62,354 bases of DNA from Geobacteraceae bacterium GWC2_55_20 (GTDB lineage Bacteria; Desulfobacterota; Desulfuromonadia; Geobacterales; Pseudopelobacteraceae), in assembly GCA_001802125.1 (NCBI GenBank), contig MGZK01000048.1, positions 1 to 62,354 on the forward strand, in the 5' to 3' direction. The translations under genes and the position numbers were made by a program. Shown here piece by piece: positions 1-62,354 of this stretch (position 1 is the stretch's first letter; every line of letters starts with the position of its first letter). The notes under the pieces were generated by a model. The model was not told the origin of the DNA. It did no database searches and was given only the letters and a program-made list of their open reading frames with translations.

Positions 1-110
1 AGGTAATGCAATGAAAGTGTGAGTTATAAATGAGTAAAACATGTATTGCGAGTCGTATCTGGTAAACCGCAACAGGGGGAAACCATGCGACTGGCTCCGG
101 GAGGACCGCC

Positions 111-3100
111 ATGAAGACAATAATCCGTATCTTTTTACGCTCAGCTATCCTCGCAGCGTTTCTGCTGATTAACACCATAAGCATGGCACAGGGAGCCGGT
201 TTCAGCACGGTCGCGCCACTTACCGATTACCGCTGGAGTAACCATACGGCAACACTCCTGCAGAATGGCAAGATTCTTGTTGCGGGAGGATTCGGCAGCA
301 ACGGAATACTTTCCTCTGCAGAGCTGTACGATCCCGCGACAAACAGCTGGGCACCGGCCGGCAACCTGTCAACAGCCCGCATGCAGCATACGGCAACGCT
401 CCTGCCCAACGGCAAAGTACTTGTGACTGGGGGAAGTGGCAGTATTGACACCATGCTTTCCTCTGCCGAGCTGTACGACCCTGCCACAAACAATTGGACA
501 CCGGCCGGCAGTCTGGCCACAGCCCGTTTTGACCATACCGCTACACTCCTGCCAAATGGCAAGGTACTGGTAGTGGCAGGCCGTTATGACAGTATCACGT
601 TTGAAGCTTTCACCTCCGCCGAATTGTACGATCCAACTGCCAATACCTGGTCTCCCGCAGGAAATATCTCTATTGGCAGATCACGTCACACTGCCACGCT
701 CCTGACCAATGGCAAGGTGTTTATCGCAGGAGGCAACACTACTGCTGCTACAGCAAATAATGCCGACCTTTACGACCCTGCGACCAACAACTGGACACCT
801 GTCAACGGCGGGGCATTAACCGCCCGCAGCGGGCATACGGCAACACTCCTTGCCAACGGCAAGGTACTGGTCGCAGGCGGGACAGCAGCGACAACTCCAG
901 CGCTGGAGGCCTATGACCCGGCAACAAACAGCTGGTCGTCAGCAGGCGTTTTCAATGTTGCCCGTGTTGATCACAGTGCCACCCTGCTTGCAAACGGAAA
1001 AGTTCTATTTACAGGAGGGGCCTCCGGAATTTCCGTTTTATCGTCGGCAGAACTGTACGACCCGGTCAGCAATGCCGTGACGTCAGTTGCAGGCGCCATG
1101 GCAACCGGCCGTTCCACTCACACAACCACGCTACTTGTCAGCGGCAAGGTGCTGATAGTCGGAGGTAATCCATCCGCAATAAATTCTGTGGAACAGTATG
1201 AATCACCTCTGTCCGGCAGTTGGCTGTCAGCCCCGCCGATGCTGAACGATCGCTATGGGCACACCGGGACTCTGCTGAATAATGGCAAGATCCTGATAGT
1301 CGGTGGCAACGGTTTCTCGGCATTCGACCTGAAGTCAGCCGAGATCTATGATCCTGCAAACAAAACCTGGGCCTCCGGCGGAACCACCAGCACTGCTCAC
1401 TCATATCACTCCGCCACACTGCTTTCCAACGGCATGGTGCTGATAGCCGGCGGATATGATGCCACCGGACCGATTGCATCGACGGAACTTTACGACCCGG
1501 CAAGCAACAGCTGGACACGTGTGCAGGACATGAATACGGCCAGGCATGGCCATACTGCAACGCTGTTACAGAATGGCAAGGTCCTGGTAACTGGCGGCTA
1601 CAACAATACCGGTTACCTCACAGCGTCTGAAATTTTTGACAGCCTGACCAACACCTGGTCAACAGTTGCACCGCTTGGGACTGCACGGAATTATCATACG
1701 GCCACCCTGCTGCCGGACGGCAAGGTGCTGGTTACGGGAGGATTCAACCTTGCCGGCAATCTTGCCTCGGTAGAAACCTACGATCCCGCTACCAACATCT
1801 GGGAACCCGGGTTGGATATGACATTTGCCCGAAACTCGCATACATCGACACTGCTTGCCAGCGGCAAGGTGCTTGTGGCCGGTGGAGACGAGATTTCCAA
1901 CACTTCAACCGAACTTTATGATCCGGTGCTGAAAAGCTGGAGCACTGCCGGCAATATGACGTTTGGACGCTCGAAACACTCGGCCGAACTGCTCCGCTCC
2001 GGCAAGGTAATGGTCATCGGCAATGTCGCCACAACAGAAATTTATGACCCGCTGGCCAATACCTGGGCCATTGCCGATGATCTGGCCATTTCCCGCTATC
2101 GCCACACGTCTGCAATACTCGCTGACGGCTCCGTTTTTGTGGCCGGTGGTGTCGTCTCCGGCGCAGTTTATGTTACCGCTTCAGCAGAGCTGTACTCTCC
2201 TGCGATAGAGGCGCCCAACCTGGGCACGGCCCGTTCCGGTCACACGTCAACAACGCTCCCGGACGGCAGGATACTGGTCACAGGCGAAGGATTTGGCGGA
2301 CCCGCACTCGCATCAGCCGAACTGTTCAATCCAGCAACAAGAGCATGGTCAGCTGCCGCCCCCATGGCCATGACCCGTTCGCACAACACCGCCACGCTAC
2401 TGCTAAACGGCAAGGTATTGGTGACTGGAGGCGATCAGGCTGGCGTTCCTCTCGACTCGGCGGAGCTGTACAACCCTGCAACGGATACATGGGCAGCTGC
2501 AGCCAAAATGAGCATAGCCCGTCAGCGGCACACGGCAACTCTGCTTGCAAACGGAAAGCTATTGGTGGCGGGTGGAGGAAGCAGTGCGGCCGAACTGTAT
2601 GATCCGGTGTTGAACACATGGCAGCCCGCTGGAATCCTGACCGACAACAGAAGCGACCATACCGCCACCCTGTTGCCCAACGGGAAGGTGCTGGTAGCGG
2701 GCGGCAGCGGCAGCATCAGCACCACGCCTTATTCCGCGGAACTTTATGACCCGCAAATCAACAGCTGGAGCCTGGCATCAAGCATGACCTACGACCGGTA
2801 TTTCCATACCGCCACGCTGCTTCCTAATGGCAAGGTCCTGGTTGCGGGGGGGCAAAGTACGGATCGTGCTTCGGCGGAATTGTATGATCCACTTCTTGAT
2901 ACCTGGACACTCGCCACAAGTATGAATGCTGCCCGGCAAACCCACGCCGCTGTATTGCTTCCGAGCGGCATGGTGCTTGTTTCGGGAGGGGAGTCAGTGG
3001 TTTCGCTCGATTCGATTGAAATTTATGATCCGGCTACCAATCTCTGGTCATTTGCCGGGAAGCTGGCCGGCTCACGCCACAGTCACAGTGCAAACCTGCT

Positions 3101-4853
3101 TCCCGATGGCCGGTTGTTGATTGCGGGGGGATTTTATGCGGTGTATCCGTCATTCTACAACATCGCTACCACTGAAATTGTGAACACTTGGCCGGACTTA
3201 CAGGAAAGTCGACGCCCGCTTGTCTCCAGCGCGGTTTATGATCCGGCGCTGCCTACGCAGCTGACTTTTACCGGGAGCCGCCTACGGGGTGATTCGGAGG
3301 CTTCTTCCGACTCCACGAACAATTCTTCCAGCGGCTATCCGCTCCTGCTGCTGCAGAGGCTCGACAATGAGCAACTTCATATCATAGCCTCCGACCCTGC
3401 ACGCAACTGGACAGACATCTCCTTTGTTTCACTGCCGGTGCTGCAACTCCCGGCTGGTCATTATCGCGCAAACCTGGTAACCAACGGCATTCCGAGCGTT
3501 AGCAGGATAGTTTTGATTCACGATACCGTGCCTCCGGCCATAGTCTCTTTCACGGCGCCTTCCAATTCGGCAAGCCTGACAGCCGCTCCACTCTCTGTCA
3601 CCGCTACCGACAACTCCGGTGTAACCGCCTATTGTCTATCGGAGAGCAGTGCGGCAACAGGCTGCGTCTGGTACGGTATATCTCCGGCAAACTTCACGTT
3701 TGCCAGCAATGGAGTCAAAACATTATATGCATTCGTTCGTGATGCGCACGAAAACGTATCTGTTCCCCAATCCAGGAATATCACCATCGACACTACGCTG
3801 CCGGCGATCAGCTCATTCACTGTACCGGGCGTATGGAACAGTTACCAGCTGCCGGTCAACACATTGGTTGCTTCAGACAACCTGGGCACGATTGCCGGTT
3901 ATTGCATATCCGAAACAAACTCGGCCGCTTCATGCGCCTGGAGTAGCGTCAAACCGGTTTCGTTCACGCTGACCCCTGATCCGGTTCCAATCCTTGCCCC
4001 GAAAAATCTGTATGCGTTCGTCAAGGATCCGACCGGCAACATCTCACTGTCGGCCACGGTCTCGACGGTGATCGATACGGTCAAGCCCGTGGTCAACAGC
4101 TTTACCATACCGCCCACATCAGCCAGTGCCACAATCGCCGTCATTGCCTTCAGGGCAACTGACAATCTGCTGCTTGCCGGTTACTGCATAACAGAGGTAA
4201 ACAATTCGGCAAATTGCCTCTGGAACATAAACCCGAATCAGGACTACACATTCCACACTTCAGGCACCAAGTTGTTACATGCCTGGGTCAAAGACACCGC
4301 TGGAAACATATCTTCACCGGTAATCGCAGTAATCAACATTACCTCCTCGACTTACCCCCTGACTTTGACCCTTGCCGGGAGCGGTGGCGGTTCTATCAAC
4401 GGTGACATGAACTGTGTAACGGGTTTCGCATGCTCGGTTGTCCAATTTGTAATCGGCGCCACGATCACGCTGATACCGACTCCTGATATCAACTCTGTCT
4501 TCGACGGGTGGTCCGGCAGCTGTAGCGGAACCGGAAACTGTACCCTGACAATGCTATCACCCAATGTGGCAACAGCTACCTTTAGCCTGGCGTCGTTCAT
4601 CCTGAATCAATCCAGCGGATTTTCATACATTGCACTGCAGGATGCATACAACAATGCGCTAAATGGCAATGTAATCCTGATTCAGGGGGGAACGATTCTG
4701 TCAGGGGATCTGATCATGGGCAATGCGATACTGGTAACGATCAAAGGCGGGTACAGTGCAGACTATTTGACACAAGGCAGCTATACGACATTACAGGGGA
4801 ATCTTACGATTGGGCTGGGGAATCTGGTAGTGGACCGGCTCATAATCAAGTAA
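111..4853 (+). CDS. Giant secreted Kelch-repeat protein with Ig-like, InlB-like and GGY C-terminal domains
   Basis: The 1580-residue protein begins with a signal peptide (about residues 1-28, ending near MAQGAG). Residues about 44-1006 hold 21 Kelch-type repeats of about 49 residues, each with a core like HTATLLPNGKVLVAGG followed by SAELYDP and W. Residues about 1030-1140 resemble the E-set domain that follows galactose-oxidase propellers. Three Ig-like repeats follow (about 1140-1413), each with a YC...C.W pair. An InlB-B-like domain (about 1416-1496, GWSGSCSGTGNCTLTM) and a terminal GGY domain (about 1498-1580) end the protein. The last two are shared with the proteins ending at 47516, 51428 and 53379. 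GGGAGG lies just upstream of the ATG. Role unknown; an extracellular binding or surface-structure protein is inferred. Confidence 0.9.
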   Translation: MKTIIRIFLRSAILAAFLLINTISMAQGAGFSTVAPLTDYRWSNHTATLLQNGKILVAGGFGSNGILSSAELYDPATNSWAPAGNLSTARMQHTATLLPNGKVLVTGGSGSIDTMLSSAELYDPATNNWTPAGSLATARFDHTATLLPNGKVLVVAGRYDSITFEAFTSAELYDPTANTWSPAGNISIGRSRHTATLLTNGKVFIAGGNTTAATANNADLYDPATNNWTPVNGGALTARSGHTATLLANGKVLVAGGTAATTPALEAYDPATNSWSSAGVFNVARVDHSATLLANGKVLFTGGASGISVLSSAELYDPVSNAVTSVAGAMATGRSTHTTTLLVSGKVLIVGGNPSAINSVEQYESPLSGSWLSAPPMLNDRYGHTGTLLNNGKILIVGGNGFSAFDLKSAEIYDPANKTWASGGTTSTAHSYHSATLLSNGMVLIAGGYDATGPIASTELYDPASNSWTRVQDMNTARHGHTATLLQNGKVLVTGGYNNTGYLTASEIFDSLTNTWSTVAPLGTARNYHTATLLPDGKVLVTGGFNLAGNLASVETYDPATNIWEPGLDMTFARNSHTSTLLASGKVLVAGGDEISNTSTELYDPVLKSWSTAGNMTFGRSKHSAELLRSGKVMVIGNVATTEIYDPLANTWAIADDLAISRYRHTSAILADGSVFVAGGVVSGAVYVTASAELYSPAIEAPNLGTARSGHTSTTLPDGRILVTGEGFGGPALASAELFNPATRAWSAAAPMAMTRSHNTATLLLNGKVLVTGGDQAGVPLDSAELYNPATDTWAAAAKMSIARQRHTATLLANGKLLVAGGGSSAAELYDPVLNTWQPAGILTDNRSDHTATLLPNGKVLVAGGSGSISTTPYSAELYDPQINSWSLASSMTYDRYFHTATLLPNGKVLVAGGQSTDRASAELYDPLLDTWTLATSMNAARQTHAAVLLPSGMVLVSGGESVVSLDSIEIYDPATNLWSFAGKLAGSRHSHSANLLPDGRLLIAGGFYAVYPSFYNIATTEIVNTWPDLQESRRPLVSSAVYDPALPTQLTFTGSRLRGDSEASSDSTNNSSSGYPLLLLQRLDNEQLHIIASDPARNWTDISFVSLPVLQLPAGHYRANLVTNGIPSVSRIVLIHDTVPPAIVSFTAPSNSASLTAAPLSVTATDNSGVTAYCLSESSAATGCVWYGISPANFTFASNGVKTLYAFVRDAHENVSVPQSRNITIDTTLPAISSFTVPGVWNSYQLPVNTLVASDNLGTIAGYCISETNSAASCAWSSVKPVSFTLTPDPVPILAPKNLYAFVKDPTGNISLSATVSTVIDTVKPVVNSFTIPPTSASATIAVIAFRATDNLLLAGYCITEVNNSANCLWNINPNQDYTFHTSGTKLLHAWVKDTAGNISSPVIAVINITSSTYPLTLTLAGSGGGSINGDMNCVTGFACSVVQFVIGATITLIPTPDINSVFDGWSGSCSGTGNCTLTMLSPNVATATFSLASFILNQSSGFSYIALQDAYNNALNGNVILIQGGTILSGDLIMGNAILVTIKGGYSADYLTQGSYTTLQGNLTIGLGNLVVDRLIIK

Positions 4854-4891
4854 TCAGCATTGAGCCCTGGAGCATAAAGCACTGCGGCGGG

Positions 4892-6016
4892 TCAGACGAC
4901 CTCAATCCAATCACGCTTGCAGCAGCGGGAAGGCGTAACGCCTTCTGCGGTCAACAACATCGTTACCGCGTTGGCAACCTCGTCAGGCGTGATGGTCCGC
5001 AGGCACTCGGCATCACGCAGACAGGAAGGCGTGGTTCCGAATGTGGTACAGGGCGAGCAGGGCAATTTCCGGTTGATGACGATATGGCGCTCGCCCTGCG
5101 GCGCCCACTTCTTCGCCCTGCCCGGACCGAACAGCGACACGGTCGGCTTGCCCAGGCCGACAGCGATATGCAGCACCCCGGAATCACCGCTCACCAGCAG
5201 CGCGCTCCGATCAAGGATCGCAGCAGTAACCTCCAGACTTGTCTGGGCGACAAGGTTTAATCCCAACCCTTCGGCAACAATAGTTTCCCCCGCTTGACGG
5301 TCCTCCCGCCCTCCGACAACAACCACGCGCACACCAAAAACCGACAGCAGCTCCGCCACGCGCCGAAAACGATCAGCTCCCCAGCGACGCTCCGGAATGC
5401 TGGCACCGGGGAAAATAGTCACAAACGGCACTGTTTCGTAATCACCCAGCAGCTTCGAAGCGGTGGCGGCAACCTCTTCCGGAACGGACAGGTAACGTTC
5501 GACTGAACACCCGGCCTGAACTCCCAAAGGCTCCATCAAATTGCAAAAGCTGACCGCCTCGTAATCATCATGTGAATAACCGATCTGATGGGTAAACAGG
5601 CGGGAGCGTTCGTTGGTAGCAAAACCGATTAGTACCGGCGCACTGGTAATTCGGGCCACGACAGCCGAGAGCCGGTGCCACTGTTCGCTGTCGATTACCA
5701 CATCATACCGCCCACGCACTGCTTTCAACAGGTCCGGGGAACGATCGTACAAAAGAACCCGGTCCACCGCCGGGCAGAGCCGGAACACGGCGCAGTTGCG
5801 CTGTTCCGCAAGTATGGTGATCTTGGCGGAGGGAAATTTTTCTTTGAAGGCAAGTAGAGCCGGTACCAGCAGCACCGCGTCGCCGATACCGCCGGGTCGG
5901 ATGATCAGGATGGAGCGGATGTCGGCGGGAATGACAGAACTGGCGGGACGCGGCAGCAGGGAGACCGCTATTCGTCCCAGGAGGTTATCCACTGTTTTCA
6001 TAAGACTGACATTCAT
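4892..6016 (-). CDS. Glycosyltransferase family 9 (heptosyltransferase-like)
   Basis: This 374-residue protein matches the ADP-heptose:LPS heptosyltransferase (GT9) pattern. The N-terminal half has SILIIRPGGIGDAVLLVPAL. The C-terminal half has a nucleotide-sugar-binding region with FPGASIPERRWG, SGDSGVLHIAVGLGKPTVSLFGP and a Cys-containing tail (CSPCTTFG). It should act on the cytoplasmic face of the inner membrane, adding a sugar to LPS core or a related glycan. It is the last gene of the polysaccharide cluster, and its start overlaps the stop of the upstream flavoprotein gene by 4 nt, which suggests translational coupling. Base composition is GC-rich, unlike the centre of the cluster. Donor and acceptor cannot be read from sequence. 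Confidence 0.88.
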   Translation of the reverse strand: MNVSLMKTVDNLLGRIAVSLLPRPASSVIPADIRSILIIRPGGIGDAVLLVPALLAFKEKFPSAKITILAEQRNCAVFRLCPAVDRVLLYDRSPDLLKAVRGRYDVVIDSEQWHRLSAVVARITSAPVLIGFATNERSRLFTHQIGYSHDDYEAVSFCNLMEPLGVQAGCSVERYLSVPEEVAATASKLLGDYETVPFVTIFPGASIPERRWGADRFRRVAELLSVFGVRVVVVGGREDRQAGETIVAEGLGLNLVAQTSLEVTAAILDRSALLVSGDSGVLHIAVGLGKPTVSLFGPGRAKKWAPQGERHIVINRKLPCSPCTTFGTTPSCLRDAECLRTITPDEVANAVTMLLTAEGVTPSRCCKRDWIEVV

Positions 6017-7368
6017 CCGGCCAGACCGTTTAGCGTTGATTCCGGTTTTCCAGTCAGCAAGCGGTCAACCAGCTCGACCCCCTGCATGAAGGAATGATCC
6101 ATATTACCGACCTCATACTTCCAGGCTCCGAAACGCCCCCTGGAATAGACCGACCTGGATTCCAGGTAGGGCTGAATCTTTGCCAGCGCCCTGTCACGCC
6201 CCAACGTAGGCACAGGATATGAGTACGGAATGTCTATCAGATAACGGCTTGCGACTCGACCCTTCACTCCGTCCTCAATCATGCCGCTGTCAGCCAATCC
6301 TCGCAGTGTAGACTCGACAATCCCGGCACTCTCCACCGGTTTATGGCTCGAATAGGTAGTTTCGCACATCAGTGAAAAATAGCGATCTGTATCGCCGTCG
6401 GGCACATTGAAGCGGGAATAGTTGTGGAAATTGGTTACGCGATAGAAGGGAGAATTGCTTTCCGGAAAATACATCCAGCACTTGGTGTCGTCACGACTGC
6501 CCTCAAAACCGAGTCCCGCGATCAACCCGCCGTTATGCACCAGGTTTCCGGCGGCCGTTGCAACAGATTCCGGAATTGCATGGCAGAGTGAAACCAGCAG
6601 GTCCAGCGGGGAGGTATTGATCAGGACATCATACTGTTCTGACCTGCCATTGGAAAAGGTCACACTCTTACGCTCCAGATCAATTCCGGTCAGCTCGTGA
6701 CACAGGTGAATCCTGTCGTGCAGGGGGTTGGCGATGCCTTCGTAAATGGCGCCGGTTCCGCCAAATTTTGGAAACTTGAAAACATTGTTGGGTCCCCAGC
6801 CCAGGTCGTCGCGCCGCTCACGGACATTCCGTTCAACACGGGCCAGGTCAACCACGCTGACCCGTTCGGCGATCCAGTCCTTGCTCATCGTTTCCAGCGG
6901 CACGCCCCAGACCTTGCGGTTATAAGGTTCCATGAAATACCTGACGATGCCATGGCCGAAAACCGTGTCCATCCATTCCCGGAAATTTCGGCTGTCCGCC
7001 GGACTTCCCGAGATTGTGCGTAAGCCGTCCACACACTCCTGAAGCGCATCGTCAGGAAGGTACCTGACGTTATTCTGGAACGGGTACGGCACCCAGCGTT
7101 GCAGGATGCGAACCCAGCTTTCACGCTGATGCTCATAATACGAATCGCCCAGCGCCCCGGCCACCGCCCGGTCGAAATAGTCGTAGTGGGAGAACAACAC
7201 ATGGCCGCCCACGTCCCAGGTAAAACTGTTACCGTCAACAAATGAGGCTGAAAGGCCGCCCACATACGCGTTACGTTCGAACAGTTGCCAGTCGCCATGA
7301 CCAAGCCGGTTGAGATGATAGGCGGCCCCCAGTCCGCAGGGACCGGCGCCGATAATCAGAATTTTCAC
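6013..7368 (-). CDS. FAD-dependent oxidoreductase, UDP-galactopyranose-mutase/amine-oxidase-like
   Basis: The 451-residue protein opens with a Rossmann FAD-binding motif (ILIIGAGPCGLGAAYHLNRL) followed by ERNAYVGGLSAS, as in the UDP-galactopyranose mutase / protoporphyrinogen-oxidase-like superfamily. WVPYPFQNNVRYLP recalls the YPF region of UGM-like enzymes, and the C-terminal part has YPVPTLGRD and GRFGAWKYEVGNMDHS. Its place among glycosyltransferases suggests a sugar-nucleotide or lipid-linked-sugar conversion, but it is not a clear Glf orthologue, so the substrate is left open. It overlaps both neighbours by 4 nt within the cluster. Confidence 0.75.
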   Translation of the reverse strand: MKILIIGAGPCGLGAAYHLNRLGHGDWQLFERNAYVGGLSASFVDGNSFTWDVGGHVLFSHYDYFDRAVAGALGDSYYEHQRESWVRILQRWVPYPFQNNVRYLPDDALQECVDGLRTISGSPADSRNFREWMDTVFGHGIVRYFMEPYNRKVWGVPLETMSKDWIAERVSVVDLARVERNVRERRDDLGWGPNNVFKFPKFGGTGAIYEGIANPLHDRIHLCHELTGIDLERKSVTFSNGRSEQYDVLINTSPLDLLVSLCHAIPESVATAAGNLVHNGGLIAGLGFEGSRDDTKCWMYFPESNSPFYRVTNFHNYSRFNVPDGDTDRYFSLMCETTYSSHKPVESAGIVESTLRGLADSGMIEDGVKGRVASRYLIDIPYSYPVPTLGRDRALAKIQPYLESRSVYSRGRFGAWKYEVGNMDHSFMQGVELVDRLLTGKPESTLNGLAG

Positions 7369-8510
7369 GATTCAGACACCATTTTGAAAACTTCGTATAA
7401 TTTTTGCGCCGAAGACGACCATCTGAACTGTTTCGCTCTCTCAAGGCCAGCTGACCTCAAAACCTCTGCACGTTGAGGATGATCAAGAATTTCCTGCATG
7501 GCTGCGGCAATGCTTTCAACAGAAGTGGGATCAACCAGCAAGGCTGCGTCACCGGCGATTTCTGGCATGGCAGAACAGTTTGAGGTGATGACTGGAGTAC
7601 CGCATGCCATAGCCTCGATTATGGGGACTCCAAAACCTTCGTGCAGCGAGGGCAGGACAAAAGAGATGGCACCATTGTAGAGGAACGGAAGGTCATCGTC
7701 AGAAACATATTCAAGGTAACGCAACCTGGTCTCTAAAATTCCCAAATCTGCTGCAGCTTTTTTTATATCTTCAAGATAATCAGCATCCTTACAAGCGCCG
7801 GCAAGAACGAGTATAGCCTCAGTTTCAAGACGAGCGAATGCCTGTACTAGCCTTACAATATTTTTGTGTTTCAGAATACTGCCAACAAATAAAAAGTAAT
7901 TACCAGATTGCAGCACATAACGATCAAGTGTCGGTTGCGTGTTTTCAATAGCATGAAATCTAAACTCATCATAACCATTATAAATTACATGAATTTTATC
8001 CGGGTTAATGCCAAATGAAACAACAATGTCCTGCTTTGTGGACTCAGAAACTGCAACCACGGCAACAGAGTGTTCCAATATATGTGGCATTTTGTATTTA
8101 TAGAGCTTTGTTCTAAACCGACTAATTTCATTCCTGCAATCAGAAATAGAACTGTCAAAATGCTGGTAGTGAAGATCGTGAACCGTAATAATCTGATTCA
8201 CAGATGGAAACAACAAGCCATCCTGTATGGGGAAAAAAACAAGGTCAAACATTGCCTTGGAAAGATGGCGTCTGAAAAAGGTTTGGTCCCAAATGGCCCT
8301 GAGTATATATTCTCGTTTACCAAAGAACCTATTTGATATTGCAATAGAACAAGGTGATTTTGAATAAGGAATTCCCGGAATTGTTTGAGTACTGACAACT
8401 TTAGTATTTGCATCAATACGATACAATTCCTGGGACATGTGAAGGGCAAAACGCTCAATTCCGGTATGCATGTTGGAAGTTATGGAAGTAGCATTAATCA
8501 ATAACTTCAT
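7365..8510 (-). CDS. Glycosyltransferase family 4
   Basis: A GT-B fold glycosyltransferase with the GT4 (RfaG-type) C-terminal domain: FLFVGSILKHKNIVRLVQAF, a variable linker, then PSLHEGFGVPIIEAMACGTP with the E...E catalytic/donor-binding motif, and SAMPEIAGDAALLVDP. I start it at the ATG at 8510 (MKLLINATS, 381 aa). A TTG at 8543 would extend it by 11 residues into the preceding gene and looks less likely. The stop overlaps the flavoprotein start by 4 nt. It probably adds one sugar to a lipid-linked repeat unit. The codons are more AT-rich than in the genes downstream. Confidence 0.88.
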   Translation of the reverse strand: MKLLINATSITSNMHTGIERFALHMSQELYRIDANTKVVSTQTIPGIPYSKSPCSIAISNRFFGKREYILRAIWDQTFFRRHLSKAMFDLVFFPIQDGLLFPSVNQIITVHDLHYQHFDSSISDCRNEISRFRTKLYKYKMPHILEHSVAVVAVSESTKQDIVVSFGINPDKIHVIYNGYDEFRFHAIENTQPTLDRYVLQSGNYFLFVGSILKHKNIVRLVQAFARLETEAILVLAGACKDADYLEDIKKAAADLGILETRLRYLEYVSDDDLPFLYNGAISFVLPSLHEGFGVPIIEAMACGTPVITSNCSAMPEIAGDAALLVDPTSVESIAAAMQEILDHPQRAEVLRSAGLERAKQFRWSSSAQKLYEVFKMVSES

Positions 8511-8529
8511 ACAAATGCCAATACATAAT

Positions 8530-9372
8530 TCATACTGTCCCAATCCAAAGATACTTCAAAATACGTAACACTTTCCTCAGATAATAGTTGAGAGTAATCC
8601 GGTAATAATCCAGATCATCAGAAATATCATGGCAGATATTTGCGTATATCTCTTCTTGGTAAAATAATTCAATCTGCTCCATGCTTGCACCCGCATTAAA
8701 ATCCACCAGATATTTTTCAAGAAATCTGAATTCAAAAACTGAAAGCGCCCTCAACCAAAATTCATAATCCATTCGTATTTTGAAATTGAGATTGTAAAGT
8801 CCTACACGCTCGTAAACATCTCGCCTGACAAAACTTGCTTGATGTGAAATCATTGACTTTATTCGTAGAATGTCTGAATTCTTCAGTAGAACATCCGGTA
8901 CTTTTGACGCGTCATGTTTTGCATAACCAGTAACAACCGGCGCGTCACAAAATCTGCTCACCAACTGCAGGACATCATCATCAACAAACGTATCTCCCGA
9001 ATTTAGAAGCTGTAGATATTCTCCATTGGACAGAACAATCCCCTTGTTAAACGCATCGCTGATACCTCTGTCCGACTCGCTGATCCATAGATATATGAAA
9101 GCATCATATTTCTTTATAATTTCAAGCGTACCGTCCGTGGAACCGCCATCAATAACAATATACTCATAATCATCATAGTTTTGGCTGATAACACTCTTAA
9201 TGGTCTTGGCAATGTTGGCAGCATCATTTTTTACAATAGTTATGATACTGAACTTTGGTTTGAATGAACTTTTTTTAACTCCGCGCTGAAAACCGATTGG
9301 ATGCAACAGGTGACTATAATCATCAAATGTTGGTCCTTGGCAAAAATGTGGAGAACATCGGCAATTCAGCAT
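8530..9372 (-). CDS. Glycosyltransferase family 2
   Basis: A GT-A (family 2) enzyme of about 280 residues. [20 protein letters not shown] opens the fold, [14 protein letters not shown] follows, and the [15 protein letters not shown] region is typical of WcaA/RfbG-like transferases that add sugars to O-antigen or capsule units. The metal-binding DXD-like segment is probably NSGDTF. An ATG at 9372 is preferred; an in-frame TTG at 9384 would add four residues. It is predicted to be cytoplasmic or peripheral on the inner membrane and belongs to the minus-strand polysaccharide run. Confidence 0.87.
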
Positions 9373-9423
9373 TTTGATTTCCAATTATAGATAAGATCAG
9401 CGATGATCTCCAAACTAAGGCAA

Positions 9424-10524
9424 TTAAGATTCACCCACAAGTTTGATCACTTGTTTAATAGTATTCTTGTAAAAAGGTTCATATCCTAATTTATTTCGAA
9501 ATGATTGAGTGTATTCTCCGCTTTGCATGATAAAAGATATGTTACGCCCCAGATTCCCCCTGCTGTACACAGCACCCATTCCATTTTGAGTCACCAGCTT
9601 GTTCAGAAAGGGAATATCATTTATAATTAGCGGCTTATTGTGCTGGATATATTTGAAAAACTTACCCGACGACAGCCCCATGTTAAAACAGTTACAATCC
9701 GAACAATCATAAATTGCCATGCCGATGTCCGATTGCGAGACCATATAGTTCAGATCTGCCAGGCTCTTTTTTTTGATGTCAAAAACCATGTGGCCATGCC
9801 GTGCATACTTCTTAACAAGCTCATCATAGTATCCATCTCTGGACCAACCGCTGAATAAAAACGTGTACATTGGTAAGGTAGCAATTTCATCCAAAAGTTC
9901 ATTGGATAACGCCCATCGTTCTATTCCGCCTATATACAGGATCAATGCATCTGCATCTTTTCGGACCTCATCAAACCAAGAAAGTTTTTCAGCCATCGGT
10001 TCGATCACATCCAAATATGAATTGGGAACTATCGAAAAAGGTTTGTTTACGATGTCAGGAAAGTAGTCGCAGAGTATTTTATAACGGAACCTGTCTTGAA
10101 TTGCCAACAGATCAATATCGGATAATGCTTTTCTCAACAAAAGTCGATGAATTAGCCTAAAAAGATCCTTGCTTTCAAAGGCGTATGAGGGTATTTCCAA
10201 CGAATGATGCAGATGCTTTTTGCCTAGTTTTCTACCGCTAAGTAGCCTGGCAATATAAACTGACTCCAAATCTTTTGGGTCATAGGTGATGATCAGATCA
10301 TAGTGTTTTTCAATATGTGACAATCCCCAAGCTGTCGGCAACAGAAAAATTGTAGGATTGAGAGGATGAACCGTATCAATGAATTGATTGAAATCACTGC
10401 AATCTCCCGCTGTTGCGATATCATTGTCCCAACCCTGTTTTTTCCAGAGACAAAGTGCATTGTATACACTGGGAAAAGTATCGAGTCCCCTGTCGTCTGT
10501 GAGTATATGCAGGACACTAGGCAT
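9424..10524 (-). CDS. Glycosyltransferase-like protein (GT-B type)
   Basis: The 366-residue protein has no strong textbook motif but reads as a GT-B glycosyltransferase: an N-terminal half with DLIITYDPKDLESVYIARLL, a middle segment VPNSYLDVIEP...ALILYIGGIERWALS resembling the start of a GT4 C-terminal domain, then SQSDIGMAIYD and SSGKFFKYIQHNKPLIINDIPF where donor-binding residues usually lie. It sits between a GT2 gene and an FkbM methyltransferase gene on the same strand. Family assignment is by fold-level resemblance only. Confidence 0.65.
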   Translation of the reverse strand: MPSVLHILTDDRGLDTFPSVYNALCLWKKQGWDNDIATAGDCSDFNQFIDTVHPLNPTIFLLPTAWGLSHIEKHYDLIITYDPKDLESVYIARLLSGRKLGKKHLHHSLEIPSYAFESKDLFRLIHRLLLRKALSDIDLLAIQDRFRYKILCDYFPDIVNKPFSIVPNSYLDVIEPMAEKLSWFDEVRKDADALILYIGGIERWALSNELLDEIATLPMYTFLFSGWSRDGYYDELVKKYARHGHMVFDIKKKSLADLNYMVSQSDIGMAIYDCSDCNCFNMGLSSGKFFKYIQHNKPLIINDIPFLNKLVTQNGMGAVYSRGNLGRNISFIMQSGEYTQSFRNKLGYEPFYKNTIKQVIKLVGES

Positions 10525-10533
10525 GGGTACAGA

Positions 10534-11334
10534 CTAAGAACCAAGAATTGATTTCATCTGCTCAAGTGTTGAATAAGAATGATCCTGTCTAAACATGCCA
10601 TTTTCCTTCACGAAAACAATATCTATTTGACCAAGTGCATTCTCTAAAGGGCGATTCCATCCGAGGACCATATCGAAAGCTACAAAGTCATGATTCTTCA
10701 TGTAGGAGACTACATCGTAGAATTGAGGAGCCCCTTTCATGAATTGAAACATGGAAACTTCTAGAACAACCACATCGGTTTCAAGCAATACCTGTTTCGC
10801 ACCTTCAAGCGCATCGAGTTCAGCGCCTTGCGTATCTACTTTTATAAGATAAGGTCCCCCAAGCTGTTTGTCCTTGAGTATGTCGTCAATCCTTACCATT
10901 TGTACCGTTACTTCATGACCATCCGCTTCAGTTCCCATGCTTTCTTTATAAAGTGACGAACCGTCAAGATGATTCTTATGAACATTGAATGTAACCTGAC
11001 CAGGACTTGAGCCTGCGGCAGCCATAACATAAGAACCTTTATATCTTTTTAAAATAGACTTCAAGTCTGATTCAAATTCCTTCAAAGGCTCTACCAGCAG
11101 AAAATAAGAATCCGGAAATGTGCTGTAAAGTTCCGGTGTACCTTTGGCAACGCCAACATCTACAACCGTCTTCGGTTGAAATCCCAAATCACGCAGCAGA
11201 GAATAAGATTCGCCCAAATTGGTTCTTATTCTGTCAGTGCTATTATTGGCACCTCTGCATAATAGTTTTTTTACGGCATTTTTAATATTCACTCTGTATA
11301 AGCTCCATAGATTTATGCTGTTTATCAATGACAA
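10534..11334 (-). CDS. FkbM-family SAM-dependent methyltransferase
   Basis: About 266 residues with the FkbM methyltransferase pattern: TVVDVGVAKGTPEL (SAM-binding motif I), YFLLVEPLKEFESDL (motif II acidic residue), VRIDDIL, YLIKVDTQGAELDALEGA and TDVVVLEVSMFQF. Such enzymes O-methylate sugars of surface glycans. There is no ATG; the reading frame begins at a TTG (11334), with a second TTG two codons later and no strong ribosome binding site. An in-frame stop at 11362-11364 lies just upstream and is also the end of the decayed gene at 11362-11726, so the true N-terminus is uncertain. Confidence 0.82.
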   Translation of the reverse strand: MSLINSINLWSLYRVNIKNAVKKLLCRGANNSTDRIRTNLGESYSLLRDLGFQPKTVVDVGVAKGTPELYSTFPDSYFLLVEPLKEFESDLKSILKRYKGSYVMAAAGSSPGQVTFNVHKNHLDGSSLYKESMGTEADGHEVTVQMVRIDDILKDKQLGGPYLIKVDTQGAELDALEGAKQVLLETDVVVLEVSMFQFMKGAPQFYDVVSYMKNHDFVAFDMVLGWNRPLENALGQIDIVFVKENGMFRQDHSYSTLEQMKSILGS

Positions 11335-11361
11335 TGGCGCACAAGCCGCTATAGCCGCAAT

Positions 11362-11726
11362 TCACCGATAAATCTCCAGAATAAAATGGCAGTAAATGTT
11401 TTCCCCCAGCTCAACTTTGTTCCTCAATGTGAGGAAATAGTTTTCTGCTTGAAATTTCCTGAATGCATCGCATGAGGGAGAATAATCTGTGATTTTATAT
11501 CCAGTGCATGCAAATCACACTCTATTTGATCAAGTTCACCGGAGGTAGGATTATAATACTTGAGCACATCCCGTACTCGCCACTGATACCAACGCTCTTT
11601 CGCATTACCAAATTCAAAGCTTTCCTTGCACACCCCACAAAACCATAGCGTTGGATCACTTGCAAAATATCCATGTTGTCACCATCGTTTACTGATCTTT
11701 ATGAATACATTTTCGATAATTTTCAT
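11362..11726 (-). pseudogene. Decayed small gene: in-frame TGA plus frameshift
   Basis: A start ATG at 11726 overlaps the stop of the upstream glycosyltransferase (ATGA coupling). The frame reads MKIIENVFIKISKRW, meets a TGA at about 11679-11681, then continues in the same frame with protein-like text (GYFASDPTLWFCGVCKESFE and KERWYQWRVRDVLKYYNP). Near 11505 sensible coding switches frame: frame 1 ends in a short nonsense tail at 11424, whereas the alternative frame gives GYKITDYSPSCDAFRKFQAE and runs to a TGA at 11362. One missing base would join LHAL to GYKIT. Two lesions in about 120 codons make a pseudogene the best reading. I do not recognise the family. Confidence 0.6.
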
Positions 11727-12796
11727 TCAGCACCATCCAAAGATGGAAGCCGACCGTCCCAATAATCAGGTTTAAGTACCCAAGCCAGCAGTTCTGGCGA
11801 TTCCCTGACTTGCGTCTGATGATAGGCATAGCCAGCATGATACGCTACTGCAAGATCACATCGCAAAGACGATTCCATGGCTGCAAGAGATCCTTGACCT
11901 TTTATATGGAGAGCCGTCCCCCTGGTTATCCGCGAAGCAGCCCCCCAAACTCCGCAGACAGATCTGCTGTGTAAACACTGAAAGAAGTCCTTGATACTGG
12001 TTGCCATCACAGATTCAGAGCCAACCCCCTTGGCATTGCGAATCGCAGTATAGGAATTGGATATCCCCTGGTTGTATGAGCGACGGCAGAAGTAGTCGGT
12101 TGTCATCCGGTCTGCCGGCACCCAGTGGTAGATTGATGCCATTGGGTTGTATAATGCCTTATGACCACTGGTCCGGACATATTTCGATACATGTGATTCA
12201 CCGTCTCCACGAAATCGGATCAATTCCTGCGGCATTCCGTCGGGGTGGAATCCGCAGGCATCGAGAAGTACCGAACGCCTGATTGCAAGGTTACATCCGA
12301 AAATATTATACGGATTGACAGGTTTGGTATCGTCACCCAGATCAATCACGCTTAGATAACCCAAAATGCGTTCCCCTGACGAATTTGGCGACCACATGGA
12401 GTTCAACCATTCTGGCGGTTCGACCTCAAACTTGGGCAGGCATTTACCGCCCACCATGACGACCTCTTCATCATGAAAGGAATGCTCGATGGCTTGCAGC
12501 CATGTCGGAAATGCTTCAATATCGTCGTCGGCGTACACAAGAAGATTGGATTTGGCTTCTATGCAACCCTTATGACGTCCCACATGGAGACCTGGTTCAG
12601 GTTCTAGAAAATAGCGGATATTTTTTAGATTTGCTTTTAATGAATTTACCACTGCAAAAGTATTATCAGTGGATCCGTTATCAACAACAATCACTTCAAA
12701 ATCTTCTTGTGAGAGCGTTTGGGCAAGCAACGACTTGAGAGCTTTTTCTAATACCACCCCGCGATTGCGTGTGGGTATAATAATAGAAAGTTTCAT
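11723..12796 (-). CDS. Glycosyltransferase family 2
   Basis: The 357-residue protein has a classical family 2 GT-A domain: LSIIIPTRNRGVVLEKALKS, VIVVDNGSTDNTF, then NLLVYADDDIEAFPTWL with the DDD metal/UDP-binding motif. The C-terminal 130 residues (ADRMTTDYFCRRSYNQG onward) form a helical tail seen in polysaccharide glycosyltransferases. It starts one base after the stop of the upstream methyltransferase gene, and its stop overlaps the start of the decayed gene at 11726, so it is operonic. The sugar specificity is unknown. Confidence 0.88.
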   Translation of the reverse strand: MKLSIIIPTRNRGVVLEKALKSLLAQTLSQEDFEVIVVDNGSTDNTFAVVNSLKANLKNIRYFLEPEPGLHVGRHKGCIEAKSNLLVYADDDIEAFPTWLQAIEHSFHDEEVVMVGGKCLPKFEVEPPEWLNSMWSPNSSGERILGYLSVIDLGDDTKPVNPYNIFGCNLAIRRSVLLDACGFHPDGMPQELIRFRGDGESHVSKYVRTSGHKALYNPMASIYHWVPADRMTTDYFCRRSYNQGISNSYTAIRNAKGVGSESVMATSIKDFFQCLHSRSVCGVWGAASRITRGTALHIKGQGSLAAMESSLRCDLAVAYHAGYAYHQTQVRESPELLAWVLKPDYWDGRLPSLDGAE

Positions 12797-13420
12797 CTAT
12801 TTGATAACGCCCCACCACATATTGGGCAGGTAATCGTAACTGCTAATCAGAGGCATTACATCTTCTTCAATTACCCGTTTTACACCTTCAGCCCAACCTG
12901 AATCATGAAACACTACTATAGAACCTGGCCGGAGAAAATGCTTATATGCCTTCCAGTCTGCTTTCACACCATCGTAGGAATGGTCTCCGTCTATAAAAAG
13001 CAGGTCCAGCGACTTTACGCACACAGCCACTTTATCGACCACAGCAGTACTAAAACCCCTGACCGGAACAATTTGATCCTTGAAGCTTGCAGTATTGTTC
13101 TGAAACTCTTGCCAGGTGTCACGATTACCTTCTGTCATGGCATCGTTATTCCATGTGTCAATGCAGTACACTTTTCCACAGCTAGACATTTTCAAAGCAG
13201 CGCCGAAACAGCAAGTAGATGCACCGATATAAGAACCAATTTCAAGAATAAATTTAGATTTTTTTGACAAGTCAAAGAGAGTGACTCGCTCTCTCGTTGT
13301 CAAATGGGAATTAATTGAGAATGCCATCCTCAGATTATTGTGAGATTTAATCAGGTATCTATCTTCAAGAAAGCTTACAATATGTCTTACTTTTTTATAA
13401 ATATATGTTTGAATATTCAC
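12797..13420 (-). CDS. Class I SAM-dependent methyltransferase (Methyltransf_24 type)
   Basis: A 207-residue Rossmann-fold methyltransferase: FILEIGSYIGASTCCFGAAL is the SAM-binding glycine motif, KVYCIDTWNND supplies the acidic ribose-binding residue, and LLFIDGDHSYDGVKADWKAY is the hallmark of the Methyltransf_24 family, followed by PGSIVVFHDS. Start is a GTG at 13420 overlapping the stop of the radical SAM gene by 4 nt (GTGA). It probably modifies a sugar or its substituent during surface glycan assembly. Confidence 0.85.
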   Translation of the reverse strand: MNIQTYIYKKVRHIVSFLEDRYLIKSHNNLRMAFSINSHLTTRERVTLFDLSKKSKFILEIGSYIGASTCCFGAALKMSSCGKVYCIDTWNNDAMTEGNRDTWQEFQNNTASFKDQIVPVRGFSTAVVDKVAVCVKSLDLLFIDGDHSYDGVKADWKAYKHFLRPGSIVVFHDSGWAEGVKRVIEEDVMPLISSYDYLPNMWWGVIK

Positions 13421-14817
13421 TTTAATCCCATTAATTTAGCAAAGCGAATTGAAGCATTTACAAACACAGACAGAAATGGATTTAGGCTGATCCGGGTTAG
13501 AATATTTAGTTTATTTACGCCTATATTGTAAAATCCCAAACATACTAACCCTTTTTTTATTTGGTTACGCATTGTCAAAAACCTTGACATCTTATCAATT
13601 GCCGGAAGAAGAGACGACCATATTTCTTCTACAGCATTGCGATCATTTAACCTTTCGTTAGTGCCATAAACTTCTTGTTTCGGATAGCAAATGGATTTAT
13701 CACTCACCAATTCATGCTGAAGCGCATAATCATAATATGGTGTACCTCTTATTGGCGTAAGCTTTGAAAAAATGGAACAGGAAATGTTTTTATACTTCAT
13801 GGGATACATAATACTTTTAATTGCATCATCATATGTTTCTTCAGGTGCACCTATTATTAGATATATTGAAATATCAAAACCCAATGAATCTGCTATTGAT
13901 ATAGCGTTATCTATTTGACTAAAAGTTTCATTTTTGTTAAAAAATTTTAGTATATTATCATTCACACTTTCGACACCCAATGTAATTGATTTAAAGTTAG
14001 CATTTTTCATGTGTTGTAATATTTCAACGGTTAAATGATCTGCCCGTACTCCATCTGCAGTGAACACAACATCGTTGTAATTAGATTCCACAATATAGGT
14101 ACAAAAATCGATGACTCTTTTTTTGTTTAGCACAAATAAACTATCAGAAAAGTAAAACTGCCGATACCCTTTACCATACCAATACTCAAACTCCTCAATT
14201 AATCGATCTAGTTTGAAGGCTCGCCATTTTTCCCCCAGAAATTTCGGGGCACCACAAAATGAACAGTTGTAAACACAGCCCCTAGATGAGGCTATATTCA
14301 TAGTATTCCCATATTTTTTAAGATCGAATTTTCTATACTTCGGAAATGCAATTGAATCAATGCTCAGAAATTCATATGGAATTCTCCCAGTTTGTGAATT
14401 TTTAGTAAGAATTCCTGGAATACTTTGCAAAGGAGACCCATTCAATAATTGAACTATTGCTTCCTCTCCTTCGCCTTGAATTACCATATCAATTACTGGG
14501 CACTCTTGAAAAATCTCTTGTTGTGCCGCAATTGCATGAGGTCCACCCAAAATAATAATGACATTTGGCATAGATTTGCGTATTGCTTGAAGAAGTTCGT
14601 AGTTTTTTTCAACCTCATAGCTCATTGTTCCACAGCCCACATAATGAGCCTTGCTGTCGTTGACAATTTGCACTATTTGTTCATGAGTCTGAAGATTCAC
14701 ATCGCAAACATCATAATCAAATCCTGCATTTTCGATTGCTTGAGCAACATAGCCTAGTCCTGTTGGTAAACTGGGGTTGCCAACCCTATAACCATTTATA
14801 AGTATAATTTTTTTCAT
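13417..14817 (-). CDS. B12-binding-domain radical SAM protein
   Basis: The 466-residue protein has an N-terminal cobalamin-binding-like domain (GLGYVAQAIENAGFDYDVCDV, YVGCGTMSYEV, IIILGGPHAIAA, IQGEGEEAIVQLL) followed by a radical SAM core with the 4Fe-4S motif CVYNCSFC at about residues 180-187 and a TIM-barrel half (LGVESVNDNILKFFNKNETF). The architecture matches the BchE/PhpK class, many members of which methylate unactivated carbons. In this cluster C-methylation or rearrangement of a sugar is plausible but unproven. An AGGTGATTT ribosome binding site precedes the ATG. The gene is strongly AT-rich. Confidence 0.85.
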   Translation of the reverse strand: MKKIILINGYRVGNPSLPTGLGYVAQAIENAGFDYDVCDVNLQTHEQIVQIVNDSKAHYVGCGTMSYEVEKNYELLQAIRKSMPNVIIILGGPHAIAAQQEIFQECPVIDMVIQGEGEEAIVQLLNGSPLQSIPGILTKNSQTGRIPYEFLSIDSIAFPKYRKFDLKKYGNTMNIASSRGCVYNCSFCGAPKFLGEKWRAFKLDRLIEEFEYWYGKGYRQFYFSDSLFVLNKKRVIDFCTYIVESNYNDVVFTADGVRADHLTVEILQHMKNANFKSITLGVESVNDNILKFFNKNETFSQIDNAISIADSLGFDISIYLIIGAPEETYDDAIKSIMYPMKYKNISCSIFSKLTPIRGTPYYDYALQHELVSDKSICYPKQEVYGTNERLNDRNAVEEIWSSLLPAIDKMSRFLTMRNQIKKGLVCLGFYNIGVNKLNILTRISLNPFLSVFVNASIRFAKLMGLK

Positions 14818-14852
14818 AAATCACCTATCAGCTAAAAAGCTCGCAGCGACGT

Positions 14853-16121
14853 TCAACAAGAACTTCGGGATGGTCTTATTTTATGGATATGATTACGAGT
14901 AAAAACAAGATTAACAACCATCATTATGAACCGTCGTACAATCCATTTAACAAACTCCTTGATTATCGAATTATTGCATACAAGAGCCTCAAGTTCACGC
15001 CTACAGAACTTATACTGCTGATAAGCTAAACCATACTGCCCAAGCATGCTCTGACCATAAATAAACGAGAAGTTCCAACTCATAAATTCTTTAATAGTAG
15101 ACGCAGGGACCTCGTACCCTGGATTAGGGTACTCACTTTTTATTCTGCCATTTTTTATGTCAGTGAGATATCTTAACCAACTGGATTCAAAAGAATATTT
15201 TTTCTCGGCCTTATCCTTGGCCCGTGCTGACATCTCATCCCTAAGATCCCTATTCTCAAGGTAGAATCTAACTTTATCTAATAATTCCTGCGGGGTTTTG
15301 AAAGTATCAATCTCGCTACCAATGTCAAAATAATCCGTCAACTCCTCACAAAATTCGGACAAAACGAATCCCCCCGACATTACAATTTCAAAAAGCCTTC
15401 CTTTGAGTTGAAAGCGACCGGATCCATCAACAGTTTTTACAAAACTGAGGCTAATCTTAGATAAATTGAAAGCAGCAATCATCTCATCTGTTGATAGCAT
15501 GCCAGCAACCCAACCTCTACCAAACGCTTCAATATCGATACCGTTGTCCTTCAGGTAATTAATAAATATATCTCTATCTGCTATTCTGGCACCAACAAAT
15601 ACAACGTCTTTTACACACTTGAGTGTGCTCTTATCCAGATCTTTAATGATTCCATCATAGAACGTACGGCTGGGGAGGTTTGGGAAAAATTCAGGTTCTA
15701 TTCCATAGGGTTTATATAGTAGTTTGCTATCAACAGACTCGTGCGTTAAATAGAAATCAAATGAATTCAAATAAAAGCGATTTGTATTCTCAAACCTCAT
15801 TGAATCATCGAAAAAAACTATCATCGAATTGCAGCCAATTGCCCTCAACTCATTGATGAATGTCGGGGAGAGTTCGTAGTACAGATTAGGAACAACAAGT
15901 AGTTTTATATTATGTTTTCGCACCAAATCACGGATACTGTTTTCCATAGAGATCGGCCCATTAGACACAAAACTCGCATAGAAATCAAAAATGTGTACAC
16001 TAGAAGATACGGCTCTAAATCCTTTCTCCCAGACAGCGAAATCAAAGTTGCAATGTAAATCGACATATTTGTGCAATGGGTGATTTTGCTGGTCGCTGAT
16101 AGTTAAAAACAGGATTTCCAT
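14853..16121 (-). CDS. CgeB-like glycosyltransferase
   Basis: The 422-residue protein resembles CgeB/spore-maturation-type GT-B glycosyltransferases with the Glyco_trans_1_2 C-terminal domain: VFVGARIADRDIFINYL, IEAFGRGWVAG, KISLSFVKTVDGSGRFQLKG, RLFEIVMSGGFVLSEFCEEL, then PQELLDKVRFYLENRDLRDE. The last 90 residues carry basic, hydrophobic segments that may tether it to the membrane. AAAGGAGAG lies rather far (about 12 nt) upstream of the ATG. It is one of the most AT-rich genes in the cluster. Confidence 0.78.
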   Translation of the reverse strand: MEILFLTISDQQNHPLHKYVDLHCNFDFAVWEKGFRAVSSSVHIFDFYASFVSNGPISMENSIRDLVRKHNIKLLVVPNLYYELSPTFINELRAIGCNSMIVFFDDSMRFENTNRFYLNSFDFYLTHESVDSKLLYKPYGIEPEFFPNLPSRTFYDGIIKDLDKSTLKCVKDVVFVGARIADRDIFINYLKDNGIDIEAFGRGWVAGMLSTDEMIAAFNLSKISLSFVKTVDGSGRFQLKGRLFEIVMSGGFVLSEFCEELTDYFDIGSEIDTFKTPQELLDKVRFYLENRDLRDEMSARAKDKAEKKYSFESSWLRYLTDIKNGRIKSEYPNPGYEVPASTIKEFMSWNFSFIYGQSMLGQYGLAYQQYKFCRRELEALVCNNSIIKEFVKWIVRRFIMMVVNLVFTRNHIHKIRPSRSSC

Positions 16122-16170
16122 CAGTTAATGGGGCTCTCCTTTGGAGCGAATGACTAGAAATGCCGAGCTA

Positions 16171-17634
16171 TTATACTGCAAGCGACTTCCTAACCATATC
16201 TCTTGACTGCAAAATAAACGGTTTGTCTAAAACCCAAAGTGACCCGACATAACTCACGATACCAACTATCGTCAAAGCAACAAGATCCATAATAGCCGGA
16301 CGAATAAAACCAATCATTTCAATAATCCATTTTGTACCCAAAATGGCAAAAACCATAAACGATGTAGAGAGAATCATCGGTTTTCCAGTTTCCCACAAAT
16401 ACGTGCAGGGTACATTCAGTATTTTTACTGACATCCACACATGGATAGGCAATGAAATAAGAGTTAATCCAAGCCTTGCCACTACAAAAGCTGAAAGTCC
16501 ATAAGGCGCAGCGAAAAGATACGTGAGAAGGTATAGGGGGAAGCTGATCAATGCAATTTTTGTTTGCACGTCCGGACGTCCCACAGCACGGTAAATTTCA
16601 GGATTAGCAGCCACCAGCCAACCTAAAGCCGTTTGCAATCCAATAGCACTCAAAACAATTTCAGTTCCCTGCCACTTTTCACCCAAAACAACCATTACAA
16701 GTGGTGATGCAATGCACATTATACCCGCCCCCATGGGGAGAGCCAGGGACATGATGATGCGATTTGCCTTATAGAGAAAAGATCGTAATGCCTCTTTATC
16801 ACCATACATGGCTGAAAAGGCGGGATATAACATAGGATAAATAGGATTCAAAGCAAGACCAAATAAAAGATCTATAATATTCCTGCCTGTGCGATAGAAG
16901 CCAAGATCTCTGACCCCCAAGTATCGCCCGACTACAATTGCGTCACCCTGAGAAATAAACCAGCCAATAAAACTGTCCAAGACAATCCACATTCCAAAAT
17001 TGGACATTTCTTGAGCTATTGCAGTATCGAAGCTGCAACATGGTCGCCAGGAACTTTTTACCCAAAGAATTATTACATTTGTAACTGAAGCTAACAATGA
17101 AGAAGCAACAAGCGCCCAAACTCCATACCCCATAAAAGCCAAAGGAATAGACACTACTGCTGGAATTGCCGCAGTAGCCAATTTGGCCCAGAACAACTGT
17201 TCGAAATTTAGATCCCTCAGAAAGAGAGATTGCTGTACCGTTGCGAGAGAGCCAATGAGGATCTGCAAACCCAATATTTGTAATACCGAGCCAGAGGCAG
17301 GGCTGTTAAAAAAAACTGCTAAGGAAGGAGCCAGTACAAAGAGAACACTATAAATAATCAAACCCAAGGAAATGTTAATCCAGAAGACAACGTTTGCAGC
17401 TTTATCTAATGGTTCCTTTGTCTGGATTAACGCCTTCTCTAAACCGGCATCCCAGAACAAAGTACAAAAGGAGATGGCAATTTGCGCAATAGCAACAACT
17501 CCGAAATCTTGGGGGGCCAGAATTCTTGCAAGGACAACGAATGTTAGAGGCGTTACAGCGCGTGAAATTACTTCCGTAAGAACAGACCACTTCATTGAAC
17601 GTGTGGCCTTTACAATAACGGATTCAGATTTCAT
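16171..17634 (-). CDS. wzx: Polysaccharide flippase, Wzx/MOP family
   Basis: About 487 residues with a dozen or more hydrophobic segments and the start pattern of MOP-superfamily exporters (MKWSVLTEVISRAVTPLTFVV...LAPQDFGVVAIAQIAI), matching the Polysacc_synt_3/Wzx-like group that flips undecaprenyl-linked repeat units across the inner membrane. I use the ATG at 17634; a TTG at 17670 would add 12 residues. No Wzy polymerase or chain-length regulator is visible in the window, so either they lie elsewhere or another assembly route is used. Confidence 0.85.
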   Translation of the reverse strand: MKSESVIVKATRSMKWSVLTEVISRAVTPLTFVVLARILAPQDFGVVAIAQIAISFCTLFWDAGLEKALIQTKEPLDKAANVVFWINISLGLIIYSVLFVLAPSLAVFFNSPASGSVLQILGLQILIGSLATVQQSLFLRDLNFEQLFWAKLATAAIPAVVSIPLAFMGYGVWALVASSLLASVTNVIILWVKSSWRPCCSFDTAIAQEMSNFGMWIVLDSFIGWFISQGDAIVVGRYLGVRDLGFYRTGRNIIDLLFGLALNPIYPMLYPAFSAMYGDKEALRSFLYKANRIIMSLALPMGAGIMCIASPLVMVVLGEKWQGTEIVLSAIGLQTALGWLVAANPEIYRAVGRPDVQTKIALISFPLYLLTYLFAAPYGLSAFVVARLGLTLISLPIHVWMSVKILNVPCTYLWETGKPMILSTSFMVFAILGTKWIIEMIGFIRPAIMDLVALTIVGIVSYVGSLWVLDKPFILQSRDMVRKSLAV

Positions 17635-17852
17635 GATACGACATATGATGTTCTCGAAGCTGAAGTCCAAGAGCGTTTCAGAAAAGAAGTTTTTGCGGTT
17701 ATCATTTCAACTCCAGCAGGCCCATTAATTAAAAATTATGGTAATAGCTCTAACATAAGGCTATAAATCAAATCTTAAGTTGATAACTAATTTTTAGAAT
17801 GAATTCGGTGGAGTATGATATAAATATAACTTGCATAAATTCCATGCATCAA

Positions 17853-18755
17853 TCATCCGTACCTTACTTCTCTGCCACCCAGCAGACCTTTGATTACACC
17901 AAGAAAGAAACCGATTCCAAACCTGCCCATCTCGCGGTTATAGCGCCCCGGTAACAGATACAGCGGAGCATGGCGCATGCAGTTCAGAATCACAAGAATC
18001 CACAAGACCATCGAATATCGTTTTTGCAAACCAGAAAAAGACATCCCAACCGCCATCGGTTTATTAAAGTTGCCTACCAGTAATGGCGGGTGAAAGTAGT
18101 TCAGTTCTGGAACGTTCAGGCTCTTTTTGCCGGAAAGCAGAAATCTGATCACAAACTCCACATCTTCCTGGCCGATGAAACTGCTGACAAATCCGCCAAG
18201 TTCTGTCAGCACAGTACGACGATACGCGGTACACCTGCTGGTCATGAAAAAAGGGTCATGGTAGTCATAACGCCCTTCAATAACCGAATATGAAGCGTTT
18301 CCATGTGGTACGAGAGCATCTGCAGACGGAGCAGCTTCAAAACGCGAAACCAGACTTGAGAGGAAATTATCCTGGTGAAGCACCGTGTCGTCATCCAGAA
18401 AGAGGACGTAACGTCCACGGGAATGAGCCAGCCCATAATTTCGTGAATATCCCATTCTGCCATAATTCGCATCAAGCGGCAAATAACGCACCGGAAGGAA
18501 TTCCGAGAATCGATCGGCGACCTCCCGACCTTCGGCTGTCCCTCCCCTGTCCTCCACCAGAATTATTTCGAACATTTCATGCGGGAAGTCCTGTTGCTTA
18601 AGTGAATACAGAATCCCCTCCAACAACTTGATCCGCCCATAGAAATTGATTACACATGAGACAACGATCCCGTCGGCTTCCCCAGACACAGAGCAATCGC
18701 CTCTCACATCAAACGGAAACCTGCGGTAGAGTGTTTTCAGAATAGTTTCACGCAT
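17853..18755 (-). CDS. Glycosyltransferase family 2
   Basis: A GT-A family 2 transferase of about 300 residues: VVSCVINFYGRIKLLEGIL, FEIILVEDRGGTAEGREVA, YGRMGYSRNYGLAHSRGRYV, then FLDDDTVLHQDNF with the DDD metal-binding site and FIGQEDVEFVIRFLLSGKK, an ED acceptor motif. The best start is the ATG at 18755; a GTG at 18812 would overlap the end of the UbiA-like gene by about 37 nt. GC content is higher than in the Wzx-radical SAM stretch downstream, marking one edge of the AT-rich core. Confidence 0.85.
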   Translation of the reverse strand: MRETILKTLYRRFPFDVRGDCSVSGEADGIVVSCVINFYGRIKLLEGILYSLKQQDFPHEMFEIILVEDRGGTAEGREVADRFSEFLPVRYLPLDANYGRMGYSRNYGLAHSRGRYVLFLDDDTVLHQDNFLSSLVSRFEAAPSADALVPHGNASYSVIEGRYDYHDPFFMTSRCTAYRRTVLTELGGFVSSFIGQEDVEFVIRFLLSGKKSLNVPELNYFHPPLLVGNFNKPMAVGMSFSGLQKRYSMVLWILVILNCMRHAPLYLLPGRYNREMGRFGIGFFLGVIKGLLGGREVRYG

Positions 18756-18775
18756 CGATAAACGCCGTCCGATTC

Positions 18776-19621
18776 TTAACCATATATCCCCCACCCCACC
18801 AATACCACCCACGCAAGCCCAACAATCAGTAACGGAAGATCCCTTGTCAATGATTCCGTCGGATCACCGTCTTTGCCTGATTGGATCCTTAGTATGTAAC
18901 GCAGCAATCCAAAACAGGACAGCGGCACGGAATAAAGTAATACTGAAGAATGCCTGGAAATGACATACATCGTGTATGTTACAAGAACCGCGCCACCGGT
19001 CATGTAAATGGTGCCTTCCAAAAATGTCTTCGAGTAGGCGACTAGAGCCTTGCGATGGTGTTTTGCCGAGTCCCCCAAGCGCTGTTTTTCACTAAGGCGC
19101 TTGCCGGTGCTAAGAAAGACCGAGAGCAGGAAGACACTCAGAAACAGCCATTCCGATATCGGAACATCGAAGGCCACACCTCCGGCCTGCAGGCGCAGCA
19201 AAAAACCGGCAGAGATACAGAATATATCCAATAGAACAACCGATTTAAACCTGGTGCTGTAACCGATCGACAGCAAGAGGTAGGAGACCAGATATGCCAG
19301 GAAGAGTAATGATACCGACCATGCCATGACACAGGCGCAAAAGGCCAGTAAAGCGGCAAGCAGAGACGCAGACCGTAGCGGGATCCGCCCACTGGCGATT
19401 GGTCGGTTGCGCTTGTCAGGATGATGGCGGTCATTCTCCCTGTCAAGCAAATCATTGAGAATATAAGCAGCGCTGGAGGCTGAACAAAAAGAGAAAAACG
19501 GAAGAATGGCATTAGAAATAAAACCGGCGGACATGATTTCTCCACCCAGGAACGGCGGAAAAAACAGCATCAGGTTTTTCAGCCACTGAAGCGGACGAAG
19601 CAACCTCAACCATGCTTTCAC
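18776..19621 (-). CDS. UbiA-family prenyltransferase, decaprenyl-phosphate phosphoribosyltransferase-like
   Basis: About 281 residues with UbiA-type membrane topology (8-9 hydrophobic helices). The first Asp-rich motif NDLLDRENDRHHPDKRNRPI is the form seen in decaprenyl-phosphate 5-phosphoribosyltransferases (mycobacterial UbiA/Rv3806c type) rather than quinone prenyltransferases. The reaction would place phosphoribose on a polyprenyl phosphate, giving a donor for ribofuranose or arabinofuranose. As first gene of the cluster it suggests the glycan contains a pentofuranose. There is no ATG near the start; a GTG at 19621 or a TTG at 19627, just after an in-frame TAG, begins it. Confidence 0.8.
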   Translation of the reverse strand: MKAWLRLLRPLQWLKNLMLFFPPFLGGEIMSAGFISNAILPFFSFCSASSAAYILNDLLDRENDRHHPDKRNRPIASGRIPLRSASLLAALLAFCACVMAWSVSLLFLAYLVSYLLLSIGYSTRFKSVVLLDIFCISAGFLLRLQAGGVAFDVPISEWLFLSVFLLSVFLSTGKRLSEKQRLGDSAKHHRKALVAYSKTFLEGTIYMTGGAVLVTYTMYVISRHSSVLLYSVPLSCFGLLRYILRIQSGKDGDPTESLTRDLPLLIVGLAWVVLVGWGIYG

Positions 19622-19676
19622 AGGCAACTAGACCACGATGATATTTTTTTGGATAAACTGTTTACGGTGTTGTGCA

Positions 19677-20522
19677 TTATCCTTCCAACGCCGCTTCTCT
19701 GGATTCTTCCAGCATGGCCTCAAGTTCGACGATCTGGGTGGCTGTGATATCAAGTACATCTGCTTCCCTGGTGGAGATCAGCACAAGATCCGGCTGATGC
19801 GTCAGTCCAAGCCCGATACGGTTACAAGCCATATTGACGAATCTCACTATAGTCAGCATCTTGTTGACGGTATCCCATTCATCGGCATGGTGATCACGTA
19901 TCACATCGCAATACATGGAAGGAAAGTTCCAGTGTTGCATCAGCCGATACCCCTGCTCAACATGCATGACTTCGAAAATTTCCATGATCAGTTCATCATC
20001 AAACATCGAGTTGATCACTCCGGCCCCTACCAGACGTTCAATCGACTTCAGCAGATATAGCTTACCCACGTCGTGCAGAAGCGCGGCCAGGTAGGTTTCA
20101 TCGGCAACGCCTCTCATGCCGCACGAATGGGCAAGCCACTTGGCGCCCAAAGCGCAGCCATGGCTGTGAAGCCAGAGTTCCTTCATGTAATGATCAAGGG
20201 CCGGATTGGCGGATGAGTGGACCGAAGCCTGGGATGCTGCAATAACCAGATTGATAACCTGCTGGGCTCCGAGTCTGATGACAGCCTCTTTGATTGTGGC
20301 TACCTTGGAACGTCCCATGTACATGGGAGAGTTGGCAATCTTCAGCATCTGACTGGCCAGTGACATATCCTCATTGGCCACCTGTGCGACTTCATCGACC
20401 GTAAAATCGTAATCGGACAACATCCTCTGGAGTTTCAGGGCAACCGGATGAAATATGGGCAATTCGATCGGCTGAGAAGCAAGCAATCTTCTGACCGTTT
20501 CAGGGATTGTGGTTAATGTCAT
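19677..20522 (-). CDS. HDOD domain protein
   Basis: The 281-residue protein is built almost entirely of an HDOD domain: PIELPIFHPVALKLQRMLSD at the N-terminus, VANEDMSLASQMLKIANSPM, KEAVIRLGAQQVINLVIAAS, and LAALLHDVGKLYLLK with the HD pair. HDOD proteins relate to HD-GYP domains but usually act as signalling scaffolds rather than c-di-GMP phosphodiesterases. A GGAGTTTTT ribosome binding site lies before the ATG. It appears monocistronic, downstream of two unknown genes on the same strand. Confidence 0.9.
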   Translation of the reverse strand: MTLTTIPETVRRLLASQPIELPIFHPVALKLQRMLSDYDFTVDEVAQVANEDMSLASQMLKIANSPMYMGRSKVATIKEAVIRLGAQQVINLVIAASQASVHSSANPALDHYMKELWLHSHGCALGAKWLAHSCGMRGVADETYLAALLHDVGKLYLLKSIERLVGAGVINSMFDDELIMEIFEVMHVEQGYRLMQHWNFPSMYCDVIRDHHADEWDTVNKMLTIVRFVNMACNRIGLGLTHQPDLVLISTREADVLDITATQIVELEAMLEESREAALEG

Positions 20523-20625
20523 AAAAACTCCTTAACACAAAATGTAAGCATAAACATTAAATCAATCCACCAACGCTGCGATCTTTTGAAAACAATCATG
20601 CCTGTACAGCTGAACGTTCAGGGCG

Positions 20626-21027
20626 TCAGCATCCGCAACCGCAGTTATGGCAGACCTTGCGAAATTCGTCCGCTGGCGCTATCGTTTCCGGGGCAAATGC
20701 AATGCGACGCACCGCGATCTTGATATCTTCTTGAATATCCAGGTTCTGGCTCTTGCCGATAATATGACCGATACAGTGGTTGTTATGACCTTCATCGAGA
20801 GCAGAAAGTTTTACGACATTCAGTAAATCAGCATAACTGTTGATCGTGATGGCCGCATTGCGGTTCCTGACAAGTTCAAGCTCAACACCCATCTTATTCA
20901 TATCCTTGGTCAAGGTTTCATAAAAGCTCAAAAATCCGGAGCCTTCAAAATCATACATCCAGTCATTTCTGGCAAAGTTTCTTTCGAGTATTGTCATTCT
21001 GATCTGTTTTGTAGTTTTGCATTCCAT
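20626..21027 (-). CDS. Uncharacterised protein with Cys-rich CHNCGCGC tail
   Basis: I do not recognise this 133-residue protein. The body (DWMYDFEGSGFLSFYETLTK...GVELELVRNRNAAITINSYA) looks globular and cytoplasmic. The last residues are CHNCGCGC, a dense thiol cluster suited to metal binding. The start is the ATG at 21027, preceded by GGGAGGATTCATCA. An upstream GTG/ATG-type extension would overlap the next gene. It follows the gene ending at 21051 by 23 nt and is probably cotranscribed with it. The in-frame TGA after the final Cys was considered as Sec and rejected. Confidence 0.7.
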   Translation of the reverse strand: MECKTTKQIRMTILERNFARNDWMYDFEGSGFLSFYETLTKDMNKMGVELELVRNRNAAITINSYADLLNVVKLSALDEGHNNHCIGHIIGKSQNLDIQEDIKIAVRRIAFAPETIAPADEFRKVCHNCGCGC

Positions 21028-21050
21028 TGATGAATCCTCCCGGATGATCG

Positions 21051-21554
21051 TCAGAATCTGGCCGGACATTCCTGATCCCAGAGGACAAAACCGTCTCCAG
21101 TAATGCCCAGAAAAGAATCAATCCGGTTTTTATAATATTCGTTCTGATCCGCTTCCTGAACCAGAAAAGCCAGTTCGTCCGCAGATATCATATGTTGACT
21201 GTGCAGATAGCTGTAAAACGAGACTATTGCCGACAAATGGCGATCCAGCATCTCCATTTCAGGATCAAGTGTATGCGTTATGAACCAGGAACCGGCAAAT
21301 TTCCTGATGATGCCAGGTTGCGGACGAACCACGTTCTGGCGACCGAAATCAAGCAGGTAGTCGCGCAGGTACAAGTCAGCACTGAAAGCCATATCCGAAG
21401 CAAGCTCGACTGCCACACCGCGCTGTTGAAGATAGAGGTAGAAACGGTTGAGAAGCTGCTGACAGCGCTGATCAACCAGCAATTCTTCATCAATGGTGTC
21501 AAATTCGAAATCATCATGTTCAAACAGTATGTCAGTAGAGTGTAACTCTGTCAT
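21051..21554 (-). CDS. Uncharacterised protein
   Basis: A 167-residue acidic, helix-rich protein of no family I recognise. It starts with a strongly acidic leader (ILFEHDDFEFDTIDEELL), then QRCQQLLNRFYLYLQQRGVA and DPEMEMLDRHLSAIVSFYSY, which together look like an all-helical regulatory or adaptor fold. The ATG at 21554 follows a GAGAGG site. It lies between the M29 aminopeptidase gene (12 nt away) and the CHNCGCGC gene, so the three probably share a transcript. Confidence 0.65.
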   Translation of the reverse strand: MTELHSTDILFEHDDFEFDTIDEELLVDQRCQQLLNRFYLYLQQRGVAVELASDMAFSADLYLRDYLLDFGRQNVVRPQPGIIRKFAGSWFITHTLDPEMEMLDRHLSAIVSFYSYLHSQHMISADELAFLVQEADQNEYYKNRIDSFLGITGDGFVLWDQECPARF

Positions 21555-21565
21555 CAAGGCCTCTC

Positions 21566-22666
21566 TCAGGCTGGATTAAGTTCAAGAAGATTCCGGTGTA
21601 CAAAGCGGCCGTTTTTCTGGATCAAAACACCGTCAAACCAGATTTCGCCGTCGGATAGGATCCGCACCAGGTCCCAATGCACAGCCGAGCGGTTGCCGTT
21701 GTCGCACTCGTCATAGGCCTGGCCGGGCGTAAAATGTATGGAGCCGAAGATTTTTTCGTCAAACAGGATATTGCGCATCGGTTGGCGTATTCCAGGATTG
21801 ACGCCGATGGCGAATTCGCCGATATAGCGGGCTCCATCGTCGGTATCCAGGATCTTGTTGAGCGAAGCGGTCATATCGGCCCCGGCGCTGGCCCTGACGA
21901 TTCTGCCGTCCTTGAACTCAAAGCGGACACCGTTGTATTCCTTACCCTGATATATGCTGGGACAGTTATAGGTAATATGCCCCTGAACGGAGTTTCTGAC
22001 CGGTGCGCTGAATACCTCGCCATCAGGCATGTTCAGCCGGCCGTCGCACTTGATGCCCGGCAACCCCTCGATACTGAAACGGAGATCGGTATCGGGAGCC
22101 ACTATTCTCACCTGTTTGGCAGCGTCCATCAGTTTCTTCAGTTTGTCCTGTTTCCTCGATTCAGCGTTCCAGTCAATGCAACAGGCCGAGAAAAGGTAAT
22201 CCTCATACTCGTCCAGGCTCATACGGGCCTCCTGGGCGGCGGCATGGGTCGGATAGCGGGTCACGACCCAGCGGGTGTGCTTGACACGCTGGTCAACCAG
22301 TGGCCTGGTGAGCTTCTGGTAGGCAACCATGGCATCCTGGCGGGCGTTGGCCATAACCATCGAGTTGTTGCCGGCCGAGATGCCGATGTAGACCGTAAGG
22401 GTCTTGTAAAAATCGAGCTTGTACTGCGGAAAATGATTCAACTGCTGTTTATTGGCGCAGTCATAGAATTTGCGGTCAATCTCCGGAACGGAAAAAGAGT
22501 ATTCGACGTATTTGGCGCCACGGGCAAGACAGAGTGAATACAGTTCCTTGACCAGTGGCATCGCTTCCAGTCCGGCGGCGCTTATCAGCACGACATCGCC
22601 TTTCTTCACCCTGGTCGAATAATCGACTAGAACTTCCGCAAACTGCCTTATTCTGGGATCATTCAT
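21566..22666 (-). CDS. Aminopeptidase, peptidase family M29
   Basis: The 366-residue protein matches thermophilic aminopeptidase T/S (family M29, leucyl aminopeptidase AmpS): VDYSTRVKKGDVVLISAAGL, WVVTRYPTHAAAQEARMS, DTDLRFSIEGL, GEVFSAPVRNSVQGHITYN, and the metal-ligand region GEFAIGVNPGIRQPMRNILF, FGSIHFTPGQAYDECDNGN and SAVHWDLVRIL. Such enzymes release N-terminal residues using two metal ions in the cytoplasm. AAGGATTAATCA precedes the ATG. It shares the strand with the M50 protease gene upstream. Confidence 0.9.
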   Translation of the reverse strand: MNDPRIRQFAEVLVDYSTRVKKGDVVLISAAGLEAMPLVKELYSLCLARGAKYVEYSFSVPEIDRKFYDCANKQQLNHFPQYKLDFYKTLTVYIGISAGNNSMVMANARQDAMVAYQKLTRPLVDQRVKHTRWVVTRYPTHAAAQEARMSLDEYEDYLFSACCIDWNAESRKQDKLKKLMDAAKQVRIVAPDTDLRFSIEGLPGIKCDGRLNMPDGEVFSAPVRNSVQGHITYNCPSIYQGKEYNGVRFEFKDGRIVRASAGADMTASLNKILDTDDGARYIGEFAIGVNPGIRQPMRNILFDEKIFGSIHFTPGQAYDECDNGNRSAVHWDLVRILSDGEIWFDGVLIQKNGRFVHRNLLELNPA

Positions 22667-22695
22667 TGATTAATCCTTTTGGAGCGAGTCAATAC

Positions 22696-23376
22696 TCAGT
22701 GCATCATCAGACGTGTGACACCCAGTACCAAGCCGCTCTGGGGACCGGCCAACAGGTGCACGCCCAAATTCAGAACAGGTGAAATCACATATGAAAAAAG
22801 GTTCGTAAAAAATACCAGCACTATGATGATAATCATACCATACGGCTCGATACGACTCACGTAAGCGGCCTGGCGGTACGGCAAAAGCCCCATCAGCACG
22901 CGACCGCCGTCCAGGGGCGGCACCGGAATCATATTGAATATGGCCAGAAGCAGATTAATATAAACCGAAAAGGAGAGCATCATCACCAGCGGTTCAATCA
23001 GCATTGAAACCGGAGATGCGGATACGGCCGGATTGCCGATGGCAACTATGCCCCGCAGAAGGAAGGCAGAAACAGTCGCCAGCAGAATATTGGTGATCGG
23101 CCCGGCCGCGGCAACCCAGATCATGTCCCTTTTGGGATTCCTGAGATTCTCATACGTAACCGGCACCGGCTTGGCCCATCCAATGCCTATGAAGAATATC
23201 ATCAGGGTTCCAATAATATCAATGTGTTTGATTGGGTTTAGCGTTAGTCGGCCAAGCATGCGCGCGGTCGGGTCACCAAAGCGCCAGGCAATGTATCCGT
23301 GTGATACTTCATGACAGACGATAGCAAGCATACCAGGTACAAGCATTACTGAAAGTTTTAGGAAGAAATCTTCCAT
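22696..23376 (-). CDS. Site-2 protease family M50 membrane metalloprotease
   Basis: This 226-residue integral membrane protein has the zinc-binding CHEVSHGYIAWRFGDPTARM in its first transmembrane region and the third ligand motif FNMIPVPPLDGGRVL near residue 150, defining the M50/S2P family without PDZ domain (SpoIVFB/YwhC-like group). About five or six transmembrane helices are visible. In this small subgroup the substrate is generally unknown. The gene lies downstream of glnA but is separated from it by a strong hairpin terminator, so it should have its own promoter. Confidence 0.9.
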   Translation of the reverse strand: MEDFFLKLSVMLVPGMLAIVCHEVSHGYIAWRFGDPTARMLGRLTLNPIKHIDIIGTLMIFFIGIGWAKPVPVTYENLRNPKRDMIWVAAAGPITNILLATVSAFLLRGIVAIGNPAVSASPVSMLIEPLVMMLSFSVYINLLLAIFNMIPVPPLDGGRVLMGLLPYRQAAYVSRIEPYGMIIIIVLVFFTNLFSYVISPVLNLGVHLLAGPQSGLVLGVTRLMMH

Positions 23377-23460
23377 GCAGATCCTCTTTATTTTACAGAA
23401 TACGATCTATCTATCTACCATGAGTAAACCGGCAAAGTCAATCAAGGCCACAAATACAAA

Positions 23461-23487
23461 GAGGGCGGGATATCTCCCGCCCTCCTC
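23461..23487 (-). terminator. Rho-independent terminator after glnA
   Basis: The inverted repeat GAGGGCGGGA-tatc-TCCCGCCCTC forms a 10-bp stem. Read on the minus strand it follows the glnA stop and leads into a T-containing tract (CTTTGTATTTG). It separates glnA from the M50 protease gene. Confidence 0.85.
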
Positions 23488-23507
23488 ATAAAACCTGTCA
23501 AAACAGT

Positions 23508-24920
23508 TTAGATATCGTAGTACAGCTCGAACTCCAGTGGTACCGGACGCATACGAACCGGATTTACCTCTGCCTCGGTTTTGTACTCGATCCACTTCTC
23601 GATGACGTCCGGTGTGAAAACGTCGCCTTTGAGCAAGAACTCGTAATCATCGGCAAGGCATTTGAGTGCCTCTTCCAGGGTACCCGGAGCGGATGGGATA
23701 TCTTTGAGTTCTTCTGGTGAAAGTCCGTAAATATCCTTGTCCAGCGGCTGGCCCGGATCAATCTTGTTCTCGATACCGTCGAGCCCGGCCATCAACATTG
23801 CTGCAAAAGCCAGGTAGCCGTTGCAGGAGGGATCGGGAGTACGATATTCAATGCGCTTGGCTTTAGGGTTGCTGGAGAACATCGGGATACGAATGGATGC
23901 AGAACGGTTACGGGCTGAGTAAGCCATGTTAACCGGTGCTTCAAAGCCCGGCACCAGACGCTTGTAGGAGTTGGTGGTCGGGTTGGTGAAGGCACAGAGG
24001 GCTTTGGCGTGCTTGATGATACCGCCGATGTACCAGAGGGCCATCTGGGAGAGTCCGCCGTATTTATCACCTGCAAACAGGTTTGTGCCACTTTTCCAGA
24101 TCGACTGGTGGCAATGCATACCGGAACCGTTGTCGCCGTAAAGCGGCTTTGGCATGAAAGTTACGGTCTTGCCGTTACGATTGGCGACATTTTTTATAAC
24201 ATACTTGAACCACTGCAGGTCATCGGCCATGTCCACAAGCGAGTTGAAACGCATATCGATCTCGGCCTGGCCACCGGTGGCAACTTCATGGTGCTGGCAT
24301 TCGACACGGATACCAACCTTCTGAAGCTCCATGACCATCTCGTTACGGAGATCGTTCTGTGAATCAGTAGGAGAAACCGGGAAATAACCTTCCTTGTGAC
24401 GCGGTTTGTAGCCCAGGTTGGGAAATTCTTCACGGCCGGTGTTCCAGGCGCCTTCCACCGAATCAACAGCATAGAAGGACTGATTGGAACTGGAGTCGTA
24501 GCGCACATCATCAAAGATGAAGAACTCGGCTTCAGGTCCGAAGAAAGCGGTATCGCCGATGCCGGTTGACTTGAGGTATGCTTCGGCCTTAATAGCGATA
24601 TTACGCGGATCGCGTGTGTAACCTTCCTTGGTGATCGGATCAAAGATGTTGCAGATCAGCGACAGGGTCGGCACAGCTACAAAGGGATCCATCTTGGCGG
24701 ATTTCGGATCGGGAACGATGATCATGTCGGAAGCGTGGATTGGCTGCCAGCCACGGATAGAAGAACCGTCAAAACCTTGTCCCTCTTCGAAGGTGTCTTC
24801 GCTGAATTCACTCATGGGCACGGAAAAGTGCTGCCAGATACCTACAAAGTCCATAAATTTGAAATCAACCATCAGTGCGCCATTTTCTTTGGCAAAATCT
24901 ACTACTTGCTTCGGGGTCAT
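23508..24920 (-). CDS. glnA: Glutamine synthetase type I
   Basis: The 470-residue protein matches GSI-beta dodecameric glutamine synthetase: [20 protein letters not shown] at the N-terminus, [27 protein letters not shown], then [51 protein letters not shown], and [16 protein letters not shown], whose Tyr is the adenylylation position. It makes glutamine from glutamate, ammonia and ATP. A GGAGCAAC ribosome binding site precedes the ATG. It follows glnB by 36 nt and should be read from the same sigma-54 promoter, with activity controlled by PII and GlnE. Confidence 0.97.
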
Positions 24921-24956
24921 CAGTTGCTCCTTTCAGGGTATGTTATACAATAATTA

Positions 24957-25334
<378 letters not shown>

Positions 25335-25392
25335 TTATATGAATTATAAAACAAAAAGCAAGCGCAATACGCACATGTTTTACAACTTTATT

Positions 25393-25408
25393 TGCAAACC
25401 CCTTGCCA
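25393..25408 (-). promoter_or_regulatory. Sigma-54 (-24/-12) promoter of glnB-glnA
   Basis: On the minus strand the bases read TGGCAAGGGGTTTGCA, against the RpoN consensus TGGCAC-N5-TTGCA. The invariant GG and GC are separated by the required 10 bases, with one mismatch in the -24 element. Transcription would begin near 25382, leaving a leader of about 85 nt before the GTG at 25295. This fits nitrogen-regulated expression by an NtrC-type activator. I saw no convincing NtrC site upstream. Confidence 0.85.
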
Positions 25409-25552
25409 ACTATATTTACAAAATCATGTCATTAATTCTAAATAGATACAAGATCCGAGCTGCCTGATTCAACACCAGCGCATCGACACCAAGCACAATA
25501 ATTAAGCACCCAAAGACGCAAGTGCAAAAAAAACAGTCACCCGATTTCACAA

Positions 25553-26266
25553 TCAAGCATTGATATCTTTCAACTCCCTTATGATCTCTACCTGACGCTG
25601 ATTGATATAATGAGCAATCTGCTGCTGAGAATGTTTGTCAGAATGAATTTCAATAATGCAGCTAAACGGCGCACTTTCACCGGTTATCTTGACAATTGTG
25701 GCCTCCGCCTCTACCTCAACAACTGAATTGCTCTGCGAATCCGGCAGCTTGAGAACTATCCCCACATTACTGCCGGGAACCAGCCGATCCGAATCCATGA
25801 CGCTCATGGCTGCCCCACCCAATGATATATCCTTTACATTACCCTTAAGGATATCGTCATCATGAACAAGGTCAACCTCCACCGGATGATCAAGCTGCAC
25901 CCTGACGAACCTGCGCATATCCGAACGGATGCGGGCGTAGGCAAAATTGCACAGAATGGCCCGTTTCCTGACAGAGTTAACATAAAAGGCCTCACCAATC
26001 ATGTCTTCACTATAAGGGCTTTTGGCATGAGAATAAATCAATGCCTTGCGTTCAAGACTGATCACCTTGGCCTGATACTCGTGTATCGCAAATTCGGCCA
26101 TTTCATTCTCAACACTCAACAGAGTCGAATCATACGAAACAGGAATTTCCTTGTAATAATTCAAAAAAGAAAAAGTCTGGCCTATCATCCCGGAAAGAAA
26201 CTGAAGAATAACCAACTTGTCTTCGTTCTCGGTGCCTCTGACGGCTTTATCGTAGTATTGGAACAC
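25553..26266 (-). CDS. PilZ-domain protein
   Basis: The 237-residue protein ends with a PilZ domain: RRFVRVQLDHPVEVDLVHDD contains the RxxxR c-di-GMP-binding element and DISLGGAAMSV the D/NxSxxG element. The N-terminal about 120 residues resemble the YcgR-type flagellar-brake-like domain (ENEMAEFAIHEYQAKVISLE). It is thus a probable c-di-GMP effector for motility or surface behaviour. Start is a GTG at 26266; the ribosome binding site is unclear. It is divergent from the M23 peptidase gene. Confidence 0.88.
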   Translation of the reverse strand: MFQYYDKAVRGTENEDKLVILQFLSGMIGQTFSFLNYYKEIPVSYDSTLLSVENEMAEFAIHEYQAKVISLERKALIYSHAKSPYSEDMIGEAFYVNSVRKRAILCNFAYARIRSDMRRFVRVQLDHPVEVDLVHDDDILKGNVKDISLGGAAMSVMDSDRLVPGSNVGIVLKLPDSQSNSVVEVEAEATIVKITGESAPFSCIIEIHSDKHSQQQIAHYINQRQVEIIRELKDINA

Positions 26267-26365
26267 TCCGTATACCCCAGGATATGATTAATTGAATTAT
26301 TTCTTCAAATACAGTATATTGAAAAACTGATTTACTATCAGATATTTTACTGGACGACAAGCACA

Positions 26366-27184
26366 ATGAAATATACCTCAAAATCATCCGGCTTATATTT
26401 TCGAGCTTTCATCCGTGCCACATTCCTGACAGCCGGATTAATGGCGTTTTTCAGCTTTTCCTTGGCACAGGCAGATATATACCGCTTTGTCACCGTAGAT
26501 GGAGTTGAAACCTTCACGGACACACCCAATACTAAAGAAGCCAAGGTCGTCATCAAGGATCATTCGGTTTCCACATCCAAACGCCGCAAAAATTTAAAGA
26601 AACAAAAAATACACGACATTTCCCTCAACGAAGTAGTTGAGAGAGCAGTTACCGCATCTCTTGCGCCAAATGAAACAACCAACGATTCATTCGAGGCACG
26701 ACTGCCGGATGTTGGCGGAAGCATCACATCAAAAGTAGGAATGCGAATCGATCCGATCGACGGTGTCTGGCGTCAGCACAACGGAATTGACATTGCCATC
26801 CCTACCGGCACACCCGTCAAACCGGTAGCAGCAGGAGTGGTCGTATATTCCGGTAGCCGTTCAGGTTATGGCAACACGGTATTAATAGAGCACGATAACG
26901 GTGTCATTACGCTCTACGCACACAACAGCAACCTGATGGTCACAAAAGGACAAGCGGTTACACCGGCATCCGTTCTGGCTTTATCAGGCTCAACCGGCAG
27001 ATCGACCGGTCCGCACCTGCACTTTGAGGCATGGCAGTCGGGAAACAACATCACAGCGGCTTTTCTGCCCGGCAGCAACATGACGATTCCCAAATCGACT
27101 CTCGTTGCAAAAAACCAGCGTGCTCCCCGTTTCCGTAGCGAAACCCTCTCGGACGGTTCAATCCTGTTCACCAACATCCCCTGA
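26366..27184 (+). CDS. Secreted M23 metallopeptidase with N-terminal DUF4124-like domain
   Basis: The 272-residue protein starts with a signal peptide or anchor (FLTAGLMAFFSFSLAQA), then a DUF4124-like segment (DIYRFVTVDGVETFTDTPNT) that often sits before periplasmic enzymes. The LytM/M23 domain covers about 125-245: QHNGIDIAIPTGTPVKPVAA with the first zinc ligands (H...D), and SGSTGRSTGPHLHFEAWQSG with the HxH pair. All ligands are present, so an active peptidoglycan endopeptidase is expected. Its stop overlaps the next gene start by one base (TGATG). Confidence 0.92.
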   Translation: MKYTSKSSGLYFRAFIRATFLTAGLMAFFSFSLAQADIYRFVTVDGVETFTDTPNTKEAKVVIKDHSVSTSKRRKNLKKQKIHDISLNEVVERAVTASLAPNETTNDSFEARLPDVGGSITSKVGMRIDPIDGVWRQHNGIDIAIPTGTPVKPVAAGVVVYSGSRSGYGNTVLIEHDNGVITLYAHNSNLMVTKGQAVTPASVLALSGSTGRSTGPHLHFEAWQSGNNITAAFLPGSNMTIPKSTLVAKNQRAPRFRSETLSDGSILFTNIP

Positions 27185-28371
27185 TGCTTGATCAAATCAA
27201 CAAGTACACTGAAAAGTTGATTGCCGACCGCGCGGCAACTTCCGGTCTGATTGCCTTTGCTGCCCAGGATGATGTCATGATTTCCAGCGGAGAAAAACAC
27301 CTTGCATCACTGGCCTCTGACATCCTCTCCCGCCTGAATTGTCTGGCTCTGGCAATAGCACGCCCTGCCCTGCCATTTGCGGAATTTCTGGTGAGAAGGG
27401 CAGCGGCGGACCAGCAGATGATTGTTCCCCGTGATACTGAAACACGAACATTTCTGCATGACATTCCAATCCTGAGAAAATCAGATCTGGACCATGATCC
27501 GGCCGGCGTCATTGCTGAAAAACTAGGCAGCCGCAAGGGAGTAATTGCAGAAGGAATCGGAATCATCGCGAATGGCGCGCTGACGGTAGAGCAGGCCTAC
27601 ATAAACTGGTCTTCGGTTTTCCACTCGACCTACATCAAGTACCTGGAAGATGTCCTAGAAACCGGCTTCACACTGCCGGAAGAGGAAAACTCTTTCGAAA
27701 AGTTCCGAGGTGAATGGCTTGTCGCGCTTTCGGCGCAGGGTCTTGTTTTCAGGCATGGGCCATTCAGCGACAAGAACCTGATACTGGATGAAATTGCCAC
27801 GGTCGGACGCTATACCGTTCAGCGAGGTCTGGTGGACTCTTTTTTTGGAAACATATCCTATTCTGACAACGACCTGATCTACATATCCCAGACCGCATCC
27901 AGCCTGGACGAACTTCCAGGCTGTATTGATCCGGTCCCATTCGAAAACAGCTCAACCGTCGGCATCACTGCTTCCAGTGAACTGGTGGCACACCGCGGCA
28001 TTTTTGAGAAAACCGGTTGCCGAGCTATTCTGCACGGACATCCCCGCTTTGCGGTTGTTATGAGCATGTTGTGCGAAGAGAGGGAAACCTGCACGATCGA
28101 AAATTGCTGGAAGGATTGCAAAATGGTCCGTTATTTGGACAAGACACCGGTGGTTGCCGGGGAAATCGGGGCGGGAGGAATTGCCAAAAACGTCCCGCCG
28201 GTGATCGGTCAATCCGGGCGGGCAATCGTCTACGGTCACGGGGTATTCAGCATCGGAATGAATGATTTCAGCGAAGCGTTTCGCGCACTGGTTGATGTGG
28301 AAAACTGGTGCCGACATGAATATTTCAGAAAATTCGATGAACGATGGAAAGCTCACACAACTCCGGCTTGA
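27184..28371 (+). CDS. Class II aldolase/adducin family protein, apparently duplicated domain
   Basis: The 395-residue protein carries a class II aldolase domain in its C-terminal half: FFGNISYSDNDLIYIS, CRAILHGHPRFAVVMSMLC with the HxH metal pair, and GRAIVYGHGVFSIGMNDFSE with the third His. The N-terminal half shows a weaker copy (RKGVIAEGIGIIANGALTVE then INWSSVFHSTYIKY) in which the metal-binding His residues are missing. It therefore looks like a tandem duplication with one dead copy. The substrate, an aldol or phosphorylated sugar acid, is unknown. It is translationally coupled to the M23 gene. Confidence 0.82.
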   Translation: MLDQINKYTEKLIADRAATSGLIAFAAQDDVMISSGEKHLASLASDILSRLNCLALAIARPALPFAEFLVRRAAADQQMIVPRDTETRTFLHDIPILRKSDLDHDPAGVIAEKLGSRKGVIAEGIGIIANGALTVEQAYINWSSVFHSTYIKYLEDVLETGFTLPEEENSFEKFRGEWLVALSAQGLVFRHGPFSDKNLILDEIATVGRYTVQRGLVDSFFGNISYSDNDLIYISQTASSLDELPGCIDPVPFENSSTVGITASSELVAHRGIFEKTGCRAILHGHPRFAVVMSMLCEERETCTIENCWKDCKMVRYLDKTPVVAGEIGAGGIAKNVPPVIGQSGRAIVYGHGVFSIGMNDFSEAFRALVDVENWCRHEYFRKFDERWKAHTTPA

Positions 28372-28633
28372 TCCGTACCACGCAATCCGCTCCTTATATT
28401 TATAATCATCCCGATTACTTGCCGCTACTCCCAGCTCAAATTACTTTCAAACAACCAAACACCATCCCTTCACGACTATAAATATTTGACAATCCGCCGA
28501 TAAATCTGTATTTTAAGGCGAATCTAATTGTTTTATTCTTATCTTGTCCAAACAGATATATTAATTTGTCCGAAGGCACAAGTTGCATGCATAAGAACGG
28601 CTTTTCAATTTTGGCAAGGGAAGGAATCCAAAT

Positions 28634-29608
28634 ATGAGAAAGATTTCTCTGATTATAGCAATGCTGCTAATGTCGCTTACTTTCGGCACGGTCCTTTGCC
28701 AGGCAAACATTCCTGCGCCTCCAGCCGACCAGGACCTGGGACTGTGGGACAGAACCATCAACAACATGAGTGAGGCTGACTGCAGAGGCTGTCACGGAAA
28801 TGTAGTAAATGAACTGCACCACAAGTTAATTACTACCAAGAAGCTATCCTGCTTCACTTGCCACAAGCTGGATTACATCTCAGGATCCTGGCAGTTTGAA
28901 CCGTTTCGGGACTGCCTGCATTGTCACAGCCAGATAGCCGGACAGGCGTCGGTTCATCATATTGGCCAGACAGCCCAGGAAGGCAACTGTGCCGCATGTC
29001 ACGGCAGCCTGGTTCAGAACCGGGATGACGGGCACTATATCCCGACTTACGGCGAATCAATGGTAACTCCCAGACCTTCGGAAGGAACAGGAACAAATGG
29101 GAAGGGAGCCTGTGACTACTGTCATTCATGGGGCAACGACCTAGGTACCAGCGAACTGGTTTATGCCAACAAGGAGACCCATCATGGTACTGGTTTGGGA
29201 TATGACACCAACAAGTGTACTTGGTGTCACGATTCCCAGGCCGGCGCGGGTCTCAAGATACGATCATGTGAACAGTGCCATGCGCCACAATCACTGCACA
29301 ATATCCAGCTAGACACCAACAGCGACGGCAATATCATTCCGGGCGCCGAGTTGCCATACAAGGGGCATATCGGCAACAACGAGGATTGCCTCGGCTGTCA
29401 CGGTGGTTCCGCCAGCCAGGTAAGCATCGGTGGAGGCAGTGGCGGTTGGTCGCTCTTTAACCCCACCAGACATCACCTGCTGGTTCAGAAAAAAGGGAAG
29501 AAATGTCTCGACTGCCATACCCTGTATCGCAATGTCCAAGGTATTTTCGTATTCAAGGATTTCCGGACCTGCTCCGCCTGTCATAGAAATGGCGGGAGGA
29601 GACCCTGA
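28634..29608 (+). CDS. Decahaem c-type cytochrome, exported
   Basis: The 324-residue protein has a signal peptide (LLMSLTFGTVLCQA) and ten CXXCH motifs in order: CRGCH, CFTCH, CLHCH, CAACH, CDYCH, CTWCH, CEQCH, CLGCH, CLDCH and CSACH. It is therefore a periplasmic or outer-surface multihaem cytochrome of the kind used for extracellular electron transfer. Most motifs are spaced unevenly, unlike OmcS. An AAGGAATCC ribosome binding site precedes the ATG. No porin or partner cytochrome lies next to it, so it may be expressed alone. Confidence 0.93.
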   Translation: MRKISLIIAMLLMSLTFGTVLCQANIPAPPADQDLGLWDRTINNMSEADCRGCHGNVVNELHHKLITTKKLSCFTCHKLDYISGSWQFEPFRDCLHCHSQIAGQASVHHIGQTAQEGNCAACHGSLVQNRDDGHYIPTYGESMVTPRPSEGTGTNGKGACDYCHSWGNDLGTSELVYANKETHHGTGLGYDTNKCTWCHDSQAGAGLKIRSCEQCHAPQSLHNIQLDTNSDGNIIPGAELPYKGHIGNNEDCLGCHGGSASQVSIGGGSGGWSLFNPTRHHLLVQKKGKKCLDCHTLYRNVQGIFVFKDFRTCSACHRNGGRRP

Positions 29609-30012
29609 AGATATTTCGATACTCATTAGACATATTCCTTTCAGGCTACAATCCAAGCGGCTAAATACAGCTCATTTTATGGAATTAGTCTTTCCATGAT
29701 TCTTGATTTGATTTGCCACCGGAAATATATAATGTTAAATTTGCAACTCTGATATTCACTTCAAAGGGGTTGCCGTGAGATTTCACAAGGCAGTACAGGT
29801 TACAACCTCTGATCAGATAAAACCTTTTTCCCATGATCCAGCGCAAACACTCCCCAGCCGTTCCCCACCCGCCTGCTGACTCACTCAAGACCCGGCTCAT
29901 TCAGACTGTTGCTTTTCTGCCGTAAAACGCACAAAAGAATGCATCAAAAGATGTATCTGGCGGCATTTGCGCCTTGTAGCATAACCAGCCATGCAATCCG
30001 GAGCACCAACTA
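29609..30012. other. Intergenic region, no gene seen; two small hairpins near its end
   Basis: This 404-nt stretch shows no convincing coding frame on either strand. Near its 3' end lie two adjacent hairpins: ATGCATC-AAAA-GATGTAT (29939-29956) and GGCG-gcatttg-CGCC (29959-29973). They precede the gene at 30013 by about 40 nt and could be a structured 5' leader. They do not match the GEMM riboswitch core I know. Confidence 0.5.
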
Positions 30013-31749
30013 ATGATCGATGTTTCATTTCGCAGAATCACGTTGGCGGTAATAATCCTTGCAGGTATCATTTTGTATTCAAACACCCTCAACTATCCTC
30101 AGTTTTTGTTTGATGGTAACATGTTTCTCCTTAACAACCCGCTCTTCAAAGACCTTGATTACTATGCCCGGCTTTTCGACATAAACGACATCAGTAGCCT
30201 GGATGAGCAGTTTGGTCTGTCTCCTGATGTAACGACAAATTTCATGATGCGACCGGTGGCATATATAACCTTCTCGTTCAATTACCTTATCAGCGGTTTT
30301 AATCCCGCCGCCTTCAGGTCGGTAAATATAACCATCCATATTCTAAATTCACTGCTTGTGTTCGCATGCATTGAACTGTTTTTGAACGTTACACAAGAGC
30401 GCACGTTTTTGAGCAGGTTTTCTAACCGATTCATACCGGCATCTTCAGCCTTTATTTTTTTGCTGCACCCGATGCAGACAGAATCGGTAACTTACATCAC
30501 GCAGCGTTTTACCTCGCTTGCAGCCCTGTTTTATCTGACCACTATCTGGTTGTACCTTATCTGGACCAAGCAGGAACGGTCTGGCACGAAACGAAACTAC
30601 CTCCGGTGGATATCCGTGGCCATGCTGCTGCTCGGCATGCTGGCGAGAGAATCGTTGTTTACCGCACCGTTCTTGCTTGTACTGCTGGAGTTGACCGTGC
30701 TCGGCAACAACCTCAAGACTGCTCTCAGAAGAACCGCACCGCATCTCATGCTCCTGCCGGTAATTCCAGTGATGGTCATAATGATAAGCGCCGCGCAATA
30801 CAATACAGCGCCATCACTTCATGAAGCAATTAACGTCGTAAATTATGTGGATTTTCCTATCAGCCATTACGCGCTCACTCAATTGGTAATGGTAGTAAGC
30901 TATATCAGGCTCTATCTCCTGCCATACGGCCAGAATATCGATCCGAATCCGCCGCTGTACACGCTTCCGTATCAATGGCCGGTTATAATATCTGCTCTTA
31001 TAATAATTTCCATGTTCGTGGGGGCGTTTTTGCTTTACCGCAAGAACAGAGTTGATATTCGCCGTGTTCTGGTATTTGTGGGGGTATGCTGGTACTTCCT
31101 GGCGTTGACTGTATCTTCCAGCTTCATACCGCTGCCCGACCTGATGGCTGAGCACCGGGCATACTTTTCATCGATAGGGTTAATAATGGCTCTAATCAGC
31201 CTGCTGGATCTGCTGCGAACTGCTCTCGGCGAAAAGAAACGGATCGGTGGCATGTTTGTGGCGGGGATAACAGTGTGGTGCGCCGTATTGATTGTACTTA
31301 CATACAACCGAAATACCGTATGGAGGTCGTCACTGGACCTGTGGAGTGACGCGGTCAGAAAAAGTCCAGACAAGGACAGACCATGGTACAATCTCGGCCT
31401 TGCCTACAAAACGGCAGGCAGATCATCGGAAGCGGTGAAGTGTTTTCGGAAGGCGATCGAGCTCAATCCGGAATGGGGCAAAGCTTACGAAAGTCTTGCT
31501 GTGATGTTGTTACACCTCAAACAATTTCAGGAGGCAGTCAAAGTCAGCATTCGTGGCATTGAAGCTGATCCGGCCAATCCGGTACTATACAACAACCTTG
31601 GCATTGCATATGCCGAAATGGATCAGGACGACGCTGCCAGACAGGCTTTCTCTACAGCAATAGCATTACGGCCCGGATATGAAAATGCCATGCTTAACCT
31701 GGACCGGCTTGAATCATTTGTGGAGACCACCGCCGGCAGACGCAGATAA
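30013..31749 (+). CDS. TMTC-like membrane glycosyltransferase with C-terminal TPR repeats
   Basis: The 578-residue protein has an N-terminal multi-spanning part (about 10-11 transmembrane helices, residues 1-435) with the loop IFLLHPMQTESVTYITQRFT, the signature of TMTC/DUF1736-type proteins related to GT-C O-mannosyltransferases. The C-terminal 110 residues hold TPRs (PWYNLGLAYKTAGRSSEAVK, FRKAIELNPEWGKAYESLA, PVLYNNLGIAYAEMDQDDAA). It may transfer a polyprenyl-phosphate sugar to an exported protein. An ATG at 30013 has only a weak GGAG upstream. It is convergent with the next gene. Confidence 0.78.
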   Translation: MIDVSFRRITLAVIILAGIILYSNTLNYPQFLFDGNMFLLNNPLFKDLDYYARLFDINDISSLDEQFGLSPDVTTNFMMRPVAYITFSFNYLISGFNPAAFRSVNITIHILNSLLVFACIELFLNVTQERTFLSRFSNRFIPASSAFIFLLHPMQTESVTYITQRFTSLAALFYLTTIWLYLIWTKQERSGTKRNYLRWISVAMLLLGMLARESLFTAPFLLVLLELTVLGNNLKTALRRTAPHLMLLPVIPVMVIMISAAQYNTAPSLHEAINVVNYVDFPISHYALTQLVMVVSYIRLYLLPYGQNIDPNPPLYTLPYQWPVIISALIIISMFVGAFLLYRKNRVDIRRVLVFVGVCWYFLALTVSSSFIPLPDLMAEHRAYFSSIGLIMALISLLDLLRTALGEKKRIGGMFVAGITVWCAVLIVLTYNRNTVWRSSLDLWSDAVRKSPDKDRPWYNLGLAYKTAGRSSEAVKCFRKAIELNPEWGKAYESLAVMLLHLKQFQEAVKVSIRGIEADPANPVLYNNLGIAYAEMDQDDAARQAFSTAIALRPGYENAMLNLDRLESFVETTAGRRR

Positions 31750-31761
31750 GATTGGCACATT

Positions 31762-32466
31762 TCAATCAACAGTCACATGGCCTGCAATCGTGGCTGCGAT
31801 CTTTTCAGGTGTATTACGGTCGTTATTGAACAGCAGGTCGTAATGGCAAGAAGCGTGGTCGTCCTGACCAAGAAAGTCCCTGGTAAACCGATCGCGCAGA
31901 CGCTGCTGCTTCTCAACAATTTTCTCGGCTTCTTCGGCAGGAATTCCCAATCTGCGGGCAATAGCGCCGACTTTGAAGGCTTGAGATCCATACAACCTGA
32001 AATGATAGGCATTTTCAAAATGGCGGGTAATGATGGCGCCACCCAGTTCCACAATGATTACATTTCCCTGCTCCGCCAGGGAGACCACATGGCGGCACAA
32101 CATCCGGAAATAATCCTGGTCACTGGTCCAGCGTGGCGAAAAAGTGGCCAGCACCTCGTTAAGTATCCGGTTTTTTTCCCCCAGCCGCATCAGAATCTCT
32201 TCGGAAATGTTATGCCGGCGGGCAACTTCTTCAAGGACGGCTCTATCAATCAGTACCCATTCCTCACCGGTCTTTCGAATCAACATCTCGCGCAAGAGTT
32301 CCGCCACGGGATACCCCTCGCAACCGTACTCCCGCGAAACGGTAACACAGGGGCGAGGCTTGGGCTTGTGGCGATTCGGGCCGGCCTTCTGCTTTTGCTG
32401 ACGATTGTACTCCTCCAAAGACCCGATTCTCAAATCAACCGATGGTATCAACAGATTTTCCGGCAT
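31762..32466 (-). CDS. Cytidylate-kinase-like protein
   Basis: The 234-residue protein belongs to the cytidylate-kinase-like family (Cytidylate_kin2). PCVTVSREYGCEGYPVAELL holds a degenerate phosphate-binding loop (SREYGCEG instead of a perfect GXXGXGKS). VLIDRAVLEEVARRHN, IVELGGAIITRHFENAYHFR, and ARRLGIPAEEAEKIVEKQQR...RDRFTRDFLG supply the lid region. Members are often near signalling or lipid genes and their substrate is not firmly known. It ends about 13 nt from the convergent TPR protein gene. Confidence 0.85.
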   Translation of the reverse strand: MPENLLIPSVDLRIGSLEEYNRQQKQKAGPNRHKPKPRPCVTVSREYGCEGYPVAELLREMLIRKTGEEWVLIDRAVLEEVARRHNISEEILMRLGEKNRILNEVLATFSPRWTSDQDYFRMLCRHVVSLAEQGNVIIVELGGAIITRHFENAYHFRLYGSQAFKVGAIARRLGIPAEEAEKIVEKQQRLRDRFTRDFLGQDDHASCHYDLLFNNDRNTPEKIAATIAGHVTVD

Positions 32467-32512
32467 TACTGAACGCCTCCTTACCCCTGTTCCGATTTTT
32501 AAATTAAAACTG

Positions 32513-32554
32513 GAAATCCGCTGAACCGGTTATAATGGTCAACGGATTTCTTTC
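32513..32554 (-). terminator. Hairpin downstream of hpnH
   Basis: GAAATCCG (32513-32520) and CGGATTTC (32543-32550) form an 8-bp stem around a 22-nt loop, with a short A/T run. On the minus strand it follows the hpnH stop at 32575, so it is a plausible terminator, though the loop is long. Confidence 0.5.
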
Positions 32555-32574
32555 AGAATACATAACCCTGATTT

Positions 32575-33573
32575 TCAGGTCATGTTCCAGATCATCATTT
32601 CAAGAATATCCTTCCAGCTCTTGCCGATTTCGTTGACGACCGTCGGCTCGAAACCGCAGTGCATCATGCACTGGGCGCAACGCGGATCCTTGCCGACCCC
32701 GTACTTTTCCCAATCGGTTTTTTCCATCATCTCACTGAAAGACGAGTAATGTTCGTCGGTGATCAGATAACAGGGCGCCTTCCAACCGCGCGGGTTACGG
32801 GTCGGATTGCCCCAGGGTGTGCACTCCAGCTTCTTTTCTCCTTTAAGAAAGCGCAGATACATGGGAGTCGAAAAGAAACGATGCTTCTTGCTCATCTCGT
32901 AGACATCGGCAAATTTGCGTTCAATATCGCGTCGTTCCAGGAACAACTTCTCTCCGACGGCCTCATACCCGAATCCGGGAGCAACCAGCAAGCCATCGAC
33001 ACCGATCTCTTCCAGATGAGTGAACAGCATTTCAATTTCAACCAGATCGGTTTCGTTAAAAATAGTGGTATTGGTGCAGACCCTGAAACCCAGTTTTTTT
33101 GCCTTTTTAATAGCCTCCATGCCAATTTTGAAAGCGCCCTTGCGCTCCAGAATGCGATCATGGGTTTCTTCCAGGCCGTCCATGTGGACATTGATCGTGA
33201 AATTGGGATGCGGTTTCATCGAGTCCAGCGCTTTTTCAAGCAGGATGCCGTTGGTACAGAGATAGATATGCTTGCCCCGATCCAGGACCTCTTCGATCAG
33301 CTGATAAATGTGCGGATACAGGAAAGGCTCGCCACCGGTGATTGTAACCACCGGCGCCGGACATTCATCCACCGATTTGAGGCAATCCTCCAGGCTCATC
33401 ATCTCCTGGATGGTGTCGGCATACTCGCGGATCCGGCCGCAGCCGGAGCAGGCCAGATTGCACAGATGGGTAGGTTCCAGCATCAGTACCAGCGGATACT
33501 TTTCAACCTTGTTCAGCTTGTTACTGATGATGTATTTGGTCAGATCATAATTGAGACGCATCGGAAAACGCAT
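32575..33573 (-). CDS. hpnH: Adenosyl-hopene transferase HpnH
   Basis: The 332-residue radical SAM protein shows the HpnH pattern: YPLVLMLEPTHLCNLACSGC with the 4Fe-4S motif CNLACSGC, followed by GRIREY, VTITGGEPFLYPHIYQLIEE, FTINVHMDGLEETHDRILER, and the C-terminal PCYLITDEHYSSF and CAQCMMHCGFEPT cysteine region. HpnH joins 5'-deoxyadenosyl to diploptene, the first step in making bacteriohopane side chains. Other hpn genes are not in the window. It shares the strand with the cytidylate-kinase-like gene but is separated from it by a hairpin. Confidence 0.93.
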   Translation of the reverse strand: MRFPMRLNYDLTKYIISNKLNKVEKYPLVLMLEPTHLCNLACSGCGRIREYADTIQEMMSLEDCLKSVDECPAPVVTITGGEPFLYPHIYQLIEEVLDRGKHIYLCTNGILLEKALDSMKPHPNFTINVHMDGLEETHDRILERKGAFKIGMEAIKKAKKLGFRVCTNTTIFNETDLVEIEMLFTHLEEIGVDGLLVAPGFGYEAVGEKLFLERRDIERKFADVYEMSKKHRFFSTPMYLRFLKGEKKLECTPWGNPTRNPRGWKAPCYLITDEHYSSFSEMMEKTDWEKYGVGKDPRCAQCMMHCGFEPTVVNEIGKSWKDILEMMIWNMT

Positions 33574-33645
33574 TTGGTTTACTTCCTTTCGATTGTTACT
33601 GCCTGATCATGTTTATATTGAAGTGTTCATACCGTGACGCGATAT

Positions 33646-34388
33646 TTATCGTTCCCACATTTCCTTTTTATCCTTGCCCAGATAGGCGCGTTTGACTTCG
33701 GCATTCTCCAGCAACTCGTCCGCCGCTCCTTCCAGGATAACCTTGCCGGTTTCCAGCACATAGCCGCGGTCAGCCAGCTTGAGAGCCGCCTTGGCGTTCT
33801 GCTCGACCAGCAGGATGGTTGTGCCGTTTTCCTGACGCAACCGCTGCAGCACCCGGAATATCTCCTGAACCACCAACGGCGCCAGCCCCATGGAGGGTTC
33901 ATCCAGCAACAGCAGTTTCGGGTTGGCCATCAGGGCACGTCCAATGGCCAACATTTGCTGTTCACCGCCCGACATGGTGCCGGCCAGCTGTTTGCGTCGT
34001 TCCTCCAGGCGGGGGAACAGGGCAAAGACCTGTTCCATGTCCTTTTGGATCGCGGCCTTCCCCTCGCGGCCACGGTAGCGCAGATAGGCGCCCAGCTGCA
34101 GGTTGTCTTCAACCGAAAGCGGTTTGAAAACCTGCCTGCCTTCCGGCACCTGTGATATGCCGAGCTTGACGACCCTGTCCGGCTGCAGCGCCATCACCGG
34201 CTCCTTGCGGAACAGGATTTCACCATTCGAAGCTGGTGTCACACCAGATATGGAGTTGAGTATGGTAGTCTTACCCGCTCCATTGGCACCGATCAGGGTG
34301 ACAATTTCCCCTTCGCCCAGATGCAGTGAAACGTTTTTCAGCGCATGCACCTTGCCGTAATAGGTATTGATGTTTTTAAGTCGCAGCA

Positions 34389-34389
<1 letters not shown>
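33646..34389 (-). CDS. livF: Branched-chain amino acid ABC transporter ATPase LivF
   Basis: A 247-residue ABC ATPase: Walker A GANGAGKTT, signature MSGGEQQMLAIGRAL, Walker B LLLLDEPSMGLAP, and a switch His replaced by the Gln in LVEQNAKAAL as usual in LivF. It pairs with LivG to energise the LivHM permease. It is the last gene of the transporter operon, and its ATG overlaps the livG stop by one base (TGATG). Confidence 0.96.
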
Positions 34390-35136
<747 letters not shown>

Positions 35137-35144
<8 letters not shown>

Positions 35145-36096
35145 GGCCGGCGCCTCCTCTGGACTTGAATATTCTCCTGAAAAGGTCAGGGACACCCCGT
35201 ACCAGCCCCCCCGGCATGAACATCACCATTACCACCAGCAAACCGCCGTAGATGATGATATCGTAATCCTGGGCAGCCCGCAGGAATTCAGGCAGCAGTG
35301 TCAACAGCGCCGCTCCCAGGAATGAGCCGTAAACGCTGCCCAGACCGCCGATCACCACCATGGTCAGCAGTTCCACGGAAAAGTTGAATCCGAATGAGGC
35401 CGGAGATATGAAAGTCATGGTGTGGGCATAGAGACTGCCGGCCAGCGATGAAATAACCGCCGAAAGCGCAAATATTTGCACCTTCAGCAGGCGGGCGTTG
35501 ACACCGACTACCTGGGCCGCCACCTCGGAATCGTGCACGGCGCGCAGCGCCCGCCCGACTCGGGAGTTGGCCAGGTTGATCGCGAACAGAATCACCGCCA
35601 GCGTGATGCCCCAGATCAGGTAATAGTTCTTCACATCGGAATCGAAAACAACCCCACCCGCCTCCAGATTGGGTATGCCGGAGAGGCCGGACGGACCGCC
35701 GGTCAGGTCAATGGTTTCGTTAAACACGATATAGATGATGATACCGAGACCAAGCGTGGCCATGGCCAGATAATGCCCTTTAAGCTTCAGGACTGGAAAT
35801 CCGATCAGGTAGGCCATGCAACCGACAACAATCGCCGCCACCGGCATGGCCTGCCAGGGGTTCCAGCCATAAGTGGCGGTCAGGACACCGGACAGGTAGG
35901 CTCCCAGTCCGAAGAAACCGGCGTGCCCGAGCGAGATCTGTCCGGCATATCCCAAAAGCAGATTGAGCGCAATCGCCAGCATGGTGTTGATGCCGACAAA
36001 AACCAATACATTCATCAAATAGCCCCCCTCGAACAGCAGGGGTAGCAACAACACAAAAACGGAAAAGGCAAGGAATTTCAGCAGTTCTCTTTTCAT
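35137..36096 (-). CDS. livM: Branched-chain amino acid ABC transporter permease LivM
   Basis: A 319-residue permease with about ten hydrophobic helices and the LivM loop NLLLGYAGQISLGHAGFFGL, followed by KLKGHYLAMATLGLGIIIYI and the EAA-like RALRAVHDSEVAAQVVG coupling segment. It forms the transmembrane pore with LivH and contacts LivFG. The gene starts 4 nt after livH stops. The substrate class is branched-chain or other hydrophobic amino acids, as for all HAAT transporters. Confidence 0.95.
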
Positions 36097-36100
36097 GGTA

Positions 36101-36982
36101 TCAGACCCGCTCCGAATCGGCTTTGCCGAACAGCCCCTGCGGACGGATGAAGAGAATCAGCAGCAGTATGATGAAAGCGATGGCATCCTTGTACCCGGAA
36201 GAAATCAGGCCGGCGCCCAGTGACTCAAGCACTCCCAGCAGCAAGCCACCCACCACGGTGGCCATGCCGCTGCTCATGCCGCCGATTATGGCGGCGCAGA
36301 ATCCTTTCAAGCCAAGCATGACACCGACATCGTAGGCGGTCATCGTCAGCGGGGCGACGATGATGCCGGCCACGGCACCCATGGCGGAGCTGATCATGAA
36401 CGAGAATAGAACCATGCGGCGAACATCGATCCCCACCAGTCCGGCGGCGCGTCGGTTATAGGCGCAGGCGCGCATGGCCTTGCCGCTGATGGTATGGTAG
36501 AAATAAAACTTGTTGATCACGATTATCACCACCGTGATGGCAAATATCCAGAGGTGCTGCGGCAGCATGGTGGCGCCGCCGATTGCGATCGGATCATCAC
36601 CACTGAACGATGGTATCGCATGGGTGTCCTTGCCCCATATCAGCATCGCCAGTCCACGGATCAAAATACTGCCTCCGATGGTGATAATAACCAGGTTGAT
36701 CGGGGTCGGCTGCCTGAGCGGCCTGATGGCCAATCGCTCGAACAGCAGACCCGCCAGAGTTGATACAGCCACTGCACAGGGTATCGCGGCCCAGATCGGC
36801 AGTTTCAGCAGGTCCAGACAGGTCAGTGTCAGCAACCCGCCCAGCATGACAAACTCGCCTTGGGCGAAATTTATAATGCCGGTGGCGTTGTAGATGATTG
36901 AGAAGCCGATGCCGATCAGCGCATAGATTGCGCCGGTTGACAAACCGGAAAGTACATACTGGAGAATTTGGTCGAACTGCAT
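36101..36982 (-). CDS. livH: Branched-chain amino acid ABC transporter permease LivH
   Basis: The 293-residue permease starts GLSTGAIYALIGIGFSIIYN and contains IINFAQGEFVMLGG, both LivH hallmarks, with about eight hydrophobic helices and a coupling loop MRACAYNRRAAGLVGIDVRR. It is separated from the binding-protein gene at 37085 by about 100 nt that hold a stable hairpin, so the permease operon may be expressed at lower level than the binding proteins. Confidence 0.95.
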   Translation of the reverse strand: MQFDQILQYVLSGLSTGAIYALIGIGFSIIYNATGIINFAQGEFVMLGGLLTLTCLDLLKLPIWAAIPCAVAVSTLAGLLFERLAIRPLRQPTPINLVIITIGGSILIRGLAMLIWGKDTHAIPSFSGDDPIAIGGATMLPQHLWIFAITVVIIVINKFYFYHTISGKAMRACAYNRRAAGLVGIDVRRMVLFSFMISSAMGAVAGIIVAPLTMTAYDVGVMLGLKGFCAAIIGGMSSGMATVVGGLLLGVLESLGAGLISSGYKDAIAFIILLLILFIRPQGLFGKADSERV

Positions 36983-37003
36983 TTTACCCCTGCTCTACAA
37001 ACG

Positions 37004-37029
37004 GAGAGACACGGCGAACCGTGCCTCTC
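37004..37029 (-). promoter_or_regulatory. UUCG-loop hairpin between livK and livH
   Basis: Read on the minus strand, GAGAG-g-CACGG-TTCG-CCGTG-t-CTCTC folds into two 5-bp stems with one mismatch and a UUCG tetraloop. No T-run follows, so it is more likely a mRNA 3'-end stabiliser or partial attenuator than a full terminator. It would leave more binding-protein than permease mRNA, a common arrangement in ABC operons. Confidence 0.65.
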
Positions 37030-37084
37030 GGAAGATAATTAAAAATACTTTGAAAGCCTTTCCCTGTGAAAAGGAAAAACAGCT

Positions 37085-38224
37085 CTATTTTACAATAACC
37101 CAGTCTCTGTTTTTGATCTCCACCAGCACGAAGGCGTCCTTGCCCAGTCCGGCATGATCCTGGGCGCTATAGTTGAATGTGCCGCCGATTCCAAAGAAGT
37201 TCCTGGTTTTTTCCAGTTGATTCCGAATCGATGAAGGTGTATCGGCGCCGCGCTCAATGGCATTCTTCAAAAGCATGACCGCGTCCCAGGCATGCCCACC
37301 GAAATGGTCTCCTTCGGCCTTGTAGTGATTTTGATAATCCTTGACAAAGGATACGAGTGCTTTTTTCTGGGACTCGGATTTCGGCAGCAGGTCACTCACC
37401 AACACCTTTCCGGAAGGAAGCTTGACACCTTCCGCCGCATCACCGGCCAGGTCAATGAACTTCTTGGATGAGACGCCATGACTCATGAAGAGAGGGGTCT
37501 TGACGCCTAGTTGACGGGCATTTTTGGCAACCACCGCCGGTCCTGGATTGGTACCCCAGCAGATGATGGCCTGAGCGTTGGAACCTCGAATTTTGGTCAA
37601 CTGGGCGGTCATGTCCGTATCCTTGGGACCATAGGTATCGTCCGAGACGATCCTGATGCCATATTTGGCCGCCTGGGCCTTCAACTGCTCGCGCCCCGAA
37701 GCGCCGAAACCGTCGGAAACGGTCAGGATAGCAACGTTGGTCTGTTTGTGTTTCTGCAGGTATTCGAAAATCCTGCCGACCGCCAGCGCGTCGTTCTGGG
37801 CGGTCTTGAACACCCATTTTTTGACCGGATCGGTGATCTTGCTGCCAGCGGAGCAGGAGATCAGCGGAACCTGTTCCTTCTCGGCCACCGGAATTACCGC
37901 CATGGTTTCACCGGTCGTACTGGGGCCGATGATGGCGACGACCTTGTCGTCCTTGATCAGTTTGGTGGCAAGCTGCACCGCCTTGGTGGCATCACCGGCA
38001 GTGTCGTATGCTACCAGTTCCAGTTTGCGCCCCCTTACACCGCCAGCCTTGTTGATTTCGTCCACCACCATTTTTGCAGTGTTACGCTCGGGCTCGCCCA
38101 GGAAGGCGGCCGGTCCGGTTACGGCAAACAGGGCTCCGATCTTGATCGGGGCCGCGGCAAATACGTTTGTGGAGAGCAGCATGGTTAGCACTGCAAACAA
38201 AAATGAAACAATGCGGGAATTCAT
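37085..38224 (-). CDS. livK: ABC transporter amino-acid-binding protein (LivK-like), copy 2
   Basis: The 379-residue protein has a signal peptide (SFLFAVLTMLLSTNVFAAAP) and a Leu/Ile/Val-binding periplasmic fold: KIGALFAVTGPAAFLGEPER, VAIIGPSTTGETMAVIPVAE, VPLISCSAGSKITDPVKKW, DGFGASGREQLKAQAAKYGI, DTDMTAQLTKIRGSNAQAII. It is closely related to the protein at 38257, from which it probably arose by tandem duplication. Many LivK-like proteins of anaerobes bind aromatic substrates, so the ligand may be aromatic amino acids given the neighbouring ior and paaK-like genes. Confidence 0.93.
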   Translation of the reverse strand: MNSRIVSFLFAVLTMLLSTNVFAAAPIKIGALFAVTGPAAFLGEPERNTAKMVVDEINKAGGVRGRKLELVAYDTAGDATKAVQLATKLIKDDKVVAIIGPSTTGETMAVIPVAEKEQVPLISCSAGSKITDPVKKWVFKTAQNDALAVGRIFEYLQKHKQTNVAILTVSDGFGASGREQLKAQAAKYGIRIVSDDTYGPKDTDMTAQLTKIRGSNAQAIICWGTNPGPAVVAKNARQLGVKTPLFMSHGVSSKKFIDLAGDAAEGVKLPSGKVLVSDLLPKSESQKKALVSFVKDYQNHYKAEGDHFGGHAWDAVMLLKNAIERGADTPSSIRNQLEKTRNFFGIGGTFNYSAQDHAGLGKDAFVLVEIKNRDWVIVK

Positions 38225-38256
38225 TGGGTGTCCTCCGATAGACTTGAATTTTTAAA

Positions 38257-39399
38257 TTACTTGATCAATGACCAGTCGCCCTTGCTGACTTTAACCATCT
38301 CAAAGGCTGACAGGTCGAGTCCGTTATGATCCTTCGAAGACATGTTGAAGATCCCCGAAATGCTGGTCAGCTTCTTGGTCTGCTCGATTCCGTTGCGGAT
38401 TTTCTCGGGAGTTGTTCCACTTTTCCTGATAGCGGAAGATGCCAGCAACCAGGCATCATAGGCGTAACCGCCGAAAGTGGAGGCCTCGACGCCATGCGCC
38501 TTTCTATAGGCCTGATCATAATCCTTGAGCAGCTTGTATTGCAGGTCGTTTTTCGGCAGAACATCGTAGATGGCCAGCTTGCCTGCCGGAAGCATCACGC
38601 CTTCAGCCGCGTCGGAACCGGCCAGCTCGATGAACTTTTTGGAAGCCACGCCATGGCTCATGTAAAGCGGAATCTTGATGCCAAGCTGCTTGACGTTCTT
38701 GGTGATTACGGCCGGGCCCGGATTGGTGCCCCAGCAGATGATCACGTCCGGCTTGATGCCGCGGATCTTGGTCAACTGGGCGGTCATGTCGGTATCTTTG
38801 GGGCCGTAGACTTCGTCGGCCACGATCGCAAACCCTTTCTGCTTGGCAAGGGTCTTGATCTGCTCGCGTCCCGAGGAACCGAAGCCGTCGGTGACAGTCA
38901 GCAGCGCAATGCTCTTCTGCTTCTGCTTGGCCATGTAATTAAGGATCTTCTCGGCAGCGACATGGTCGTTTGCCGGAGTTTTGAAGACCCAACGTTTGGC
39001 CGGATCGGTGATCTTGATTCCGGCGGCACAGGAAATCAGCGGAATCTTTTCTTTTTCGGCTACCGGGATGACCGCCATCGATTCACCGGTGGTGCTGGGT
39101 CCAATGATCACGGAAACCTTGTCGTCCTTGATCAGCTTGGTGGCAAGCTGTACCGCCTTGGTGGCATCACCGGTAGTGTCGTAGATGACAGCCTCAACCT
39201 TCATACCGTTGATTCCACCCTTGCTGTTGACCTCCTTGACCAGCATTTCCAGGGTCTTCTTCTCAGGTTCGCCCAGAAAGGAAGCCGGGCCCGTCACCGA
39301 GAAAAGACCACCGATCTTGATGGTACCGGCCGCGAACGACACTGTTGCGAACATGAGACTGAAACAGAACACACCACATACCGCAAAAATCTTTTTCAT
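38257..39399 (-). CDS. livK: ABC transporter amino-acid-binding protein (LivK-like), copy 1
   Basis: The 380-residue exported protein (signal peptide CGVFCFSLMFATVSFAAG) is a paralogue of the next gene. Shared blocks include SVTGPASFLGEPEKKTLEML, AVQLATKLIKDDKVSVIIGP, DTDMTAQLTKIRGIKPDVII and CWGTNPGPAVITKNVKQLGI. The C-terminal halves differ more (DQAYRKAHGVEASTFGGYAY against DYQNHYKAEGDHFGGHAWDA), so the two may prefer different ligands. It is 32 nt upstream of copy 2 and downstream of the ACT-domain gene. Confidence 0.93.
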   Translation of the reverse strand: MKKIFAVCGVFCFSLMFATVSFAAGTIKIGGLFSVTGPASFLGEPEKKTLEMLVKEVNSKGGINGMKVEAVIYDTTGDATKAVQLATKLIKDDKVSVIIGPSTTGESMAVIPVAEKEKIPLISCAAGIKITDPAKRWVFKTPANDHVAAEKILNYMAKQKQKSIALLTVTDGFGSSGREQIKTLAKQKGFAIVADEVYGPKDTDMTAQLTKIRGIKPDVIICWGTNPGPAVITKNVKQLGIKIPLYMSHGVASKKFIELAGSDAAEGVMLPAGKLAIYDVLPKNDLQYKLLKDYDQAYRKAHGVEASTFGGYAYDAWLLASSAIRKSGTTPEKIRNGIEQTKKLTSISGIFNMSSKDHNGLDLSAFEMVKVSKGDWSLIK

Positions 39400-39422
39400 T
39401 GTAACCTCCGCTTGAATGTAAC

Positions 39423-39854
39423 TTACATGCTGTACAGACGTTCACCTTCCAGAATGTTAAAGTTCTCTGATTTCAAAACAGATATGGCTTTGTCGGTTTC
39501 ATCGAAACGGAAGATTATCACGGCATTGCCGGCGCAACGCTCGACGAAGGCATACATGTACTCGACATTGATCCGTTGCCGGTCAAGCACCTGCAGAATC
39601 GATGAAAGACCGCCAGGGGTATCCGGCACTTCGACCGCGACCACTTCGGTCATGTTGACGGTGAAGCCTTTTTCCTTAAGAACGGTTTTGGCCAGATTGC
39701 CGTCATTTACAATCAGCCTCAGGATTCCGAAATCAGTGGTATCTGCCAGTGAAAGCGCACGGATATTGATGCCGGCATCCCCCAGGATGCGGGTAATTTC
39801 GGCCAGCCTTCCGGACTTGTTTTCAATGAAGATGGATATTTGTTCGACTTTCAT
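39423..39854 (-). CDS. Tandem ACT-domain protein
   Basis: A 143-residue protein made of two ACT domains: [20 protein letters not shown] (about 1-70) and [20 protein letters not shown] (about 72-140). ACT pairs bind amino acids; this small form is often beside phenylacetate-CoA ligase genes in Geobacter and other anaerobes. The ATG at 39854 has an AGGAGG site 6 nt upstream; a longer frame to 40097 would run through the end of the paaK-like gene and lacks ACT similarity. Probably an amino-acid sensor for the ior/paaK/liv unit. Confidence 0.9.
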
Positions 39855-39865
39855 ATGTTTCCTCC

Positions 39866-39920
39866 TGTAGGAACAGGGCAGGCCCTGCCCGCATTGGGCG
39901 CGGCAGGCAGCGCCCCTACA
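39866..39920. repeat. REP-like palindromic element between ACT and paaK-like genes
   Basis: The segment is bounded by TGTAGG and CCTACA and contains two nested palindromes, GGGCAGGCCCTGCCC and GGGCGCggcaggcaGCGCCC. This outline resembles the intergenic repeats with TGTAGGGGC...GCCCCTACA ends common in many bacteria. It fills the gap exactly: one edge holds the TAG stop of the paaK-like gene, the other abuts the AGGAGG of the ACT gene. I found no second copy in the window. Confidence 0.55.
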
Positions 39921-41217
39921 ACTTTCTGTTGTCGGTGACCCGTTTGGCCTTGCCTTCACTGCGCTGGATGGTTTTTGGCTCCACAAGTTTGGCGGTGCAG
40001 GTAACACCCAGCATATCCTTGATCTCTTTTTCAACCCGGCGTGACAATGCTTGCAACACCTTGATCTCGTCCGAGAAGAGCTGTTCACTGACCTCAACCT
40101 GCACCGTCAAAGTATCCAGGGTACCCTGACGATCTATAATCAGCATGTAGTGCGGTTCAATCCCCTCGATACCGACCAGGATCGCCTCGATCTGCGACGG
40201 GAAGACATTCACGCCGCGAATGATCAGCATATCGTCCGAACGTCCGCTCATGCGGGCGATGCGGGCATGGGTACGGCCACAGATGCAGGGCTCGTAGGTC
40301 AGGCTGGTGATGTCGCGGGTACGGTAACGGATCAACGGAATGCCCTGCTTGGTGATGGTGGTGATCACCAGTTCGCCCAGTTCACCTTCCGGCAGGCGCT
40401 GCCCGGTGACCGGATCGATAATCTCAGGGATGAAATGGTCCTCCCAGATATGCAGCCCCTTCTTGGCTTCGATGCACTCGATCGCGACGCCCGGTCCCAT
40501 GATTTCGGACAGGCCGTAGATGTCGATCGCCGACAGGTTCAGCTTCTGCTCGATTTCGTCACGCATCGCCTCGGACCAGGGTTCGGCGCCGAAGATTCCG
40601 ACCCTCAGCTTGAGCCCCTTGAAGTCCACCCCCTCGGCCTTGGCCTCCTCTGCCATGAACAGCGAATAAGACGGTGTGCAGGTCAGTACCGTTGAGCCGA
40701 AATCCTGCATGATCATGATCTGGCGCTTGGTGTTGCCGCCGGAAATCGGAATAACCGACGCGCCCAGACGCTCGGCACCGTAATGGGCGCCCAGGCCGCC
40801 GGTAAACAGGCCGTAGCCGTAGGCATTGTGGATGATGTCGCCCTTGTGGGCGCCGGCTGCCACGAACGAGCGGGCCATCAGGTCGGTCCAGGTCGAGATA
40901 TCCTTCCGGGTGTATCCGACCACTGTCGGCTTGCCGGTGGTGCCGCTGGAAGCGTGAATACGGACGATGTCCTCCATCGGCGCGGCAAACAGGTCATACG
41001 GATATGAATCGCGCATATCCTGCTTTGTGGTAAACGGTAATCCCTGCAGGTCGTCAAGGCATTTCAGATCGGATGGCGAGAAGCCGGCCTTGGCAAAGGA
41101 TGTCCTGTAAAACGGTACGTTGGCATTTACCCGCTCAAGCACGTTTTGAAGCCGCTTAAGCTGCAGCGCCTCCAGTGCCGGACGGGGTAGCGTCTCGAAT
41201 TCCTCATCAAAAAACAT
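39916..41217 (-). CDS. Phenylacetate-CoA ligase family protein
   Basis: The 433-residue protein matches PaaK-type AMP-forming ligases: [20 protein letters not shown] is the phosphate-binding loop, [20 protein letters not shown] and [20 protein letters not shown] follow, then [20 protein letters not shown] and [20 protein letters not shown] in the C-terminal domain. It would convert phenylacetate, indoleacetate or a similar aryl acid to the CoA thioester. With iorAB next door it suggests that aryl acids made from aromatic amino acids are activated or, in reverse, that acyl-CoA is cleaved to save ATP. It sits between the REP-like element and the carbonic anhydrase gene. Confidence 0.9.
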
Positions 41218-41289
41218 ACGATTGTTACCTCGAAAAATATCAATCGCGGCACACAGCCGCCAAAACCGGACTAAATTACTTCTGACTTA

Positions 41290-41907
41290 CTAAACGCAGC
41301 AACTTCCCAGACCGGTATCGCTGGCAGGCTCCGCTACCAGACCGGCGGCAAAACTCTCCTTGGTATAGCCGTTCACAACAATATCAAGATGGCCATCATT
41401 CGGACAGAACAGGAGTCCATGGATCGGCACATCCTTGGGTATCAGCGGGTTATGCCTGATTATCTTCACCACCCGCTCCACGTTTTCCACCGGGTGCGCG
41501 AAAATACCCAGCCACTGTTTCAAATCCGGAATATGGATATCGATAATATCGGGAGAAATGCCGCGAGCGACCATATCCCTTTTGACCGATTCCGCGTCTA
41601 TCGCGGCCATCCCGCAATCACGGTGTCCGATCACGAAGACTTCATCTACGCCCAGCATGAATATCCCGGCCACCAGGCTGCGGATGACCGCGCCGGACAT
41701 CGGATCCACAATGGTATTGCCGGCGTTCTTGATTACCTTGGCCTCTCCCCGCTTGAGGCCCATGGCCGGTTCCAGAAAATCTACCAGCCTGGTATCCATG
41801 CAGGTAAAAATGGCCAGTTGCTTCTGCGGAGCCTTGGGAAGCGGCGGAAAAGCCTCCGGCTTCACGAAGCTTCTATTGGCGGCAATGATCAGGTCTAGTT
41901 GTGTCAC
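41290..41907 (-). CDS. Beta-carbonic anhydrase family protein
   Basis: The 205-residue protein has the beta-class zinc motif: CMDTRLVDFLEPAMGLKRGE (CxDxR) and VFVIGHRDCGM (HxxC), plus VIKNAGNTIVDPMSGAVIRS. It should interconvert CO2 and bicarbonate. It starts at a GTG overlapping the iorB stop by 4 nt, so it is cotranscribed with the oxidoreductase that releases or fixes CO2. The C-terminus ends DTGLGSCCV. Confidence 0.88.
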   Translation of the reverse strand: MTQLDLIIAANRSFVKPEAFPPLPKAPQKQLAIFTCMDTRLVDFLEPAMGLKRGEAKVIKNAGNTIVDPMSGAVIRSLVAGIFMLGVDEVFVIGHRDCGMAAIDAESVKRDMVARGISPDIIDIHIPDLKQWLGIFAHPVENVERVVKIIRHNPLIPKDVPIHGLLFCPNDGHLDIVVNGYTKESFAAGLVAEPASDTGLGSCCV

Positions 41908-42485
41908 TTGTAATCCCTGCCCAACTGGAATGCCTTCCTGTTCACGTCCAGCGCCTTGGAAGGCACCATCTTTTCCAGGGCCTTCATCCAGTGCTGTTCC
42001 GCAATATCCAGTTTTTTGGAAACGGCTCCCAGCAACACCGTGTTGGCGGCACGGACGTTGCCGGCGCTGCCGGCCATCTGCTGGCCGTCCAGCAGCATAA
42101 AATCGGGAAAGCTCGACCTGATGCGTTCCACAAGGCCTTCGGGGTAAAGCTCCTGCCCCATCAATACCGACGGAGGAGAAATTTTGAGGTCGTTGGCCAC
42201 CACGGTGCCGCCCGGCTTCAAAAGCGGCAACGAACGGCAGGTTTCCATCAGCTCGAATCCGAACAGGATGTCCCCCTCCCCTTCAGGTACTATCGGTGAA
42301 AAGACCTGTTTGCCGTATCGAACATGGGAGACGACACTCCCGCCACGCTGTGACATGCCGTGGATCTCGCTCTTCTTGACGTCATAACCGGCCAGCATCG
42401 CCGCTTCGGAAAGTATTTCGGATGCCAGCAGGATACCCTGCCCGCCGACTCCAACCAAAAGCACGTTCGTAATCTGCTCGTTCAT
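41904..42485 (-). CDS. iorB: Indolepyruvate:ferredoxin oxidoreductase, beta subunit
   Basis: The 193-residue protein is a gamma-domain-type subunit of 2-oxoacid:ferredoxin oxidoreductases: VLLVGVGGQGILLASEILSE, KSEIHGMSQRGGSVVSHVRY and PIVPEGEGDILFGFELMETC. With IorA it oxidatively decarboxylates aryl pyruvates (from Phe, Tyr, Trp) to aryl-acetyl-CoA, reducing ferredoxin. It overlaps iorA by one base. Confidence 0.93.
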   Translation of the reverse strand: MNEQITNVLLVGVGGQGILLASEILSEAAMLAGYDVKKSEIHGMSQRGGSVVSHVRYGKQVFSPIVPEGEGDILFGFELMETCRSLPLLKPGGTVVANDLKISPPSVLMGQELYPEGLVERIRSSFPDFMLLDGQQMAGSAGNVRAANTVLLGAVSKKLDIAEQHWMKALEKMVPSKALDVNRKAFQLGRDYK

Positions 42486-44245
42486 TATCTGCTCCCGATC
42501 GCATCAAACTTGCACAGCTGGCGGCATACATCACATCCGGTACAGAGCAGCGGATCAATGTAGGCTTTGCCCTTTTTGCTGCCGTCGCCCGCAGGTCGCC
42601 ATTCAATGGCCGGACAGCCGATCTTCAGGCAGGCGCGGCAACCGGTGCATTTTTCGGATTCAACCGCATAGACCGGCCCCTTCTGGAACACATCTTCCCG
42701 CTTGATCAGCACGCAGGGCTTGTTGGTAATGATCACCGATGTCTCGGGACGCTCCATCTCCTCCGCAAGCACACGCCTGGTCTCTTCCAGGTCAAGCGGA
42801 TTAACGATCCGTATATTCTTCACCCCCAGCGACTTGCAGAGCAACGGAATATTGATTGCGTTGGCCGGGTTGTCCATCAGCGTAAAGCCCGAAGCGGGAT
42901 TATCCTGGCGACCGGTCATCGCGGTAATACTGTTGTCGAGAATCACCACCGTGGCCGGCGAGTTGTTATAGACCATGTCCATCAGACCGTTGATACCGGT
43001 ATGCAGGAAGGTGGAATCGCCGATTACCGCCACCACCTTTTTCTTCTCTTCCGCAGAGACAACCTTGGTGACTCCGGTGGCCATGCCGATCGAAGCCCCC
43101 ATGCAGACACAGGTGTCCATCGCGGAGAGCGGCGGCATGAAACCGAGCGTATAGCAGCCGATGTCGCCGGTAACGTAGGCTTTCAATTGGTTGAGCGCAA
43201 AAAACACTCCGCGGTGCGGACAGCCTGGACACATGTTTGGCGGACGGCCGGGCAGTTTCTCGGCCGGAGCAGCCTCCGGCTGCGGCAAGCAGAAGGAGCT
43301 GCGGAGACGACCGGGGGTCAGCTCGCCGCAGAGTGAAATCAATTCCTTGCCGATGGCGTTGATTCCCATGGCTCTGACCTGCTGTTCGATAAATGGGTCC
43401 AGCTCCTCGACAATGTAGAGCTTGTCAACCTGTGAGGCAAATTCACGGATCAGATCGTACGGCAGCGGGTTTACCATGCCCAGTTTGAGGGTGGAGGCGT
43501 TGGGCAGCACTTCGCGCACATACTGGTAGCAGACGCCGGAAGTGATGATGCCGATCGACCTGTCACGCAGCTCGGAACGGTTGATGGCCATGGATGAAGC
43601 GGCGGCGGAGAGTTTTTGCAGCGAGGCCTCGACCAGCGGGTGGCGAACACGGGCATTGCCCGGCAACATCACCAGCTTGGCGGGATTTTTCTCAAGCTTC
43701 GGCAGAGGCAGACCGGTGACGCGCTCTCCAAGGTCCACGATCGACTTGCCGTGGGAAATGCGGGTGCAGCTCCTGAGCATGACCGGCATGTCGTACTGCT
43801 CCGACAGCTCGAAAGCCAGCCGGGTAAATTCCTTGCATTCCAGAGAATCGGACGGCTCCAGCATCGGGACTTTTGCAAAACGGGCGTAGTTGCGGCTATC
43901 CTGCTCATTCTGGGACGAGTGCATCTCCGGGTCATCGGCCACCACCAGCACCAACCCTCCCCTGACCCCGGTATATGCAAGAGTAAAAAGCGGGTCGGCA
44001 GCCACGTTGACACCCACATGTTTCATGGTGCAGAGGGCGCGGCCGCCACCGAAGGAAGCTCCGATGGCAACTTCCAGAGCTACTTTTTCATTGGGGGCCC
44101 AGGAAGAGTTGATCTCCTTATACTTGATGGTATTTTCGAGAATCTCGGTGGAAGGAGTGCCGGGATAGGCGCAGGCCACGAGACAACCAGCTTCAAATGC
44201 GCCGCGGGCAATGGCCTCGTTGCCGGAGAGAATTTCTTTCATCAA
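42485..44245 (-). CDS. iorA: Indolepyruvate:ferredoxin oxidoreductase, alpha subunit
   Basis: The 586-residue protein starts with the pyrimidine-binding domain (GNEAIARGAFEAGCLVACAY, PGTPSTEI) and has a TPP-binding domain after residue 350 (CPGCPHRGVFFALN, GDIGCYTLG...). The C-terminus carries two 4Fe-4S clusters, CTGCRACLKIGCPAIEW and CTGCDVCRQLCKFDA; the first has the unusual spacing typical of IorA. It makes aryl-acetyl-CoA from aryl pyruvates and CoA. It is the first gene of the unit running iorA-iorB-carbonic anhydrase-paaK-ACT-livK and presumably on to the permeases. An ATG at 44245 follows GGAAATTATTG. Confidence 0.94.
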   Translation of the reverse strand: MMKEILSGNEAIARGAFEAGCLVACAYPGTPSTEILENTIKYKEINSSWAPNEKVALEVAIGASFGGGRALCTMKHVGVNVAADPLFTLAYTGVRGGLVLVVADDPEMHSSQNEQDSRNYARFAKVPMLEPSDSLECKEFTRLAFELSEQYDMPVMLRSCTRISHGKSIVDLGERVTGLPLPKLEKNPAKLVMLPGNARVRHPLVEASLQKLSAAASSMAINRSELRDRSIGIITSGVCYQYVREVLPNASTLKLGMVNPLPYDLIREFASQVDKLYIVEELDPFIEQQVRAMGINAIGKELISLCGELTPGRLRSSFCLPQPEAAPAEKLPGRPPNMCPGCPHRGVFFALNQLKAYVTGDIGCYTLGFMPPLSAMDTCVCMGASIGMATGVTKVVSAEEKKKVVAVIGDSTFLHTGINGLMDMVYNNSPATVVILDNSITAMTGRQDNPASGFTLMDNPANAINIPLLCKSLGVKNIRIVNPLDLEETRRVLAEEMERPETSVIITNKPCVLIKREDVFQKGPVYAVESEKCTGCRACLKIGCPAIEWRPAGDGSKKGKAYIDPLLCTGCDVCRQLCKFDAIGSR

Positions 44246-44526
44246 TAATTTCCTTGCAGATTACGGTGTAATGAAATTTAACAGGCTGGACACTATACTA
44301 AAAGTACCCCGAGAATGCAATTTGTTTGAGAATACCGTTGCCAGACGCCAGTCTTTTTTTATCCATATAAATTTAAATGCGCTTGCCTCAGGGTTCAAAT
44401 CCGGAAATCAGACCTCATGAATATTGATAAAGATTTAGAATCCCCCCCTCTCCACTTGACAAAACGGCCGCAGGGGACAATAATCCGTCAAATCCTGTAT
44501 ACACTACCACGAAGGGAAGCTCATCC

Positions 44527-46137
44527 ATGCGTATCGAAAGTGATTTCCTGGTCATCGGCAGCGGCATTGCCGGTCTGTCATTCGCCCTCCAGGCAGCCAA
44601 CCACGGCAGCGTCGCCGTCGTTACCAAACGTGATATTTCTGAATCGGCAACCAAGTACGCCCAGGGCGGCATCGCCTCGGTATTTTCAACCGAAGACTCC
44701 TTTGATGCCCATGTGGAGGACACCCTGGTGGCCGGCGCCGGCATCTGCCATGAAGACGTGGTCAGAATGGTGGTGGAAGAAGGACCGCAAACTATTCGCA
44801 ACCTGATCGAGTGGGGTGTAAAATTTACCACCAGCGGGGAAAAATACGACCTGACCCGCGAAGGCGGACACAGCGCCAGAAGGATCCTGCACGCCGAGGA
44901 TATCACCGGTCGCGAGATCGAACGCGCCTTGGTGGAAGCGGTGCTCCAACACCCCAACATTCAGGTTTACGAACACCATATCGCCATCGACCTGATCACC
45001 TCTGCCAAGGTTGAACGGCGCAAACCGGAACGGTGCCAGGACGAAACCAATCACTGCCTGGGCGCCTATGCGCTTGATATAAACAAGGACAGGGTGATCA
45101 CGTTCTCTTCCAAAATCACACTGCTGGCCAGCGGCGGCGCCGGCAAGGTTTACCTGTACACATGCAATCCGGACGTTGCGTCCGGCGACGGCGTGGCAAT
45201 GGCCTACCGTGCCGGCGCCACGGTTGCCAACATGGAATTCATGCAGTTCCACCCCACCACCCTCTTTCATCCAGCGGCCAAGTCATTCCTGATCTCCGAG
45301 GCGGTGCGCGGTGAAGGCGCCATCCTGCGGCGGCGTGACGGCACGGCTTTCATGGAAAAATATCACAAGCTGAGAGACCTTGCTCCGCGCGACATAGTTG
45401 CCAGAGCCATCGATAACGAGATGAAAACAAGTGGCGACGACTGCGTTTTTCTGGACATCACCCACGAACCGGCTGATGTAGTGCGCAACCGCTTTCCAAA
45501 CATCTATCAAACCTGCCTTGAGTTTGGGCTGGACATGACCAAGGAAGGGCTGCCGGTTGTGCCTGCCGCCCATTATCTTTGCGGAGGCGTTGCGGTCAAC
45601 GGCAACGCTGAAACCGATCTTCCCGGACTGTATGCGATTGGCGAAGTAGCCTTCACCGGCCTGCACGGGGCCAACCGCCTGGCCAGCAACTCGCTTCTGG
45701 AAGCGGCGGTGTACGCCGGGCGAGCCTTCCGGCATTCCTGCGAAGCGGTAAAATCAATGCAACAGGACCGGCGTGATATTCCGGCCTGGGATTCCAGCAC
45801 CGCCACCAACAGTGACGAGATGGTGGTTGTGTCCCAGAACTGGGATGAAATCCGCCGCACGATGTGGAACTACGTCGGCATCGTCCGCTCGGACAAGCGT
45901 TTGGCCAGGGCCATGAACCGCATCAAAATGATTCAGGGCGAGATCGAGGAATATTACTGGAATTTCAACATCACCTCGGACCTGATAGAACTGCGCAACA
46001 TATCCACGGTGGCCGAACTGATCGTGTCCTGCGCCCAGATGAGGAAAGAATCGCGGGGCCTGCATTATAATATCGATTACCCTGAGCGGGATGACGTCAA
46101 TGGCAAGAAGGACAGCTTTATCAAGAAAGAATTCTGA
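44527..46137 (+). CDS. nadB: L-aspartate oxidase
   Basis: The 536-residue flavoprotein matches NadB: DFLVIGSGIAGLSFALQAAN at the N-terminus, TKRDISESATKYAQGGIASV, GGHSARRILHAEDITGREIE, MEFMQFHPTTLFHPAAKSFL, RGEGAILRRRDGTAFMEKYH, ARAIDNEMKTSGDDCVFLDI, and GVAVNGNAETDLPGLYAIGE. It oxidises aspartate to iminoaspartate for quinolinate and NAD synthesis; anaerobes may use fumarate as acceptor. It is divergent from iorA across a 281-nt gap with no visible gene. A hairpin terminator follows directly. Confidence 0.96.
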   Translation: MRIESDFLVIGSGIAGLSFALQAANHGSVAVVTKRDISESATKYAQGGIASVFSTEDSFDAHVEDTLVAGAGICHEDVVRMVVEEGPQTIRNLIEWGVKFTTSGEKYDLTREGGHSARRILHAEDITGREIERALVEAVLQHPNIQVYEHHIAIDLITSAKVERRKPERCQDETNHCLGAYALDINKDRVITFSSKITLLASGGAGKVYLYTCNPDVASGDGVAMAYRAGATVANMEFMQFHPTTLFHPAAKSFLISEAVRGEGAILRRRDGTAFMEKYHKLRDLAPRDIVARAIDNEMKTSGDDCVFLDITHEPADVVRNRFPNIYQTCLEFGLDMTKEGLPVVPAAHYLCGGVAVNGNAETDLPGLYAIGEVAFTGLHGANRLASNSLLEAAVYAGRAFRHSCEAVKSMQQDRRDIPAWDSSTATNSDEMVVVSQNWDEIRRTMWNYVGIVRSDKRLARAMNRIKMIQGEIEEYYWNFNITSDLIELRNISTVAELIVSCAQMRKESRGLHYNIDYPERDDVNGKKDSFIKKEF

Positions 46138-46173
46138 AAACAATCCGATCAGGCTGATAAATAATTGTTTTTT
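46137..46173 (+). terminator. Terminator after nadB
   Basis: AAAACAAT (46137-46144) pairs with ATTGTTTT (46164-46171), enclosing an inner ATCAG-g-CTGAT hairpin, with a T-run on the 3' side. It begins within the nadB stop codon. Confidence 0.65.
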
Positions 46174-46194
46174 AGGAGAATATTAATATATAAT
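46165..46194 (+). promoter_or_regulatory. Likely sigma-70 promoter of the gene at 46239
   Basis: TTGTTT (46165-46170) and a perfect TATAAT (46189-46194) are 18 nt apart, about 45 nt before the ATG at 46239. The -35 part overlaps the T-run of the nadB terminator. Confidence 0.5.
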
Positions 46195-46238
46195 TCCAAT
46201 CAAATTTATTAATCTCACTTCAATCAAGGGGGTGCAGC

Positions 46239-47516
46239 ATGAGAATCCTGCTCTGTTGTCTTATTTCAATCGGGTTGACCTTTTTGCTGCCTCCCTGTCA
46301 TGGCAGTTGCGCCGTGATTGCCGGAACATCCCATTTCCCCGCCAGCGTGGGCAGTTCCTGGAATTTTAATACCCAAACCCTGACACCAACCGCAACCGGA
46401 CAAACCATGATGTGGGGAACCGAAGCCGTCCAGGTAATGCCGAGCGGAAGCTTCCATTCCGTGATCACCCTGCCGAACGGCAACTCGGTAACATCCGACA
46501 ACAACTATGTCAATCTGGGGCAGGCCATATATGTTACCGATACACAGATAACTATCATCACGGTAGACACGGCACCACTTCCGTACATTGGTACTTATTG
46601 GACAGAAACCACAACGGTCAACACATATACTCCCAGTCAGATATCCTTTCCTTCCAGCGTAATAGCCGGAACTCATGAGACTTCAACCAGCATCGGAAAC
46701 ACTCATCTAACCGGAATAACCCACTATACAGGTTTACCTGATATACCAATGCCGCCTTCTGACACTGTCACCACGCAGGTTGTCGACGTGACCGTCGGCC
46801 CGGCGGAAAGCGTGACTGTCCCGGCCGGAACATTCCAGGCGATCAAGATCACAAAAACCTTCACCATTACCGAAGACGGAACCACCTATCCGCCTTATAC
46901 GGCCGACGAATGGTATGCAGCCGGAGTCGGCCTGGTCAAGATGAGTTCGCCCAACATGAACCGGGAGTTGACATCCTACAATGTCATTCCGGCCACGACT
47001 CAACTGCTCACCGTGACCTTCCAGGGAACCGGCGACGGTAGCGTGCACAGCTCGCCACCAGGCATAAGCTGCAGCAGCGGAACAACCTGCCCATCTACGC
47101 CCTTCAACAGTGGCGAGATTGTAACCCTGACAGCCACCGCCGATGTCAACTCGACCTTTACCGGCTGGAGCGGGGAAGGATGCTCCGGCACCGCTACCTG
47201 TGTCGTGACGATGGATGCCGCAAAAAATGTCAGCGCCGGTTTCGACCTGTTGCCGGCAAGAGTCTTCATCCTGGGAAGTCCGACCCCTTATCAACTGCTG
47301 CAGCTGGCCTATGACGCCGCGGTTGACAACGACACCCTGCAACCGCTGGCGGAAGTTTTCCTCGAAGATCCGCTCACTTTCAGACACGCTGTCAACGTTT
47401 TCCTGGCAGGCGGTTATGATACAGGTTTCCTGAACCAGTCCGGCTACACCACGATCCAGGGGCAGGTTATTTTCCAGCTCGGAAGCGTGGTGGTTGACAG
47501 GCTGGCCATCAGATAA
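46239..47516 (+). CDS. Secreted protein with InlB-like and GGY C-terminal domains
   Basis: The 425-residue protein starts with a signal peptide (LLCCLISIGLTFLLPPCHGS). Residues about 27-250 form one domain I do not recognise; it ends PAGTFQAIKITKTFTITEDG...WYAAGVGLVK, a pattern recalling DUF3108-like beta-rich proteins. Residues about 256-337 are an InlB-B-like domain (GISCSSGTTCPSTPF, FTGWSGEGCSGTATCVVTMD) and about 343-425 the GGY domain (TPYQLLQLAYDAAV, VFLAGGYDTGFL, TTIQGQ, VVVDRLAIR). A GGGGGTGCAGC element lies before the ATG, as at 47679. Surface location is inferred. Confidence 0.85.
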   Translation: MRILLCCLISIGLTFLLPPCHGSCAVIAGTSHFPASVGSSWNFNTQTLTPTATGQTMMWGTEAVQVMPSGSFHSVITLPNGNSVTSDNNYVNLGQAIYVTDTQITIITVDTAPLPYIGTYWTETTTVNTYTPSQISFPSSVIAGTHETSTSIGNTHLTGITHYTGLPDIPMPPSDTVTTQVVDVTVGPAESVTVPAGTFQAIKITKTFTITEDGTTYPPYTADEWYAAGVGLVKMSSPNMNRELTSYNVIPATTQLLTVTFQGTGDGSVHSSPPGISCSSGTTCPSTPFNSGEIVTLTATADVNSTFTGWSGEGCSGTATCVVTMDAAKNVSAGFDLLPARVFILGSPTPYQLLQLAYDAAVDNDTLQPLAEVFLEDPLTFRHAVNVFLAGGYDTGFLNQSGYTTIQGQVIFQLGSVVVDRLAIR

Positions 47517-47552
47517 AGAAGCCAGCAAGTCCGGACATAGGCCTGCAGGCCA

Positions 47553-47602
47553 GGCAATAATTAAAAGCCCTCCGCATCAGAAGAGGGCTTTTAATTATTG
47601 CC
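47553..47602 (+). terminator. 20-bp perfect inverted-repeat terminator
   Basis: GGCAATAATTAAAAGCCCTC and its exact complement are separated by a 10-nt loop. The stem ends in an A/T-rich part which on the plus strand reads CTTTTAATTATTG. It separates the genes at 46239 and 47679 and is symmetric enough to work on both strands. Confidence 0.85.
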
Positions 47603-47678
47603 GGATGTGGTAGTATTACACACGTTATTTCATATTCGTATATATCTATAAGCAGCGGGGTCTCAGAGGGGGTACAGC

Positions 47679-50600
47679 ATGAAGAGTTCAATAATTGCGG
47701 TTAAGGTTCTACTGGCCGGCATGGTCCTGGTGGTGTGCATGGCAGGCATGTCTTGGGGCGCCACACTGTCCGGCACCATTACCAACGCCACCAGCAAAAG
47801 CGGACGATTGTATGTGATGCTGATCGACCAGAACAGCGGGCAGTCATCCGGATATGGAACAAGCGTCGCCAATGTGGCAGCCAACGCCGTAAACGTCCCT
47901 TATACAATCAAAGGGGTCCGTCAGGGAACTTTCAGCCAGGTAAGAGCCTTTCTTGACACACGCAACACAGGATTTCCGTATGCCGCGTCACCGATCGGTT
48001 CCACCAGTCCCGCCACCCCGATAAACGTCAGCACAAGCGACATTCCGGGACTGAATTTCAGCGTTCAGGACCAGGCTGCCCAAACCGCGGCCACCCCCAT
48101 CAACCTTAATGTAGCCCCAATGAACGGCGGCGCCCTGATACTCTGGGACATTCCCAAAAACAGCTCCGACATCGAAATAGCCGACACATACAATGTCTAC
48201 TGGAGCACAAGCGCCAACCCGGGCCCGGGACAGACCGTGGGGGGCGGAAGCCAGACCGGCATTTCCTCCAGGGATGACGGGCACGTCTTCATTCCGCTCA
48301 CGAACGGAGTCAGCTACTACTTTGCAGTGCAGGCTGTTCTGGGCGTTTCAACTGCAACCGCCACAACAGCATCACCAACGATGATCGGTTCTCCAGCCGG
48401 CGGCAACACCGTAACGGTTCACATCAATTTCACGTCTACGCCTCCGGTCGCTCCACTGCTGGCGGTACTGATCGGCAACCAGGGACCAGTTGGCGGCGCC
48501 CTGATCACATCACCGGTTCAGAATCAGACCATCAATATCGCCGGGGTACCTGACGGCAGTTACCAACTGTATGTAATATTCGATAAGAACAATAATAAAA
48601 GGTTCGATACCGGTGATGTAAATTATACCGATAGCGAATGGGTTACCCCGAGAGTTACGGTTCAGGGTGCGCCGGTGGACATGGCTCCACTGAGCATGTC
48701 TGTAAGTCGCAATCTTGAGGCATCCGTGACGACGGAGGTCCAGACCAACAGCCCGACACCTTATCAACTGGATTTCGAATTCAACGGCCAAGTCAAACGC
48801 CCGGCCCATATCGTCATCAACAGCGGCCAGCAGATGTCCGAGACCAGTATCGGGCAAAACTCGTGGGGCAGTTTCTCTCTGAATGCGCAACTGGAAGCCG
48901 CTCCACAGGTCGGCGACAGCTACAACCTGACCATCACCTACACCGACAACACATCGGAATCGTTAATCCTGACGGTTGCCAACGTAATGAACAAATCACC
49001 CAACCAGACCTATCCGATCGGCAATACCGCCCCAAGCAGCAACAACCCCCGTTTCGCCTGGAATACACTTTCCGGCGCTCCCAATTCGCCCTACATGTAC
49101 CATCTGGCGCTTATGGAGGCCAATTCCTCCGGAGACTATCTCTGGGAAAAATACCTGACGCCTGATCAGGTATCGGTTCAATATGACGGACCGACCCTCT
49201 CGACCGGAAGGACGTACAACTGGGGCATCAATATGTACGACAAATACGGCAACCGTTCGACAATCTGGCAACAGTTCACGCCGCAAGCCAGCGGGCTCAG
49301 CATCACGTCCCTGGGAACCATGACGCTGCCATGCGGATCCGGAACACCTATCACCATCAACGGCAGCGGCTTCAGCAGCACACCAGGCAACAACGCGGTT
49401 TATTTCAACAACACTTTCGTCGCGGTAACACCGACCGCCGCCAGCAGTTCCCAGCTCACAGTGAATCTGCCAACATGCTCCAATGCACCCTCCACCGGGC
49501 CGATCATCGTTGCCACCAATGGCCAGACGGTAGCCTCAGCCGTCGAATTCACCCCGACCTTCACCTATAACTATTATGTAACCGATTTCACGCCCACCGT
49601 GATGTCGGGGGTACAGGTGGAGGTCGCCGACAAACCGTCCGTTCCGGCCGTGCCAAGTAACGCCAGCGGTTTATTCAGCCTGCCCGGCATCCCCACCGGT
49701 GTTCCCTACCGACTGAAACTAAGCAAGATCGGTTACATGCCGGTATACACCGCCTTCTTTATAAATTATTCCAATGTTCCGATTCCGATCGATTCAACTT
49801 ATAACTTTGCCCTCGCCCAACAGTCCCATTTCACGACCTGGGGCATCCAGGCGGGCAAGGGAGTTCTCAGGGCCAGGACACGAAACGGCAGCATTGCCAG
49901 CAGCACCAATTACCTGGGAGGGGTGACGGTTTCCGCCTACAGTAACAATCACGATTCCTACAATTATTACACTGTCGCCTACACCGACCCGGCCAACACG
50001 GCAGCACTTGTGAGCGGCCCCGGCGCCAGCACTTATACTGACGGCAAATATTATGTGCTGAATGTGGAGGAGGGCGATGTTATTACCGTCAGCGGTTCAA
50101 AGACCGGTTACAACTTCCCCAACGTTCGCATCTTCGTCGGTGAAGCCGACGCCATGGGACAGACCAGTATCTACGGTATTCCGGCGGTCAGCATCTCCGG
50201 TTTCACACCGTCAAGTGCCATCCCCGGCGGTACAGTCACAATCACCGGCTCCAATTTCAGCACCAATCCCACATCCAACCAGGTCTGTTTCGGCACGCAG
50301 TGCACCACCCCATACAGCGCCACGTCAACCCAGCTGCTGGTAACGGTGCCTTGTGGCGCGCAAAATGGCCCGATCAGCGTTTCAACAGGCAGCCAAGCTG
50401 CATTCAGCAGCACCAGCTTCACTGTCCCTGCGCCCACCATCACCAGCATTTTCCCGACCCAGGGGCCGCTTAACGCCAACGTGGTGATATATGGGACCAA
50501 TTTCAGCAATTGCCAGAGTAACCAGGTCAGCTTCAACTACCAGAATTCATTTAATGTGAGTTGGTTCTCTTCCAGCCAGATTTCGGCCTATGTTCCCTTC

Positions 50601-51428
50601 GGGGCTACAACCGGGCTGGTCAGAGTCACCACTGAGGGCGGCACGGCCACCGGTCCCACCTACACAGTGTTGCCAAACCCGGCCATCACCTCCACGTCAC
50701 CTGAATCTGGACCTGCCGGCACTGTAGTGACCGTAACCGGCAGCTTCTACGAGATGAACCCCGCCATGTACCAGATCTTGGTGGACGGAATTACGGCAAC
50801 GGTCAACAGCGTAACGTCCAGTGCCCTGACATTCACAATTCCGGGCGGGACCGGAAGCCTGCCACAGTATTACATCGAGTATTTTGGTGTACAATATTGG
50901 AATGCATCCTTTACCGTAACTCCCAAGCTGACCGTATCCATAACCGGAGTGGGCAACGTCAATGTAACCAGCCTTCCCACCGGCACCGTCTGCGCCGGAA
51001 CCTGGTGCAGGATTTTTGACTTCAACACATCGGTGACATTGACCGCCTCGCCAAGTATCGGATCTGACTACGGCGTCTGGGGCGGCAACTGCGCCGGCGC
51101 GGCCTCGACCCCCTGCACGCTCACCATGGATGCAAACAAGTCAGTCACGGCAACCTTCACTATTCAGGATAATGCCCGTCTGAATAACGACCTCACGCCG
51201 TACGGAACCGTGCTGAGCGCCTACAACGCAGCCACGGTCAGCGGTACGGTCATAAAACTGCGCGACAAGGCATTCCCGGAAGCCCTGGATGCCGACAATG
51301 GAACCACGGTAACCCTGTCGGGCGGCTATGCCGCCGATTTCGGCACTACCCACACCGGCGTCACCTCGATTACAAGCCTGATCATAAGCCTTGGCAGCTT
51401 GACAATTGACAACCTGACAATCAAATAA
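47679..51428 (+). CDS. Large secreted TIG/IPT multidomain protein with InlB-like and GGY C-terminal domains
   Basis: The 1249-residue protein has a signal peptide (VKVLLAGMVLVVCMAGMSWG). Domains in order: a beta-sandwich resembling surface DUFs (about 25-135), a fibronectin-III-like domain (about 137-240, YNVYWSTS, GVSYYFAVQAV), a long middle region, TIG/IPT 1 (about 540-627, PITINGSGFSS), a carboxypeptidase-regulatory-like domain (about 637-703, GLFSLPGIPTGVPYRLKL), three more TIG domains (about 834-1082, TITGSNFS, VIYGTNFS, VTVTGSFYE), an InlB-like domain (about 1084-1162) and the GGY domain (about 1165-1249, VTLSGGYAADF, LTIDNLTIK). GGGGGTACAGC precedes the ATG. Adhesin-like function is inferred. 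Confidence 0.88.
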   Translation: MKSSIIAVKVLLAGMVLVVCMAGMSWGATLSGTITNATSKSGRLYVMLIDQNSGQSSGYGTSVANVAANAVNVPYTIKGVRQGTFSQVRAFLDTRNTGFPYAASPIGSTSPATPINVSTSDIPGLNFSVQDQAAQTAATPINLNVAPMNGGALILWDIPKNSSDIEIADTYNVYWSTSANPGPGQTVGGGSQTGISSRDDGHVFIPLTNGVSYYFAVQAVLGVSTATATTASPTMIGSPAGGNTVTVHINFTSTPPVAPLLAVLIGNQGPVGGALITSPVQNQTINIAGVPDGSYQLYVIFDKNNNKRFDTGDVNYTDSEWVTPRVTVQGAPVDMAPLSMSVSRNLEASVTTEVQTNSPTPYQLDFEFNGQVKRPAHIVINSGQQMSETSIGQNSWGSFSLNAQLEAAPQVGDSYNLTITYTDNTSESLILTVANVMNKSPNQTYPIGNTAPSSNNPRFAWNTLSGAPNSPYMYHLALMEANSSGDYLWEKYLTPDQVSVQYDGPTLSTGRTYNWGINMYDKYGNRSTIWQQFTPQASGLSITSLGTMTLPCGSGTPITINGSGFSSTPGNNAVYFNNTFVAVTPTAASSSQLTVNLPTCSNAPSTGPIIVATNGQTVASAVEFTPTFTYNYYVTDFTPTVMSGVQVEVADKPSVPAVPSNASGLFSLPGIPTGVPYRLKLSKIGYMPVYTAFFINYSNVPIPIDSTYNFALAQQSHFTTWGIQAGKGVLRARTRNGSIASSTNYLGGVTVSAYSNNHDSYNYYTVAYTDPANTAALVSGPGASTYTDGKYYVLNVEEGDVITVSGSKTGYNFPNVRIFVGEADAMGQTSIYGIPAVSISGFTPSSAIPGGTVTITGSNFSTNPTSNQVCFGTQCTTPYSATSTQLLVTVPCGAQNGPISVSTGSQAAFSSTSFTVPAPTITSIFPTQGPLNANVVIYGTNFSNCQSNQVSFNYQNSFNVSWFSSSQISAYVPFGATTGLVRVTTEGGTATGPTYTVLPNPAITSTSPESGPAGTVVTVTGSFYEMNPAMYQILVDGITATVNSVTSSALTFTIPGGTGSLPQYYIEYFGVQYWNASFTVTPKLTVSITGVGNVNVTSLPTGTVCAGTWCRIFDFNTSVTLTASPSIGSDYGVWGGNCAGAASTPCTLTMDANKSVTATFTIQDNARLNNDLTPYGTVLSAYNAATVSGTVIKLRDKAFPEALDADNGTTVTLSGGYAADFGTTHTGVTSITSLIISLGSLTIDNLTIK

Positions 51429-51460
51429 CGCCCGGGTTTCTAGGGATCGCAAGCGAACAA

Positions 51461-51500
51461 ACAGAAGGGCCGTCCGATCCGGGGCGGCCCTTCTGTTTAT
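51461..51500 (+). terminator. Terminator after the TIG protein gene
   Basis: ACAGAAGGGCCG pairs with CGGCCCTTCTGT around a 12-nt loop (tccgatccgggg), followed by TTTATT. Confidence 0.85.
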
Positions 51501-51657
51501 TAAGGCGTTCACAAAAGAATAGATTAAGTTTCAAGATTGACGCGCCCGGAAAACACTGTTAAACTTTTTCCCGTATGTAACGTCGTAAATTCAAACCTTT
51601 CCAATCACAATCAGCAAAGAAACTCACAACATTATGATTCCAACCCGGGGGTATTTT

Positions 51658-53379
51658 ATGAAAACGCGATTTTCGCTGGCAGTTCTGTTTTCACTGGCCG
51701 TACTGTACCCCCACTCTTCACAAGCATCAACCATTCAGCTTCCCAAAACCGGAATGACAACCTGCTACGATGCCGACGGGACCGTAATAGCCTGCAGCGG
51801 CACCGAACAGGATGGAGAGCTGCAACTGGGAATAGCCTGGCCGGCCCAGCGTTTCAGCGATCACGGCGATGGAACCGTCACCGACAACCTGACCGGCCTG
51901 ACCTGGACCAGGGATGCCCGTACACCGGGACCGTCCCAATGCAATCCGGGTGGCAACAAAACCTGGTCGTCAGCGCTCAGCCACGTAGCCTGCATGAACT
52001 CCTATGTCTACCTTGGTTCCGCCTCCTGGCGCATGCCGAATATCAACGAGATCAGGAGCCTGGTCGATGTGACCCGGAGTTTTCCTTCACTTGCTTCGGG
52101 ACACCCGTTTACTAACGTCAATGTTATTGATACAGCCTCCAACCACTTTTGGTCGTCAACCACGATGACCGGATTTCCAGGATTAGCATTCGATATCTAC
52201 ATGGGAAACGGCATACTGGGTAGTACAAACAAGAATGATTCTCTTCCGGTATGGCCTGTCAGAGACGGCACGGCCGGAGCGATACAGCTTCCACGGACTG
52301 GACAGACCACCTGTTATGATCCGGCATCGTTGCTTGAAACCAGCTGCGTGGGAACCGGACAGGATGGAGAGCTGCTAAAAGGAGCAAACTGGCAGAATCC
52401 ACGTTTTACCAACAACGGTACAACCATGACCGACAATCTTACCGGGTTGATGTGGCCAGCGGCGGATGTAATCAGCAATAACCCGCCACCAGAGTGCAAT
52501 ATCATGGATATGAAACTGACCTGGGATGACACTTTCATCAAAATGGCCTGTTTAAATACCCAAAATTACCTGGGGCATAATGACTGGCGCCTGCCCAATT
52601 TCAACGAGATGTCCAGTCTGTTCAATCGTGAGGAGCCTAGTCCCGCAAGCTGGCTGACCACAAGCCAGGGTTTTCAGTCGTTTCTTGCAGATAGTTACTG
52701 GACATCGACACCCAACATAGTCGATCCACTTCTTTTGACCGCCAGAGCAATAAATATGGCGGATGGGACCGACTTTACAGCCTCCACCAAGGGACTATAT
52801 TTCGTCCCGGTAAGGGCAGGGAACTATGTCCCATCCAGCCTGTTGACACTGGCATTCAGCGGAACCGGCAGCGGTGACGTCAACAGCAACCCGGCCGGCA
52901 TCAACTGCAGCAGCAGCGATCTTTCCTGTCAACCGGCCATCTTCCCCACCGGATCGACGGTAATATTGACCGCCACCCCCAGCCTGTCCGGTTTTGGAGG
53001 CTGGACAGGTTGTGACAGCGTCAACGGTACAGCATGCACGGTAACTATGAATGCGCCCAGAACTGTCACCGCCACTTTTACAACCCTGCCGCCACGCGTT
53101 ATTAATCCGCGCATATCTACATCCCAGGGGTACCAGACGCTGCAATCCGCTTTTAATGCGGCGCTCAGCGCAGATACACTGAAGGCGTTGACCACAACAT
53201 CACAAACCGAGTTTATCGAGAATCTCACGGTCAACGGCGGCATTCAGAGCCCTTACAATCTAACCCTTCTGGGTGGATATGAATCAACTTTCAACACCAT
53301 CACGGGAGCAACGACTATACAGGGACAGCTAACCATCCAAACCGGCTCTCTGACAGTTGACAAAATAGCAATTAGATAA
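51658..53379 (+). CDS. Secreted protein with two DUF1566 domains, InlB-like and GGY C-terminal domains
   Basis: From the ATG at 51658 (MKTRFSLAVLFSLAV, GGGGGTATTTT upstream) the protein is about 573 residues with a signal peptide. Two DUF1566 (Lcl C-terminal) domains occupy about 27-206 and 207-384; each has QLPKTGMTTCYDADG or QLPRTGQTTCYDPAS, DNLTGLTWTRDART or DNLTGLMWPAADV, and a SWRMPNINEIRSLVD-like block. An InlB-like domain (about 395-476, GFGGWTGCDSVNGTACTVTM) and the GGY domain (about 482-573, LTLLGGYESTFNTITGATTI, LTVDKIAIR) follow. An earlier ATG at 51634 would only add eight residues. Confidence 0.87.
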   Translation: MKTRFSLAVLFSLAVLYPHSSQASTIQLPKTGMTTCYDADGTVIACSGTEQDGELQLGIAWPAQRFSDHGDGTVTDNLTGLTWTRDARTPGPSQCNPGGNKTWSSALSHVACMNSYVYLGSASWRMPNINEIRSLVDVTRSFPSLASGHPFTNVNVIDTASNHFWSSTTMTGFPGLAFDIYMGNGILGSTNKNDSLPVWPVRDGTAGAIQLPRTGQTTCYDPASLLETSCVGTGQDGELLKGANWQNPRFTNNGTTMTDNLTGLMWPAADVISNNPPPECNIMDMKLTWDDTFIKMACLNTQNYLGHNDWRLPNFNEMSSLFNREEPSPASWLTTSQGFQSFLADSYWTSTPNIVDPLLLTARAINMADGTDFTASTKGLYFVPVRAGNYVPSSLLTLAFSGTGSGDVNSNPAGINCSSSDLSCQPAIFPTGSTVILTATPSLSGFGGWTGCDSVNGTACTVTMNAPRTVTATFTTLPPRVINPRISTSQGYQTLQSAFNAALSADTLKALTTTSQTEFIENLTVNGGIQSPYNLTLLGGYESTFNTITGATTIQGQLTIQTGSLTVDKIAIR

Positions 53380-53392
53380 TCTTGGGGGTAAT

Positions 53393-53671
53393 GTGGATAT
53401 TAATGAAATACGAAAACGGATTGACCTGCTGGATGATGTTCTGCTACGCATCTTCAACGAACGGGCACGCTTGGCGCTGGAAATCGGACATGCGAAAAAA
53501 GAGCTGAATCTGCCAGTTTTCGACCCGGCCCGTGAAAAACGTATCTTCAACCGAATGAAAGAGGATAATCCGGGGCCGCTGGATGACGACGCAATTATCA
53601 GGATGTTCGAGCGCGTAGTTGATGAATCACGCCGATTGGAAAGAATCATGTCACATAAAGAAGACGAATAA
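53393..53671 (+). CDS. aroQ: Chorismate mutase, AroQ type
   Basis: The 92-residue monofunctional enzyme begins at a GTG (53393), read MDINEIRKRIDLLDDVLLRI. It has the AroQ helices and active-site residues: R in EIRKRID, R and K in ERARLALEIGHAKKE, then DPAREKRIFNRM and the C-terminal helix with ERVVDESRRLE. It converts chorismate to prephenate for Phe/Tyr synthesis. It lies 13 nt after the stop of the large secreted protein with no hairpin between, and 15 nt before the FXD-domain gene. Confidence 0.92.
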   Translation: MDINEIRKRIDLLDDVLLRIFNERARLALEIGHAKKELNLPVFDPAREKRIFNRMKEDNPGPLDDDAIIRMFERVVDESRRLERIMSHKEDE

Positions 53672-53686
53672 GGGAGAAATCTGAAA

Positions 53687-53896
53687 ATGCTGATAATAAT
53701 GAGAAAACATGCCGAAGAAGATGCGCTTGATTCAATAAAGGAGTATCTTATAACCCATGATTTTGATATTCATCAATCAACCGGCGCCAATCGCACCATC
53801 ATCGGCGTCATTGGAGACACGGACACCCTCAACGACCACGAAATCGAAGCCATGCCGGGTGTAAGCCAGGTCGTCAGAATCAAAAAAGATGATTAG
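53687..53896 (+). CDS. Free-standing DAHP-synthase-type ferredoxin-like (FXD) domain
   Basis: The 69-residue protein (MLIIMRKHAEEDALDSIKEY...ANRTIIGVIGDTDTL...MPGVSQVVRI) equals the N-terminal ferredoxin-like regulatory domain of type I-beta DAHP synthases (AroF/AroG of Thermotoga, Bacillus). Normally this domain is fused to the 260-residue catalytic barrel; here a TAG ends the frame at once and no barrel follows. GGGAG precedes the ATG. It may be a detached allosteric subunit for a DAHP synthase or for the AroQ next door. Confidence 0.75.
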   Translation: MLIIMRKHAEEDALDSIKEYLITHDFDIHQSTGANRTIIGVIGDTDTLNDHEIEAMPGVSQVVRIKKDD

Positions 53897-53909
53897 AAGA
53901 GGAGGTATG

Positions 53910-54059
53910 ATGCAGGATATTTTGTTACTGGTTGGTATCGTCGTAATCTGGTTTGTGGTCAATAAATATATTCTGCCCAAAATGGGCGTCCAGACCTGAA
54001 TGTCAAACACCTGCACTCCCGCGGCGCGGGAGGAAAAGAAAGACGAAGAAAAGAAATAA
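53910..54059 (+). CDS. Candidate small membrane selenoprotein (in-frame TGA)
   Basis: An AGGAGG at 53900-53905 precedes ATGATG. The frame from 53910 gives MQDILLLVGIVVIWFVVNKY then ILPKMGVQT, one transmembrane helix, and reaches a TGA at 53997-53999. The same frame continues directly as MSNTCTPAAREEKKDEEKK and stops at TAA 54057-54059, six bases before a terminator. A 7-bp hairpin, CTCCCGC-ggc-GCGGGAG (54016-54032), starts 16 nt after the TGA; its loop begins with G and lies about 23 nt from the TGA, within the bacterial SECIS range. If TGA is Sec, the product is 49 residues with U-M-S-N-T-C. If not, a 29-residue protein. Confidence 0.65.
54016..54032 (+). promoter_or_regulatory. Candidate bacterial SECIS hairpin
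   Basis: CTCCCGC-GGC-GCGGGAG makes a 7-bp GC-rich stem with a three-base loop. It lies inside the extended reading frame, at +17 to +33 from the TGA, with guanines at the first two loop positions. It would bind SelB to recode the upstream TGA. No downstream T-run is present, so it is not a terminator. Confidence 0.6.
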
Positions 54060-54064
54060 TTCGG

Positions 54065-54090
54065 GCCGGGCTTATTGCCCGGCTTTTTTT
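54065..54090. terminator. Bidirectional-style terminator between candidate selenoprotein and VOC gene
   Basis: GCCGGGC-ttatt-GCCCGGC is followed by seven T on the plus strand. It directly follows the TAA of the extended small ORF. The loop carries the stop codon of the convergent gene ending at 54072. Confidence 0.88.
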
Positions 54091-54503
54091 CTGGACTCCA
54101 CCAACTCGTCCAGCACAACCAGGTATCCATCCGGATCGAAACACCACATCTCCTTGATACCATACGGTTTTATCTCAAGGGGATAGAGTATTTCCAATCC
54201 CTCTTCCATGATGGCATCGCTTATCTCCTCGATGTCATTGACCTCGAAATGCAGCGTCACTCCGATACCGCGCGGAAACATGCTGAATCGAGTTCCCAGC
54301 ATCGGATGGGACCTGATCACATCGGTCTCTTCCACAAAGACGATCGCAATTCCATCCATGTCGATCACCAGATGATCTGGAGCACCCTGCGCTGTCAGCG
54401 AACGCCTGACCGGCAAATCAAGAATACCTGCGTAAAAGGCTTCCGTAACGACTAACTGCGATACTACCAATTGGATTGAGTGACGGGAGTCATGGGGCTT
54501 CAT
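54072..54503 (-). CDS. VOC/glyoxalase-fold protein
   Basis: The 143-residue protein has two beta-alpha-beta-beta-beta halves of the vicinal oxygen chelate fold: QLVVSQLVVTEAFYAGILDL and VTLHFEVNDIEEISDAIMEE, ending EMWCFDPDGYLVVLDELVES. Candidate metal ligands are a His in VTLHFEV and a Glu/Asp near the end; not all four are clear, so an enzyme or a binding protein is possible. Its start overlaps the ccdA stop by 4 nt, so it is in the thiol-redox operon. Confidence 0.8.
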   Translation of the reverse strand: MKPHDSRHSIQLVVSQLVVTEAFYAGILDLPVRRSLTAQGAPDHLVIDMDGIAIVFVEETDVIRSHPMLGTRFSMFPRGIGVTLHFEVNDIEEISDAIMEEGLEILYPLEIKPYGIKEMWCFDPDGYLVVLDELVESRKKAGQ

Positions 54504-55231
54504 TCAAATCCCTTGAAGAGAATTCCGGCATAACCGGAAAGACGAGACAGCCAGTTGGTATAGATTAATACACCAACCAGTACCAGGAAAATACCTGTAA
54601 TTATCTCGAACAGACGTATGAATTTTTTGAATCGGTTAAACACCGACAAGAATTGGTGCATGGCCAGCGCGGATATAAAAAACGGTACACCGAGCCCCAG
54701 CGAATAAAGCAGCAACAAAACAATCCCCTGATAAACACTTTCCTTGGTGGCGGCCACGGCCAGGATAGCAGCCAGGATAGGTCCGATGCAGGGTGTCCAG
54801 CCCGCGGCAAACGCGATGCCGACCAGAAAACTGCCCACATAACCGGACGGTTTGTGTTTGATGGAAACCCTTTTTTCCCCAAGCAAAAAATTCAGCGAGA
54901 TCAATCCGGTGACATGAATTCCCAGCACCACCAGCAGGACACCGCCGATTTTTCTGATAATGGTGGCATTATGACTGAGGAACGAGCCGATGTAAGTTGC
55001 GGAGGCGCCAAGCAGAACAAATACGATTGTAAATCCGCAAATGAAAAAGAATGAATGCAGGATGGTTTTCTGGCGGATGATGTGAGACGGGTGCTCCGCC
55101 TGCAGATCTGCGAATGAAAGGCCGGTGATATAGGTGATATACGACGGGATCAGCGGCAAAACACATGGAGACAGGAAAGAAAGCAAGCCGGCGATGAATG
55201 CGCCTATGTAGGTTACTTCCTGAGTATGCAT
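54500..55231 (-). CDS. ccdA: Cytochrome c biogenesis protein CcdA
   Basis: The 243-residue membrane protein has six transmembrane helices and the two conserved Cys motifs of CcdA/DsbD-beta: FLSPCVLPLIPSYITYITGL and AFAAGWTPCIGPILAAILAV. It moves electrons from cytoplasmic thioredoxin to periplasmic thiol proteins, needed for cytochrome c haem attachment. It starts 9 nt after the TlpA-like gene stop, a typical CcdA-TlpA/ResA pairing, and serves the window's multihaem cytochrome among others. Confidence 0.95.
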   Translation of the reverse strand: MHTQEVTYIGAFIAGLLSFLSPCVLPLIPSYITYITGLSFADLQAEHPSHIIRQKTILHSFFFICGFTIVFVLLGASATYIGSFLSHNATIIRKIGGVLLVVLGIHVTGLISLNFLLGEKRVSIKHKPSGYVGSFLVGIAFAAGWTPCIGPILAAILAVAATKESVYQGIVLLLLYSLGLGVPFFISALAMHQFLSVFNRFKKFIRLFEIITGIFLVLVGVLIYTNWLSRLSGYAGILFKGFE

Positions 55232-55240
55232 CTGGAAAGC

Positions 55241-55762
55241 CTACTTCATCAAACCTTCGAGAAATGATGCAACTTCAGCTGAATCCCAAGCAAGCCCACC
55301 GATGATCTTCTTGACGATTACACCCTGCTTGTCAATGATGAATGATTCCGGAACACCGGTAATACCGTACAGCTTTGATGCGTTTCCGTCTGGGTCAAGA
55401 TAGACCGGAAGCTTGTGCCCGCTTTCCTTCAAATAGGATTCAACATCCTGCTTGCCCCCCTCGTCAATCGAAACCGCCACCATCTGAAACGGCTTGCCGT
55501 TCATGGCGTTATTGAGTTTGACCATTGAAGGCATTTCCTCTCGGCAGGGAGGACACCAGGTAGCCCAGAAGTTCAGCAGAACCACCTTGCCCTTCAACGC
55601 GGAGAGCTTGGTTGCGGAGCCATCGGCAAGCGAAACCACAGAAATATCCGGCGCCTGGCTTTTTTCCTGAGCTACGGAAACCTTTTTAGCGGTATCAGTT
55701 TTGGTACAGGCGGTGATTGTGAAAAGCATGCAAGCTGCTGTAAGAAAGAATATCCGTCGCAT
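55241..55762 (-). CDS. TlpA/ResA-like thioredoxin lipoprotein
   Basis: The 173-residue protein has a lipoprotein signal (LFTITAC, Cys at about 19) and a thioredoxin fold with the active site WATWCPPCREEMPSMVKLNN, followed by PVYLDPDGNASKLYGITGVP with the cis-Pro segment. Located in the periplasm and tethered to the membrane, it would receive electrons from CcdA and reduce apocytochrome or other disulphides. Confidence 0.93.
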   Translation of the reverse strand: MRRIFFLTAACMLFTITACTKTDTAKKVSVAQEKSQAPDISVVSLADGSATKLSALKGKVVLLNFWATWCPPCREEMPSMVKLNNAMNGKPFQMVAVSIDEGGKQDVESYLKESGHKLPVYLDPDGNASKLYGITGVPESFIIDKQGVIVKKIIGGLAWDSAEVASFLEGLMK

Positions 55763-55801
55763 GAAACCTCCGGTGTTGTTAACTTTACTGACAGGCTAAA
55801 A

Positions 55802-56770
55802 CTACTTACTGCGGGTGACCACATAATCGGCCAGGCGCAACATCGCATCACGTACGATGCCGGCATCAAATGGCTCCAGATGGGTAACGCAGTTCGTTAT
55901 GTAACGACGCGCAGCGTCGATTGTATACTCAATACCACCATATCGCTTTACCAATCCTGAAACATGACGGAATTCTTCCAGAGACATCTCATCTTTATCG
56001 ATAACCGCTTCGATTGCATATTTCTCATCTTCGTTACACTGTCTCAGGGTATGAATCAGCGGCAGTGTGATTTTGCCCTCTTCCAGGTCATGCCCGATGC
56101 TTTTTCCGAACTCTTCTTCAGTGGCTATATAGTCCAGGGTATCGTCCATCAGCTGAAAAGCGATCCCCAGATCCATGCCGAAATTCGCAAGCGACTGTTG
56201 TTTCCCAGGCGACACCCCCCCCAGAACGGCGCCGGCCTCACAGGCGGCAGACATGAGTATCGCTGTCTTGGAACGCACCACGCCGATATAACGATCCTCA
56301 GCCAGGTCGAGTTCTCCGGTACAAAGCAACTGCATCACTTCGCCCTCGGCGATGATTGTGGTTGCTTCTGAGAAAATGCGCAGAATATCCAGGCTGCCGA
56401 CCCCTACCATCAGGGAGAATGATTTGGAAAAGAGAAAGTCGCCGACCAGCACCGAAGCTTCGTTGCCCCACAGGGTGTTGGCGGAAGCGATTCCACGACG
56501 CAAGGTGGCGCTATCGACAACATCGTCATGCAGCAAAGTTGCCGTGTGTATGAATTCGACCACGCTGGCCAGCGGAACAGCCTTGTCTCCACTGTAACCG
56601 CACAGGCGGGCGGACAGAAGCAGAAGTGCAGGACGCACACGTTTTCCGCCGCTGGAGAGTACATACTCGCCAACCTTGCGGATCAAGGGGACGTCTGACT
56701 CCAGGTCTTTGCGGAATTGTTGTTCAACGAGAATCAATTCTTCGCCGATGATGTTAAGTGCGGACTGCAT
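55802..56770 (-). CDS. ispB: Polyprenyl (octaprenyl-type) diphosphate synthase
   Basis: About 322 residues from the ATG at 56770 (MQSALNIIGEELILVEQQFR); an in-frame start at 56803 adds 11 residues of doubtful value. First Asp motif: ATLLHDDVVDSATLRRG; second: AFQLMDDTLDYIATEEEFGK; KRVRPALLLLSARLCGY is the substrate-binding GKR(x)RP-type start. It condenses isopentenyl diphosphate units to the long prenyl tail of menaquinone. The residues before the first DD motif suggest a long product. Confidence 0.92.
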   Translation of the reverse strand: MQSALNIIGEELILVEQQFRKDLESDVPLIRKVGEYVLSSGGKRVRPALLLLSARLCGYSGDKAVPLASVVEFIHTATLLHDDVVDSATLRRGIASANTLWGNEASVLVGDFLFSKSFSLMVGVGSLDILRIFSEATTIIAEGEVMQLLCTGELDLAEDRYIGVVRSKTAILMSAACEAGAVLGGVSPGKQQSLANFGMDLGIAFQLMDDTLDYIATEEEFGKSIGHDLEEGKITLPLIHTLRQCNEDEKYAIEAVIDKDEMSLEEFRHVSGLVKRYGGIEYTIDAARRYITNCVTHLEPFDAGIVRDAMLRLADYVVTRSK

Positions 56771-56993
56771 CGTTATAGTATCCTTAATGTAAATTCGCGC
56801 CATATTAATGTAATAAGTCCCATTTTGTCAAAGTAATTCTGGCATTTCCAAAGTTAGCAATGAAGCTGAGCCAGTACCAGATGCATTTTTTATAAATAAA
56901 TGCTTGCGTTTTATTCTCATCACCTGTATAAGTTTGGATTCTTGGCGCTGCACTGCCTCATCGTGCAAATCAAGTCACATATGTGGTAATCAG

Positions 56994-57070
56994 GGGGTTG
57001 TAGCTCAGTTGGTTAGAGTGCCAGCCTGTCACGCTGGAAGTCGCGGGTTCGAGCCCCGTCAACCCCGCCA
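56994..57070 (+). tRNA. tRNA-Asp (GTC)
   Basis: A full cloverleaf of 77 nt with encoded CCA. The acceptor stem GGGGTTG pairs with CAACCCC, the D-arm has AGCTCAGTTGGTTAGAGT, the anticodon arm is CCAGC-CTGTCAC-GCTGG giving anticodon GTC, and the T-arm is CGGGTTCGAGCCCCG-like. The discriminator base is G, as for Asp. Confidence 0.97.
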
Positions 57071-57076
57071 TCATAG

Positions 57077-57112
57077 ACAAGAGGCGCCGGAATTTTTCCG
57101 GCGCCTCTTGTT
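57077..57112. terminator. Bidirectional terminator after tRNA-Asp
   Basis: ACAAGAGGCGCCGGAA and its exact complement flank a TTT loop. It serves the tRNA on the plus strand and the NtrC-type gene (stop at 57152) on the minus strand. Confidence 0.88.
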
Positions 57113-57151
57113 ATTCACGCTTATATAAAAAGCAGTGGCAACAGTCAATCT

Positions 57152-58531
57152 TCAGGCTTCGAGCTTGAGCCGCTTGATTTTTTCCACCATGGTGGTGCGG
57201 TTGATGCCCAGTAATGTTGACGCTTTGGCTCTGTTGCCACCGGTCAGCTTCAAAGCCTGGGAGATCAGGGTCCGTTCTATTTCGCCAAGTGTCGCCACCA
57301 GGTCAACCCCCTTCTCGTTCAGATCAATCCTGACTCCGACACTGCTTCGCTTATCCCTGAGAAATCCTGCCGGCAAATCATTACTGGTAATTACGGTTCC
57401 GTCAGTCAGCGCAATGATCCGCTCGATCAGGTTCTCCAGTTCCCGGACATTTCCGGGCCAGGAATAACGTTCCAGCACCTCAAGCGCCTGCTTGTTGACA
57501 CTCATCATCGTCCGCCCCATCAACTTGCAATACTTCTCCAGAAAATAACCGGCCAGCGGCATGATATCCTGCTGTCTCTCCCGCAACGGCGGAAGATGCA
57601 GCGGGATCACATTCAGGCGATAAAACAGATCCTCGCGGAATTCAGCCTGATTTACCTTCATCTCCAGATCGATATTGGTTGCAGATATGACCCTGACATG
57701 GAGCTTGACCGGCTTGTTTGAACCAACCCGCTCGACCTCCTGTTCCTGCAGCACCCGCAGCAACTTGGTCTGAAGATGCAGCGGCATGGTGCCTATCTCA
57801 TCCAGGAAGATTGTGCCGTGATTAGCCGCCTCGAACTTTCCGGCCTTATCGGAGATAGCTCCGGTAAAGGCACCTTTCACATGGCCGAAAAGCTCGCTTT
57901 CCAGCAGCGACTCGGGAATTGCGCCACAGTTTACCGCTATGAACGGCTTGTCCTTGCGGTTGCCATTATAATGAAGGGCGCGGGCCACCAGCTCCTTGCC
58001 GGTTCCCGATTCACCGGTAATCAGAACGGTTGAATCGGTTTTGACGATTCGCCGCATGCGCTCGAAAACAAACTCCATCGCGGGTGAACTGCCGATGATG
58101 TTGCTGAAGTCGAAACGCCCCTGAAGCTGCTTGCGAAGGTAGACGTTTTCCGAGAGCAGCTTCTGCTTTTCCAGCGCCTTGGCAACAACTATTTTCAGCT
58201 CGTCGAAATCTATCGGTTTGGTTATGTAATCAAAAGCCCCTTCCTTCATGGCCCTGACAGCAGTCTGGGCGGAAGCGTGACCGGTGACCACAATCACTTC
58301 CGTGGCCGAGGATACCTTTCGAACACTCTGCAGGATATCAAACCCGCTCTTGTCCGGCAGAAACAGGTCTGAAACTATAATCTGGAATTGTTCCTGGGAA
58401 ATGATTTCGAGCGCATCTTCGCCATTGGCCGCCGAAACAACCGAGTAGCCGACAGATTGTAAAAGGAGCGAGAGCGCCTCCCGGCCGGAGTTGTCGTCAT
58501 CTATTACGAGAATTCTTATATCATCTGACAT
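57152..58531 (-). CDS. Sigma-54-dependent response regulator, NtrC family
   Basis: About 459 residues from the ATG at 58531 (MSDDIRILVIDDDNSGREAL); an upstream in-frame start at 58591 adds 20 residues of no domain. Receiver domain (about 1-120) with phosphoacceptor Asp in IVSDLFLPDKSG and Lys in YITKPIDFDELK; AAA+ domain (about 145-380) with GESGTGKELVARAL, GAFTGAISDKAGKFEAANHG (the GAFTGA sigma-54 contact) and EIGTMPLHLQTKLLRVLQEQ; a Fis-type HTH at the end (GNRAKASTLLGINRTTMVEK). It activates RpoN promoters on phosphorylation by an unknown kinase; no kinase is adjacent. Confidence 0.95.
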   Translation of the reverse strand: MSDDIRILVIDDDNSGREALSLLLQSVGYSVVSAANGEDALEIISQEQFQIIVSDLFLPDKSGFDILQSVRKVSSATEVIVVTGHASAQTAVRAMKEGAFDYITKPIDFDELKIVVAKALEKQKLLSENVYLRKQLQGRFDFSNIIGSSPAMEFVFERMRRIVKTDSTVLITGESGTGKELVARALHYNGNRKDKPFIAVNCGAIPESLLESELFGHVKGAFTGAISDKAGKFEAANHGTIFLDEIGTMPLHLQTKLLRVLQEQEVERVGSNKPVKLHVRVISATNIDLEMKVNQAEFREDLFYRLNVIPLHLPPLRERQQDIMPLAGYFLEKYCKLMGRTMMSVNKQALEVLERYSWPGNVRELENLIERIIALTDGTVITSNDLPAGFLRDKRSSVGVRIDLNEKGVDLVATLGEIERTLISQALKLTGGNRAKASTLLGINRTTMVEKIKRLKLEA

Positions 58532-58608
58532 CGGATCAACCCCATGACAAGTATTGATCGGCATTAAATCGACAATTGAATCGAAAAGCAACGAGAAAAA
58601 GGCAAATA

Positions 58609-58634
58609 AAAACCCCGCTGGTTAGCGAGGTTTT
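58609..58634 (-). terminator. Terminator after bioA
   Basis: AAAACCTCGCT-aacc-AGCGGGGTTTT (minus strand) has an 11-bp stem with one G-U pair, then TTTTTATTT. It follows the bioA stop at 58671 and precedes the NtrC-type gene. Confidence 0.85.
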
Positions 58635-58670
58635 GTCTGTACCAGATAACGAGAAATGTGCGTTAACCGA

Positions 58671-60032
58671 TTAAGAACCGGTAACCGCCTGGATTGAGCA
58701 ATAAAGACCATCCAGAAGCAGGTCCAGTTCATCAATTGAAATCACCAGGGGCGGGAAGATCACCACGGTATTTCCCAATGGCCTGGAAAAGATGCCATGT
58801 TTGCGGGCTTCAAGGCATACCCGCACACCGGTCTTCAGCTCCCAGTCGTAAGCCCGACGGGATTCTTTATCCTCAACCAGTTCAATACCGGCAGCCAGAC
58901 CGCACTGACGGATATCGCCCACATGGGAGAGCGACCTGAACCGCTCCAGACGCTCTGCCAGCCGGGATATTTTGAGCTGCAGCTCTTCCAGCAGGTTATC
59001 ACTCTCAAACAGTTCCAGGCTCTTCAGTGCGACGGCGCAGGCCAGCGGATTACCGGTAAATGTATGACCGTGGAAGAACGTCTTCAGCTCGGAATACTCA
59101 CCCAGAAAAGCCTGATAGACCTTTGAAGTTGTAATTGTGGCCGCGATCGGCAGATAACCGGCCGCAATCCCCTTGGAAACGGCCATGATGTCCGGCACGA
59201 CACCTTCATGCTGGCAGGCGAACATTGTACCGGTCCTGCCAAACCCGGTGGCCACCTCGTCGGCGATCATCAAAAGGTCATAGCGGTCGCACAGTGCGCG
59301 GACCCCCTTCAGAAATCCGGGAGGCTGGACGATCATGCCGCCGGCCCCCTGGATGAGCGGCTCTATCACCAGTCCCGCCGCATGGCCGGCCTGTTCCCGG
59401 ATGATCCGTTCAAGCGCCTCCAGGCATTTCATTCCGCAGTCGCGGCTGTCTCCGCAACCCAGTTCGCAACGGTAGCAGTATGGCGACGGCGCCTGGACCG
59501 CCTCGAACATCAGCGGCTTGAACGTGGCATGGTAGATATCTATGCCGCCCACACTGACCGCGCCGAGGGTATCGCCATGATAGGCATGCCTGAAGGTGAT
59601 GAAGCGGCTGCGTTCGGGCCGGCCGCGATGGGCCTGGTACTGATAGGCCATCTTGACAGCCACCTCCATCGCGGTCGAACCGTTATCGGAGTAAAAAACC
59701 CGGTCCAGACCGGGCGGAGTGATTTCAGACAGCCGGGCGGCCAGTACGATGCTCTGTTCACTGGCCAGCCCCAGCAGAGTGGAATGCTCCAACCGGTCAA
59801 CCTGGTCCTTGAGCGCCTGATTCAACTCGGGCCGGCAATGGCCATGGACATTGGTCCACATGGAGGCGACTCCATCCAAGTAACGCTTGCCGTCCGTATC
59901 GATCAGCCAGCACCCCTCCCCCTTTTCGATGACGATCTGATCGTCTCGCTCCCAATCCTGCATCTGGGTGAAAGGATGCCAGACATGGTCCCGGTCCCAC
60001 TTGCGTAGCTGTGCAGTCGAATACCGGCTCAT
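58671..60032 (-). CDS. bioA: Adenosylmethionine-8-amino-7-oxononanoate aminotransferase
   Basis: The 453-residue class III aminotransferase shows HVWHPFTQMQDW, WLIDTDGKRYLDGVASMWTN, VFYSDNGSTAMEVAVKMAYQ, TFRHAYHGDTLGAVSVGGID, LLMIADEVATGFGRTGTMFA and MAVSKGIAAGYLPIAATITT, in which the Lys binds PLP. It transfers the amino group of SAM to KAPA, giving DAPA. Its ATG overlaps the bioD stop by 4 nt (ATGA). Last gene of the bioB-bioD-bioA operon. Confidence 0.96.
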   Translation of the reverse strand: MSRYSTAQLRKWDRDHVWHPFTQMQDWERDDQIVIEKGEGCWLIDTDGKRYLDGVASMWTNVHGHCRPELNQALKDQVDRLEHSTLLGLASEQSIVLAARLSEITPPGLDRVFYSDNGSTAMEVAVKMAYQYQAHRGRPERSRFITFRHAYHGDTLGAVSVGGIDIYHATFKPLMFEAVQAPSPYCYRCELGCGDSRDCGMKCLEALERIIREQAGHAAGLVIEPLIQGAGGMIVQPPGFLKGVRALCDRYDLLMIADEVATGFGRTGTMFACQHEGVVPDIMAVSKGIAAGYLPIAATITTSKVYQAFLGEYSELKTFFHGHTFTGNPLACAVALKSLELFESDNLLEELQLKISRLAERLERFRSLSHVGDIRQCGLAAGIELVEDKESRRAYDWELKTGVRVCLEARKHGIFSRPLGNTVVIFPPLVISIDELDLLLDGLYCSIQAVTGS

Positions 60033-60748
60033 AATCCCAGTTCACGCAGCACGATGGCGGTTTCCGGCTGGCCGTCCAGCCAGGCGGCCAACTCGTCAAC
60101 GATTTCCATCCGGTCGGCTTCATCGCGAAGCGGCCAAATTCCCAGCACCGGCGCACCACATAGGGAGCCGATATGATGAGAGGCGCTCTTTTCGGCGGCC
60201 CCCGGATTATCCGGCATACCATTGACGATCACCCCGGCCACGTGCAACCCCATCTGCTGAGCGGCAAAACAGGTCAGCACGGTGTGGTTGATGGTCCCAA
60301 GAGCCGGACGCGCCACTACCAGCAGCGGCAGACCAAGCTCCCGCGCGAGGTCGGCAACCAGCAGCCCTCCCGACAACGGCACCATCAGCCCGCCGGCGCC
60401 TTCGACGATCACGTAATCGTGGATTGCAGCCAGACGTAGATAGCACTCCTTGATACGCGCAAAGTCAACCCGCACACCATCGATCTTGGCCGCCTCGGCC
60501 GGGGCAAGTGCTTCACGGAGACAGTAGGGCGCGACATCCTCACTGCAGACGATCCCGGCGGCCTCGCATAGCAGAAGTGCGTCATCCGATACCAAAACAC
60601 CATCGACTTCACTGCAGCCACTGGTTACGGGCTTCATCACGCCGACATTTATTCCATTTACACGCAACAAGCGGGCAAGCGTGGCCGCCGTAATGGTTTT
60701 TCCGACCCCGGTATCAGTTCCGGTAATAAAAATCCCCCGCCCCGCCAT
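60029..60748 (-). CDS. bioD: Dethiobiotin synthetase
   Basis: About 239 residues from the ATG at 60748 (MAGRGIFITGTDTGVGKTIT); this start forms a one-base TGATG overlap with the bioB stop, whereas the earlier 60763 start would lie inside bioB. The P-loop GTDTGVGKT, the conserved KPVTSGC and VIVEGAGGLMVPLSGG motifs identify BioD, which closes the ureido ring of dethiobiotin using CO2 and ATP. Confidence 0.96.
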   Translation of the reverse strand: MAGRGIFITGTDTGVGKTITAATLARLLRVNGINVGVMKPVTSGCSEVDGVLVSDDALLLCEAAGIVCSEDVAPYCLREALAPAEAAKIDGVRVDFARIKECYLRLAAIHDYVIVEGAGGLMVPLSGGLLVADLARELGLPLLVVARPALGTINHTVLTCFAAQQMGLHVAGVIVNGMPDNPGAAEKSASHHIGSLCGAPVLGIWPLRDEADRMEIVDELAAWLDGQPETAIVLRELGL

Positions 60749-61740
60749 CAGCTGCACCCGCATTTGGCAACGGCCAATCCCAGGTCGATCAGCATCCTGC
60801 GGTCGTCTTCAGGGTTACGGCCGGGTTTGGTCAAGTAGTTGCCGGTCATCATGCCGCTGGCGCCGGCCATGAAGATCCAGGACTGCAGTTCGCGCAGATT
60901 ACGCTCACGCCCGCCGCAAACCTTGATCTGGCGGTCAGGCAGCAGAAAACGGTAGATGGCGATTGTTTTAAGACACTCCAGCGGCGTCAGGAAATCGGCA
61001 TCAGCCAGGCGGGTACCCTCCACCGGGTCGAGAAAGTTGATCGGCACCGAATCCACATCCAGCTCCCGTAATGTAAGGGCCATTTCGATACGCTGCTCCA
61101 TGGTCTCACCCAGGCCGAAAATGCCGCCGGAACAGACTTTCAAACCGGCTCGTTTGGCCACACGCACCGTTTCCACATCCTCTTCGTAGTCATGGGTGCT
61201 GCAAATCATTGGAAAATAGCTACGAGCGGTTTCCAGATTGTGATGATAGGTCACCATGCCGGCCTCACACAGAATACAGGCGGTCTCGTAGTCCAGGATA
61301 CCGAGGGAGCAGGAGGGATTGATGTTGGTTTCATTTCTGATACGTCGCAGGGTGGAACAGATTTGATCCAACTCACTGCCCTTGCTGACGGTGGTGCCGC
61401 TGGTAATGATACCGTAGCAGGAGGAGCCGATGGATTCCGCCATCTTGGCGCAGTGCACCAGCTCATCTTCCTCCACCAGCGGATATACTGCCACGCCGGT
61501 CTGGTGATGAATCGACTGCGAACAGAAGGCGCAGTTCTCCGGGCAACGCCCCGATTTAGCGTTGATGATCGAACAGAGCGTAACCTCGGTCCCGATGAAA
61601 TGCTCCCGAATACGGCCGGCCTCCGCCAGCAGCAGACAAAGATCGTTCCCCCCGGCTGAAGCCAGTTGCATCGCTTCGGAGGCCTCGATTTGCCGGCCCT
61701 GAAGAATGGCTGACGATATTTTGCGCAGATAATCATACAT
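60748..61740 (-). CDS. bioB: Biotin synthase
   Basis: The 330-residue radical SAM enzyme starts at the ATG at 61740 (MYDYLRKISSAILQGR) preceded by GGAGAAATTCCGCTC. It has the 4Fe-4S motif CPENCAFCSQSIHH, SIGSSCYGIITSGTTV, NPSCSLGILDYETACILCEA, CSGGIFGLGETMEQRIEMAL, and the arginine ligand for the second cluster in KVCGGRERNLRELQ. It inserts sulphur into dethiobiotin. Frame extension to 61806 is unlikely and would run over the promoter. It is the first gene of the operon controlled by the BirA site upstream. Confidence 0.96.
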   Translation of the reverse strand: MYDYLRKISSAILQGRQIEASEAMQLASAGGNDLCLLLAEAGRIREHFIGTEVTLCSIINAKSGRCPENCAFCSQSIHHQTGVAVYPLVEEDELVHCAKMAESIGSSCYGIITSGTTVSKGSELDQICSTLRRIRNETNINPSCSLGILDYETACILCEAGMVTYHHNLETARSYFPMICSTHDYEEDVETVRVAKRAGLKVCSGGIFGLGETMEQRIEMALTLRELDVDSVPINFLDPVEGTRLADADFLTPLECLKTIAIYRFLLPDRQIKVCGGRERNLRELQSWIFMAGASGMMTGNYLTKPGRNPEDDRRMLIDLGLAVAKCGCS

Positions 61741-62052
61741 GAGCGGAATTTCTCCTTTGAATGGGACTGAATACCATGGACGCACACAACTTGTCAACCA
61801 AAGCACAACTACAATGGTTTACAATCTTTGGGACAATCGGCTGTAACTTTTATTTACAACCACAAAACAAACCAATACCGCACAGGGAACGGAAATATTC
61901 ACTAATAGCTGTTTTTTAGAGGTTTTTTACATATATATGGTTTGGCTCATTATTTGCTATACCCCACACCAGTTCCATGTAACTACGCTTGAAAGCGCTG
62001 TTGGTCTGACAAGCCTCATATTTCTAAACATATATAGTTCGGGAGGTTGAAA
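61741..62052. other. Intergenic region between bioB and the 62053 gene
   Basis: This 312-nt AT-rich stretch holds the BirA operator and bioB promoter at its left end, and on the plus strand a leader with a TATATATGG element and a GGGAGG site for the gene at 62053. I see no gene. Confidence 0.6.
61791..61824 (-). promoter_or_regulatory. BirA biotin-operator overlapping the bioB promoter
   Basis: On the minus strand: TTGTAAACC, 16 bases, GGTTGACAA. This fits the BirA consensus TTGTAAACC-N14-16-GGTTTACAA with one mismatch. The right half contains TTGACA, a -35 element, followed 18 nt later by TATTCA as a weak -10, so BirA-biotinyl-AMP would block RNA polymerase. It lies about 51 nt upstream of the bioB ATG. 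Confidence 0.88.
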
Positions 62053-62354
62053 ATGAAACCTGCAAAGAATCCGTCACAAAGCCTGTTTATCGGATTGGTG
62101 ATGTCAATCCTGTTGACAATCGCAACGGCGGGAGCTGTCTGCGCGGCGGGCACGGCCGTGCTTCCCGACTATCGCAAGCCGGTTTTGCTGCCATCTTCCC
62201 AGACCAACGCCTGGACCAACATCGTCCCCAACGCGCTGGCCGATTATTTCACCTATGTACCATTCACCACTGCTGACGCGGTCAAGCTCGGCTTCCCCAG
62301 CAGTTGCGGACGGCTTCCGGGTGATGCGGCCAGCACCGAGGACTGCTATTCAAT
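62053..62354 (+). CDS. Secreted protein, 3' end cut by window edge
   Basis: The first 100 residues are visible. A signal peptide (SLFIGLVMSILLTIATAGAV then CAAG) is followed by TAVLPDYRKPVLLPSSQTNA, ADYFTYVPFTTADAVKLGFP and SSCGRLPGDAASTEDCYS. I recognise no family. GGGAGG lies about 6 nt before the ATG. It follows the bioB promoter region divergently. The C-terminus is not in the window, so presence of the GGY tail cannot be judged. Confidence 0.75.
   Translation, partial: MKPAKNPSQSLFIGLVMSILLTIATAGAVCAAGTAVLPDYRKPVLLPSSQTNAWTNIVPNALADYFTYVPFTTADAVKLGFPSSCGRLPGDAASTEDCYS

Follow-up and report, generated by a model that had tools for sequence, protein, structure and literature searches.

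C-terminal domains which attach or sort secreted proteins are known as a kind, and several described systems lie close to the one considered here. PEP-CTERM, GlyGly-CTERM and MYXO-CTERM proteins share a many-copy homology region at the C-terminus of otherwise unrelated proteins. Choice-of-anchor D proteins carry an NCBI name which we take to refer to the use of this domain with alternative anchors. The T9SS C-terminal domain (CTD) of Bacteroidota is described as an Ig-like beta-sandwich that is read by a dedicated machine (PMC4804311). Natural solenoids have capped or distorted ends which prevent end-to-end polymerisation (PMC7034853). In the literature searched there was no description of a tail such as the one reported below and no beta-helix stub in an attachment or sorting role, and related searches gave only known tail systems.

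The window analysed here, which is the whole stretch of 62,354 nucleotides of contig MGZK01000048.1 from Geobacteraceae bacterium GWC2_55_20, encodes four secreted proteins that end in the same domain. The relevant features are as follows.

111..4853, + strand: gene 1 (P0001), Kelch-repeat secreted protein of 1580 aa with the tail at its end (ORF and Pfam)
4443..4589, + strand: InlB B-repeat (Flg_new_2) preceding tail 1 (Pfam, residues 1445-1493, E=9.7e-06 for the protein)
4605..4850, + strand: tail domain copy 1, stop codon 4851-4853 (four-row profile E=4.2e-36, 27-row profile E=2.4e-25; a training-set member)
46239..47516, + strand: gene 2 (P0002), DUF3108-like secreted protein of 425 aa with the tail at its end (ORF and Pfam)
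47076..47246, + strand: InlB B-repeat (Flg_new_2) preceding tail 2 (Pfam, residues 280-336)
47262..47513, + strand: tail domain copy 2, stop codon 47514-47516 (27-row profile E=2.0e-26)
47679..51428, + strand: gene 3 (P0003), TIG-repeat secreted protein of 1249 aa with the tail at its end, whose body was the query for tail exchange (ORF and Pfam)
51168..51425, + strand: tail domain copy 3, stop codon 51426-51428 (27-row profile E=2.4e-23)
51634..53379, + strand: gene 4 (P0004), Lcl_C secreted protein of 581 aa with the tail at its end, its start likely being an internal M, residue 9 (ORF and Pfam)
52924..53082, + strand: InlB B-repeat (Flg_new_2) preceding tail 4 (Pfam, residues 431-483)
53107..53376, + strand: tail domain copy 4, stop codon 53377-53379 (27-row profile E=7.0e-25)

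All four reading frames were found with the ends given in the original prediction (4853, 47516, 51428 and 53379), and their last 80-90 residues align as one common C-terminal domain with 11 invariant columns. The bodies had been named as Kelch, unknown, TIG and DUF1566; the Kelch (P0001) and TIG (P0003) assignments stood, while Pfam describes the unknown body as DUF3108-like (P0002) and the last as Lcl_C (P0004). Comparison of P0001 with P0004 gave E=4e-18 over 182 residues, a span which includes the preceding InlB-type repeat. This repeat (Flg_new_2, InlB B-repeat) lies immediately N-terminal of the tail in three of the four window proteins by Pfam, and a similar stretch in P0003 was recognised by eye only. 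By a simple motif test, an InlB-type repeat precedes the tail in 23/35 own-genome copies, 47/88 copies from the rest of the order and 1/19 copies from outside it. No Pfam or NCBIfam family at E<=1 covers the tail region of the four window proteins, in agreement with the claim of a new domain. A polysaccharide cluster at 4892-18812 on the minus strand (glycosyltransferases, methyltransferases and a Wzx-type flippase) lies tail to tail with gene 1. In a second genome (L257, G101:C18:66500-79500) three tailed genes are ordered like window genes 2-4, and the cluster is thus kept there.

The likeness of the four window proteins is not a matter of chance, since a profile built from these four rows finds 33 further places in the same genome, giving 37 at E<=0.01; this count is complete for the four-row profile, and the 27-row profile scored at least 38 there. 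Using the 27-row profile at E<=0.001, the tail was found in 62 of the 141 genomes of the order, with between 1 and at least 38 copies in each. Copy number is both high and patchy within the genus itself, where 11 of 39 genomes are positive, with up to at least 38 copies. Five tail-positive genomes outside the order came from a class sample of 244 genomes, and a phylum sample of 395 genomes gave 29 that match at E<=1e-6, 24 of these being related no more closely than by phylum. In 84,980 species, a narrow pattern scan gave five named relatives, which are two Deltaproteobacteria MAGs, a Geobacteraceae MAG, a Pelobacter sp. MAG and Trichlorobacter thiogenes; from these, Geobacterales is the probable order. 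Plasmids gave no match to the tail, the three pattern stretches found in viral contigs were unrelated to it, and a PHROGs search gave a single match at E=0.026. The raw count of GGTGGNTAY in the genome, 176 against 151 and 159 in backwards controls, showed no excess. Gene calls for these analyses were made by script as greedy longest ORFs, and were wrong at least once (L151).

Within the order, the predicted C-terminal position was found to be near-strict. Full-length copies are terminal in 35/37 cases in the own genome and in 88/95 cases in the rest of the order, the latter being a non-random sample biased to high-scoring places, drawn mostly from these and, for 18 low-copy genomes, from every listed place. 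The terminal counts exclude seven partial matches insofar as these were listed apart (three in the order, two outside it and none in the own genome). Together with 19 of the 34 full-length copies from outside the order, this gave 142 terminal copies, of which 125 have no residue beyond the domain and 17 have 1-3. The other seven order copies comprise five internal ones, one near-terminal copy with 8 residues beyond (G138) and one cut by a contig end. Four of the five internal copies (L226_0, L256_78, L091_17 and L091_32) add about one extra coil, after which the chain stops at a coil end, and the fifth (G006) has a second copy at the very end of the same protein. Because these extra-coil copies also stop at a coil end, and G006 has a terminal second copy, the rule within the order would seem to be that the chain stops at the end of a coil, and this rule fades outside the order. 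Mid-protein matches as frequent as terminal ones had been named as a refuting outcome, and this came about in part outside the order, where 19/34 copies are terminal and those of G158 and G229 lie near the N-terminus.

In the two own-genome exceptions, L025 and L029, the domain directly follows the signal peptide and another region then follows, which in L029 is an ice-binding domain C-terminal of the tail-type domain. In L025 about 245 residues without a Pfam or NCBIfam match come after the domain. The near-N-terminal copies of G158 and G229 (L146-L148, L153, L155) occur in MopE/cytochrome-like proteins with MopE-like repeats and, by eye, CxxCH motifs. Further copies outside the order have extensions, short or long, after the domain: around 200 residues follow it in L201, a DUF4214-like region (by eye) follows it in L203, and L215 carries two tandem copies near the protein end. 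A conserved basic last residue had also been predicted. The last residue of the 142 complete terminal copies is K in 48, R in 34, Q in 31, E in 9 and another residue in 20, so that only 82/142 end in K or R; a strict K/R end signal was rejected on this count, and a terminal K/R need not be a signal at all, because full helices have the same residues at their coil end, LTI[RK].

By sequence profile, the domain of about 85 residues resembles an N-terminal cap and the first coils of a pectin-lyase-like beta-helix, ending at a coil boundary and with no recognisable C-terminal cap. This part of the prediction gained support from several comparisons. In L109 and L156 a weak profile match starts exactly where a NosD-type match starts, and in L149 the profile match falls where a sub-threshold DUF1565 match lies. 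A 63-row profile run against PDB sequences returned 16 entries at E<=10, among them ten pectinesterases, aligned near their N-termini, and two phage tail fibre or spike proteins; none of the matches is significant individually (pectinesterases E 0.085-0.48), and the top rank, at 0.061, goes to an unrelated enzyme. Comparison by hhalign gave 98.4% probability against six helix starts, which were chosen by the same profile, so this value is not independent. AF2 models built from 11 and 9 rows were both of low confidence (pLDDT 69.7 and 63.9), and fold searches with them (Foldseek, VIA-align) gave no PDB match. The term beta-helix stub is therefore used here on the strength of sequence and not of structure. 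As regards length and ends, the tail is not a long many-coil helix with both ends capped, being of about 85 residues and ending with zero residues beyond the domain in 125/142 copies.

Exchange of the tail on a homologous body was analysed with the N-terminal 557 residues of gene 3, which matched 30 places in 24 of the 141 genomes. These gave 26 rows, as three matches fell in an ORF already represented and G123 was left out, and one row was cut by a contig end. In the 25 homologues with a readable end, the body is followed by this tail in 13, by a dockerin-like tail ending in W in 8 and by a VVGNW tail in 4, the label of one row (L296_3), which the profile missed, having been assigned by eye. 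On the body tree the distribution of this tail needs four changes, gains or losses (three of them forced by starred branches; 3-5 over the bootstrap), and two sister rows at 100/100 differ, with VVGNW in G024 and this tail in G068. The same body with alternative C-terminal tails, which is the architecture of choice-of-anchor proteins, was thus found in one body family, that of P0003, from which the three-way exchange is known. The dockerin-like tail is of about 70 residues, ends in W and is chain-terminal in 8/8 (L289, L290, L292, L294, L298, L299, L300, L305); its dockerin kinship is by motif only, the best PDB dockerin giving E=0.18. The VVGNW type consists of GDWNGDG..IGVY..G.WYLD repeats (L288, L293, L297, L304). 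A purely genome-wide choice of tail was rejected, as G005 (8 copies) and G015 (7) carry the tail elsewhere while their P0003 homologue ends otherwise.

The domain company of the tail points the same way. Choice-of-anchor D (NF012200) occurs in 12 of 55 tailed proteins and is their most frequent NCBIfam match among the best 25 of 43 families, and families named after PEP-CTERM, T9SS or LPXTG proteins are also matched. In L098, choice-of-anchor D directly precedes the InlB repeat and the tail. The exchange with other terminal tails and this company say that the tail occupies what would be a slot for exchangeable attachment modules.

Taken on sequence evidence, the secreted-looking body varies freely and the last 85 or so residues form a conserved module, usually placed after an InlB-type linker, with the chain stopping at an apparent coil end. 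We suggest, with a probability of about 0.5, that the tail is a parallel beta-helix in truncated form, which serves for attachment, by docking or anchoring, as an exchangeable module at the C-terminus. Tailed proteins would be exported by Sec and then transferred across the outer membrane, the tail would fold into a short helix that is capped N-terminally and open at its C-terminal end, and by this open end, or by the side of the helix, the protein would dock to a partner at the surface or in the matrix. A candidate socket is the fibre-type protein whose gene directly follows many of the tailed ones. Since natural solenoids need caps against end-to-end association (PMC7034853), the end of an uncapped helix which stops at a coil boundary could serve for docking. 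Standing against a role of the chain end are the N-terminal copies of L025, L029 and G158/G229, in which the chain end cannot matter by virtue of this position, and the 15/34 full copies from outside the order that are non-terminal.

A different reading is that the tail is primarily an outer-membrane export signal, similar to the T9SS CTD, which is read by a putative translocon, with attachment being secondary. The signal-like N-terminus, found by a crude test in 52/55 tailed proteins, together with a strict C-terminal module on varied cargo and the high, patchy copy number, would be expected of such a signal. However, no co-occurring translocon was found among the three machinery families analysed. 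Exosortase (PF09721) was present in 41/62 tail-positive and 45/79 tail-negative genomes (p=0.30 in a Fisher test, which ignores shared ancestry), so that exosortase dependence was rejected. GspD was over the cut-off in 129/141 genomes, and thus nearly everywhere, yet not in G138, which has 33 copies and is rated 100% complete, or in G137 with 18 copies; these two may possibly have a divergent secretin. SprA (TIGR04189) was matched in 0/141 genomes, with the control of 14 genomes also giving 0. On the exosortase and GspD counts, the tail gained no support as one that goes together with a known gene for processing or secretion, and of the original prediction of a sorting, anchoring or assembly signal it is the anchor-like role which stood, by virtue of tail exchange on one body and choice-of-anchor D in 12/55. 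Since other tails occur on the same bodies and N-terminal copies exist, which also speaks against an export signal, we consider this reading rather unlikely.

The domain could also be a generic ligand-binding or stabilising one, for example carbohydrate-binding, which comes last by happenstance and plays no part in placement. Pectinesterases and tail spikes bind sugars, and these are the beta-helix relatives listed from the PDB; polysaccharide genes adjoin gene 1, and the N-terminal copies, as well as the internal ones outside the order, are in keeping with such a domain. Near-zero residues past the domain in 142 terminal copies, and its replacement on one body by tails that are themselves strictly terminal, are nevertheless unexpected for an ordinary binding domain, and leave this explanation quite improbable. 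A cleaved sortase-type sorting signal of the PEP-CTERM, GlyGly-CTERM or MYXO-CTERM kind, to which the strict end on dozens of proteins in one genome and the exosortase-family matches there might point, can hardly be entertained, as neither PEP/VPE nor LPxTG occurs within the last 60 residues of any of the 142 terminal copies, only 3/142 have a 19-residue stretch of mean hydropathy >=1.6 in the last 90, and exosortase is absent from 9 of the 27 genomes with at least 8 copies (two of the nine being under 75% complete).

As regards a partner for the tail as an exchangeable attachment module, no gene neighbour was universal among 23 loci (L088-L110) and the window. Closer inspection of a subset of loci showed that in several genera a secreted collagen- or fibre-type gene lies downstream of a tailed gene. 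Members of this fibre family have GNVGIGTxxPxxxLEVxGGVRLN and, at the C-terminus, C...RGTxW...VEVC.K...W, and collagen repeats are present in some and absent from others (L192:7231-7983 in the own genome, L098, L099, L105, L150, L151 and L178-L197), and three short members gave no Pfam or NCBIfam match. A profile of the fibre C-terminus, built from fibres adjoining tailed genes and applied to genomes that share ancestry, matched 34/141 genomes at E<=1e-4, namely 29/62 tail-positive and, with weak matches, 5/79 tail-negative ones; at E<=1e-10 these figures were 19/62 and 0/79. Of 28 fibre frames, 17 have a same-strand tailed gene within 2 kb upstream, and in loci fetched by fibre position such a gene was present in 11/20 and lacking in 9/20. 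The bodies of the fibre-adjacent tailed proteins are unrelated to one another (pro-kumamolisin, RHS, TIG, choice-of-anchor D and others). Against this, 15 of the 27 genomes with at least 8 copies have no fibre match at E<=1e-4, including G101 with at least 38, and the fibre therefore cannot be the general receptor as modelled. The fibre-type protein is thus the best candidate for a partner of the tail, not a proven one. A bolder version of the attachment role, which we hold to be doubtful, is that the uncapped beta-helix stub would stack coil-on-coil where a secreted fibre, or a partner in the matrix, has an open end of beta structure, as an attachment code of a new, Desulfobacterota type; if true, dozens of cargo proteins would share one socket.

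Whichever partner is involved, the tail provides an uncatalogued label by which many proteins of the surface or matrix, otherwise annotated as hypothetical, can be picked out; these span proteases, Kelch and NHL propellers, RHS repeats and adhesin-like domains. It also offers an example, open to direct test, of how truncating a protein fold could make a sticky end. Bacteria of this group exchange electrons and matter across the outer surface, and docking, if true, would represent a new way of assembling this surface.

In comparison with known systems, the tail shares with PEP-CTERM, GlyGly-CTERM and MYXO-CTERM regions its many copies on otherwise unrelated proteins, but unlike these it has no signature motif or transmembrane segment and does not track exosortase. 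The T9SS CTD is likewise conserved, C-terminal and about as long, and it too is carried by diverse Sec-exported proteins; it is a beta-sandwich, whereas the tail sequence points to a beta-helix, with AF2 models of low confidence. With choice-of-anchor D proteins the tail has the domain itself in common in 12/55 tailed proteins, and the tail would be an uncatalogued anchor type. Dockerin-type tails are comparable in that a dockerin-like, strictly terminal tail takes the place of this tail on homologous bodies, with no sequence similarity between the two. Stacking of the stub on a shared socket would, like cohesin-dockerin pairing, be many-to-one docking, but made by the end of a beta-helix. Finally, the tail has in common with pectin-lyase-like right-handed parallel beta-helices (NosD, DUF1565, pectinesterase) the Y.TLQ.A N-cap motif, the first coils, the GGY/GGW turn and the coil end LTI[RK]; whereas those helices continue onward, the tail appears to consist of the first coils alone, the chain ending at a coil boundary.
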